Below, one piece after another: positions 1 to 44,283 of a stretch of 44,283 nucleotides of DNA. Source of the stretch: Rubrivivax sp. (GTDB taxonomy: Bacteria; Pseudomonadota; Gammaproteobacteria; Burkholderiales; Burkholderiaceae_C); assembly GCA_020720385.1 (NCBI GenBank), contig DYOR01000013.1, positions 1 to 44,283 of the forward strand. Reading direction: 5' to 3'. The notes under the pieces were generated by a model. The model saw only the letters and a list, made by a program, of their open reading frames with translations, searched no databases and was not told where the DNA came from. Numbering within the stretch: the first letter of the stretch is position 1; each line of letters opens with the position of its first letter. A program made the position numbers and the translations under genes.

Positions 1-1551
1 GGCGACTGCGCCGGCATGGCCGCCGACCTGTTCGAGACCTACGCCGTCACGCTCATCGCCGCCATGGCCCTGGGCGCGCTGATGGTGAAGAACGCCGCGC
101 TGCAAGCGGTGGTGTACCCCCTCACCCTGGGCGGCGTGTCGATCATCGCCTCGATCATCGGCACGGCCTTCGTCAAGGCCTCGCCGGGAATGAAGAACGT
201 CATGCCGGCGCTGTACAAGGGCCTCATCGTCGCCGGCGCGCTCTCCTTCATCTTCTTCATCGGCGTGACCATGGTCGTGATGCCCGACGACGCCCTGGGC
301 GCCCAGTTTCCGGGAACGCAGATGCGCCTCATCGGCGCCTGCCTGGTCGGGCTGCTGCTCACCGCGGCGATGGTCTGGATCACCGAGTTCTATACCGGCA
401 CGCAATACAGCCCGGTGCAGCACATCTCGCAGGCCTCGACCACCGGACACGGCACCAACATCATCGCCGGCCTGGGGGTGAGCATGAAGTCCACCGCCTT
501 CCCGGTGATCTTCATCTGCCTGGCGATCTACGCCGCCTTCGCACTGGCAGGCCTGTACGGCATCGCCATCGCCGCGACATCGATGCTCAGCATGGCCGGC
601 ATCGTGGTGGCGCTGGACGCCTACGGCCCGATCACCGACAACGCCGGCGGCATCGCCGAGATGGCCGAACTGCCGGCCAGCGTGCGCGAGATCACCGACC
701 CGCTGGACGCCGTGGGCAACACCACCAAGGCCGTGACCAAGGGCTACGCCATCGGCTCGGCCGGCCTGGCCGCGCTGGTGCTCTTCGCCGACTACACCCA
801 CGCCCTGCAAGCGCGCGGCATGCACCTGAGCTTCGACCTGTCGGACCACAAGGTCATCGTCGGCCTGTTCATCGGCGGGCTCATCCCCTTCCTCTTCGGG
901 GCGATGGCGATGGAGGCCGTGGGCCGGGCCGCCGGCGCGGTGGTGGTCGAAGTGCGCAAGCAGTTCAAGGACGGCGCCATCATGGCCGGCAAACGCAAGC
1001 CCGACTACAGCGCGGCGGTGGACATGCTCACCACCGCGGCGATCAAGGAGATGATCATCCCGTCGCTGCTGCCGGTGGTGGCACCGATCCTCGTCGGCAT
1101 GCTGCTCGGCCCGGCTGCGCTGGGTGGCCTGCTCATGGGCACCATCGTCACCGGCCTGTTCGTCGGCATCTCCATGTGCACCGGTGGCGGCGCCTGGGAC
1201 AACGCCAAGAAGCTCATCGAAGAGGGCTTCACCGACGCCGACGGCGTGACGCACAAGAAGGGCAGCGAGGCGCACAAGGCCGCCGTCACCGGCGACACCG
1301 TGGGCGACCCCTACAAGGACACCGCCGGCCCGGCCGTCAACCCGCTCATCAAGATCATCAACATCGTGGCCTTGTTGATCGTGCCGCTGCTGCCCATGAC
1401 CGCGAGCACGCAGCCCGCGATGCACACCGGCGAACCGGCGGCGGCGATGGCCACGCCGGTGGTCGCTGCGCCGGCAGCGGCCGCGGTGACCGCGGCGCCG
1501 CTGCCCGGCGCCAGCGCCGCCGAGGCCGCAGCCCCGGCCGCTTCGCAGTAG
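1..1551 (+). CDS. hppA: K+-independent proton-pumping membrane pyrophosphatase, 3' portion
   Basis: Hydrolyses cytoplasmic pyrophosphate and pumps protons across the inner membrane. The reading frame is open from base 1, inside the conserved [14 protein letters not shown] segment, so the start codon and N-terminal membrane helices lie outside the window. Many hydrophobic helices follow. The diagnostic segment [17 protein letters not shown] has Lys (codon 727-729) where K+-dependent enzymes have Ala, which marks the K+-independent class. The acidic loop [17 protein letters not shown] and the Asp/Lys-rich loop [10 protein letters not shown] are intact. An Ala/Pro-rich tail of about 45 residues follows the last helix; it looks like lineage-specific low-complexity sequence. 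Family assignment is very secure; the subclass call rests on the single Lys. Confidence 0.96.
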
Positions 1552-1609
1552 CGCTGCGGGCCCCGGGCTGGCCAGCGCGCCGGCCTGGCCCTGACGCAGG
1601 CCACACGCG

Positions 1610-2437
1610 ATGCCCCCGAGCAGCACGAGCACGCGCCACCCGCACCAGGGTGAGCCGCACCTGCTGCACTCGCTGACCGAGTGGCGCGCGCTCGTCGAGA
1701 TGTCGCTCCTGCCCCTGGCGGTGCCGGGTTTGATGACGGCACCCCAAGGGGACGGACATCCCGTGCTCCTGCTGCCCGGCTTCATGGCCAACGAGGGCAC
1801 GCTGATGGCACTCGAGCTGTTCCTGCGCAACCGCGGCTACGACGTGCAGACCTGGGGCTTCGGGCGCAACGTCGGCTTCCAGACGCGACACGCCAAGGCG
1901 CTGGAACAGAAGATCCGCTATCTGCACCACCGCAGCGGCCAGCGCGTGAGCCTCGTCGGCTGGAGCCTGGGTGGCGTATTCGCGCTGTGGGGCGCGCACC
2001 AGGCCAGCGAGTGCGTGCGCAACGTCATCACCCTGGGCAGCCCGGTGAGCGTCGATGCCGCCGGCAGCCGGTCGCCCGCATTCGTGAAGTCGATGTACCG
2101 GCTCATCGCCCATCCCCTGGGGCCCGACGCACACACCATGCAGCCGCGTGCCAAGAGCCTGCGCGAGCGCAAGTGGCTGCCCGTGCCGATGAGTTGCCTG
2201 TACTCGGTCAGCGACGGCGTGGTGCCAGCGCAGGAAGCCACCTTTCAGGGCGACCCGTCCCTGCACGAGAACATCCGCGTCACGGGCAGCCACACCGGCA
2301 TGGGATTCAATGCCATGGTGCTGGCCATCGTTGCCGACCGCCTGGCCCAGCCGCAGGGCCGCTGGCGCCCCTTCAAGCCACGGGGCTGGTGGGGCTCCGC
2401 GTACCGGCTCGCGACGCACGCCGCCGTGCCGCTGTAG
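1610..2437 (+). CDS. alpha/beta hydrolase (lipase/acyltransferase-like)
   Basis: A 275-residue alpha/beta-hydrolase-fold protein. The nucleophile elbow GWSLGG is at residues 117-122 (Ser119). The oxyanion-type segment LLPGFMANEGT is near 54-64. The likely acid is Asp202 in SVSDGVVP and the likely base is His228 in GSHTGMG, so a full Ser-Asp-His triad is present. No signal peptide is evident. The 3' end overlaps the convergent wax-ester synthase gene by 65 bases. That neighbourhood suggests a lipid or ester substrate, but this is inference. The ATG at 1610 is the first available; later Met codons at 31 and 42 could also be used because the first 25 residues are polar and poorly conserved-looking. 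Confidence 0.85.
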   Translation: MPPSSTSTRHPHQGEPHLLHSLTEWRALVEMSLLPLAVPGLMTAPQGDGHPVLLLPGFMANEGTLMALELFLRNRGYDVQTWGFGRNVGFQTRHAKALEQKIRYLHHRSGQRVSLVGWSLGGVFALWGAHQASECVRNVITLGSPVSVDAAGSRSPAFVKSMYRLIAHPLGPDAHTMQPRAKSLRERKWLPVPMSCLYSVSDGVVPAQEATFQGDPSLHENIRVTGSHTGMGFNAMVLAIVADRLAQPQGRWRPFKPRGWWGSAYRLATHAAVPL

Positions 2438-3914
2438 GCGCAGCCGCTGCGCTTTGCGCCGGGCACGCCGCCGTGGGGCGGGCACGCCGACCGCCACGCA
2501 GGGCCTGGGCCGCACGCCCGATCTCCTGGAAGCTCTCGCGCACGCATTGCGCAAAGAACTCGGGGTCGGGCATGAGCTCGCGGCACGAGGTGGGCGAGAT
2601 CACCACCTGGCCGTCGTAGCTGGTCACGGCGAAGACCAAGCCCATGCCGTCGGCCACCGGCATCATCGCCGAGAAGTAGGTCATGCGCGCCCCGCACAGG
2701 TACAGCGGCACCGAGGGCCCGGGCACGTTGGTGACGGTGCAGCTGGCGAGCGGGGCGCGCCGGCCGATGCCGCCCAGCGCCCGGCCGAGCAGCTTGCCCG
2801 CCAGCGCCAGGGTGGCCGCCGGCGCGTGCCGTTCCAGGTCGGTGAGCTCGCGCGCACCCACGGCACGCGAGGCCAGTTCCGGTGAACCGGTCTGCTCGCA
2901 GACGCGGGCCAGGCGCTGCGCGGGGTTGGCCAGGTCGGTGCCCAGTTGCACCCGAACCCAGGCCAGCTCGGGCCGCGTCGATGCCGCGGCCCCGGGCGCA
3001 CGAAGGTACATCGGGGTCATGGCCGTGAGGCTCGCCTGGGGCAGCTCACCGTGCCCACCCAGGTAGCGGCGCAAGGCGCCGCCGCACACGGCCAGCACCA
3101 CGTCGTTGACGGTGGCCCCGGCCACCAGGGCGCGGGCAGCCTTGAATTCATCCAATGCGAAGCGCCGCGTCTCGAACACCCGGTGCGGCGAGACCACCGA
3201 ATTGAAGCGCGTGACGGGAATGTGCGCCGGCTGGCGCAGCCACTCGCCCGCCGCCTTCAGGGCCACCGGCGCGATGCGCCGGACCGCGCGCCCCAGCGGC
3301 CCGGCCAGGCGCGCGGCGGAGAACAGCGAATTGACCGTGCCGCGCGCGGCCATCGCCAGCACACCGGGCGGCGCCTCGGGAAACCAGGGCGCCGGCGGAG
3401 CGGCTTTGGCCGGCTCGGCGTGCAGGTCGTGAAGCAGCATCGTGATCTCGCTGCCGCTCTCTACGTCGACGGCCGCGTGGTGGGTCTTGGCGAGCAAGGC
3501 AAAGCTGCCCCGCGGCAGGTCGAGAAAGCTGTCCAGCCCCTCGATCACGTAGATTTCCCACAGCGGGCGGTTCAGATCCAGCGGCCGGGCATGGATGCGC
3601 GAGACCTGGATGCAGAACTGGCGCCAGTCACCCGGCTTGGGCAGGGCGAGGTGGCGCACGTGGTACTCGAGATCGAAGTGCTCGTCGTCGACCCAGTACG
3701 GGAAATCGAGGTCCAGCGGCACCCGGCACAGCTTCTGCCGAAACACCGGCAGTCGCTCGAGGCGGCTCTCGACATGCGCCAGGATGCTCTTGAAACGCAG
3801 CTTGCCGCCGGGTGCAGTGGGCTGGTCGTAGACGTGGATCAGGGTGACATTGGCATTCGAGTGCGCCGTGTCGGAGTAGAGAAACGAGGCATCGTGGGCG
3901 CCGAGCTGTCGCAT
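2373..3914 (-). CDS. wax ester synthase / diacylglycerol acyltransferase (WS/DGAT)
   Basis: Predicted 513-residue bifunctional acyltransferase that joins acyl-CoA to fatty alcohols or diacylglycerol to make neutral storage lipid. The N-terminus MRQLGAHDASFLY is typical of the family, and PLW at 117-119 and the later VNDVVLA and PTSCRELMPDP motifs are present. The active-site motif reads HHAAVDV (145-151): the two His and the Asp are kept but the usual final Gly is Val. The start was chosen at 3914 because family similarity begins there and an AGGA lies about 9 bases upstream; the frame is open further upstream. The last 35 or so residues are Arg/Ala/Pro-rich and extend into the 3' end of the convergent hydrolase gene, so they may be a lineage extension. 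Confidence 0.9.
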   Translation of the reverse strand: MRQLGAHDASFLYSDTAHSNANVTLIHVYDQPTAPGGKLRFKSILAHVESRLERLPVFRQKLCRVPLDLDFPYWVDDEHFDLEYHVRHLALPKPGDWRQFCIQVSRIHARPLDLNRPLWEIYVIEGLDSFLDLPRGSFALLAKTHHAAVDVESGSEITMLLHDLHAEPAKAAPPAPWFPEAPPGVLAMAARGTVNSLFSAARLAGPLGRAVRRIAPVALKAAGEWLRQPAHIPVTRFNSVVSPHRVFETRRFALDEFKAARALVAGATVNDVVLAVCGGALRRYLGGHGELPQASLTAMTPMYLRAPGAAASTRPELAWVRVQLGTDLANPAQRLARVCEQTGSPELASRAVGARELTDLERHAPAATLALAGKLLGRALGGIGRRAPLASCTVTNVPGPSVPLYLCGARMTYFSAMMPVADGMGLVFAVTSYDGQVVISPTSCRELMPDPEFFAQCVRESFQEIGRAAQALRGGRRARPTAACPAQSAAAAPTAARRRASRAGTRSPTSPVA

Positions 3915-3942
3915 GCGGGGATCCTTGCCGCGAGATGCACCC

Positions 3943-3948
3943 AATATA
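3943..3948 (-). promoter_or_regulatory. -10-like element TATATT upstream of WS/DGAT
   Basis: On the minus strand TATATT lies 28 bases upstream of the WS/DGAT start, in a region that is otherwise very GC-rich. No convincing -35 is seen at 16-18 bases. It sits between the livK-like gene's terminator and the WS/DGAT start, where an independent promoter would be expected. Confidence 0.25.
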
Positions 3949-4004
3949 CAGACCCTGTGGTCGGTCGGGCGCCACGGGCTGCGCGCCGCGCGGCTGCAGC
4001 GCCC

Positions 4005-4032
4005 AAGAAAAAGGGCGCCCGAAGGCACCCTT
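4005..4032 (-). terminator. Rho-independent terminator of the livK-like gene
   Basis: Read on the minus strand, a 9-bp stem (AAGGGTGCC pairing with GGCGCCCTT, one G-T wobble) closes on a TTCG tetraloop and is followed directly by a T-run. It begins 27 bases past the stop of the livK-like gene and ends before the WS/DGAT start, so it separates the two same-strand genes into different transcripts. Confidence 0.88.
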
Positions 4033-4059
4033 AGAAGGCAATGCGGGACCGCTGAAGGA

Positions 4060-5202
4060 TCAGCGCACGACCGCGATCTGCTCGCGCTTGCCGCCCTTGT
4101 AGGTGTACAGCGTCAGCGCGCCATTCTTGATGTCACCCTTGTCGTCGAAACCGATGGTGCCGGTCACACCCTTGTAGCCTGACGTCTTGGCCAGCACGGG
4201 CAGGTACTTGGCCGGTTCGGCCGACCCAGCCTTGACCATCGCCGAGACCATCACGTTGAGAGCGTCGTAGACATACGGTGCGTAGAGCTGGACTTCGATA
4301 CCGAACTTCTTCTTGTAGTCCGCGTAGAACTTCGTCATCCCGGCCTTCTGCGCCCCTTCGATGCCGCCAGCCTCGGCGCACACCACCTGACCATCGGCCA
4401 TGGAACCGGCGGACAGACTCGGCAGGTCCGCCGTGCAGATCCCATCACCGCCCATGTACTTCACGTCCAGGCCCAGTTGCTTCATCTGGCGCAGCATCGG
4501 ACCAGCCACCGCGTTCATGCCGCCGAAGAAGACGACGTCGGGCTTCTTCGCCTTCAGGTTGGTCAGGATGGCGGTGAAATCCGTGGCGCTGTCCTTGGTG
4601 AACTCACGGCCAACGATCTTCACGCCCTTGGCTTTCACCGCCTTCTCGAACTCGTCGGCCACGCCCTGGCCGTAGGCGGTGCGGTCGTCGATGACGGCGA
4701 CGCTCTTGCCTTTGAGCTTATCAACCGCGTACCGACCGAGAGTGCCGCCCAGATGTACGTCGTCCGCCACCACCCGGAAAGCCGTCTTGTAGCCCTGGCG
4801 GGTGAACTTGGGGTTGGTGGACGAAGGGCTGATTTGAGGAATGCCCGCATCGAAGTAGATCTTCGACGCGGGTATCGAGGTGCCCGAATTCAAGTGGCCG
4901 ATCACGCCATTGACCTTGCTGTCGACCAGCTTCTGCGCCGCGGCCGTGCCCTGCTTCGGGTCGCCCGCGTCGTCTTCGGCGAGGAGTTCGAACTTGGCCT
5001 TTTTGCCGCCGATCGTCACGCCCTTGGCGTTGAGTTCGTCGATGGCCATGCGCGCGCCGTTCTCGTTGTCCTTGCCCAACTGGGCGATGGAGCCGCTGGT
5101 GGGGCCGACGTGACCGATCTTCACGATCAGATCCTGGGCAAACACCGTGCTGCCGAAGAGCAGCGCGGCGGCGCCAACCATGACGTTGAATTTGACTTGC
5201 AT
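4060..5202 (-). CDS. branched-chain amino acid-type ABC transporter substrate-binding protein (LivK/LivJ-like)
   Basis: Periplasmic type-1 binding protein (Peripla_BP_6 family) of 380 residues. The start at 5202 gives a proper Sec signal peptide, with MQVKFNVMVGAAALLFGSTVFA before a likely cut at VFA-QD, and GGAG lies 8 bases upstream. The mature protein begins VKIGHVGPTSGSIAQLGKDNENG, the ligand-binding N-lobe of this family; GHLNSGTSIPASKIY and SPSSTNPKFT follow as usual. No permease or ATPase gene lies next to it: it is a solitary gene with its own terminator. It therefore probably feeds a Liv-type transporter encoded elsewhere. The exact ligand (Leu/Ile/Val or another small amide or aromatic) cannot be told from sequence. 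Confidence 0.93.
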   Translation of the reverse strand: MQVKFNVMVGAAALLFGSTVFAQDLIVKIGHVGPTSGSIAQLGKDNENGARMAIDELNAKGVTIGGKKAKFELLAEDDAGDPKQGTAAAQKLVDSKVNGVIGHLNSGTSIPASKIYFDAGIPQISPSSTNPKFTRQGYKTAFRVVADDVHLGGTLGRYAVDKLKGKSVAVIDDRTAYGQGVADEFEKAVKAKGVKIVGREFTKDSATDFTAILTNLKAKKPDVVFFGGMNAVAGPMLRQMKQLGLDVKYMGGDGICTADLPSLSAGSMADGQVVCAEAGGIEGAQKAGMTKFYADYKKKFGIEVQLYAPYVYDALNVMVSAMVKAGSAEPAKYLPVLAKTSGYKGVTGTIGFDDKGDIKNGALTLYTYKGGKREQIAVVR

Positions 5203-5316
5203 GCAGATTTCTCCGGAAGGAAGGGTGGTATTGCCGAAACCGGGCAAAGGTTGAAGAGCGGAAAACGATAACCGAAAAGGACGCCGCGCCGAAACGGGGT
5301 TATCTCGGTGGTCCGC

Positions 5317-5757
5317 TCAGGCCCGGGAGCGCTGGGCTGGGTGGTGGGTGATGCCCAGACCGGCGGCCTTGTAGGCCCGCCAGCGGTTGCGGCCGCGCTC
5401 GGCCTGCTCGGCCTCGGCCCCCACGATCTCGATGAGCCGATCCAGGGTGTCGAAGTCCCCGGGCACCTCCGCGTCGAGGTTCACCACCACCCTCGGGGCG
5501 CCCTCGCCACCGGCCTGCGCCGAGAGCCAGATCGGCGTGCGCGCCGCCACGTCGGCGGTGGCGCCGGGCACGCGCACATGCGGCACGAACTCGCGCTCCT
5601 CGAAGGTCCACAGCGCGCGGTCCAGCGAAGCCAGCGTGCCCGCCGGCGCGCTCACCTGGACCCGCGCGCCCTGGCGACAGGCCTTGCGCAGCAGCCGGCA
5701 GGCGAAGTCCACCGGGTCGGCCACGCCGCTGTGGAACTCCACCTCGGTGAGCGCCAT
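5317..5757 (-). CDS. holC: DNA polymerase III chi subunit
   Basis: A 146-residue protein matching the length and pattern of HolC (chi), which links the clamp-loader complex to single-strand DNA-binding protein. Recognisable segments are the N-terminal VEFHSGVADPVDFACRLLRKAC, WTFEEREFVPHV in the middle and RWRAYKAAGLGITHH near the C-terminus. It follows pepA on the same strand with a gap of 45 bases, the pepA-holC order known from many proteobacteria, so the two are probably cotranscribed. Confidence 0.92.
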   Translation of the reverse strand: MALTEVEFHSGVADPVDFACRLLRKACRQGARVQVSAPAGTLASLDRALWTFEEREFVPHVRVPGATADVAARTPIWLSAQAGGEGAPRVVVNLDAEVPGDFDTLDRLIEIVGAEAEQAERGRNRWRAYKAAGLGITHHPAQRSRA

Positions 5758-5802
5758 GGATGGGCCTCGCTGGCCTGCAGGAGCGGCTCGCGGCCCGGGC
5801 GC

Positions 5803-7263
5803 CTACTTGGCGCGGCCGAGCACGAAGTGCGTGAGCAGCCCCACCGGGCGACCGGTGGCCCCCTTGGCGGCGCCGGACTTCCAGGCCGTGCCGGCGATGT
5901 CCAGGTGCGCCCAGCGCAGCTTGCCGGTGAAGCGCTTGAGGAACATCGCCGCGGTGATGGACCCGCCCGCGCGCGGGCCGACGTTGGCCATGTCGGCGAA
6001 GTTGCTCTTCAGGGCCTCGTCGTACTCCTCGTCCAGGGGCATGCGCCATGCGGGGTCCAGCGCCTGCTCGCCGGCGGCCAGCAGTTCAGCGGCGAGTGCG
6101 TCGTCGGCGCTGAACAGGCCCGAGCGGTGGTGTCCCAGGGCAATCACGCAGGCACCGGTGAGGGTGGCGACGTCGACGACCACCGCCGGCTTGAAGCGCT
6201 CGGCGTAGGTCAGCGCATCGCACAGGATGAGCCGGCCCTCGGCATCGGTGTTGAGGATCTCGATGGTCTGCCCGGACAGGCTCGTGACCACGTCGCCCGG
6301 CTTGATGGCGCGACCGCTGGGCATGTTCTCGCACGCCGGGATGATGCCGACGAGGTTCACCTTGGCCTGGGCCTGGGCCACGGCGCGCAGCGTGCCCAGC
6401 ACGCTGGCCGCGCCGCCCATGTCGAACTTCATCTCGTCCATCTCGGCCGCTGGCTTGAGCGAGATGCCCCCGGTGTCGAAGGTGATGCCCTTGCCCACCA
6501 GCACCACCGGCGCGTCGCCCTTGGCCGCGCCCTGCCAGCGTGCGACGATGAACTTCGGCGCCTGCTCCGAACCCTGGGCCACGGCGAGGAAGGAGCCCAT
6601 GCCGAGCTTCTCGCAGTCCTTGCGCTCCAGCACCTCGACCTTCAGGCCGAAGCTCTTGCCCAGCTGACGCGCCTGCGCCGCCAGAAAGCTCGGCGTGCAA
6701 TGGTTGGCCGGTCGGTTGGCGCATTCGCGCGCCAGCGCCGTGCCCGCGGCAATCGCCTGGCCGCGACGCAGGCCGGCGCTCAGCGCCGCCGTGTCGCCGC
6801 GCGCGCACACCACGCTCACCGTGGCCAGCTTGGACGCCGCCGGCGCGCTGGGCTTGGTCTCGCGGTACAGGTAGACGGCTTCGCTCACGGCGGCGACGAG
6901 CGCCTCGCCGCATTCGCCGCTCCAGGCGTCGCCGCCGGCCTGGGCGATGGCCAGGTGCCGCGCGCCCGTGCCCTTGACCGAGGCCAGCCCGGCGCCGACG
7001 GCCTTGCGCATGGCCTTGGCCGATCCATCGGCGAGGTAGGCAAAGACCACCCGGGCGGTCTTCACCCCGGCCACGCGGTGCGCATACAGGGTCTGGCCGG
7101 CCTTGAATTCGAAGTCCCCATCCTTCACTGCGGCAGCCAGCACGTCGGCCAGCGGCCGCTCCAGATCCTGCGCCACACGCGTGCCGGTGACCAGCACCAG
7201 CAGGGCATCGGCGGCCACGCCGGCCAGCCCGTTGACGCCTGTCGAATGAGTCTTGAAGTCCAT
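5803..7263 (-). CDS. pepA: leucyl aminopeptidase (M17 family)
   Basis: Cytosolic dimetal exopeptidase of 486 residues that removes N-terminal residues from peptides; PepA of E. coli also binds DNA. The catalytic half carries the metal and active-site segments GKGITFDTGGISLKP, DEMKFDMGGAASVLG and the M17 signature NTDAEGRL. ATG at 7263 (MDFKTHSTG) was chosen because upstream codons run into the divergent lptF gene. The starts of pepA and lptF are only 28 bases apart, so their promoters must overlap each other or the coding ends. This divergent pepA / lptFG arrangement is conserved in gamma- and betaproteobacteria. Confidence 0.95.
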   Translation of the reverse strand: MDFKTHSTGVNGLAGVAADALLVLVTGTRVAQDLERPLADVLAAAVKDGDFEFKAGQTLYAHRVAGVKTARVVFAYLADGSAKAMRKAVGAGLASVKGTGARHLAIAQAGGDAWSGECGEALVAAVSEAVYLYRETKPSAPAASKLATVSVVCARGDTAALSAGLRRGQAIAAGTALARECANRPANHCTPSFLAAQARQLGKSFGLKVEVLERKDCEKLGMGSFLAVAQGSEQAPKFIVARWQGAAKGDAPVVLVGKGITFDTGGISLKPAAEMDEMKFDMGGAASVLGTLRAVAQAQAKVNLVGIIPACENMPSGRAIKPGDVVTSLSGQTIEILNTDAEGRLILCDALTYAERFKPAVVVDVATLTGACVIALGHHRSGLFSADDALAAELLAAGEQALDPAWRMPLDEEYDEALKSNFADMANVGPRAGGSITAAMFLKRFTGKLRWAHLDIAGTAWKSGAAKGATGRPVGLLTHFVLGRAK

Positions 7264-7291
7264 AATCCGATTCGTTGAGCAAAGAGCTGGG

Positions 7292-8395
7292 ATGTTATTC
7301 GATTCGACCGTACGCAACGAGATCGCACGCGCCTTCGGCGCGACGCTGGTGGTCATCCTCACCATCGTGCTGACGATGTTCCTCATCCGCACGGTGGGCC
7401 AGGCCGCCGACGGCACCATCGCGCCGCAGGACGTGGTGCTGCTGCTCGGTTACGTGGCCCTCGGCCACCTGCCCACGATGATCGCCATGTCGCTCTTCGT
7501 GGCCATCGTCATCTCCCTGGGCCGCATGTACCGCGACAGCGAGATGGCGATCTGGTTCGCCAGCGGCGTGGGCCTGTCGCGCTTCGTGCGCCCGGTGCTG
7601 CGCACGAGCTGGCCGGTGCTGCTGGTGGTGGCGCTGCTCACGCTCTCGGTGTGGCCCTGGGGCAATGCCCGGACCATGGACCTGCGCGACCGCTACGCGC
7701 AGCGCTCGGACCTCTCGCGCGTCACGCCGGGCGTTTTCCAGACCTCGGCCGACGGCCGCAGCGTGTTCTTCGTCGAGCGCGAGAGCGCGGACGGCGCGAA
7801 CGCGCGCAACGTCTTCATCCTGTCGCAGAAGGAGCGCCGCGAGTCGGTCACCTCGGCACGTTCGGGTCGGCTCGAACCGGTCGGGCCGGACCACTTCCTG
7901 GTGCTCCAGCGCGGGCAGCGCAACGATGTCGACCTCGCCAGCCAGGAACGCACCTTGTCGAGCTTCGAGACCTATCGCGTGCTGGCCCCCGAACGCGCCG
8001 CCCGCGCCAGCCGGGGCCAGCCGCCCAAGGCCACGCCCACGCTGGAGTTGATGCGCCAGCCGCGCCCGGCCAGCCAGGGCGAGCTCACCTGGCGTTTCGG
8101 CCTGCTGCTCGGGGCGGCCAACCTGCTGCTGCTGGGCATCGGGCTGGCGGCCACCCATCCGCGTCGTGCCAGCAACTGGAACCTGCTCTTCGCGCTGCTC
8201 GCGTTCGTCGTCTACTACAACCTGATCAATCTCACCCAGGCCTGGGTGAGCAGCGCGCGCATGTCCATGGGGGCCGCCCTGCTCGCCCTGCACGGCGGCG
8301 TCTTCGCCCTGGCGCTGGCGCTGCTGTGGTGGCGTGACCATGCGGCGGTGGCCCGCTGGATGTTCACGCGGCGCGCCGGCCGGGTGAGCGCATGA
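7292..8395 (+). CDS. lptF: LPS export ABC transporter permease LptF
   Basis: Inner-membrane subunit (367 residues) of the LptB2FG transporter that extracts lipopolysaccharide and passes it to LptC. The start MLFDSTVRNEIARAFGATLVVILTIVLTM at 7292 matches the family. Three N-terminal helices, a periplasmic beta-jellyroll region (about 130-270) and three C-terminal helices can be seen, the classic 3+3 arrangement. The stop overlaps the lptG start as ATGA, so translation is coupled. A possible -10, CATAAT, lies at 7261-7266 across the pepA start codon, without a good -35. Confidence 0.94.
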   Translation: MLFDSTVRNEIARAFGATLVVILTIVLTMFLIRTVGQAADGTIAPQDVVLLLGYVALGHLPTMIAMSLFVAIVISLGRMYRDSEMAIWFASGVGLSRFVRPVLRTSWPVLLVVALLTLSVWPWGNARTMDLRDRYAQRSDLSRVTPGVFQTSADGRSVFFVERESADGANARNVFILSQKERRESVTSARSGRLEPVGPDHFLVLQRGQRNDVDLASQERTLSSFETYRVLAPERAARASRGQPPKATPTLELMRQPRPASQGELTWRFGLLLGAANLLLLGIGLAATHPRRASNWNLLFALLAFVVYYNLINLTQAWVSSARMSMGAALLALHGGVFALALALLWWRDHAAVARWMFTRRAGRVSA

Positions 8396-9501
8396 AGACG
8401 GTGCGCCGCCTGCTCTACCGGGACATCGTCGCCTCGGTCGTCTTCGTGGCGCTGGCGTTCCTCTCGCTCTTCTTCTTCATCGACTTCGTCGACCAGCTCG
8501 ACGGCGTGGGCAAGCACGGGCGCACCGCGTGGGACGTCGTGCTCGCCACGGCACTGCGCCTGCCCGGGCACTTCTACGAGTTGTTCCCCATCGCCGCGCT
8601 CATCGGCACGATCTACTCGCTGGCGCGGCTGGCGCAGTCCTCCGAATTCACCATCCTGCGCACCGCGGGCCTGGGCCCGGGCCGTGCGCTGGGCCTGCTG
8701 GCCGCGCTGGGCGTGGCCTTCGGCGCGCTGACCTTCGTCACCGGTGACTACATCGCGCCGGTGAGCGAGCGCGCCGGCGTGCGGCTCAAGGCGCGTTTTG
8801 CCGGCGGTCTGACGCTCGGCGGCGCGGGCGCCTGGCTCAAGGACAGGCGCAGCACGCCGCAGGGCGAGCGCAGCTACTCGGTCAACGTGGCCGGCGCCAG
8901 CGCCGCCGGTGGCATGCGCGGCGTGCGCATCTTCGAGTTCGACGCCGACGGGCGCCTGGTCTCGCGCACGCAGGCCAAGGAAGGTGTCGTCGCCGACGGC
9001 GGGAAGTGGACCTTGACCGATGTCGATGTCGCCGACTGGCCCGGTGCGCGCAGCCCCGACGCCAGGGTGCGCCTGCAGCACCATGCCACGCTCGCCTGGC
9101 CGAGCACCCTCAGCGCCAGCGTCGTGGCCGCCGCGGTGCTGCCGCTGGCGACCATGACCACCGTCGAGCTGTGGCGCTACAGCTCCCACCTGGGGGACCA
9201 GGAGCAGGCCACGCAGGCCTACGAGATCCGCTTCTGGCGCAAGGCGCTGTACCCGCTGGCCGCCCTGGTGATGATGGCCCTGGCCCTGCCCTTCGCCTAC
9301 ATGCATGCACGCTCCGGCGGCATCAGCCTGAAGGTCTTCGGCGGCATCATGCTGGGCATCAGCTTCGTGCTGCTCAACAACCTCTCGGGCCACATCGGCA
9401 TGCTGCGCGGGTGGACGCCTTGGGTCGCCGCCGCCTTGCCCAGCCTGGTCTACCTGGGGCTCTCGCTGGCCGCCTTCGCCTGGCTCGTGCGCTATCGTTA
9501 G
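8392..9501 (+). CDS. lptG: LPS export ABC transporter permease LptG
   Basis: Partner permease of LptF, 369 residues. It has a short cytoplasmic N-terminus (MKTVRRLLYRDI), three helices, a periplasmic jellyroll domain at about 110-260, then three helices ending LVYLGLSLAAFAWLVRYR. The conserved cytoplasmic coupling segment SSEFTILRTAGLGPGR, which contacts LptB, is present near 83-98. It starts in a 4-base overlap with lptF. lptA, lptB and lptC are not in the window. Confidence 0.94.
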   Translation: MKTVRRLLYRDIVASVVFVALAFLSLFFFIDFVDQLDGVGKHGRTAWDVVLATALRLPGHFYELFPIAALIGTIYSLARLAQSSEFTILRTAGLGPGRALGLLAALGVAFGALTFVTGDYIAPVSERAGVRLKARFAGGLTLGGAGAWLKDRRSTPQGERSYSVNVAGASAAGGMRGVRIFEFDADGRLVSRTQAKEGVVADGGKWTLTDVDVADWPGARSPDARVRLQHHATLAWPSTLSASVVAAAVLPLATMTTVELWRYSSHLGDQEQATQAYEIRFWRKALYPLAALVMMALALPFAYMHARSGGISLKVFGGIMLGISFVLLNNLSGHIGMLRGWTPWVAAALPSLVYLGLSLAAFAWLVRYR

Positions 9502-9505
9502 TGCC

Positions 9506-9883
9506 ATGCATAGCGCCCTGATCCTCTTTGCCCACGGGGCACGCGACCCCGCCTGGGCGGCGCCGTTCGAGAAGGTGGCGCAGCAGGTGCGCCAAGCCCA
9601 CCCGGGCCGGCACGTCGCGCTGGCCTACCTGGAGTGCATGACGCCCAGCCTGGCGCAGGCGGCTGCGGCGCTGGTGACTGCGGGCTGCACGCGCCTGGCC
9701 GTGCTGCCCATGTTCCTGGGCACGGGCGGCCATGTGCGCGAGGACCTGCCGCGGCTCATGGGCGAGTTGCGCCAGGCCCATCCCGACGTCGCCTTTGCGC
9801 TGCTGCAGGCCGTCGGCGAGATCGACAGCGTCGTCGCAGCGATGGCAAGGGCCGCCGGCGCCGCCCTGCAAGACGGCGGATGA
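9506..9883 (+). CDS. CbiX-type sirohydrochlorin chelatase (single-domain)
   Basis: A 125-residue, single-domain chelatase of the CbiX-short / SirB class, which inserts Co2+ or Fe2+ (or Ni2+) into sirohydrochlorin. The two metal/substrate His are in the expected places: LILFAHGARDP near the N-terminus and PMFLGTGGHVREDLP at about 70-84. Short CbiX forms function as homodimers. It starts four bases after lptG and its stop overlaps the CysB-like gene as ATGA. Overlap with a sulfur-type regulator suggests iron insertion for siroheme of sulfite or nitrite reductase; this is inference. Confidence 0.88.
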   Translation: MHSALILFAHGARDPAWAAPFEKVAQQVRQAHPGRHVALAYLECMTPSLAQAAAALVTAGCTRLAVLPMFLGTGGHVREDLPRLMGELRQAHPDVAFALLQAVGEIDSVVAAMARAAGAALQDGG

Positions 9884-10824
9884 ACCTGCAGCAGTTCCGG
9901 TTCGTGCAGGAGGCGGTGCGACGCAATCTGAACCTCACCGACACGGCCAAGGCGCTGGCCACCTCGCAGCCCGGCGTGAGCAAGGCGATCCTGGAGTTCG
10001 AGGAAGAACTCGGCGTCGACATCTTCGCCCGTCACGGCAAGAGGCTCAAGCGCATCACCGAGCCGGGGCAGGCCGTGCTGCGATCGATCGACATCATCAT
10101 GCGCGAGGTGGTCAACCTGCGCCGCATCGGCGAGACCTTCTCCAAGCAGGACAGCGGCACGCTGACCGTCGCCGCCACGCACATGCCGGCGCGCTACCTC
10201 CTGCCCGACGCGCTGACCGCGCTGCGCCAGCGCTACCCGAAGGTGCAGCTGGTGCTGCACCAGGCGCAGCCCGGGGAGGTGGCGCGCATGCTGCTCGACG
10301 ACGCCGCCGAGATCGGGCTCACGTGCGAGAGCCTCGCGCGACACGACGGCCTGGTCACCCTGCCCTGCCTGGAATGGCAGCATGTGCTCGTCGTGCCGGC
10401 CGGCCACGCGCTGGCGGGCACCGAGCGCGTCACGCTGGAACAGCTCGCCGAGCATCCCGTGGCGCTGTACTCGCCCGCCACGGGGGGTCGCACGCGCATC
10501 GATCAGGCCTTCGAGCTTGCCCGGCTGCACGCGCGCGTGGCGCTCGAGACGGTCGACTCCGAGCTCCTCAAGGCCTACGTTCGACTCGGTCTGGGTGCGG
10601 GCGTCGTCAGTGAACTGGCGATGCGCGCCGAGCCCGCCGATGCTGGCGTCGTGGTGCGCCCGCTGGGCCACCTGTTCGGTCCGGGCCTCGTGCGCCTGGC
10701 CTTCAAGCGCGGCGCCTACCTCAGGCCCTTCGTGCATGCGCTGGCCGAGATGCTCGCCCCTCACCTGAGCGCCGCGCTCTTCGAAAAGGCGCTCGCCGGC
10801 CAGGGTTCCGATTGCCAACTCTGA
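9880..10824 (+). CDS. LysR-type regulator, CysB/Cbl-like
   Basis: A 314-residue LysR-type regulator whose N-terminus (MNLQQFRFVQEAVRRNLNLTDTAKAL, TSQPGVSKAI, FARHGKRLKRIT) is closely CysB-like. CysB/Cbl proteins activate sulfate or alkanesulfonate assimilation genes. In the effector domain the family segment THTQARY reads THMPARY (100-106): Thr100 is kept, but positions 102 and 103, known sulfate-pocket residues of CysB, are Met and Pro. The inducer may therefore differ from sulfate/APS-type ligands. The gene overlaps the chelatase by four bases, so the pair is translated together. Confidence 0.9.
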   Translation: MNLQQFRFVQEAVRRNLNLTDTAKALATSQPGVSKAILEFEEELGVDIFARHGKRLKRITEPGQAVLRSIDIIMREVVNLRRIGETFSKQDSGTLTVAATHMPARYLLPDALTALRQRYPKVQLVLHQAQPGEVARMLLDDAAEIGLTCESLARHDGLVTLPCLEWQHVLVVPAGHALAGTERVTLEQLAEHPVALYSPATGGRTRIDQAFELARLHARVALETVDSELLKAYVRLGLGAGVVSELAMRAEPADAGVVVRPLGHLFGPGLVRLAFKRGAYLRPFVHALAEMLAPHLSAALFEKALAGQGSDCQL

Positions 10825-10843
10825 CCCCCGCCCGATCGACGCC

Positions 10844-12019
10844 ATGAGTTCCACCACCCCGCCGACCGCCTTCACGCCCGCACTGCGCAGCCGCCTGCCG
10901 CAGGTGGGCACGACCATCTTCACCGTCATGTCGGCCCTGGCCCAGGAGTGCGGCGCGGTGAACCTCGGCCAGGGCTTCCCGGACTTCGATTGCGACCCGG
11001 CACTGCTCGCCGAGGTGGGCGACGCGATGCGCGAAGGGCTCAACCAGTACCCCCCCATGGCCGGCGTGCCGCTGCTGCGCCAGCGCGTGGCCGAGAAGAT
11101 CGCCGCGCTCTACGGGCGGCGCTACGACGCGGGCGGCGAGATCACCATCACCGCCGGGGCCACGCAGGCCATCTTCACCGCCGTGATGTGCTGTGTGCAA
11201 CCCGGCGACGAGGTGGTGGTGCTCGAACCCTGCTACGACAGCTACGCGCCGAGCATCGAGATGGCCGGCGGCCGCGTGGTGCGCGTGCCCCTCGTGCCCG
11301 GCAGCTTCCGGCCCGACTTCGGGCGCATCGCCGCGGCGCTCTCGCCGCGCACGCGACTGCTGATGATCAACTCGCCGCACAACCCCACCGCCACCGTGTG
11401 GACGCGCGACGAGATGCTGCAACTGGCGCAGCTGCTGGCGCCGACACAGGCCTTGCTGCTCTCCGATGAGGTCTACGAGCACATGGTCTTCGACGGCGCG
11501 CCGCATGTCAGCGCCTCGTCGATCGAGGCCCTGGCTGCGCGCGCCTTCGTCGTCTCGAGCTTCGGCAAGACCTACCACGTCACCGGCTGGAAGGTGGGCA
11601 CCGTGGCCGCACCGGCGGCGCTCACGGCCGAGTTCCGCAAGGTGCACCAGTTCAACGTCTTCACCGTGAACACGCCGGTGCAGCACGGCCTGGCGCGCTA
11701 CATGGCCGACCCGCGGCCGCACCTCGAGCTGGCCGCGTTCTACCAGCGCAAGCGCGACCTCTTTCGCGCCGGCCTGGCGCGCACCCGGCTGCGCGCGCTG
11801 CACACGCAGGGCAGCTATTTCCAGCTCGTCGACTACAGCGCCGTGAGCAGCCTGCCCGAGGCCGAGTTCTGCCAGTGGCTCACGCGCGAGGTCGGCGTGG
11901 CCGCGATTCCGGTGGCGGCGTTCTACGAAGGCGGGCTCGAGCAGGGCCTGGCGCGCCTGTGCTTTGCCAAGCGCGACGAGACCCTGCAGCAGGCATTGCA
12001 GCGGCTGCAGCCGCTGTAG
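10844..12019 (+). CDS. PLP-dependent methionine-type aminotransferase (YbdL-like)
   Basis: Fold-type I aminotransferase of 391 residues. The start region LRSRLPQVGTTIFTVMSALAQ and NLGQGFPDFDCDP are characteristic of the YbdL / kynurenine aminotransferase-like group. The PLP lysine is Lys242 in SSFGKTYHVTGWKVG. The NSPHNPTATVW and LLSDEVYEHMVF segments hold the other cofactor contacts. YbdL prefers methionine and aromatic amino acids, so a role in the last step of methionine salvage is plausible, and the preceding CysB-like gene also points to sulfur metabolism. It begins 19 bases after that gene on the same strand. The stop lies 2 bases from the convergent FimV-like gene. Confidence 0.9.
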   Translation: MSSTTPPTAFTPALRSRLPQVGTTIFTVMSALAQECGAVNLGQGFPDFDCDPALLAEVGDAMREGLNQYPPMAGVPLLRQRVAEKIAALYGRRYDAGGEITITAGATQAIFTAVMCCVQPGDEVVVLEPCYDSYAPSIEMAGGRVVRVPLVPGSFRPDFGRIAAALSPRTRLLMINSPHNPTATVWTRDEMLQLAQLLAPTQALLLSDEVYEHMVFDGAPHVSASSIEALAARAFVVSSFGKTYHVTGWKVGTVAAPAALTAEFRKVHQFNVFTVNTPVQHGLARYMADPRPHLELAAFYQRKRDLFRAGLARTRLRALHTQGSYFQLVDYSAVSSLPEAEFCQWLTREVGVAAIPVAAFYEGGLEQGLARLCFAKRDETLQQALQRLQPL

Positions 12020-12021
12020 CT

Positions 12022-14061
12022 TCAGGGCCGCGGAGGCGGCGGCACGTCCTGGAGCGCGTCGAACAAGCTCGACGTGCGCTCCTCCTCGACCGAGAGGTCC
12101 AAGTCCACCGGCACGGTCGGCCGGTCCTCGGACTCGGGCCGCGGCTCGGCGGCGTCGCGCTCCAGGCCCAGGTAGGGCGCGGGCGAGGTGCTGCCGAACT
12201 CGCCGCCGTCGGGCAGGGGCAGGAGCAGGTCGACGTTGCCATTGGCCGCACCTTCGCGGTCCAGCAGGTCACGCGCCAGCGAATACAGGAACAGCACCTC
12301 GCGGTACGCGGGCAGGTCGAAAAGCTCGCCGCGCGACTTGCGGAAGAGCAGCGCCTCGAGCTCGGCCATCGCGTCCAGCGGCCGCTCCCACACCTGCTGC
12401 AGGCGCGGCACGACACCGGCATAGTCCTCCAGCGTGCGCCCGCTGCCGAGATCCGCACCCCACTCGGGAGCGTAGGCATTGAAGCGGTCGTTGAAGCGCG
12501 AACGCGTGCGCTCGTAGTCGGCGCGGTCCCCACGCCGGTGGTAGATCTCCATCAGCTTGAGGTAGGGCAGCGGGCTGCCGCCGCCGGTGCTGCGCAGGTG
12601 CTCGACGAGCAGATCGATGGCGGCCTCGTCCTGGCCGAGCACGACGAAGAACTCGGCCTGCTGTTCCAGGTCGATGAGCTCCTCGATCGAGACGTCGCGC
12701 GCCGCGCCTTCCTCGCCCACCAGCTTCGGCGGCAGCACATCGGTGCGCTGCATGGCCGCATCGGCAGCCACAGGCGCCGCAGGCACGGCCGCTTCCTGGG
12801 CAGCCGGAGGCAAGGGCGCCGGGGTCGAGGCCGGCCAGGGCGTGGTCGGTGCGGAGGCGGCCGTCGGCGGCCACGCGTGCGCGCTGCGCGCTCGGCCGAG
12901 GGTGGAATCGGTCGACGCGAGCTCCGAGGTGACGAAGGGAATCGGCCGCGTCATCTGGCGGCTGCTCGTGGCGTCGGGAACCGGCACCGGCACCGGCACC
13001 GGCGCAGCCGCCTGGCGCCAGGCGGCCTGCAGCCGACGTTGCACGCCGGCGAGCCGCCAGGCGAGCCACCCCGCCAGCCCCGCCAACAGCAGCGCCGCCC
13101 CGAACAAGGGCCACAGCCAGCGCACCGCCGCTTCCGCGCGGCCGACACGCTTGCGCGATTGCGCGGCGGCATCGCGGCTGTCCTTGGCCTGCACGCGCAA
13201 CTGCTCGACGGTGCGTTCCAGCGCGGCCATGCGTTGCTCCGCGGCCGAGGCCACCAGAGCCGCCGCACGCGCGGCGCTGGCCGCCTGGGCCACGGCCTCG
13301 AGCGCCTGATCCACCGCCTGGGCTTCGGCCTTGGCCACCGGCTCGGCGAGCTCGAGCGTGAGCCGCGGCCCGGCCGCCGGGGCCTTCACGCTGGCGACCG
13401 CCGCACGGCGAAGTTCAGCGGGCGGCTTGGTCGCAGCCGCGCGCCGGTGCGCCGGGCGCCTGCGCACGGGTGCGGCCACGCGCATGGCGGGCCTGGCCTC
13501 GCCCGTGGCGGTGGCGGTGGCACGCGCAGCGACGCTCGCCTCCGCGGCGTTGCCGGAGGCTGCGGCCACCACACCGGCCGCGGGGACCGCGGCAGCGGCG
13601 GGCCTGGAATCGTCGCTCGCCGGAACCTCCGGCGGCAGCGCCGCGGCCGAGGGGGCGACGGCCCCCGCCGCCATGGGCAATCCCGGTGGGTCGGCGAAGA
13701 CGATGAAGCGCCGGGACAAGGTGTTCGCGCAACCCATGTCGAGCTGCACGCCCACCACGGGTTCGTCGATGGCCACGGCCGTGAGCACGCGCACGCGGGC
13801 ACGCCCGGCGCCCGTCGCCTCGACCACCGTGCGCACGAGCACGGACGGCAGCTGGCGCTCGCCCACGCTGACCTGGGCGCGCACGCACTCCGGCGTCAGC
13901 GTCTCGTCGGTGTCGAGCCGCACCTGGACCGGGAAATCGAGCCTTTGTCCGAGCACCACGGCCGTGTCCCCGGGGCCAAAACCTGCTGCCGATGCCGCCG
14001 GGGCCGCCGTGGCTGCGGCCAGCGCGATGATCAACGACAGCCTGGGCCGCTTCTTCTGCAT
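12022..14061 (-). CDS. FimV-like cell-envelope protein
   Basis: A 679-residue protein. An N-terminal signal peptide (MQKKRPRLSLIIALAAATAAPAASA) precedes a domain (AGFGPGDTAVVLGQRLDFPVQVRLD...) resembling the conserved N-terminal FimV domain. A long Ala/Arg/Pro-rich linker follows, then a predicted coiled coil rich in Ala and Glu (around 270-310), one membrane helix (WLWPLFGAALLLAGLAGWLAW), and a 300-residue acidic C-terminal region with helical hairpins of TPR-like spacing (about 480-620). This signal / envelope domain / coiled coil / TM / cytoplasmic acidic order is that of FimV/HubP polar organisers tied to type IV pili and pole organisation. Overall identity is inferred from architecture rather than from a strong motif. 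No pilus gene is adjacent. Confidence 0.6.
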   Translation of the reverse strand: MQKKRPRLSLIIALAAATAAPAASAAGFGPGDTAVVLGQRLDFPVQVRLDTDETLTPECVRAQVSVGERQLPSVLVRTVVEATGAGRARVRVLTAVAIDEPVVGVQLDMGCANTLSRRFIVFADPPGLPMAAGAVAPSAAALPPEVPASDDSRPAAAAVPAAGVVAAASGNAAEASVAARATATATGEARPAMRVAAPVRRRPAHRRAAATKPPAELRRAAVASVKAPAAGPRLTLELAEPVAKAEAQAVDQALEAVAQAASAARAAALVASAAEQRMAALERTVEQLRVQAKDSRDAAAQSRKRVGRAEAAVRWLWPLFGAALLLAGLAGWLAWRLAGVQRRLQAAWRQAAAPVPVPVPVPDATSSRQMTRPIPFVTSELASTDSTLGRARSAHAWPPTAASAPTTPWPASTPAPLPPAAQEAAVPAAPVAADAAMQRTDVLPPKLVGEEGAARDVSIEELIDLEQQAEFFVVLGQDEAAIDLLVEHLRSTGGGSPLPYLKLMEIYHRRGDRADYERTRSRFNDRFNAYAPEWGADLGSGRTLEDYAGVVPRLQQVWERPLDAMAELEALLFRKSRGELFDLPAYREVLFLYSLARDLLDREGAANGNVDLLLPLPDGGEFGSTSPAPYLGLERDAAEPRPESEDRPTVPVDLDLSVEEERTSSLFDALQDVPPPPRP
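12980..13003. repeat. hexamer tandem repeat (ACCGGC x4)
   Basis: Four perfect copies of ACCGGC inside the FimV-like gene, encoding alternating Pro-Val just on the C-terminal side of its membrane helix. Such hexamer runs can change length by slippage in whole codons without shifting frame. Confidence 0.8.
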
Positions 14062-14217
14062 GCAGGAGGGGGAAAGGGGTCGGACGGTCGGTGGATGGAA
14101 GTGCCCGCAGACTCTAGCACGAAGGGTTACAAAGCCACGCCATTCACGACCCCGGCGTGACTGCCTTTTCCGTGGCGCCCTGCACGCGCCCCGGGGCGAC
14201 AGCCCGCTGACCTGCCG

Positions 14218-14235
14218 CCTTGACCTTGGACAAGG
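14218..14235. promoter_or_regulatory. 18-bp dyad, candidate operator upstream of the UspA gene
   Basis: CCTTGACCTTGGACAAGG is an interrupted palindrome (14 of 18 positions symmetric). Its core TTGAC-N4-GACAA resembles Crp/Fnr-family sites (FNR: TTGAT-N4-ATCAA). It is centred about 79 bases before the uspA start and about 38 before a transcription start implied by a weak -10 (TACTCT, 14252-14257). A Crp/Fnr-type regulator gene lies just downstream of uspA, so autoregulation or local control is possible. Confidence 0.35.
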
Positions 14236-14305
14236 CAGATGCGTGTGGGGCTACTCTCGCGCGGCGCGCCGCGCTAACCTGACGCGGCCAATGAGGAGCA
14301 CCGCC

Positions 14306-14752
14306 ATGAAGATCCTGTTGCCCGTCGATGGTTCGGCCGACTCGCTCGCCGCGGTGCGTCATGCGCTCGCGCTGCGCCAGCTCGGGCTGCCCGCGAGCTT
14401 CGTGCTCGTCAACGTGCAGCCTGCGGCCTCCTTGTACGAGATGGTCGTCGCGCACGACGCCGAGGTCATCGCCCGCGTGCGCGGCGAGGCCGGCGCGGAC
14501 CAACTCGCCGCCGCCGAAGCGCTTCTCGAGGCCGCTGGCGCGGCGTACGAGAGCGAGGTCGCCGGTGGCGAAGCCGAAACCCTCTTGCCCGAGCTGCTCG
14601 AGAACTACGGTTGCGAGGCCGTGATCATGGGCGCGCGCGGCCCGGCCGTTGCGGCGTCGTCCGGCATCGGGCACGTCGCCCACGCCCTGCTGCTGCACAG
14701 CCCGGTGCCGGTGACCGTGGTGCGCCAGCAGCCGGCCGACGAAGCGGCGTAG
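14306..14752 (+). CDS. universal stress protein UspA family
   Basis: A single-domain Usp protein of 148 residues: MKILLPVDGSADS at the N-terminus, the middle LVNVQP strand, and MGARGPAVAASSGIGH near the C-terminus. The ATP-binding signature G-x2-G-x9-G-S/T is present except that the last Ser/Thr is His, so ATP binding is uncertain. ATG at 14306 has a good GAGGAGC Shine-Dalgarno sequence 6 bases upstream. The Crp/Fnr gene follows after 117 bases on the same strand. Confidence 0.93.
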   Translation: MKILLPVDGSADSLAAVRHALALRQLGLPASFVLVNVQPAASLYEMVVAHDAEVIARVRGEAGADQLAAAEALLEAAGAAYESEVAGGEAETLLPELLENYGCEAVIMGARGPAVAASSGIGHVAHALLLHSPVPVTVVRQQPADEAA

Positions 14753-14869
14753 ACGGCGCGCCGCATCTCCCTTCGCTACCCGGGCCTGCCGCGCGCGCGC
14801 GCTCGCGACGCGGCACGCCCGAGCAGGGACAATCGCGCGGCCGCGTGGCTGTCGCGGGAGGGACAAAGC

Positions 14870-15574
14870 ATGAATACCCCCGTTCTTACAATCGACGAGC
14901 TTCACAACATCGAATCGGGCGCGTGGTTCAGCAAGCTCTCCCCGACCCTCAGAAGCGCCATCCTCGCGCGTGCCATGGTGCGCCGCCTGAGCGACGGCGA
15001 AGCGCTGGCTTCGCGGGGTTCCGCAGCGCAGGAGTGGTGCGGCGTGGCGCGCGGCGCGGTGCGCATCAGCTCGATCTCGCTCTCCGGCAAGCAGGTCTCG
15101 CTGACCTACGCCGAACCCGGCACCTGGTTCGGCGACATCGCCCTCTTCGACGGCCTGCCACGCACGCACGATGCGGACGCCCATGGCGCGACCACGCTGC
15201 TCGTCGTGCGCAAGCCCGACTTCAAGACCCTGCTCGCTCAACACGTGGAGTTGTACGACGCCCTGCTGCGCCTGAACTGCCGCCGCCTGCGGCTCATGTT
15301 CGACCAGTTCGAGGATCTCAACACGCGTCCGCTGCAGGCCCGGCTGGCCAAGCAGATCCTGCTGCTGGCGCGCAGCTACGGCGTGCCGCAGGGCGAGGAG
15401 ATCCGCGTCGGCCTGGCGCTGGCGCAGGAGGACCTGGCCCAGTTGCTTGGCGCCTCGCGCCAGCGCGTGAACCAGGAGCTCAAGGGTTTCGAGCGCGAAG
15501 GCGCGGTGCGCGTGGAACCGACGCGGCTGGTCGTGCTCTCGCGCGAGAAACTGCTCGCCATCGCCGAACGCTGA
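14870..15574 (+). CDS. Crp/Fnr-family transcriptional regulator
   Basis: A 234-residue regulator: cyclic-nucleotide-binding-like beta-barrel at about 20-130 (GTWFGDIALFDGLPRTHDADAHG), a long dimer helix at about 131-160, and a winged helix-turn-helix at about 180-225 with recognition segment GASRQRVNQELKGFEREGAV. There is no N-terminal Cys cluster like that of FNR, so it is not an obvious oxygen sensor; the RT..A pattern that binds cAMP is also not clear. The ligand is unknown. A strong SD (GGGAGGGA) precedes ATG 14870. It lies 19 bases upstream of the phosphotransferase gene and may be cotranscribed with it. Confidence 0.9.
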   Translation: MNTPVLTIDELHNIESGAWFSKLSPTLRSAILARAMVRRLSDGEALASRGSAAQEWCGVARGAVRISSISLSGKQVSLTYAEPGTWFGDIALFDGLPRTHDADAHGATTLLVVRKPDFKTLLAQHVELYDALLRLNCRRLRLMFDQFEDLNTRPLQARLAKQILLLARSYGVPQGEEIRVGLALAQEDLAQLLGASRQRVNQELKGFEREGAVRVEPTRLVVLSREKLLAIAER

Positions 15575-15593
15575 GCCGCGGGAGCTGAAGCGC

Positions 15594-16688
15594 ATGGAAC
15601 ACTTCACCGGCACCAAGCCCGTCGCCGAGAGCCACGCCTTCGACGTCGCTGCGCTGGAAGCGCACCTCACGCGCGCCCTGCCCGGGTTCGCCGGCCCGCT
15701 CACGGTGGAGCAATTCAAGGGCGGCCAGTCCAACCCCACCTACAAGCTCGTCACGCCGCAGCGTGCCTACGCCATGCGCACCAAGCCCGGGCCGGCAGCG
15801 CGGTTGCTGCCTTCGGCGCATGCCATCGAGCGCGAGTTCCGCGTCATGCAGGGCCTCACCGGCAGCGGCGTGCCGGTGCCGCAGATGCACCTGCTGTGCG
15901 AGGACGAAGCCGTCATCGGCCGCGCCTTCTACGTCATGCAGTACATGGACGGGCGCGTGTTCTGGAACCAGTCCCTGCCCGAACTGAACAGGGACGAGCG
16001 CGCCGCCGTCTACGACGAGATGAACCGCGTCATCGCCGCGCTGCACAGCGTCGACGTGGCCGCCGCGGGCCTGGCCGACTACGGCAAGCCGGGCAACTAC
16101 TTCGAGCGCCAGATCGGCCGCTGGAGCAGGCAGTACCTGGCCTCGCAGACCCAGCCCATCGACGAGATGGACCGCCTCATCGAATGGCTGCCCACGCACC
16201 TGCCTGCGGCCGCCCGCGCCGGCGCGCCGGCGACCATCGTGCACGGCGACTTCAGGCTCGACAACCTGATGTTCGACCCGACCGAGCCGCGCATCATCGC
16301 CGTGCTCGACTGGGAGCTTTCCACGCTGGGCCACCCGATGGCCGACTTCAGCTACCACTGCATGGGCTGGCACATCACGCCGGGCACTTTCCGCGGCATC
16401 GGCGGCCTGGACCTGGCCGCGCTGGGCATTCCCGCGGAGCGCGACTACGTGCGCCGCTATTGCGAGCGCGTGGCGCTGCGCACCGGGCGGCGTGTCGACC
16501 CCGACGCGGTGATGGCCGACTGGAATTTCTACCTCGCCTACAACCTCTTCCGGCTGGCCTCGATCACGCAGGGCATCGCCAAGCGCGTGGTCGATGGCAC
16601 GGCCTCCAGCGCGCAGGCGCGCGCCACCGGCGCCGCCACCCCCGAACTCGCCCGCATGGCGTGGACCTTTGCCCAGGCCGCGCATTGA
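15594..16688 (+). CDS. APH-family phosphotransferase (ACAD10/11 kinase-domain / LvaA-like)
   Basis: A 364-residue aminoglycoside-phosphotransferase-fold kinase. The catalytic loop is HGDFRLDN (217-224), with the metal-binding DWE at 239-241 in VLDWELSTLGHP. The nucleotide-binding start QFKGGQSNPTYKL is near 42-54. It lies 50 bases upstream of an acyl-CoA dehydrogenase of the ACAD10/11 type, and the two together correspond to the fused domains of mammalian ACAD10/ACAD11. In that family and in the Pseudomonas Lva pathway, the kinase phosphorylates the 4-hydroxyl of 4-hydroxyacyl-CoA. It is therefore probably a 4-hydroxyacyl-CoA kinase, not an antibiotic-resistance enzyme. Confidence 0.85.
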   Translation: MEHFTGTKPVAESHAFDVAALEAHLTRALPGFAGPLTVEQFKGGQSNPTYKLVTPQRAYAMRTKPGPAARLLPSAHAIEREFRVMQGLTGSGVPVPQMHLLCEDEAVIGRAFYVMQYMDGRVFWNQSLPELNRDERAAVYDEMNRVIAALHSVDVAAAGLADYGKPGNYFERQIGRWSRQYLASQTQPIDEMDRLIEWLPTHLPAAARAGAPATIVHGDFRLDNLMFDPTEPRIIAVLDWELSTLGHPMADFSYHCMGWHITPGTFRGIGGLDLAALGIPAERDYVRRYCERVALRTGRRVDPDAVMADWNFYLAYNLFRLASITQGIAKRVVDGTASSAQARATGAATPELARMAWTFAQAAH

Positions 16689-16738
16689 GCGCGCGGCCTG
16701 CCCTGCCCTGACCTGAGAGACGCACCCGAGAGCACCCC

Positions 16739-17965
<1,227 letters not shown>

Positions 17966-18023
17966 CGCGGCCGCGGCAAGCGGGCTGGAAACGGCGCGAA
18001 CTGCGCTGCGGACCCGCGAACGC

Positions 18024-18752
18024 TCAGGGCTTGCGCTCGTCGCCGGGCAGCGCGCTGGCCGACCACAGGCTGGGCTGCGTGCTCGGCGAGATCGAGTCGC
18101 TGTTCTCGTTGGCCACGCGGCGCGCCTCTCGCATGGCGTTCTCGAACACGCGCAGCCAGCCCTGCAGCAGGTCCACGCGCGCCTCGGGCAGCGCGGTGCG
18201 CAGCATCAGGCGGCCGCGGCCGATCATCAGCACCAAGGGCGTCTCCGGGGCCATGCGCAGCGCCGCCAGCGACTGCGACAGCGGACCTTCGAGCCAGTGC
18301 AGCAGCCACCCCTTCATGCTCGACAGGGCGATGAAGTGCTCGCGCAGCAGGGGCATCTCGCTGCCCGCGAGCTTGGGGAACATCACCAGCCAGCGCATCT
18401 CGGGCGGGGTCTGGTTGTCGATGCGCGTCTGCACGCCTTCCACGTACTGCTCGAAGACGGCCTTCTCCATGGCCTCCTGCAAGGGGCGGTTCATCACCAC
18501 CACCTGCAGGTCCGACCCCAGGCCAAGCTCGGCGCGCAGCCGCAACTCCTGGCCCTGGATGTAGGGCCGCTGTGACGGGCCCCACTCCAGCCGCCACGGC
18601 GTGGCGCCGAGGCGGCCGTCGATGACGAAGCCCTCGCTCGGCACACCGCGGAAGGCGTACTGCTTGCTCTCGGCCCATGGCGCCACGCCCTCCCAGCCCG
18701 TGTCGGCAACCGGGGTGGAACCCGAGAACAAGCGCTTCAGGCCTTCGAGCAT
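18024..18752 (-). CDS. conserved protein of unknown function
   Basis: A 242-residue soluble-looking protein that I do not recognise. It has no signal peptide and no membrane helix. It has a Trp-rich first third (DTGWEGVAPWAESKQYAFRG, TPWRLEWGPSQRPYI), a mixed alpha/beta middle (RWLVMFPKLAG, FIALSSMKGWLLHWLEG) and a helical C-terminus. Its start lies 56 bases from the divergent GST gene; it is tail-to-tail with the acyl-CoA dehydrogenase gene. No function can be assigned. Confidence 0.75.
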   Translation of the reverse strand: MLEGLKRLFSGSTPVADTGWEGVAPWAESKQYAFRGVPSEGFVIDGRLGATPWRLEWGPSQRPYIQGQELRLRAELGLGSDLQVVVMNRPLQEAMEKAVFEQYVEGVQTRIDNQTPPEMRWLVMFPKLAGSEMPLLREHFIALSSMKGWLLHWLEGPLSQSLAALRMAPETPLVLMIGRGRLMLRTALPEARVDLLQGWLRVFENAMREARRVANENSDSISPSTQPSLWSASALPGDERKP

Positions 18753-18808
18753 GGTTTAGAGTCGCCGGCGTGGGCTGGCCGCCATCGGCCTGGCCGCGGG
18801 GAACATCG

Positions 18809-19501
18809 ATGATCGAAGTGTATTCGTGGGCCACGCCCAACGGCCACAAGGTCCACATCATGCTCGAGGAATGCGGACTTCCTTACCGGGTTCATGCGGT
18901 GGACATCGGCGCCGGCGACCAGTTCAAGCCCGAATTCCTCGCCATCAGCCCGAACAACAAGATCCCCGCCATCGTCGACCCCGAGGGCCCGGACGGGCAG
19001 CCCATCTCGCTCTTCGAGTCCGGCGCCATCCTGCTCTACCTGGCGGCCAAGACGGGCCGCTTCCTGCCCACCGACGTGCGCGGCAAGTACGAGGTGCTGC
19101 AGTGGCTCATGTTCCAGATGGGCGGCGTCGGGCCCATGCTCGGGCAGGCGCACCACTTCCGCATCTACGCGCCGCAGAAGATCCCCTACGCCATCGAGCG
19201 CTACAGCAACGAGGCCAAGCGCCTGTACGGCGTGATGAATCGCCAGCTGGCGCGCCACACCTACCTCGCCGGCCCCGAGTACACGATTGCCGACATCGCC
19301 ACCTTCCCCTGGTTGCGCAGCTGGAAGAACCAGGGCATCGAGTGGGACGACTACCCGCACCTGAAGGGCTGGTTCGACGAGATCGCCGCAAGGCCGGCGG
19401 TGATGCGCGGCGTGGAGGTGCTCGCCAGCCTGCGCAAGCCGGTCACCGACGACAAGGCACGCGAGGTGCTCTTCGGCAAGACGCAGTACGCCCCGCGCTG
19501 A
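18809..19501 (+). CDS. yfcG: nu-class glutathione S-transferase (YfcG-type disulfide-bond oxidoreductase)
   Basis: A 230-residue GST very like E. coli YfcG throughout: N-terminal YSWATPNGHKVHIMLEE with Thr9 and Asn11 in the glutathione site, then PNNKIPAIVD, SLFESGAILLYLAAKTGRF, the shared GPMLGQAHHF and IPYAIERY, and a C-terminal helical domain with YTIADIATFPW. Nu-class enzymes have weak transferase but good glutathione-dependent disulfide reductase activity. ATG at 18809 matches the YfcG start. It is transcribed alone, just upstream of tRNA-Arg. Confidence 0.93.
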   Translation: MIEVYSWATPNGHKVHIMLEECGLPYRVHAVDIGAGDQFKPEFLAISPNNKIPAIVDPEGPDGQPISLFESGAILLYLAAKTGRFLPTDVRGKYEVLQWLMFQMGGVGPMLGQAHHFRIYAPQKIPYAIERYSNEAKRLYGVMNRQLARHTYLAGPEYTIADIATFPWLRSWKNQGIEWDDYPHLKGWFDEIAARPAVMRGVEVLASLRKPVTDDKAREVLFGKTQYAPR

Positions 19502-19502
19502 A

Positions 19503-19531
19503 TCCACAGGCGCCGCGCGCAACACTAGAAT
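19503..19531 (+). promoter_or_regulatory. candidate promoter of tRNA-Arg
   Basis: TCCACA (19503-19508) and TAGAAT (19526-19531) are separated by 17 bases, placing a start about 10 bases before the mature tRNA 5' end. It lies directly after the GST stop codon. Confidence 0.42.
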
Positions 19532-19547
19532 TCGCCGCCCTGTACGG

Positions 19548-19624
19548 CTGCCCGTAGCTCAACTGGATAGAGCACCAGCCTTCTAAGCTGGGGGTCGCAG
19601 GTTCGAGTCCTGCCGGGCAGGCCA
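19548..19624 (+). tRNA. tRNA-Arg (anticodon TCT)
   Basis: A complete cloverleaf: acceptor stem CTGCCCG / CGGGCAG, D-arm GCTC...GAGC, anticodon stem CCAGC / GCTGG around the loop CTTCTAA (anticodon TCT), variable loop, T-arm GCAGG-TTCGAGT-CCTGC, discriminator G and encoded CCA. It reads AGA (and possibly AGG) codons, which are rare in this GC-rich genome. Confidence 0.97.
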
Positions 19625-19690
19625 CCAATGCCAGGGCCCTCCGGCGCTGGACACGCATACAGTACGGCTCTCTGCAGCCCGATTCCGCCC

Positions 19691-21760
19691 GTGTCCACCA
19701 CTGTCGCGCCGCCTCCTCCGTTGCCGCCTCCTCCGTTGCCGCTTGCATCGCGCCTGAACCCGCAGCAGCGCCGCGCCGCCGAGCACCCGCCGGGTGACGG
19801 GCCGCTGCTCGTCATCGCCGGCGCGGGCAGCGGCAAGACGATGACGCTGGCTTCGCGCCTGGCCTGGCTGGTGCAGCAAGGCGCGGACCCGCAGCGCGTG
19901 CTGCTGCTGACCTTCTCGCGCCGCGCGGCGGCCGAGATGGCGCGCCGCGCCGGGCGTCTGCTGCACGAGGCGCTGCGCCTGCCTGCGCGCACCGCACCGC
20001 CCACCCTGCCCTGGTGCGGCACCTTTCACGGCGTCGCCGCCCGGCTGCTGCGCGAAGAGGCACCGCGGCTGGGCCTGGCCGGCGGCTTCACCGTGATCGA
20101 CCGCGCCGACGCGCAGGACCTGATGGCTCTCGCGCGCCAGTCGCTCGGCCTGGCCGAGAGCGAGCGCCGCTTTCCGCTGGCGCCCACCTGCCTGGCGATC
20201 CACTCGCGCGCGGCCAACACCGGCCGGCCGCTGCACGAGCTGCTGCTCGCCAGCCACCCCTGGTGCCTGGAGCACGAGAGCGAGCTGCAGCGCCTCTTCG
20301 CCGCCTTCACCCAGGCCAAGCTGCAGCAGCAGTCGCTGGACTTCGACGACCTGCTGCTCGGCTGGTGGCACGTGATGCGCACGCCGGCGCTGGCCGCGCG
20401 CATCGGCGCACGCTTCGACCACGTCCTCGTCGACGAGGTGCAGGACATCAACCAGCTTCAGGCCGACCTGCTGCACGCGCTGGCCGGCCAGGGTTGCCGG
20501 CTCACCGCGGTGGGCGACGACGCGCAGGCGATCTACGGCTTTCGCGGCGCCGACGTGCGTCACGTCCTGTCGTTTCCGCAGCGCTTCACGCCCCCCGCGT
20601 GCGTGGTCACGCTGGAGCGCAACTACCGCTCCACGCCGCAGGTGCTGCAGGCCTCCAACGCCGTCATCGCGCGCGCCGCCGAGCGCTTCACCAAGACCCT
20701 GTGGACCGAGCGCGCCGCCGGCCTCTTGCCGCGCCTGATCACGGTGCAGGACGAGGCCGCGCAGGCGCGCGGCGTGGCCGACGCCGTGCTCGCGCAACGC
20801 GAAGCCGGCCTGGCCCTGAAGCGCCAGGCGGTGCTCTTCCGTGCCGCGCAGCACAGCGCCGCGCTGGAGCTCGAACTCGTGCGCCGCGGCGTGCCCTTCG
20901 TCAAGTTCGGTGGGTTGCGCTTTCTCGAGGCGGCGCACGTGAAGGACGTGCTCGCCGTGCTGCGCTGGGCGGACAACCCGCGCTCGCGGCTGGCCGCGCT
21001 GCGCAGTGCACGCCTGGTGCCAGGCATGGGACCGGCCAGCGTGCGCCGGCTGCTCGATCACGAAGGACCACTCGCCGAGTACAAACCGCCCGCGGCGGCC
21101 GCAACCCCGTGGCACGCCCTGCGCTCGCTGCTCGAGCAGCTGCGCGGCCCCGAGGCACGCTGGCCCGAGGACCTGGCGCGCGTCGTCGCCTGGTACCAGC
21201 CACACCTGGAGCGGCTGCACGACGACGCGCGCGTGCGCCTGGCCGACCTGGCCCAGCTCACGCAGATCGCCGCCGGGCACGCCAGCCGCGAGCGCTTCGT
21301 CACCGAGCTCACGCTCGACCCGCCCGAGGCCAGCAGCATGGAAGCCGGCCCGCCGCAGCGCGACGAGGACTACCTGGTGCTGTCGACGATCCACTCGGCC
21401 AAGGGCCAGGAGTGGAATGCCGTGCACGTGCTCGACGTGGTCGACGGCTGCATCCCCGCGGACCTGGCCGCGGGCAGCGCCGCGGAGATCGAGGAAGAGC
21501 GCCGCCTGCTCTACGTGGCGATGACGCGCGCCCGCGACGAGCTCAGCCTGTGGGTGCCGCAGCGCTTCCACCTCACGCAGCAGCGTGCGCTGGGCGGGCG
21601 ACACGTGTATGCGCTGCGCTCGCGCTTCGTGGACGAGAGCATGCTGGCGCACTTCGAACTCGTGCAGCCCACGGCGCCGGAACCCGGCCCGGACGGTGTC
21701 GTCGATGCGGGCCCTGTCTTGCTGGACCTGGCCGCCGCATTGCGCGGCACCTTGCCCTAG
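19691..21760 (+). CDS. UvrD/Rep-like superfamily 1 ATP-dependent DNA helicase
   Basis: All SF1A helicase motifs are visible: Q-motif region LNPQQRRAAEH, Walker A AGAGSGKT (43-50), DEVQD (248-252), GDDAQAIYGFRGAD, the LERNYRST motif, STIHSAKGQEWNAV and EERRLLYVAMTRARDEL. At about 689 residues it is the size of UvrD/Rep and translocates 3' to 5' on single-stranded DNA. The frame is open from 19628, three bases after the tRNA; GTG 19691 was chosen because it allows room for initiation and still precedes the domain. A Pro-rich N-terminal tail is encoded by a duplicated 15-base unit. It lies between two tRNA genes. Confidence 0.92.
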   Translation: MSTTVAPPPPLPPPPLPLASRLNPQQRRAAEHPPGDGPLLVIAGAGSGKTMTLASRLAWLVQQGADPQRVLLLTFSRRAAAEMARRAGRLLHEALRLPARTAPPTLPWCGTFHGVAARLLREEAPRLGLAGGFTVIDRADAQDLMALARQSLGLAESERRFPLAPTCLAIHSRAANTGRPLHELLLASHPWCLEHESELQRLFAAFTQAKLQQQSLDFDDLLLGWWHVMRTPALAARIGARFDHVLVDEVQDINQLQADLLHALAGQGCRLTAVGDDAQAIYGFRGADVRHVLSFPQRFTPPACVVTLERNYRSTPQVLQASNAVIARAAERFTKTLWTERAAGLLPRLITVQDEAAQARGVADAVLAQREAGLALKRQAVLFRAAQHSAALELELVRRGVPFVKFGGLRFLEAAHVKDVLAVLRWADNPRSRLAALRSARLVPGMGPASVRRLLDHEGPLAEYKPPAAAATPWHALRSLLEQLRGPEARWPEDLARVVAWYQPHLERLHDDARVRLADLAQLTQIAAGHASRERFVTELTLDPPEASSMEAGPPQRDEDYLVLSTIHSAKGQEWNAVHVLDVVDGCIPADLAAGSAAEIEEERRLLYVAMTRARDELSLWVPQRFHLTQQRALGGRHVYALRSRFVDESMLAHFELVQPTAPEPGPDGVVDAGPVLLDLAAALRGTLP
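19708..19737. repeat. tandem duplication of a 15-base unit
   Basis: Two perfect copies of GCCGCCTCCTCCGTT at the 5' end of the helicase gene, followed by a partial third copy. They encode the repeated Pro-Pro-Pro-Pro-Leu stretch before the Q-motif. They fit slippage or duplication in a low-complexity linker. Confidence 0.85.
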
Positions 21761-21811
21761 CGCGCCCGCATGGCGCGTCGCACGTGGCCTTGCGCGACAT
21801 GCGGCCTCACG

Positions 21812-21888
<77 letters not shown>

Positions 21889-21896
21889 AGCGGCCG

Positions 21897-21902
21897 ATTG
21901 TA
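21897..21902 (-). promoter_or_regulatory. -10-like element of tRNA-Pro
   Basis: TACAAT on the minus strand lies 8 bases upstream of the tRNA 5' end. TTGAAG is found upstream but only 12 bases away, too close for a normal -35, so the promoter assignment is tentative. Confidence 0.3.
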
Positions 21903-21916
21903 GCGGCGGCCCTGCT

Positions 21917-22429
21917 TCAAGCCGACTGCGGCGCCGCCAGTTGCTGCAGCTGACGTGCCACCGTCAGGCACTGACGGATGTGCTGCTCGCAGACGTAGCG
22001 CAGCGCGGTGTAGGTGAGCGCGGCCGACACCGCCTGCCCGGCCAGGGGCACGAACTTGGCGGCCTGCTGCGCGCTCAGGCGCACGCCCACCAGCCGCAGC
22101 ACTCGCAGCACCAGCGCCTGGGTCACGACCCGGCCCACCACCAGCCCGCCGCTGGCGCTGATGACCTTGTAGACGACGACGCGGCGGTCCGGCGCGAGGC
22201 GCTCGATCTGCTGCGGCGTGAGGCCGAACTCGGCATTGATCTCGGGCAGCAGGCGCACGAGCAGGCCCACGTCGGTGATCCAGTCCAGCCCGGGCACGGG
22301 CACCATGGCCACGCCGGCGGCGAGCAGCGCGCGCCGGGCGACGCGCTTGCGGCAGCGCCGGGCGGCGGCGTCCAGGTCGGCGCCCGCCTCGGGCATCACC
22401 TCCCATGCGGCGGTGGCGGCGGCGTTCAT
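21917..22429 (-). CDS. small conserved protein, possibly DUF697/EcsC-like
   Basis: A 170-residue helical protein. A hydrophobic segment ([34 protein letters not shown]) and a second one ([25 protein letters not shown], then [20 protein letters not shown]) suggest membrane association. The [12 protein letters not shown] pattern and following Gly-rich helices recall DUF697/EcsC-like proteins, but the match is loose. Its start codon overlaps the stop of the rraA-like gene (ATGA), so it is the last gene of an lrp-rraA-orf operon. Function unknown. Confidence 0.7.
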
Positions 22430-22923
22430 GGCCGCGGGCCGGGCAGGACGACGGTGCCGTCCTCGTCGGCGTAGATCCAGTCGCCGGGTCGGACGCCCAC
22501 GCCCTGCACCTGGATCGGCACCTCGCGCTGGCCCTCGTTGCGCTTGAGCGTGGCGCGCGGCATGACCGCCAGCGCGCGAATGCCGATGTCGAGTGCGGCG
22601 AGCTCGGCCAGGTCGCGCACGCAGCCGTCGATGAGCACCCCGGCCCAGCCGTTGCGCGCCGCCGCCGCGCCCAGGTTGCCGCCCAGCAGCGCCCGGCGCA
22701 GCGAGCCGCCGCCGTCGACGACGAGGACGCGCCCGTCGCCGGGTGACTCGACCGCAGCCTTCACCAGCGAGTTGTCCTCGAAGCACTCGAGCGTCGCCAC
22801 CGGGCCGGCGAAGCGCCGCCGGGCGCCGAAGTCGCGGAACACCGGTGGCAGCACGCGCAGGCTGTCGTCGGCCTGGTGCGCATCGCACAGGTCGCAGGTG
22901 GTCCAGACGGGCGCGGTGCTCAT
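22426..22923 (-). CDS. RraA-like protein (RNase E inhibitor / HMG aldolase family)
   Basis: A 165-residue member of the RraA/MenG fold. The signature [28 protein letters not shown] (about 79-106) contains the conserved Arg-Asp of the family's metal-dependent aldolase/decarboxylase site. The N-terminus TTCDLCDAH and C-terminal [16 protein letters not shown] fit. Members either bind RNase E (RraA proper) or act as 4-hydroxy-4-methyl-2-oxoglutarate aldolases/oxaloacetate decarboxylases; sequence alone does not separate these. It overlaps the lrp-like gene upstream and the small orf downstream by four bases each. Confidence 0.88.
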
Positions 22924-23384
22924 GCCGGCGGCTCCTTCACGGGCGGCAGCATCACCTGATGCTGTCTGAGGGTCTTGAGGATGATGGAGGTGGAGGTCTC
23001 GGCAATCAAGCACATCTTCGACACCACCGTGTCCAGGTGCGCCACGTCGGTGACGGCGATCTCCAGCACCCAGCTGTCCTCGCCGGTCACGTTCCACGCA
23101 TTCACCACCTCGGGCGTCCTGCCGATGATCTGCACGATGCGCGCGTAGTCGGCGCGCCCCACGCGCACCAGGGCGCGGATGCCGTAGCCGAGCAAGGCCA
23201 GGTCGACGGTGGCGCGGTAGCCGGTGATGACGCCGGCGGCCTCGAGCTTGCGCACGCGCTCGGCCACCGCGGGCTGGCTGAGGTGCACGCGCCGCCCGAG
23301 TTCGGCCAGGGTGAGGCGTGCATCGGCCTGCAGTTCGGCAAGGATGTGCGTGTCGTAGGTGTCGATCGCCATGGCGTTCTTCAT
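22920..23384 (-). CDS. Lrp/AsnC-family transcriptional regulator
   Basis: About 154 residues: winged helix-turn-helix at the N-terminus ([46 protein letters not shown]) and a RAM ligand-binding domain with [20 protein letters not shown] in the usual place. Lrp-type proteins respond to amino acids. Start ATG 23384 gives [14 protein letters not shown] 23372 is an alternative, and neither has a strong SD. It is divergent from an EamA exporter gene, with a 15-bp palindrome between them, and heads an overlapping operon. Control of the exporter by an amino-acid signal is a reasonable inference. Confidence 0.93.
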
Positions 23385-23422
23385 TCGAAGAACTTTGCCC
23401 CGAAAACCCGTTGAATGCAATG

Positions 23423-23437
23423 CAGGTCAATGACCTG
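23423..23437. promoter_or_regulatory. 15-bp perfect palindrome between lrp-like and eamA genes
   Basis: CAGGTCAATGACCTG is an exact palindrome around a central A, in the 104-base divergent interval between the lrp-like and EamA genes. It is the only strong dyad there and lies just upstream of the putative eamA promoter. It is a candidate binding site for the Lrp-like protein. Confidence 0.45.
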
Positions 23438-23452
23438 ACCTTTGAATATGGA

Positions 23453-23481
23453 TGGAAATCGCGCTGCAGCTTTCCTAGAAT
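23453..23481 (+). promoter_or_regulatory. candidate promoter of the EamA exporter gene
   Basis: TGGAAA and TAGAAT are spaced by 17 bases; the -10 ends 7 bases before the ATG at 23489. If used, the mRNA would begin at or next to the start codon (leaderless). No Shine-Dalgarno sequence is seen before that ATG, which fits. Confidence 0.35.
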
Positions 23482-23488
23482 TTCGACC

Positions 23489-24403
23489 ATGAGCATGACC
23501 CTCGCGGCCACGGCGCCGAGCCCCTCGCGCCTGCCCACCCTGATCCTCGCCTGCCTCGCGGCCACCTGGCTGATCTGGGGCTCGACCTACCTCGCCATCA
23601 AATGGGCGCTGGTGAGCTTCCCGCCGTTCTTCCAGATGGGCACGCGCTTCGTCGCTGCCGGGCTGCTGCTGGGCCTTTTTGCGCACTGGCGCGGCGCGCG
23701 CTGGCCGCAGCGCGATGAGTGGGTCAGCGCCACCGTGCTCGGCGCGCTCATGCTCGGCGGCGGCTACGGCGCCACCGCCGTGGCGCAGACCAGCGTGAGC
23801 TCGGGCCTGGTGGTGGCCTTCATCGCCGTCGTCCCCGCCCTCGTCGCGCTGGCGCAGATCCCCTACGGCGTGCGGCCTTCGGCGCTCGAGACCGCGGGCA
23901 TCGCCCTGGGGCTGCTCGGGGTGCTGCTGCTCACGCGCGGCCAGGGTTTCGCGGCATCCCCATCGGGCCTGCTGGCCATCGCCGTGGCCACGGGCACCTG
24001 GTCGCTGGGCACGGTGTGGGCACGCCACGGCCTGCCCGGCGGGCGGCCGCTGAGGCTGGCCTCGGGAACGGCCGGATACGCCAGCCAGATGCTCGTCGGC
24101 GGCGTGCTGCTGCTGGCGCTGTCGTGGTTCACGGGCGAACGCCCCGCGCTGCCGCCCGACGCCCGCGCACTGGCCTCGTGGGTCTACCTGGTGGTGGCCG
24201 GTTCGCTGATCGGTTTCTCGGCCTACATGGTCCTGCTGCAACGCACCAGCACCGCACTGGCGTCGAGCTACACCTTCGTCAACCCGATCATCGCGCTGGT
24301 GCTCGGCGCCACGCTGGGTGGCGAGGCCATCAGCTCCCTGGAGTGGGCTGCGGCCGCGGTGGTCTCCGCCGGCGTCGTGCTGTTGTTGCTCGGCCGGCGC
24401 TGA
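23489..24403 (+). CDS. EamA/DMT-family transporter (YedA-like exporter)
   Basis: A 304-residue inner-membrane protein with ten predicted helices in two EamA repeats. The first repeat opens [22 protein letters not shown] and [15 protein letters not shown]; the second ends [34 protein letters not shown], both typical of the YedA/RhtA-like drug/metabolite group. Members export amino acids or metabolites. The divergent Lrp-type regulator suggests an amino-acid-like substrate. It ends 6 bases from the convergent TPP-enzyme gene. Confidence 0.92.
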
Positions 24404-24409
24404 GCGCCG

Positions 24410-26128
24410 CTACGCCCTCTGCGCCGCGGCGTTGCGGATCGCCGTGAGCGTGGTGCGGCTGGTGGAGACCTCCGCATCGAGCTTGAGGTGCAGCAGCGTG
24501 GGCTGGCCCGCATCGATGGCGCGCTGCAGCGCCGGCTCGAAGCCCTCGCTGCGGTCGACGAACTCGGCGCGCCAGCCGTAGGCACGTGCGAGCGCAGCGA
24601 AGTCCGGGTTGAAGAGCTCGCTGCCGCTGACCCGGCCCGGGTACTCGCGCTCCTGGTGCATGCGGATGGTGCCGTAGCTGCCGTTGTCGACGACCACGCT
24701 GATGAGCTTGCGCGCCCCGTAGCCGGTGGCGGTGGCGAGTTCCTGCCCGGTCATGAGGAAGTCGCCGTCGCCGGCGATGTTCACCACCCAGCGCTCGGGC
24801 TGCAACAGGGCCGCGCCGACCGCGGCCGGCAGGCCGTAGCCCATCGCCCCCGAGGTCGGCGCGAGCTGCGTGCGGCCATGGTGCTGCAGCCCCGGGTAGC
24901 GGCAATAGCGGTGCAGCCAGCCCGAGAAGTTGCCTGCGCCGTTGGTGTAGATGCTGTCCTCGGGCAGCAGGCGCTGCAGGGTACCCACCACCACCGCCAG
25001 GTCCAGCGGCGCCACCGCTGGCGCCACGAGGTTGGCCTCGTAGTCGGCCATGGCCGCTGCCGTGTGCTCGGCCCATGGGATGCTGCTGGGTGCGGCGAGG
25101 CTGGCCAGCGCCGGGGCGGCGCAGGCCATCGAGGCCTGCATCAGCAGATCCGCCGCATAGACGCGGCCCAGTTCCTCGGGCCCGGCGTGGATGTGCACGA
25201 GCTTTTGCGCCGGCCGCGGCGGCGCAAGCAGGGTGTAGCCACCGGTGGTCATCTCGCCCAGGCGCACACCCAGGGCGATGATCAGGTCGGCCGCACGGAT
25301 GCGCGCCGCGAGCCTGGGGTTGACGCCGATGCCCACGTCGCCGGCGTAGAGCGGGTGGCGGTTGTCGAAGGTGTCCTGGAAGCGGAAACCGCAGGCCACG
25401 GGCAGCTGCCAGGCCTCGGCGAAGCGCTGCAATGCGCGCGCGGCCTGGGCGTCCCAGCCCGAGCCGCCGGCGATGACCAGGGGCCGGCGCGCCCCGGCCA
25501 GCAGCGAGCGCAGGCGCGCCAGGGCATCCGGCGTGGGCCACGCGTGCACCGGCTGCACGCGCGGCAGCACCGAGGCCGAGGTCATCGAGCTGAGCATGTC
25601 CTCGGGCAGGGCCAGCACCACCGGCCCCGGGCGGCCCTGCAGCGCGGTGTGAAAGGCACGCGCCACGTACTCGGGCAGCCGGTCGGCGCTGTGCACCTCG
25701 GCCGCCCACTTGGCCAGGCCCAAGGTGCCGGGGCCGAACATCTGGCGGTAGTCGATCTCCTGGAAGGCCTCGCGGTCACGCTGCTCGCCGGCCACCTGGC
25801 CGACGAAGAGCAGCATGGGCGTGGAGTCCTGGAACGCCGTGTGCACGCCGATGGCGGCATTCGTCGCCCCGGGGCCGCGCGTGACGAAGCACACGCCCGG
25901 TGTGGGCCCCAGCTTGCCCTGCGCTTCGGCCATGAAGGCCGCGCCGCCTTCCTGGCGGCAGGCGATGAAGCGGATCTGCTCGCGGTGCTCGTGGAAGCCG
26001 TCGAGCACCGCCAGGTAGCTCTCGCCGGGCACGCCAAAACAGGTCTTCACGCCCTGGGCGACGAGCGCTTCGACGAGGGCGTGGCCGGCCAGGCGGGCCG
26101 GCGAGGAAGGGGCAGTGAGGGAGGACAT
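24410..26128 (-). CDS. thiamine-diphosphate-dependent enzyme, acetolactate synthase-like
   Basis: A 572-residue TPP enzyme with all three domains: N-terminal Pyr domain with the catalytic Glu in CRQEGGAAFMAEA, central Rossmann domain, and C-terminal PP domain with GDGDFLMTGQELATATGYGARKLISVVVDNGSYG (the GDG...N Mg-TPP motif). It resembles large-subunit acetolactate synthase and benzaldehyde-lyase-type ligases, but no small regulatory subunit gene (ilvN/ilvH) is adjacent and the C-terminus is short. A biosynthetic ILV role is therefore unlikely; a 2-keto-acid or aldehyde carboligase/decarboxylase is more probable. Start 26128 gives MSSLTAPSSPARLAGHALVEALVAQG, the normal beginning of the Pyr domain. 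Confidence 0.88.
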   Translation of the reverse strand: MSSLTAPSSPARLAGHALVEALVAQGVKTCFGVPGESYLAVLDGFHEHREQIRFIACRQEGGAAFMAEAQGKLGPTPGVCFVTRGPGATNAAIGVHTAFQDSTPMLLFVGQVAGEQRDREAFQEIDYRQMFGPGTLGLAKWAAEVHSADRLPEYVARAFHTALQGRPGPVVLALPEDMLSSMTSASVLPRVQPVHAWPTPDALARLRSLLAGARRPLVIAGGSGWDAQAARALQRFAEAWQLPVACGFRFQDTFDNRHPLYAGDVGIGVNPRLAARIRAADLIIALGVRLGEMTTGGYTLLAPPRPAQKLVHIHAGPEELGRVYAADLLMQASMACAAPALASLAAPSSIPWAEHTAAAMADYEANLVAPAVAPLDLAVVVGTLQRLLPEDSIYTNGAGNFSGWLHRYCRYPGLQHHGRTQLAPTSGAMGYGLPAAVGAALLQPERWVVNIAGDGDFLMTGQELATATGYGARKLISVVVDNGSYGTIRMHQEREYPGRVSGSELFNPDFAALARAYGWRAEFVDRSEGFEPALQRAIDAGQPTLLHLKLDAEVSTSRTTLTAIRNAAAQRA

Positions 26129-26237
26129 GAGCCGCACTGTAGCCCCACCCGAGCGCCAATCGGCCCCGTTCGGGGCGCGCGTGGATGGCGCCGCTGCGGC
26201 GCCCGCCTTGCGTGCCCCGGGCGCGGCCGCTCGGGCT

Positions 26238-29200
26238 TCAGCGGTCGACGCAAACGCCCTGTGCCTGCTCTGGCGCGCCGGCCACCACCGTGGTGCTCGT
26301 GGTGCTCGCGACGGTCGCGCCACGCACGCCCTGCGCCTGCAGTTCGCGGCCCAGGCGCCACAGCGCGCAGGTGCTCCAGGGCGCGCCCAGGAGGCGCGGC
26401 ACGCCGCTGGAGGAATCGCCGCGCAGGGCCAGCCAGCCGGCGTAGGCGCCGCTCGTGCCGGCAAGCCAGGTGGTGTCGCCAGGTGGGACCCGCGCAAACT
26501 CGGCCAGGCTGGCGATGGGCGCCGGCGGGTTCTCCGCCAGCCGCGCCAGTTCGTCGTGCGTGGGGCGCTCGTACACCGCCACCAGCACCTGTTCACGCGT
26601 CCCTGCCACCTGCCCCGGGGGCAGCTCGGCGGCGGGGCGACCACGCGCGATGGCAAAGCAGCGCGCGCCATCTTCGAACATCTCGCTGCGGAAGCCCGGC
26701 TGCACCGCCCAGCCGGTGCTCATGCGCGCGCACACCGAATCCGGCGGCGAGCGGCGCAGCGCGGCGAAGCGCGCATCGTCCGCCGCCACCGGCAGGCGCT
26801 GCGCCGAATGCGACACCAGCCGCCAGGCCTGGGCACCCATGCCCAGGGCGCGGCCGCCCGGCAGCGGCCAGCTCTCCACCACCGCCACGCGCGCGGCCCC
26901 CGCGGCCTGGCGCACGGTCTCGACGGCAGCGGCGTCGGTGACCACGGCGCGGGTCTGGCTCTGCACGATGCGGCTGGTGTCTTCCACGCGCTCCCAGTCG
27001 ATCTCCTGCACCGTGACCGAGGGGATCTCGACGCTGGGGCCCTGCGCGCTGTAGGCGAAGTAGCGCAGCCCGGAGTCGAGGATCACGGAGGGATCGAGGT
27101 AGCGCGGAATGGACACCACCACCTGGCCGAATTCGCAACGCGCGCTGGCCGTGTCGTAGGTCGCCCCGCGCAGCACGATGGCCGCGCTGCTGCCCGGCGG
27201 CAGACGTGGCACGAAGATGCCGCGCCGCCGCGTGCGTTGCGCCGGCCCGCCGCTGGAGACGAAGAGCTGCCCCGCCGCAGCCTCGGCCTGCCCCACCTCG
27301 GATGGTGCCGGCGCACAGAGGACCTCGAACTCGCCCGGCCGGGCCAGCGCGCGGTCGGCGGCAGCGCGCGGCGCGCCCTGCCACAGCGCGGTGGACAGGA
27401 GCTGGCGCAGCTTGCCGTTCACCGGCGGTTCGGCCTGCGCCGCCACGCCGCTGAGAAAGGCATCCTGGCGGCGCACGGGCGGAATCCAGGCGAGGTGCTC
27501 GAGCAGCCACTCCGAGACGCGCGCCATGAGCGAACCCTGCCCGGTGCGCGCGTCGTCGATGAGCTCGGCGGCGCGCAGCAGCGACGCCAGCGGCGCGCCG
27601 GCGGCGCCGACGCCGGGGTAGTCGGGCGTGAGCGGTGCGCGGTTGGCGCGATTGCCGGCGTCGAAAAGCAACTCGGCGCGCTGCGTCACCGGCGCCTGGA
27701 TGAGGATGGAGAACAGCGCCGAGGGCAGGAGCAGCAGCGTGAGCGCGCCCAGCGCCAGCCAGTTGCGGCGCCAGCGGCCTTCGCGGCGCTCGCGCTCGCG
27801 CTGGCGCTGGTTGGAGGTGGCGAGAAAGGTGTCGAGCTGCGGCGCCATCCCCGCCAGGCGCACGCCGTCGCGGTCGAGCAGCAGGTAGCGGAACCAGGCC
27901 GCGCGCTGCTCGGGCCGCGCCAGGCGGCCCTCGAATTCGCTCTCGCGCAGGCGGCGGATTTCGCCCGTCTCGAGCAGGAAGTCCTCGCGCCGCCGGCTGG
28001 CGTCCCAGGCGGCGCACTTGCGCAGCACACCGACGAACTCGTCGAAGCGCTCGGACTCGAGGTCGATGAGCTGGCGGAAACGCGACCAGCCACGGATGAA
28101 GGACTCGTGCGAGACCTTCAAGGTCACGCGCGCGGGGTCTTCCTTGTCCCAGAAGAGATAGTCCACCGAACCGAGGAAGCCCTCGGCCACGAGCGCGCGC
28201 AGCGCCGTGCTCGTCATGCCCGCGCCGAGCAGGCGTGCACCGGACTCGACCTCGATGCGCTGCTGCGAATACAAGCCGGTATTCGGGTCCTTGAAGGCGA
28301 GCTGGCGAAACAGGGCGTCGAGCTGCGCGCGCTCGGGCGCCGCATGGCCGCGATAGACCGCTTCGGGCCAGTTCTCGACGCACTCGCGCAGCGTGTTCGT
28401 GCGCTCGTCCAGGGGTTGCTCGTCGCCCGGCGCGAGCGCACCGCCGCCGACCGCGCGCACCAGGTCGATCTCGGTGATGCGCGCCGGCACCGGCACGTCC
28501 ATCTCCTCGCGCGCCAGCGCCGCCTCCCACAGCCGCGCCAGCAGGTGCTGCAGCAGCGGCAGGTGGTCCGGGTCGTGGGTGATGGCCTTCACGTCGCGCA
28601 GCAGCCGATCCAGCACCGCCTGCTCGAAGGCCACCTCGCCGGGCAGCCCGGCACCCCCATCGGCCTGGCTGCGCGCGACCAGGCGCAGGAAGCGCTGCGC
28701 CGGGCCGACGATGGCGTCGCACAGCTCGCCGTCGTCGAGACGGCGGATGAGGTAGGACGACTTGTTGATCGCGTCGGGCAGTTCGAGATAGGCGGCGCAG
28801 TCGTTGAGATGCTCGCTGCGCATGGTGAGCACCACATGGCAGCGCGGGTGCGGGGCGAAGAAGTGGTCGAGCACGCGCTCCACCAGCAGCGCAGCGTCGG
28901 CCACGCCCTTGTTGGTGGGGTGGAAGAGCTCCTCGAACTGGTCGAGCACGAAGAGCACGCGCGCCTCGGCCGGGTCGGGCCCGCGCGGCACGGCGAGCTC
29001 GGCACCATAGGTGTCGAGCAGGCGTGCGAAGCCCGCCTCCTGGCGGAAGACCTCGGCGATGTCGGCCAGGCGCGCCGCGTCGGCCTGCTCGGTTCCGCGC
29101 GAACGCAGCAGCCCGGCGAAGCGCCGCGCCAGCCGCGTGATCGGCGAGGAGCGGCGCGCCGCGCTGTCCTCGGCGCTGACATTGGTGCCCGGCGTGCACG

Positions 29201-29471
29201 TCATCGGCAGCCACAGGTCCCCCGCCCCGGGGATGCCGAAGCTGCGCAACTCGGGCACCACGCCGGCGTGGATGAGGCTGCTCTTGCCCGAGCCCGAACC
29301 GCCGAGCACGGCGACGAACTGCGTCTGGCGCAGGCGCTCGATGACCTCGCGCACCTGGCGTTCGCGGCCGAAGAGCAGCGCGGCCTCGAAGTCGAGGAAG
29401 GGGCGCAGGCCCGGGTAGGGCTCGCGCGGCAGCCGGGCGCGGGCGTCGTCGGGCAGGGCCGGGGCGTTCAT
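26238..29471 (-). CDS. nSTAND1 NTPase with transmembrane helix and unknown C-terminal region
   Basis: A 1077-residue STAND-type ATPase. The N-terminus PYPGLRPFLDFEAALLFGRE (about 19-37) is the hallmark of the nSTAND1 family. Walker A GGSGSGKS is at 57-64 and Walker B FVLDQFEELF near 174-183, with the nSTAND helical bundle and winged helix to about 510. One membrane helix follows at about 571-590 (WLALGALTLLLLPSALFSIL), preceded by a strongly basic stretch (QRQRERERREGRWRR), so the last 480 or so residues should lie outside the membrane. That region has no WD40 or TPR repeats that I can see; it contains six Cys. The start overlaps the TIR gene's stop (ATGA). nSTANDs sense a trigger and oligomerise in conflict and signalling systems; the trigger here is unknown. 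Confidence 0.88.
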   Translation of the reverse strand: MNAPALPDDARARLPREPYPGLRPFLDFEAALLFGRERQVREVIERLRQTQFVAVLGGSGSGKSSLIHAGVVPELRSFGIPGAGDLWLPMTCTPGTNVSAEDSAARRSSPITRLARRFAGLLRSRGTEQADAARLADIAEVFRQEAGFARLLDTYGAELAVPRGPDPAEARVLFVLDQFEELFHPTNKGVADAALLVERVLDHFFAPHPRCHVVLTMRSEHLNDCAAYLELPDAINKSSYLIRRLDDGELCDAIVGPAQRFLRLVARSQADGGAGLPGEVAFEQAVLDRLLRDVKAITHDPDHLPLLQHLLARLWEAALAREEMDVPVPARITEIDLVRAVGGGALAPGDEQPLDERTNTLRECVENWPEAVYRGHAAPERAQLDALFRQLAFKDPNTGLYSQQRIEVESGARLLGAGMTSTALRALVAEGFLGSVDYLFWDKEDPARVTLKVSHESFIRGWSRFRQLIDLESERFDEFVGVLRKCAAWDASRRREDFLLETGEIRRLRESEFEGRLARPEQRAAWFRYLLLDRDGVRLAGMAPQLDTFLATSNQRQRERERREGRWRRNWLALGALTLLLLPSALFSILIQAPVTQRAELLFDAGNRANRAPLTPDYPGVGAAGAPLASLLRAAELIDDARTGQGSLMARVSEWLLEHLAWIPPVRRQDAFLSGVAAQAEPPVNGKLRQLLSTALWQGAPRAAADRALARPGEFEVLCAPAPSEVGQAEAAAGQLFVSSGGPAQRTRRRGIFVPRLPPGSSAAIVLRGATYDTASARCEFGQVVVSIPRYLDPSVILDSGLRYFAYSAQGPSVEIPSVTVQEIDWERVEDTSRIVQSQTRAVVTDAAAVETVRQAAGAARVAVVESWPLPGGRALGMGAQAWRLVSHSAQRLPVAADDARFAALRRSPPDSVCARMSTGWAVQPGFRSEMFEDGARCFAIARGRPAAELPPGQVAGTREQVLVAVYERPTHDELARLAENPPAPIASLAEFARVPPGDTTWLAGTSGAYAGWLALRGDSSSGVPRLLGAPWSTCALWRLGRELQAQGVRGATVASTTSTTVVAGAPEQAQGVCVDR

Positions 29472-31012
29472 CCGTCCCGCCCTGCGTCGCGCTGCTGGCG
29501 GCGCTGGAAGACGTTCCTCAGGAAGCGCTCGAGCTCGTCGCTCTCTTCGTCGATGACGGCGATGCGCTCCTCGTCGGCGGCGTCGAAGCGCAGCACCTGC
29601 CAGCCCCAGGCGGGCACGGGTTCGGTGGCCTGCTGCGGCGGCATGAGGTAGGCGACGATGCCCGGGGCGGCGTCGCGCCCGGGGGCCATCTTGTTCTCGA
29701 CCTTGTTGATCTGCGCCACCAGCGCCTCGGAGGTCTTGCGGCCCCACAGCAGCACCACGCCATCGGCGTCGTCCAGGCTCGGGTAGCTGTCGATCTGCTC
29801 CACCGGCAGGCCGCGCGCGCGCAGCGTCAGCGGCGGCACGCGGCCGGGCGCGAGCTGCATGCAGACATGGTCCCACTTGCGGCGGATCTGCTCGCCCAGC
29901 GGCTGCCACAGGTTGAGCTCGTGGCGGTTGCTCTCGATGTAGATGCGCACGCCCTGGGTGGTGACGGTGGACGCAGCCGCGCGGGGCGCAGGCGCCAGCT
30001 TGTCGGCCAGTGCTGCCAGGCCCAGGGGCGCCACGCCAAGCGTGGCGACGAAGGCCGCCCCACCCTGCCACGCGGCCGGCGGCGGCGGCGCCACGCGCAG
30101 GTCCAGCCAGTGCAGCCGCTCGGGCGGCTTGCCCTGCTTCAGCCAGGCGTCGCGCTGCACCTGCAGGTGCCCGCCGGCGCCGAGCGTGGCCATCATCGGC
30201 AGCGCGTCGTCGAAGGCCAGCACGAGGTCGTCGGCGGCGGCGAAATCGGCAAAGTCGCTGAACACGGCGTCGGGCGAGAGCTGGCGCGCACCCACGCCGC
30301 GCTGGCCCAGAGCAGCCAGCGCGGCGCTGGCCGCCAACGCCGCAGCCGGCGGCACGAAGCCCAGCAAGACCCCGGGCACGGTGGGTGATGCCAGCTCGGC
30401 ACTCACCACCTCCACGTCCACCGGCGTCGGCCGGGGCGCCGCAGCGGGCGTGGCCGCCGCCCGCTTGAGCTTGGCCGCCATGTCGCTGCGCAGGCGCTCG
30501 AAGGGCACGCGGAAGGCCGGCGCCACCAGGCCCGGCGCCATGTAGATGTCCAGCGGCCGCGCCTTGTCCGCGGGGTCGAAGAAAGGCATCCACAGCTGGT
30601 CCTGGCTGGGCAGCAGGCGCTTCCACGCCGCACTGGCGCTGACCTGCAGCATCGCCGCCTCGGACATGGCCACGATGTACAGGCGCTCGCGGAAGGCATC
30701 GTCGCTGGCAAGGCTCCTGAAGTACTCGAGCTCCTTGAGGCACCAGTCGCTCTGCGCGTAGTTGTCGTGCACCACGATGATCATGGCGAACGAGGCGTCG
30801 ACGCGCCTCTTCAGCTCGTCGGACAGCGCCCCCGCCACCGGGCCGTTCTCGCCCGAGAGGTGGAAACGCGGCAGCTTCACGCCGCGCAGCAGCGCGGGCA
30901 GGCTGCGTTCGAGCTCGTTGCGGAACTGCGTCACCCAGCTGAACCAGGCCGCATCGTCGGCATGGGCGTAGCTGATGAAGGCGGTGAACTCGCAGCCCTG
31001 CAATGGCTTCAT
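29468..31012 (-). CDS. TIR-domain protein
   Basis: A 514-residue cytosolic protein. Residues 8-150 form a TIR domain: FTAFISYAHADDAAWFSWV (strand A and helix A) and SDWCLKEL (88-95), where Glu94 sits at the catalytic position of NAD-cleaving TIRs. The Arg/Pro-rich BB-loop region PRFHLSGENG lies between them. A Pro/Ala linker (about 190-210) leads to a second alpha/beta region, of which about 345-500 (GVRIYIESNRHELNLW, DADGVVLLWGRKTSEALVAQINKV) looks like a Rossmann-type or degenerate TIR-like fold. It begins 10 bases after the maturase stop and overlaps the STAND gene. Likely effector or adaptor of the STAND protein; enzymatic activity is inferred from Glu94 only. Confidence 0.88.
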   Translation of the reverse strand: MKPLQGCEFTAFISYAHADDAAWFSWVTQFRNELERSLPALLRGVKLPRFHLSGENGPVAGALSDELKRRVDASFAMIIVVHDNYAQSDWCLKELEYFRSLASDDAFRERLYIVAMSEAAMLQVSASAAWKRLLPSQDQLWMPFFDPADKARPLDIYMAPGLVAPAFRVPFERLRSDMAAKLKRAAATPAAAPRPTPVDVEVVSAELASPTVPGVLLGFVPPAAALAASAALAALGQRGVGARQLSPDAVFSDFADFAAADDLVLAFDDALPMMATLGAGGHLQVQRDAWLKQGKPPERLHWLDLRVAPPPPAAWQGGAAFVATLGVAPLGLAALADKLAPAPRAAASTVTTQGVRIYIESNRHELNLWQPLGEQIRRKWDHVCMQLAPGRVPPLTLRARGLPVEQIDSYPSLDDADGVVLLWGRKTSEALVAQINKVENKMAPGRDAAPGIVAYLMPPQQATEPVPAWGWQVLRFDAADEERIAVIDEESDELERFLRNVFQRRQQRDAGRDG

Positions 31013-31022
31013 GGCAGGGGCC

Positions 31023-32234
31023 TCACGCCGCCAGGCCCTGCTCGAGCTCGGCCTGGCGCAGCACGGCGTCGAACGGGCGCTTGACCATGCTGCGGCAATG
31101 CAGCGTCTCGGTGGCCGCCAGGTCGCCGCATTCGTAGAGCTTGTTCGCCGGGGCGCCGCCGCCGCAGAACTCGAAGTGCGCGCAGTCGCGCGCGCAGGCG
31201 GCCACGCCCGCGCTCACGCCCCGCCACAGCTTCGAGAAGGCCGGGGTTTCGAGCGCCGCGACATAGCCGCCGCGATGCACGTTGCCGAGCACGAAGTTGG
31301 CGTACGCCGGCCAGGGCTGGCCCAGCAGCTCGGGGGAGAAGGTGCCGAAGTCGCCGTCGTGACCCACGCTGACCAGGGCCAGCGGCATGGCCTGCGAGTT
31401 CTCGGGCCAGGCATGCGCCGGCCCGCGCCCGTTCTCGTGCCATTCCCAGCGCGGCAGCCCCTCGCGCAGCGCCTGCCAGGCCGCCGCGAACTCGCGCACC
31501 ACCACGCGGCCGTGCAGCGAGCGCTCGAGCAGGCGCTGCACGAAGCGTTCGTGCGCCGCCTCGTGCCCGGCCAGGCTGGAACTCGCATGGGCGCCCTCGG
31601 CCTCGTCGAAGTTGCATCCCAGCTCGGTGATGCCCTGGGCCTCGAACCAGTCGTAGAAGGCATCCGCGTGCGCCAGCGTGGCCGCGCCGACCACGGCAAT
31701 GGCGTGGAAGGGCACGCCATGCCGGCGCAGCAGCGCGATGGCATGCCGGACGCGGGCATGCGTGCCCTGGCCGGTGCGCGTGCGCCGGCAGCGGTCGTGC
31801 AGCGCCGCCGGCCCGTCGACGCTGATGCCCAGGGCCACGCCGTGGCGCAGGAAGAAGGCACACCAGGCCTCGTCGATGAGCGTGGCGTTGGTCTGCATCG
31901 CGTGGCACACGCGCACCACGCCACCCAGCGCGTCGGCCACCGCGGCGAAGGCCTCCTCGTAATAGGCCGGCGGCAGCACCAGCGGCTCGCCCGCATGCCA
32001 CACCACCGTCAGTTCCTCGCCCAGCAGGCCGTCCTCGCGCAGCCGCAGCGCGGCCTGGCGCACCGTGGCGACGCTCATGCGCGAGCGGTCCTGCCGCTGC
32101 GGCAGGTAGCAGTAGCTGCAGTCGATGTTGCAAAAGGGCGTGGGCTGCAGCACCAGCAGCCGCGTCGTCGGCCGGGGCGAAAAGTCGGTGACCCGCACCC
32201 GTGCCGCGCCGGCACGGCGGGGCACCACACGCAT
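31023..32234 (-). CDS. radical SAM/SPASM peptide maturase, GrrM/OscB-like (cyclophane-forming)
   Basis: A 403-residue enzyme. The radical SAM cluster motif CNIDCSYC is at 35-42. The C-terminal SPASM region has Cys347, 351, 357, 369 and 380, with CGGGAPANKLYECGDLAATETLHC (357-380) matching the pattern I recall for GrrM/OscB and related maturases that join an aromatic ring carbon to the beta-carbon of a residue two places on. The start codon overlaps the upstream precursor's stop (TGATG), so translation is coupled. A Trp-x-Asn/Lys repeat peptide directly upstream is the obvious substrate. Each crosslink would remove two hydrogens. HxsB/anSME-like relatives are less likely alternatives. Confidence 0.87.
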   Translation of the reverse strand: MRVVPRRAGAARVRVTDFSPRPTTRLLVLQPTPFCNIDCSYCYLPQRQDRSRMSVATVRQAALRLREDGLLGEELTVVWHAGEPLVLPPAYYEEAFAAVADALGGVVRVCHAMQTNATLIDEAWCAFFLRHGVALGISVDGPAALHDRCRRTRTGQGTHARVRHAIALLRRHGVPFHAIAVVGAATLAHADAFYDWFEAQGITELGCNFDEAEGAHASSSLAGHEAAHERFVQRLLERSLHGRVVVREFAAAWQALREGLPRWEWHENGRGPAHAWPENSQAMPLALVSVGHDGDFGTFSPELLGQPWPAYANFVLGNVHRGGYVAALETPAFSKLWRGVSAGVAACARDCAHFEFCGGGAPANKLYECGDLAATETLHCRSMVKRPFDAVLRQAELEQGLAA

Positions 32235-32512
32235 CACTTGTTGGCCCAGTTGCTCCACTTGCTCCACTTCGGCCAGTTGGTCCAGTTGGCGGCCTGGGAC
32301 ACGAGGCGAGGCTGCTGCGGCTCGCCCTCGCCGATAACGGCAGGCGGCCGGCTCAACGCAGCGCGCACCGCAGCCACACGCGCCTGCAGCTGCGTACGTT
32401 GCGTGTCGACATGCGCCTGCGCGGGCAGCGCAACGCCGACCGCTCCGATCGCCGCCAGCGCGGCGAGCGGAGCACGGCGAGGACGCGGCGGGCGGAGGGG
32501 CTGGTCTGGCAC
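32234..32512 (-). CDS. putative cyclophane RiPP (triceptide) precursor peptide
   Basis: A 92-residue peptide from GTG 32512. It has a basic N-terminus (RPPRPRR), a hydrophobic core (APLAALAAIGAVGVALP) and AQA before His34, together a Sec-type signal peptide. A polar linker with QRTQLQARVAAVRAAL follows. The C-terminus is WTNWPKWSKWSNWANK: five uninterrupted Trp-x-Asn/Lys triplets (Trp 77, 80, 83, 86, 89) plus a final Lys. Trp-x-Asn/Lys is the substrate pattern of three-residue cyclophane maturases. Unlike GrrA-type substrates the repeat has no Gly. The stop overlaps the maturase start. GTG is the only good in-frame start that keeps the signal peptide; AGGA lies 9 bases upstream. Confidence 0.78.
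   Translation of the reverse strand: MPDQPLRPPRPRRAPLAALAAIGAVGVALPAQAHVDTQRTQLQARVAAVRAALSRPPAVIGEGEPQQPRLVSQAANWTNWPKWSKWSNWANK
32240..32284 (-). repeat. five 9-bp units encoding Trp-x-Asn/Lys
   Basis: Five consecutive 9-base units, each TGG + variable codon + AAC or AAG, form the core of the precursor peptide. Middle codons differ (ACC, CCG, AGC, AGC, GCC), so the units are kept by selection on the first and third residues rather than by recent duplication. Confidence 0.85.
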
Positions 32513-32520
32513 GGCGGCCG

Positions 32521-32549
32521 ATCCTAGGCGCGGCCCTGGGCCTTGTAAA
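32521..32549 (-). promoter_or_regulatory. candidate promoter of the RiPP-TIR-STAND operon
   Basis: TTTACA (32544-32549) and TAGGAT (32521-32526) are 17 bases apart on the minus strand, five and four matches of six to sigma-70. The -10 ends 8 bases before the GTG start, so transcription would begin at or within two or three bases of it. The AGGA inside the -10 could instead be the ribosome-binding site; both roles are not possible in one transcript. Confidence 0.42.
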
Positions 32550-32569
32550 GGCGCGGTGCCCCCTAGGCG
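32523..32569. repeat. paired CCTAGGCG sites around the operon promoter
   Basis: CCTAGGCG occurs at 32523-32530 and again at 32562-32569, one copy over the -10 and one upstream of the -35, 39 bases apart start to start. CCTAGG is itself a palindrome, and CTAG is scarce in this GC-rich sequence. They could bind a regulator, but no regulator gene is adjacent. Confidence 0.35.
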
Positions 32570-32619
32570 ACACGGCCTGGCGCCGTACGGCGGCGGCGGC
32601 GCGTCGGGGGCAGGCCGCG

Positions 32620-33876
32620 TCAGGCAATGACCGGACCGATCGCGGCGCGAACGCGCCAGGCCACGAGCACCGCCGAGACCACGCCCATCGCCAGCGCTGC
32701 GGCCGAAGCGGCGAACACGGCGTTCTCCCATCCGTGGTCCATGAGCCAGCCGAACACCGGCGCCGCGGTGGCGAAGCCCACGTCGAGCCCCGAGTACACC
32801 GTGCCGTAGACGCGGCCGGTGGCGCCGGGTGGCGCGGCGCGCTTGATGAGCATGTCGCGCGAGGGCCCGGCCAGCCCGGCGCCGAAGCCGGCCACGGCCA
32901 CCGCGGCACCTGCGAGCAGCGGCGGCAGCACGCCGCTGGCCACGAGCAGCAGCAGCGCGGCCGAGGCCGCCATGGCCAGGCCGATGGTGCGTTCGAGCTG
33001 CGCCACGCGAGTGGTGACGAACCCGCCCACGAACATGCCCGCCGCCCCACACAGCATGTAGCCGGTGACGACGAAGGCGGTGGCCGACAGCGGCAGCGTG
33101 TACATGCGCGCCAGCGCCGGGCCGGCGAAGGACTGGATCGCCGACAGGGCCGCCGTGGTCCAGAAGAAGAACGAGAAGCACAGCCACACGGAGGGCAGGC
33201 GCAGGAAGGCCATGGGATGCTCGTCGTGCACGGCGCCGCCGGCTTCGCCGCGCTCGTGCGCCCACTCGCCGCGGCGGTCGTCGATGGCCCGGCCGTTCAG
33301 CGCCAGCAACATCAGCACGCCCAGTGCCAGCAGCGCTGCACCCACGCACGCCGTGCGCCAGCTGCCGCTGAGCTCGCTCATGCCGACGAAGTACACCGGC
33401 GCAGCCGCCCAGCCCAGGTTGCCCGAAATGCCGTGCACCGAGAAGGCATGGCCCAGCCGGGGCGCGGAGACGCGCTTGTTGAGCACGGTGAAGTCCGAGG
33501 GGTGGAACGGCGCATTCCCGAGCCCGGCCAGCGCCGCCGCCGCCATCAGCCCGCCGTAGCCGCGCGCGCCGGCCGCCGCCAGGGCCGCGGCGGCAAAGCA
33601 CGTCAGCGCGGCCAGGAGCACCGGCCGCGCGCCGACGCGGTCGACGAGGAAACCGGACAGCGCCTGGCCGGTGCCGGAAATGACGAAGAACACCGTCACC
33701 AGCAGGCCGAGCTCGGAGTAGCTCAGTCCGAATTCGCGGATGAACGCCGGGAACAGCGGCGGCAGCAGCAGGTGGAAGAAGTGCGAAGTGCCGTGCGCCA
33801 GGCCGATGAGGCCGATGACGGCAAAGTCCGCTCGTGCCGTGGGGGCAACGGCGACCGTGGAGGAAGCGGGGTTCAT
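32620..33876 (-). CDS. MFS transporter
   Basis: A 418-residue major facilitator with 12 predicted helices. The loop 2-3 signature [14 protein letters not shown] is present, and a charged central loop ([25 protein letters not shown]) separates the two halves. The first helix region [25 protein letters not shown] is like a large proteobacterial MFS group of unknown substrate. It is divergent from nadA by 64 bases and on the same strand as the RiPP operon, 107 bases upstream of the precursor. It could in principle serve the operon, but the candidate promoter between them argues for separate transcription. Confidence 0.9.
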
Positions 33877-33940
33877 GGCGCGCAGGGTGCAGGTGGGGCA
33901 ACGGCGAAGTTACGATAGCAGCACCAACCCCGGCAGCCCC

Positions 33941-35053
33941 ATGACCCAGATCGCCTTCGATTACTCCCGCCCCGACGCCAGCGGCGCCACCGGCACCGCC
34001 CAGGCCTGGGCCCGGGTGCCCACCGCCCTGTCACCGGCCGAGCGCCAGCGCGCCATGCAGCGCGCCGCCGAGCTGCTGAAGGCGCGCGACGCCATGCTCG
34101 TGGCGCACTTCTACGTCGACGCCGACCTGCAGGACCTGGCCCTGGCCACGGGCGGCTGCGTCGCCGATTCGCTGGAGATGGCGCGCTTCGGCCGCGACCA
34201 CGCCGCGCAGACCCTGGTCGTGGCCGGGGTGCGCTTCATGGGCGAGACGGCGAAAATACTGAGTCCGCACAAGCGCGTGCTCATGCCCGACCTGGAAGCC
34301 ACCTGCTCGCTCGACCTGGGCTGCCCGCCGGGGCCTTTCGCCGCCTTCTGCGACGCCCACCCCGAGCGCCAGGTGGTCGTCTACGCCAACACCAGCGCCG
34401 CGGTGAAGGCGCGCGCCGACTGGATGGTGACGAGCTCGTGCGCGCTGGCCATCGTGGCGCACCTCGAGGCGCAAGGCCGCAAGGTGCTGTGGGCCCCCGA
34501 CCGCCACCTCGGCCGCTACATCCAGGAGCAGACCGGCGCCGACATGCTCATGTGGGACGGGGCGTGCATCGTGCACGACGAATTCAAGGGCCTGGAGCTC
34601 GAGCTGCTGCGCCGCCAGCACCCCGGCGCGCAGGTGCTGGTGCACCCCGAATCGCCGCGCAGCGTGGTCGAGCAGGCCGACGTGGTGGGCAGCACTTCGC
34701 AGCTGCTCGCCGCCGTGGTGCAGGGCCAGGCGCAGACCTACATCGTCGCCACCGACAAGGGCCTCATGCACCGCATGCGCCAGCTCGCCCCGGGCCGTAC
34801 GCTGATCGAGGCGCCCACCGCCGGCGCCAGCGCCACGTGCAAGAGCTGCGCGCACTGCCCGTGGATGGCGATGAATGCCGTGCAGGGGGTGGTGGATTGC
34901 CTGGAGCACGGCACGGGCGAGATCACCCTGGACGAACCCGTGCGCGCCAAGGCGCTGGGCTGCATAGAGCGCATGCTCGACTTCGTCGCCCACCACCCGG
35001 GCAGCATGGCCGCGCCGCAAGGCGGGTTCGTGCCGCGCATCGGCGCGGCTTGA
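33941..35053 (+). CDS. nadA: quinolinate synthase
   Basis: Makes quinolinate from iminoaspartate and dihydroxyacetone phosphate in NAD biosynthesis, using a [4Fe-4S] cluster. A protein of 370 residues; the likely cluster ligands are Cys122 ([11 protein letters not shown]), Cys209 ([11 protein letters not shown]) and Cys306 (in [10 protein letters not shown]). The substrate segments [27 protein letters not shown] and [10 protein letters not shown] are present. ATG 33941 fits the family start. A weak -10 (TACGAT) lies at 33911. The partner gene nadB is 2.3 kb downstream on the other strand. Confidence 0.96.
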
Positions 35054-35275
35054 GAGAGCCCCCAGACCTGCCGCTGCGCGTCAGGCCCCCCGACGGGGAT
35101 GAGGAAACTTCGGAGCGGCCGTGCGTTTCCTGATGAGCGCGGCGCAGCCCGGCGCCGGCCCGCCCGTGCAATCTGCATGCGCCGCGGCGGCGCCGATCTG
35201 CGAACATCGCCCCTTCAGCCCCGGCCCGGCAGCGCCGATATCCGGACCTGGCCCGCAGTGGGGTGGAGACCCGTC

Positions 35276-35566
35276 ATGAGCGCCGATTTCGCCTCGGTTC
35301 GCAATCACAACGAACGCGCCGTCTACGAGGCCGTGACGGCGCAGGCCGCGCGCTTTCCGGGCCTGGCCGACAAGCCCGAACTGCTCGCCGACGTGGCCTG
35401 CGTGGCGCTGAACCGCCTCACCCCGCGTTACATCCGCCACGCGGTCGATTTCGCCTTCTACCTGAGCGAGCGCGAACGCCGCGAGAGCGAGCAGCAGGTG
35501 CTCGACGCGGTGGAACACGCCTTCGGTTTCGTGCAGGCACGCACGGCGATGAGGGCCCGTGGCTGA
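35276..35566 (+). CDS. ComFB-family protein (late competence / cyclic dinucleotide-binding)
   Basis: A 96-residue helical protein. The core FPGLADKPELLADVACVALNRLTPRYIRHAVDFAFYLSERER matches the ComFB family (DVA.VALNRL.PRY). ComFB proteins were named from Bacillus competence operons; in cyanobacteria family members have been reported to bind cyclic dinucleotides. Its 3' end overlaps the GGDEF cyclase gene by 8 bases, so the two are translated together, which supports a c-di-GMP receptor role here by context. ATG 35276 was chosen since similarity begins shortly after it. The 222 bases upstream, back to nadA, show no convincing promoter or structure. Confidence 0.78.
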   Translation: MSADFASVRNHNERAVYEAVTAQAARFPGLADKPELLADVACVALNRLTPRYIRHAVDFAFYLSERERRESEQQVLDAVEHAFGFVQARTAMRARG

Positions 35567-37328
35567 GCCCTCCGCGCTGCTCGACCAGGCCTGGGAGCTG
35601 AGCTACCTGCGCCCGCTGGCGGCGCGCGACATCGGGTTGCGCCTGGCCGCCACCGGTGGGCCGCTGGCCGCCATGGGCTGGCTGCAGGTGGCGCTGGCCG
35701 AGGTGCGCGTGGGCGATGCGGCCATCGCCAGCGACGCGCTGCGGCGTGCGCGCCAGGGATTCAACGCGGCCAACGATGCCCTGGGCCTGGCCTGGTGCGA
35801 CGAGGTCCACTCGATCGAGTTGCGCCGCGCCGGCGACTACGCCGGCTCGGCCCGCGTGCAGGCGCACAGCGACGCCCGGGGCACGGCGGGCCTGGGCCCG
35901 ATGTACGAGTTCGTGTGCCACAACACGCGCGCCATCACCGCCAAGCTGCAGGGTCGCAACGACGACGCGCTGCGCCATTTCTACGCCGCCAGCGACGCCG
36001 CCGCGCGCACCGGCTGGGCCGGGCCGCGCATCATCGCCCTGTGCAACCTGGGCGGCTTCCATCTGGCCTTGTACAACCTGGATGACGCGCGCCGGCTGAG
36101 CGAGGAGGCACTCAGCGCCGCGCGCGAGGCCGAGGTGGCCCAGGCCGTGGTCACCGCGGCGACCAACCTGATCAACATCTACCACGCCGAGGGCGACATG
36201 CGCCAGGCGCGCTCGATGGTCGATTTCCTGGTCACGCACGACAACGACCTCGTGCCGCCCATGCTGCATCGCCATGCGCTGTCGCTGGCGCTGGGGCACC
36301 TGGGCGTGGGCGAGATCGACGCCGCGCTCGGGCACCTCGAGGCAGGTGCGGTGGCCGCGGTCTCCGACGGCGACGGCCAGACCATGTGGGCCTGGCTCGA
36401 GGCGCGCTGCCTGCTGGCGCGCGGCGATGCCGCGGCCGCACGCGAGGTGGCCGAGCAGACGCTGCAGCAGCGGCGCCTCGAGCAGCTCCAGGACCAGCCT
36501 TTCGAGACCATGCAATTGCACCTCGCCCTGGCCGACGCCTGCGAGGCGGTGGGCGACGCCGCGGCCGCACTGGCCTGCATGCGCCAGGCGCACGCCCTCT
36601 ACGCGGAGCTGGTGGGGCGCAGCGCCCGCGCCCGCTACGTCGCCCTGGAGGTCACCCACGAACTGGCCCAGACGCAGCGTGAACGCGACCGCGCGCTGGA
36701 CTCGCACCGTTCGGCCGAGGACGACCGGCGCCGCCTGGCCGAATTGAACGGCGCGCTGCAGGAGCAGATGCGCCAGACCGAGTTGCTGCACGCGCAGTTG
36801 CGCGAGCAGGCGCTGCGCGACCCGCTCACCGGCCTGCACAACCGCCGCTACCTGTTCGAGATGGCGCCGGGGCTGCTCGAGCTGGCGCGGCGCCAGGCCA
36901 GCCCGCTGTGCGTGGCGCTGATGGACCTGGACCACTTCAAGCTGCTCAACGACACCTACGGCCACCAGGCCGGCGACCTGGTGTTGCAGCGCTTCGCCAC
37001 GCTGCTCACGCAGATCCTGCGCCGCAGCGACGTCATCTGCCGCCATGGCGGCGAGGAGTTCGTGGCGGTGATGCCCGACATCGACGTGGACGGCGCCCAG
37101 GCGGTGCTGGCGCGCGTGCTCGAGGCCTTCCAGTCGCAGCCCATCGAGAGCGGCCGGCGGCGGCTGCCGGGGGGCTCGTTCTCCGCCGGCATCGCCCTGT
37201 TCCCGCGCCACGGCCACACGCTGGAGCAGTTGCTCACGCGTGCCGACCGCGGGCTGTACACGGCCAAGAACCACGGCCGCGCACGCATCGAGGCGGCACC
37301 GCAGACGGGCTTCGGCACCCTCGGCTGA
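35559..37328 (+). CDS. TPR-containing diguanylate cyclase (GGDEF)
   Basis: A 589-residue cytosolic protein starting with GTG inside the ComFB gene. Residues 1-360 are helical repeats of TPR type (ALCNLGGFHLALYNLDDARRLSEEAL and similar). A coiled coil (QRERDRALDSHRSAEDDRRRLAELNGALQEQMRQ) follows, then a GGDEF domain from about 412 (DPLTGLHNRRYL). The active site is GGEEF at 497-501, with an inhibitory I-site RxxD at 488-491 (RRSD), so it should be an active, product-inhibited c-di-GMP synthase. No EAL domain or membrane helix. The TPR part probably receives a protein partner's signal. Confidence 0.92.
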   Translation: MAEPSALLDQAWELSYLRPLAARDIGLRLAATGGPLAAMGWLQVALAEVRVGDAAIASDALRRARQGFNAANDALGLAWCDEVHSIELRRAGDYAGSARVQAHSDARGTAGLGPMYEFVCHNTRAITAKLQGRNDDALRHFYAASDAAARTGWAGPRIIALCNLGGFHLALYNLDDARRLSEEALSAAREAEVAQAVVTAATNLINIYHAEGDMRQARSMVDFLVTHDNDLVPPMLHRHALSLALGHLGVGEIDAALGHLEAGAVAAVSDGDGQTMWAWLEARCLLARGDAAAAREVAEQTLQQRRLEQLQDQPFETMQLHLALADACEAVGDAAAALACMRQAHALYAELVGRSARARYVALEVTHELAQTQRERDRALDSHRSAEDDRRRLAELNGALQEQMRQTELLHAQLREQALRDPLTGLHNRRYLFEMAPGLLELARRQASPLCVALMDLDHFKLLNDTYGHQAGDLVLQRFATLLTQILRRSDVICRHGGEEFVAVMPDIDVDGAQAVLARVLEAFQSQPIESGRRRLPGGSFSAGIALFPRHGHTLEQLLTRADRGLYTAKNHGRARIEAAPQTGFGTLG

Positions 37329-37349
37329 GCGCCGGCGCGGCGCGCGGCT

Positions 37350-38966
37350 TCAGCGCGAGCCGCTCTTCGCCGGCCGCGTGAGCACGGTGGGGAAGCTCAC
37401 CGGCAAGGTGTTGGGGAAGTCGCGGCTGAAGTGCAGGCCGCGGCTTTCGTGCCGGCGCAGGGCCGAGCGCACGATGAGCTCGGCGCACACCACCAGGTTG
37501 CGCAACTCGAGCAGGTCGCGGTTGACGCGGAAGTTGCGGTAGTAGTCGTCGATCTCGTCGCGCAGCAGCTTGATGCGGTGCAGCGCGCGCTCCAGGCGCT
37601 TGGTGGTGCGCACGATGCCGACGTAGTTCCACATCACCAGCCGCAGCTCGTCCCAGTTGTGCGAGATCACCACCTGCTCGTCGGCGTCCTCGACCTGGCT
37701 TTCGTCCCAGGGCGGCAGCGCCGGTGGCTCAAGCGTGGCGTCGAGGACGATGCGCTCGGCGCAGGTGCGGCCGACGACCACGCATTCGAGCAGCGAGTTG
37801 CTTGCCAGGCGGTTGGCACCGTGCAGGCCGGTGTAGGTGGTCTCGCCCACCGCGAACAGGCCGGGCATGTCGGTGCGACCCTCGAGGTCGGTGACCACGC
37901 CGCCGCAGGTGTAGTGCGCCGCCGGCACCACGGGGATGGGCTGCCTGGCGATGTCGATGCCGAGCTGCAGGCAGCGCGCATGGATGGTCGGGAAATGCTC
38001 CTTGAGGAAGGGCTCGCCGAGGTGGCGCGCATCGAGCCAGACATGGTCCAGGCCGTGCTTCTTCATCTCGAAGTCGATGGCCCGGGCGACGATGTCGCGT
38101 GGCGCGAGTTCGCCGCGGGCGTCGTGCGCGGGCATGAAGCGCGTGCCGTCGGGCAGGGTGAGCTTGGCGCCTTCGCCGCGCAGCGCTTCGGTGATGAGGA
38201 AGCTGCGCTCCTGCGCGTGGTACAGGCAGGTGGGGTGGAACTGGATGAACTCCATGTTGCCCACGCGGCAGCCCGCGCGCCAGGCCATGGCGATGCCGTC
38301 GCCGGTGGCGGTGTCGGGGTTGCTGGTGTAGCGGTAGACCTTGCCCACGCCGCCGGTGGCCAGCACCACGGCCGCGGCCGGCAGGGTCTCGACGCGGTCG
38401 TGGTCCATGTCGAGCACGTACACGCCGTAGCAGCGCGGTGCCTCCTTGCGCCTGAGGTGGCGCGAGGTGATCAGGTCCACCGCCATCCAGCGCTCGCGCA
38501 GCGTGATGTTGGGGTGTGCCTTGGCGCGCGCGAGCAGGGCGTCGTGGATCGCCTTGCCGGTGGCGTCGGCGGCGTGGGCGATGCGTCGCACGGCATGCCC
38601 GCCCTCGCGCGTGAGGTGCAGGCCCAGCGGCCCACCGGGGTCGGGCGAGAAGGGCACGCCCGAGTCCACCAGCCACTGGATGCCGCGGGCGCTGTTCTCG
38701 GCGATGAAGCGCGCGGCGTGCTCGTCGACGATGCCCGCGCCGGCCTCCTGCGTGTCGCGCACGTGCGACTCGATGCTGTCGTCGCTGCCGAGCACGCCGA
38801 CGATGCCGCCCTGGGCCCAGGCCGTGGCGCCCTCGGTGAGCTCGCGCTTGGCGAGGATGACCACCGGCAGCCGCTCGGCCAGGTGCAGCGCGACGGCCAG
38901 GCCACCCAGCCCGGCGCCGATGATGACCACGGGCGCCGTGGCCGCCGTGGAGGAAGAGGCATTCAT
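37350..38966 (-). CDS. nadB: L-aspartate oxidase
   Basis: FAD enzyme (538 residues) that oxidises L-aspartate to iminoaspartate, the substrate of NadA. The FAD-binding [15 protein letters not shown] is near the N-terminus. The active-site segments [48 protein letters not shown] and [18 protein letters not shown] and the fumarate-reductase-like [29 protein letters not shown] are intact. It lies convergent with the GGDEF gene, separated by 21 bases. nadA is nearby on the other strand; nadC is not in the window. Confidence 0.96.
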
Positions 38967-39036
38967 GTTCGTAACCCGTGCAACGCGATCGACTTCGCCC
39001 GCTCGGATTCTACGGACCGACGGGCGGGTGAGGTCC

Positions 39037-39042
39037 TATGAT
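39037..39042 (+). promoter_or_regulatory. -10-like element directly before the 39049 gene
   Basis: TATGAT lies 6 bases before the ATG at 39049, with no good -35 at 16-18 bases and no Shine-Dalgarno sequence before the ATG. If functional, the transcript would start at the start codon. Confidence 0.3.
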
Positions 39043-39048
39043 GCGCCG

Positions 39049-40311
39049 ATGAGCTCACCGCGCGACAACCTGCCCCGGCCGGGCCCGAACGGCGGTTTCT
39101 CACCGACCGAACTGCTCGCCCCGCGCACGCAGATCGTGAGCGACCGCGAGGCCTACCTGGGCCAGGGCCGCCACGACGTGGGCCGGCGCATCTCCGAGGA
39201 CCAGGTCGAACTGTTCATCTCGGCCGATGTGGCCACCTCGCTGCAGCAGGAATTCACCCAGCACACGCCGGAGTTCGTGGCCCTGCACGACGTCGGCCCG
39301 AGTGCCTCGCTGCGGCTCCTGGGCAGCCTGGCGGGTGCCGCCGGCGCACGTGTGCAGCGCCTGTCGGTGCGCCGCCAGGGCCACGGCGCGGCGCTGGCGG
39401 TGCTGCAGTTCGTCGAGATGCCGCTGGCCGACGGCACGCCGGTGCGCGTGTACTCGACCGACGTGAATGCCGACGCCGCGGTGCGCACCCAGGTGGCGCG
39501 CGTGCTGCTTGCCTTCAGCCGCCTGGGCGTGTTGCTCGTCGGCGACCTGCCCTCGCATACGCTGGCGGCCCAGCTCGCGCCCCTGCACGAGGCGCTGCAG
39601 CGCGGGCCCTGGCCGAATCGCGACCTGCTCATGGTGCCCCTGGGCACGGGAAGCACGCTCGCGGCGCAGGGCGCCGAACTCGCCGGCCAGAGCCCCGTGG
39701 CGGTGCACGTCACGCCACGCGCCAGCCGGCCCAAGCAGGCCTGGGCCTTCATCAGCGGCTCGTGGAACCGCCTGCACGGCATGCCGGGCGGCGAGCGCGC
39801 GCTGCCCACCGAACTCACCCTGGCCGTGCCGCGGCCGGGCGTGCCGCGTCCCGAGGCCGCCACCCAGCCCATGGAGCTGGCGCCCCTGCCGACGCCTGCC
39901 GCACGCCCCGCCGCGCCGCCCCCCGCACCCGTGGCCCTGCCCATGCCGGTGCCCGGCAGCACGAGCTGGCAGGCCTACGCCGACCAGTGCGCGCAGATCA
40001 AGGGCGCGGTGAGCTGCTGCGTCTTCGACATGCACAGCGCCGAGCCCCTGGCCCATGCCGGCGGCACCCCGCGCGGGGACCGCCTGGCGCAGCAGGGCGT
40101 GGCCCTGCTGGCGCAGGTGAACACCGCGGCGCGCGCGCTCGGCCTGGGCGCGGGCCGGGCCGAGGCCGGCATCAGCACGGCCAGCCACCACCTGCTGCTG
40201 CGCGAGGTGCCGGGCCACCCGGGAGTGGCGGTGCACCTGGTGGTCTCGGCGACCATCGGCAACCTGATGCTCGCGCGCCTGCAACTCGAACGCGTCGAGC
40301 CGCCCAAGTAA
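39049..40311 (+). CDS. conserved protein of unknown function
   Basis: A 420-residue soluble protein without signal peptide or membrane helix. The first 240 residues are alpha/beta (TQIVSDREAYLGQGRHDVGRRISEDQVELFISADVATSLQQEF, then VARVLLAFSRLGVLLVGDLP). A Pro/Ala linker follows (about 275-305). The last 110 residues (SWQAYADQCAQIKGAVSCCVFDMHSAEPLAHAGG...) have the strand/helix pattern of a Roadblock/LC7-like domain, though the match is weak. It is divergent from nadB by 82 bases. I do not recognise a family; signalling or scaffold roles are only guesses. Confidence 0.7.
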   Translation: MSSPRDNLPRPGPNGGFSPTELLAPRTQIVSDREAYLGQGRHDVGRRISEDQVELFISADVATSLQQEFTQHTPEFVALHDVGPSASLRLLGSLAGAAGARVQRLSVRRQGHGAALAVLQFVEMPLADGTPVRVYSTDVNADAAVRTQVARVLLAFSRLGVLLVGDLPSHTLAAQLAPLHEALQRGPWPNRDLLMVPLGTGSTLAAQGAELAGQSPVAVHVTPRASRPKQAWAFISGSWNRLHGMPGGERALPTELTLAVPRPGVPRPEAATQPMELAPLPTPAARPAAPPPAPVALPMPVPGSTSWQAYADQCAQIKGAVSCCVFDMHSAEPLAHAGGTPRGDRLAQQGVALLAQVNTAARALGLGAGRAEAGISTASHHLLLREVPGHPGVAVHLVVSATIGNLMLARLQLERVEPPK

Positions 40312-40338
40312 GCGCCGGGGCGGCCCGCCGCGCGCGGG

Positions 40339-42930
<2,592 letters not shown>

Positions 42931-42954
42931 CGTGGAATCCTCCGGTTGCGGTGG

Positions 42955-42983
42955 ACATGGGGCGTAGGCTGCGGGTTTTCAAG
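42955..42983 (-). promoter_or_regulatory. sigma-32 (RpoH) heat-shock promoter of clpB
   Basis: On the minus strand CTTGAAA (42977-42983), a 14-base spacer and CCCCATGT (42955-42962) match the sigma-32 consensus CTTGAAA / CCCCATnT exactly. It gives a 5' leader of about 17 bases ending in the clpB Shine-Dalgarno sequence. Confidence 0.9.
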
Positions 42984-43045
42984 CCGCTGCCGCGCCGCGC
43001 GTTGCCGTGGATCAATCGCCCGCCCACCCGGCGCGGGCCGGTGGC

Positions 43046-43522
43046 CTACAGCACCTCGCCCAGTGCGCGGTAATGCCCACCCTGGAAGACCAGCGGCGCC
43101 AGCGCCGCCTCGGTGTGCGCGAGCACGCGCCCGATGAAGAGCCGGTGGTCACCCGCGGCCTGCTGCGACACGGCTTCGCACTCGAACACCGCGGCGCAGC
43201 CCTGCAGTACCGGCGCGCCATGCCCGCCCAGGGCCCACAGGCCCGCGCCGAAGCGGTGCGCCCCGTGGGCGGCGAAGCACCGGGCGACTTCGATCTGCGA
43301 CTGCGCCAGCACGTTCACGGCAAAGCGCGGCGCCGCGGCGAACGCGGCCAGCGTGGGGCTGGCCTTGCGCAGCGACCACAACACCAGCGGCGGCTCGAGC
43401 GAGAGCGAGTTGAACGAGCTCACCGTCAAGCCGACGAAGGCGCCGTCGGCATCGCGGCAGGTGACGACGGTGACCCCGGTGGCGAAGCGGCCGAGCGCGG
43501 CGCGCAGGGTTTGCGTGGGCAT
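43046..43522 (-). CDS. flavin reductase family protein (FMN-binding split barrel)
   Basis: A 158-residue single-domain flavin reductase. The N-terminal segment LRAALGRFATGVTVVTCRDADGAFVGLTVSSFNSLSLEPPLVLWSL is diagnostic of the DIM6/NTAB flavin-reductase family; DHRLFIGRVL near the C-terminus is also typical. These enzymes use NAD(P)H to reduce FMN or FAD, often for a separate monooxygenase. It begins 18 bases after the moaE stop and is probably cotranscribed with moaD-moaE; no monooxygenase gene is nearby. Confidence 0.92.
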   Translation of the reverse strand: MPTQTLRAALGRFATGVTVVTCRDADGAFVGLTVSSFNSLSLEPPLVLWSLRKASPTLAAFAAAPRFAVNVLAQSQIEVARCFAAHGAHRFGAGLWALGGHGAPVLQGCAAVFECEAVSQQAAGDHRLFIGRVLAHTEAALAPLVFQGGHYRALGEVL

Positions 43523-43540
43523 CGGGCGGGCGCGGCGCGT

Positions 43541-44014
43541 TCAGCCGGCGTTGGCCGCGTGGATGCCCCAGCGCGCCAGGGCAGCGTCGTCGGCCACGCG
43601 CGCGTCGACCCAGCGCGCGCCCGCGGGCGTGGTCTCCTTCTTCCAGAACGGCGCCTGGGTCTTGAGGTAGTCCATGAGGAACTCGCAGGCCTGGAAGGCC
43701 TGGCCACGGTGCGCCGAACTCACCGCCACGAGCACGATCTGCTCGAGCGGCTGCAGCACGCCGACGCGGTGCACGACGCGTGCGGCGCGGATGTCGAAGC
43801 GCTGCAGGGCGGCGTCGATCATGGCCTCGATGGCGCGCTCGGTCATGCCCGGGTAATGCTCGAGCTCCATCCGGCTCACCGCGGCGTCGTCGCTGCGCTC
43901 GCGCACCGTGCCGACGAAGCTCGCCACCGCGCCCACGCCGGCGTCCAGGGCGCGCAGGGCGGCGACTTCGGCACCGAGGTCGAAGTCCTGGGTCTGGATG
44001 CGGACGCGCGCCAT
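43541..44014 (-). CDS. moaE: molybdopterin synthase catalytic subunit
   Basis: A 157-residue large subunit of molybdopterin synthase, which with MoaD puts two sulfurs on cyclic pyranopterin monophosphate. The conserved segments ASFVGTVRERSDD, LELEHYPGM-type (here MELEHYPGM), VHRVGVLQPLEQIVLVAVSSAHRGQAF and LKTQAPFWKKE hold the active-site Arg and Lys residues. It lies 22 bases after moaD. Confidence 0.95.
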   Translation of the reverse strand: MARVRIQTQDFDLGAEVAALRALDAGVGAVASFVGTVRERSDDAAVSRMELEHYPGMTERAIEAMIDAALQRFDIRAARVVHRVGVLQPLEQIVLVAVSSAHRGQAFQACEFLMDYLKTQAPFWKKETTPAGARWVDARVADDAALARWGIHAANAG

Positions 44015-44036
44015 GTGCAGGGCCCTGGGCGGCGGC

Positions 44037-44283
44037 TCAGCCGCCCGTGACCGGGGGAAAGAAGGCCACCTCGGCGCCGTCGTGCAAGGGCTGTGCCTCG
44101 TCGCACATGGCCTGGTCGAGGGCGCAGCGCACGGCGCGGCCGCGGGCCAGCGCCTCGGCATGACGCGCGCTGCGGGCCAGCAGCAGGTCGCGCAGCGCGC
44201 CGACCGTGGCTGCGCCGGGCAGCTCCAGCATCTCGGCCGGGCCCAGGGCCTCGCGCAACGCGGCGAAATAGCGGACTTGGACT
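44037..44283 (-). CDS. moaD: molybdopterin synthase sulfur carrier subunit, 5' end outside window
   Basis: Ubiquitin-like sulfur carrier. The visible frame reads VQVRYFAALREALGPAEMLELPG to the C-terminal PPVTGG; the terminal Gly-Gly is the site of thiocarboxylation. Only the first one or two codons are missing. The internal TTG at 44258 is not the true start because the conserved VRYFAALRE segment lies upstream of it. Confidence 0.95.
   Translation of the reverse strand, partial: VQVRYFAALREALGPAEMLELPGAATVGALRDLLLARSARHAEALARGRAVRCALDQAMCDEAQPLHDGAEVAFFPPVTGG

Follow-up and report, generated by a model that had tools for sequence, protein, structure and literature searches.

A GrrA-like peptide and a GrrM/OscB-type maturase encoded with a TIR protein and a membrane nSTAND1 ATPase in Rubrivivax sp.

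In the window, the whole 44,283-nucleotide stretch of Rubrivivax sp. DNA analysed here, the minus strand carries an unbroken row of genes for a precursor peptide, a radical SAM maturase of the GrrM/OscB type, a TIR protein and a membrane-anchored nSTAND1 ATPase (Table 1), and the link between the peptide/maturase pair and the TIR/STAND pair goes beyond chance adjacency, as their order is kept in relatives and the parts recur in five alphaproteobacterial loci. We tentatively read the locus, with somewhat less than even confidence, as a membrane-spanning conflict (alarm) system, in which an exported cyclophane peptide would be coupled onto a two-gene core of TIR protein and single-TM nSTAND1 ATPase, and in which a STAND switch would monitor this peptide through its periplasmic domain and trigger the TIR protein.

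Table 1. Genes and flanking features of the locus (positions in the window)
Feature	Position	Strand	Remarks
GrrA-like precursor peptide	32234..32512	-	GTG start, 92 aa
radical SAM/SPASM maturase, GrrM/OscB subfamily	31023..32234	-	403 aa, TIGR04261, motif CNIDCSYC
TIR protein	29468..31012	-	514 aa, PF13676
nSTAND1 ATPase	26238..29471	-	1077 aa, PF20703
promoter-like match TTTACA-17-TAGGAT, 5' of precursor	32521..32549	-	consensus match only
thiamine-pyrophosphate enzyme, PRK08199 family, next downstream	24410..26128	-	NF006052, 806 bits
MFS transporter, upstream flank	32620..33876	-	PF07690

The position and strand of all four genes agree with the sequence-only reading, and so do their junctions: the precursor and maturase genes overlap in TGATG, a 10-base gap (31013-31022) separates the maturase from the TIR gene, and the TIR and ATPase genes overlap in ATGA. 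Between the four genes, a pattern scan of positions 26000-33950 detected no terminator-like site, the sole match falling within the ATPase gene (2.1 expected from shuffles), and one sigma-70-like promoter match directly 5' of the precursor (0.2 expected). The four genes presumably share a single transcript; the promoter-like match lies very near the start codon, so that either the start codon or the promoter may have been misassigned. Both flanking genes are probably outside the system. The thiamine-pyrophosphate enzyme gene, which identifies the orthologous site across the genus, also adjoins L002, L059 and L061 (by Pfam) and further loci (by the start of the sequence), and the MFS gene, a syntenic flank, recurs at L002 and the peptide-free L061 (by Pfam) and at L003, L042, L060 and L094 (by the start of the sequence).

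The precursor has a signal-peptide-like N-terminus (RPRR...AQA), a leader helix motif, LQARVAAVRAAL, and a core, NWTNWPKWSKWSNWANK, with five Trp-x-Asn/Lys motifs. Over 66 proteins, the window's own included, the cores are on average 97.5% identical and the leaders 46%, and a core with 0-2 changes was present in all four loci fetched via the maturase or the ATPase and not via the peptide (L002, L003, L042 and L094). By the criterion of a custom script, 46 of 50 precursors of 80 aa or more have a signal-like start, which is seen in genus and alphaproteobacterial loci alike. No NCBIfam or Pfam precursor model matched the window precursor. The maturase passes the GrrM/OscB model TIGR04261 (339.5 bits, cut-off 310) and has the radical SAM CxxxCxxC motif; it scores under the cut-offs of the AmcB model NF041718 (296.8 bits, cut-off 425) and the FxsB model TIGR04269 (97.7 bits, cut-off 370), and its match to the PADLOC viperin model (E 4e-7, 27.6 bits) reflects generic radical SAM similarity. 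Judging from the family, the peptide is probably crosslinked by its own enzyme, with the Trp of its motifs joined to residue i+2, and probably exported. In the part of the OscB study drawn on here, the enzyme links Trp to Asn or Asp, and Lys as a partner is not covered (PMC11002830).

The TIR protein passes PF13676 (32.4 bits, gathering score 28) and consists of an N-terminal TIR domain (~1-187) followed by further alpha/beta domains at ~215-340 and ~355-512; its AlphaFold model has a pLDDT of 82 and a pTM of 0.42. Glu94, in the motif DWCLKEL, is invariant across 37 aligned TIR sequences, the window's included, and aligns with the Glu of the plant TIR 3jrn, a residue that we take to be catalytic in plant TIRs; Foldseek placed the plant TIR RUN1 at ranks 2 and 4, a RUN1 E100A entry being among the matches. 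NADase activity is what the family would predict. The ATPase passes PF20703 (182.8 bits, gathering score 27.1), carries the P-loop GGSGSGKSS and the motif VLFVLDQFEE, and, according to model and fold comparison, combines a P-loop NTPase (~18-470) with a beta-rich C-terminal domain (~697-1031). Its single hydrophobic segment (~571-595) was called as a transmembrane helix; the C-terminal domain is predicted to be periplasmic, with topology and STAND-type switching expected from the family. A single TM helix and a long C-terminal part are found in the ATPases of genus and alphaproteobacterial loci alike.

To define how tightly the two pairs are associated, we surveyed 81 genomes of the genus, our own included, and found an nSTAND1 homologue (E<=1e-60) in 16. 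Five genomes (G000, G097, G096, G018 and G069), all among these 16, have a maturase 65-100% identical to that of the window together with the core peptide, and in all five the TIR/nSTAND1 genes adjoin the maturase and peptide genes, in G096 across a contig break and in G069 with degraded genes (Fisher p=1.7e-4 for the maturase-nSTAND1 association; 9e-4 with the 60% maturase of G015 counted as a miss). The remaining 11 of the 16 have no window-type maturase at E<=1e-30, and in G015 a 60%-identical maturase sits in a different operon (L113). The proposal of one linked system therefore holds as regards the association and fails as regards an obligate four-gene unit: because the TIR-nSTAND1 pair is kept in those 11 genomes with no maturase detected, this pair is the core, and the peptide is an add-on that the switch does not require. 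Where the ATPases have diverged to a similar extent, the outer domains of two peptide-bearing members are more alike (mean 0.48, 6 pairs) than those of a bearing and a non-bearing member (0.33, 36 pairs), peptide-free pairs averaging 0.38; this comparison is confounded by descent, because peptide-bearing members cluster in the ATPase tree, albeit with support that is not strong (85/98). They do not cluster in the TIR tree.

Conserved gene order, which the sequence-only reading would count as support for one system if found across distant genomes, was seen only among related genomes, where it repeats in L002, L042 and, as far as the contig end, L003. The five alphaproteobacterial loci (L009, L040, L095, L119 and L120) keep the parts in a different order on one strand: effector protein, nSTAND1-TM, GrrA peptide and GrrM. 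Their effector slot holds a trypsin in one case, a weakly TIR-like protein in three (for L040, L119 and L120 the TIR domain scores 21.9, 21.8 and 15.6 bits, all under the Pfam cut-off of 28) and a protein with no family assigned in one. EAD1 exceeds its cut-off in the effector proteins of L040 and L119 and in the trypsin proteins of L040, L119 and L120, and is absent from the effector-place proteins of L009 and L095. No homology was detected between the second half of the window TIR protein and the effector proteins of the alphaproteobacterial loci; the ATPases of the two groups can be aligned over the NTPase part only. Judged on sequence, the two groups have the plan in common and not every part.

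Of 43 genomes searched on account of their maturase, 4 have nSTAND1 no more than 10 kb away from it, plus G106, which is cut by a contig end; within 5 kb, 0.06 would be expected by chance. These searches ran on drawn samples (1873 genome look-ups, repeats included), and the 4-5 linked genomes represent at most three independent lineages. L119 and L120 were retrieved via the ATPase and not via the maturase, and among four matches of nSTAND1-seeded searches that had not been preselected as linked, G905 and G951 were linked, while two from Microvirga, matched over just the NTPase part, carry the maturase on a different contig. That a GrrA/GrrM pair merely happens to lie beside a functionally unrelated TIR-nSTAND1 pair, a view already disfavoured, is very improbable. 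Maturase and nSTAND1 are indeed separate in most genomes, with no nSTAND1 within 10 kb on the same contig in 38 of 42 GrrM genomes (37 if G106 is linked; some contigs span only 3-6 kb). Against this, start and stop codons overlap, 4-5 linked genomes stand against an expectation of 0.06, and the arrangement recurs in Burkholderiales and Alphaproteobacteria with diverged ATPases and differing effectors; similar units are present in distant bacteria, and therefore the pairing looks real.

The earlier statement that no described system joins all four components was too strong. In the portions of Kaur et al. 2020 (PMC7159879) that we draw on, FxSxx-COOH peptide, radical SAM-SPASM and TIR-AP-ATPase modules are described in actinobacterial VMAP-ternary conflict systems, sharing with the window a small precursor with a conserved C-terminus, a radical SAM/SPASM enzyme, a TIR domain and a STAND-class ATPase, all encoded close together, and a conflict role is proposed. 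The concept has a precedent in these modules, but the two differ in the class of the maturase, in the peptide, and in the class of the ATPase and its topology. The window unit is proteobacterial; its maturase is of the GrrM/OscB class and not FxsB, its peptide has Trp-x-Asn/Lys repeats and a signal-like start and ends in NWANK, without the FxSxx-COOH end, and its ATPase is an nSTAND1 protein with a TM helix and a beta-rich C-terminal domain in place of an AP-ATPase with TPRs. The zinc metallopeptidase domain of FxSxx modules was absent by Pfam from the four genes and the two flanking genes, and the TIR protein matches the FxsC N-terminal TIR-like model NF040588 at the level of distant similarity only (20.2 bits, E 4.7e-4, cut-off 130). 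With GrrA/GrrM-OscA/OscB triceptide clusters the locus shares a maturase above the family cut-off, repeated aromatic-x-Asn motifs and the leader helix motif; unlike the window, GrrM plasmid loci in three of six records (Streptomyces, Nostoc and Phaeobacter) lack any annotated TIR or STAND gene nearby. STAND/EAD conflict systems, in which, in the sections used of Kaur 2020 and 2021, EAD1 and other EADs occur with TIR, trypsin and calcineurin, likewise exchange effectors around an nSTAND1 switch, with EAD1 present in L040, L119 and L120, but in the window the switch is an ATPase that spans the membrane and is joined with a peptide/maturase pair, and Pfam found no effector-associated domain in the scanned window proteins. 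The TIR protein has the glutamate of NADase TIRs in common with Thoeris and other TIR anti-phage systems; ThsA had no match among the scanned genes, and the ThsB TIR model PF08937 scored 13.2 bits (cut-off 21.2). PADLOC gave weak or generic matches only, including ThsB models over just 36-44 residues of the TIR protein (E 9e-5 and 4e-3) and mad3 over a 20-residue P-loop stretch of the ATPase (E 0.002).

In the alarm system that we tentatively favour, the GrrM-type enzyme would link, in the cytoplasm, the Trp of each of the five motifs to the second residue after it, yielding a rigid string of three-residue cyclophanes that the signal sequence would direct to the periplasm. In the periplasm the peptide would serve as a guarded self-ligand, read by the ATPase through its fast-evolving, beta-rich C-terminal domain; if this ligand were lost, captured or allowed to build up, that would report an attack on the envelope by a phage, predator or competitor. 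The ATPase would then switch and oligomerise inside the cell and activate the co-translated TIR protein, which would consume NAD+ or make a nucleotide signal, and the cell would stop. Both the binding of the peptide by the outer domain and the sign of the response are things that we purely infer. The wider proposal of a new class of immune switch, in which a ribosomally made, crosslinked periplasmic peptide of near-fixed sequence is the guarded self, read across the membrane by a transmembrane STAND ATPase that fires interchangeable suicide effectors (TIR, protease), we regard as rather doubtful.

Two further explanations keep the association and assign the peptide another role. The crosslinked peptide could be a secreted weapon or a signal to other cells (a bacteriocin or kin signal), with TIR-STAND as linked self-surveillance or immunity, which we consider unlikely. 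The signal-like start of the precursor would fit such a role, and the related crosslinked peptides darobactin and dynobactin are antibiotics, the DynA, DarW and DarE maturase models matching the window maturase, all below cut-off; however, the four genes include no transporter or peptidase domain, the upstream MFS gene also flanks a peptide-free relative, the core is nearly invariant across the homologues found, unlike arms-race toxins, and TIR-nSTAND1 is retained without the peptide. For the FxSxx case, the relevant passages of Kaur et al. (PMC7159879) suggest a peptide toxin or signal, and favour amplification by the peptide, which would also suit a distinctly unlikely alternative, namely that the TIR-STAND alarm releases or activates the peptide, which would then act as an effector and form a second, toxic arm. 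The alphaproteobacterial loci lend themselves to this, as the peptide and maturase genes lie downstream of effector and ATPase, and the trypsin and calcineurin-like phosphoesterase genes around them resemble the extra effectors of conflict systems, but in the window it is the peptide gene that opens the operon, ahead of the switch, and Pfam found no releasing peptidase in the four genes.

We know of few biological roles for three-residue cyclophane peptides, and of ligands for only a minority of bacterial STAND ATPases. The recurring operon gives each a testable partner: a peptide whose sequence hardly varies comes together with a maturase, with a membrane ATPase that has an outer domain, and with NAD+ loss as an enzymatic readout. 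The pairing may also reveal how alarms of this kind come to be set. Should the peptide be the ligand, a RiPP would be a component of immune sensing rather than an antibiotic, and the parallel with innate immunity (ligand, STAND receptor, TIR executor) would extend across the cell membrane. If, moreover, the guarded-self reading is true, the coupling of GrrA/GrrM to an nSTAND1 membrane ATPase would be a general design that Proteobacteria have assembled repeatedly.

The four genes lie on one strand, and the junctions described in the sequence-only reading were confirmed: TGATG between precursor and maturase, a 10-base gap between maturase and TIR gene, and ATGA between the TIR and nSTAND1 genes. 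The operon is flanked by an MFS transporter gene upstream and a TPP enzyme gene downstream. The named relatives nearest to it are MAGs of Burkholderiales, and two of these carry the label Rubrivivax/Sphaerotilaceae.

Genes of the window and of fetched loci (L numbers) discussed in the text
Locus	Feature	Position	Strand	Remark
Window	Precursor, 92 aa	32512-32234	minus	first of four
Window	Radical SAM/SPASM protein, 403 aa	32234-31023	minus	second of four
Window	TIR protein, 514 aa	31012-29468	minus	third of four
Window	nSTAND1 ATPase, 1077 aa	29471-26238	minus	last of four
L094 (G069:C168)	Degraded four-gene locus	3967-7404
L113 (G015:C157)	Maturase and overlapping ATPase gene	7085-10712
L009	Split nSTAND1 ATPase	6226-9718
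L010	Large protein adjoining GrrM	6334-9870
L010	Gene after GrrM	11197-13677
L040	EAD1–trypsin / calcineurin-like phosphoesterase flank genes	2821-3897, 12320-13594
L120	EAD1–trypsin / calcineurin-like phosphoesterase flank genes	5872-7083, 13875-15293
L119	EAD1–trypsin / calcineurin-like phosphoesterase flank genes	3997-5130

Among 81 genomes of the genus, including the window's own, nSTAND1 homologues were found in 16 (E ≤ 1e-60) and a maturase match in 11 (E ≤ 1e-30). The maturase is 60–100% identical in six genomes (G000, G097, G096, G018, G069 and G015); the remaining five matches are 44% (G024) and 29–39% (four others) identical. In all of the six except G015, the core peptide is present and TIR and nSTAND1 genes adjoin, the adjacency in G096 spanning a contig break. 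For this co-occurrence with nSTAND1 the Fisher p is 1.7e-4, or 9e-4 if G015 is counted as a miss. The G069 locus, in which only parts of the maturase, TIR and ATPase match, is a decaying copy of the four-gene locus. G015 has no nSTAND1 match at E ≤ 1e-60, and its 19-kb locus shows no W-rich core. The maturase gene there, whose product is 60% identical, overlaps that of an ATPase combining a winged helix (Trans_reg_C) with AAA_22, another maturase–STAND-like pairing.

At E ≤ 1e-30 there is no maturase match in 11 of the 16 nSTAND1 genomes (G023, G028, G036, G009, G012, G072, G073, G078, G082, G084 and G088), and single absences could be gaps because several of these are incomplete MAGs. No precursor or maturase remnant was detected upstream of TIR by tblastn (E ≤ 1e-3) in ten of the eleven, G082 being left out for its short contig. 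The TPP-enzyme neighbour is common to loci with and without the peptide pair (by Pfam in L002, L059 and L061, by sequence start in others), as is the MFS flank (L002, L061). Given the same flanks, TIR–nSTAND1 forms the constant core, and it is the peptide pair that is gained or lost at this single site; trees do not tell gain from loss. Five peptide-free relatives (L064, L065, L090, L091, L092) encode a shorter TIR protein of 386–420 aa, with much of the middle alpha/beta domain missing.

A protein search returned 66 precursors, the window's included. The last 17 residues are the same as the window's in 45 of them (itself included) and have a mean identity to it of 97.5%; leaders average 46%. 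Searches of this sort favour sequences with words in common, so core conservation is shown more cleanly by related loci that were retrieved through maturase or ATPase: in all four (L002, L003, L042, L094) the core shows 0 to 2 changes. The N-terminus is signal-like, on a simple scripted test, in 46 of 50 precursors of at least 80 aa. Of 19 precursor clusters whose longest contig reaches 8 kb or more (window's included), at least 12 have that contig equal in size to that of a listed TIR or ATPase cluster, with 120 of 355 TIR clusters listed and part of the two lists compared by eye. In L028, two differing W/G-rich precursor-like ORFs precede one GrrM gene, the maturase match lying at 10001, downstream of both.

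Beyond the genus, 45 loci were gathered by a pattern scan that used the maturase of the window, which biases the set towards enzymes like it; the genomes of 43 were searched, leaving out the weak matches L043 and L044. GrrM (E ≤ 1e-40) was found in 42 of the 43, over cut-off in 39; TIR_2 in 23, over cut-off in 22; and nSTAND1 in 19. The sequence-only reading had proposed that TIR and nSTAND1 genes near GrrM, in conserved order across distant genomes, would support one system. The linkage is supported: in four genomes (G105, G145, G143, G112) nSTAND1 and maturase are no more than 10 kb apart, against a chance expectation of 0.06 within 5 kb. The gene order is a different one in Bradyrhizobium locus L040. 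G106, whose contig ends inside TIR, was counted in addition. Because G105, G145 and G106 are all Burkholderiales relatives, the linked set represents at most three independent lineages. In L010, a large protein starting MSWGWGNWYNWYNWSNY adjoins the GrrM gene and is a possible giant GrrM substrate; the gene after GrrM resembles a flavin-dependent tryptophan halogenase in its GGGTAGW motif.

L040 is ordered EAD1–TIR-like protein, nSTAND1-TM, FPN-repeat peptide, GrrM, and its TIR_2 score of 21.9 bits lies below the cut-off of 28. In Bosea (L009) the protein in the effector place belongs to Trypsin_2 (53 bits against a cut-off of 27.6), and the ATPase is split over two overlapping frames, a frameshift either in the gene or in the assembly. 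L095, from an order-wide draw with GrrM in 3 of 397 genomes (centre included), has a Trypsin_2 gene ahead of an effector-place protein that has no Pfam match. An ATPase search of 391 genomes gave three matches including the seed; both others, L119 and L120, carry peptide and maturase directly downstream of the ATPase (ATPase/precursor overlap ATGA in L120), with TIR_2 at 21.8 and 15.6 bits, respectively, both under cut-off. A further ATPase search of 347 genomes gave four matches, namely the seed, L009 and two Microvirga matching in the NTPase part only, with the maturase on other contigs of these draft genomes, and a class-wide draw of 385 genomes gave two loci, both already known. Genomes G264, G905 and G951 count as Alphaproteobacteria because the draws that gave them were confined to the order or family to which G143, the Bradyrhizobium genome, belongs. 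EAD1–trypsin genes adjoin the L040, L119 and L120 operons and calcineurin-like phosphoesterase genes lie downstream in L040 and L120, as if they were extra effectors of the system.

Between the Burkholderiales and alphaproteobacterial groups, the NTPases (hhalign probability 100) and the maturases (about 41–45% identical) are homologous, and ATPases of both carry a C-terminal domain beyond the TM helix. Homology between the groups was not detected for these outer domains or the remainder of the effector proteins, which suggests that the shared plan was either assembled more than once or diverged beyond recognition. The earlier statement that no described system joins all four parts fails: the closest precedent is the set of FxSxx/radical SAM/TIR–AP-ATPase modules of Kaur et al. 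2020 (PMC7159879). Compared with these, the system here has another class of maturase and of ATPase, another type of peptide, another topology and another host. Exchangeable effectors on nSTAND1 have been described (Kaur 2021, PMC8195603; PMC10907252), with no maturase in the passages concerned, and a literature search found no report of a GrrM–TIR/nSTAND1 association.

Comparison of the ATPases indicates that the outer domain evolves faster than the NTPase. Mean outer-domain identity is 0.48 among peptide-bearing genus members (6 pairs, NTPase 0.77), 0.33 for bearing versus non-bearing members (36 pairs, NTPase 0.73) and 0.38 for non-bearing pairs (NTPase 0.75), a comparison confounded by descent, in which L087 counts as bearing since the peptide pair sits elsewhere in its genome, G096, on a different contig. 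Everything past gene order we infer: in the simplest model, the peptide would be exported and read by the outer domain of the ATPase, the STAND NTPase would then switch, and TIR would act as executor in the last step. That the peptide sequence is fixed is more in keeping with a self-ligand than with a toxin in an arms race.
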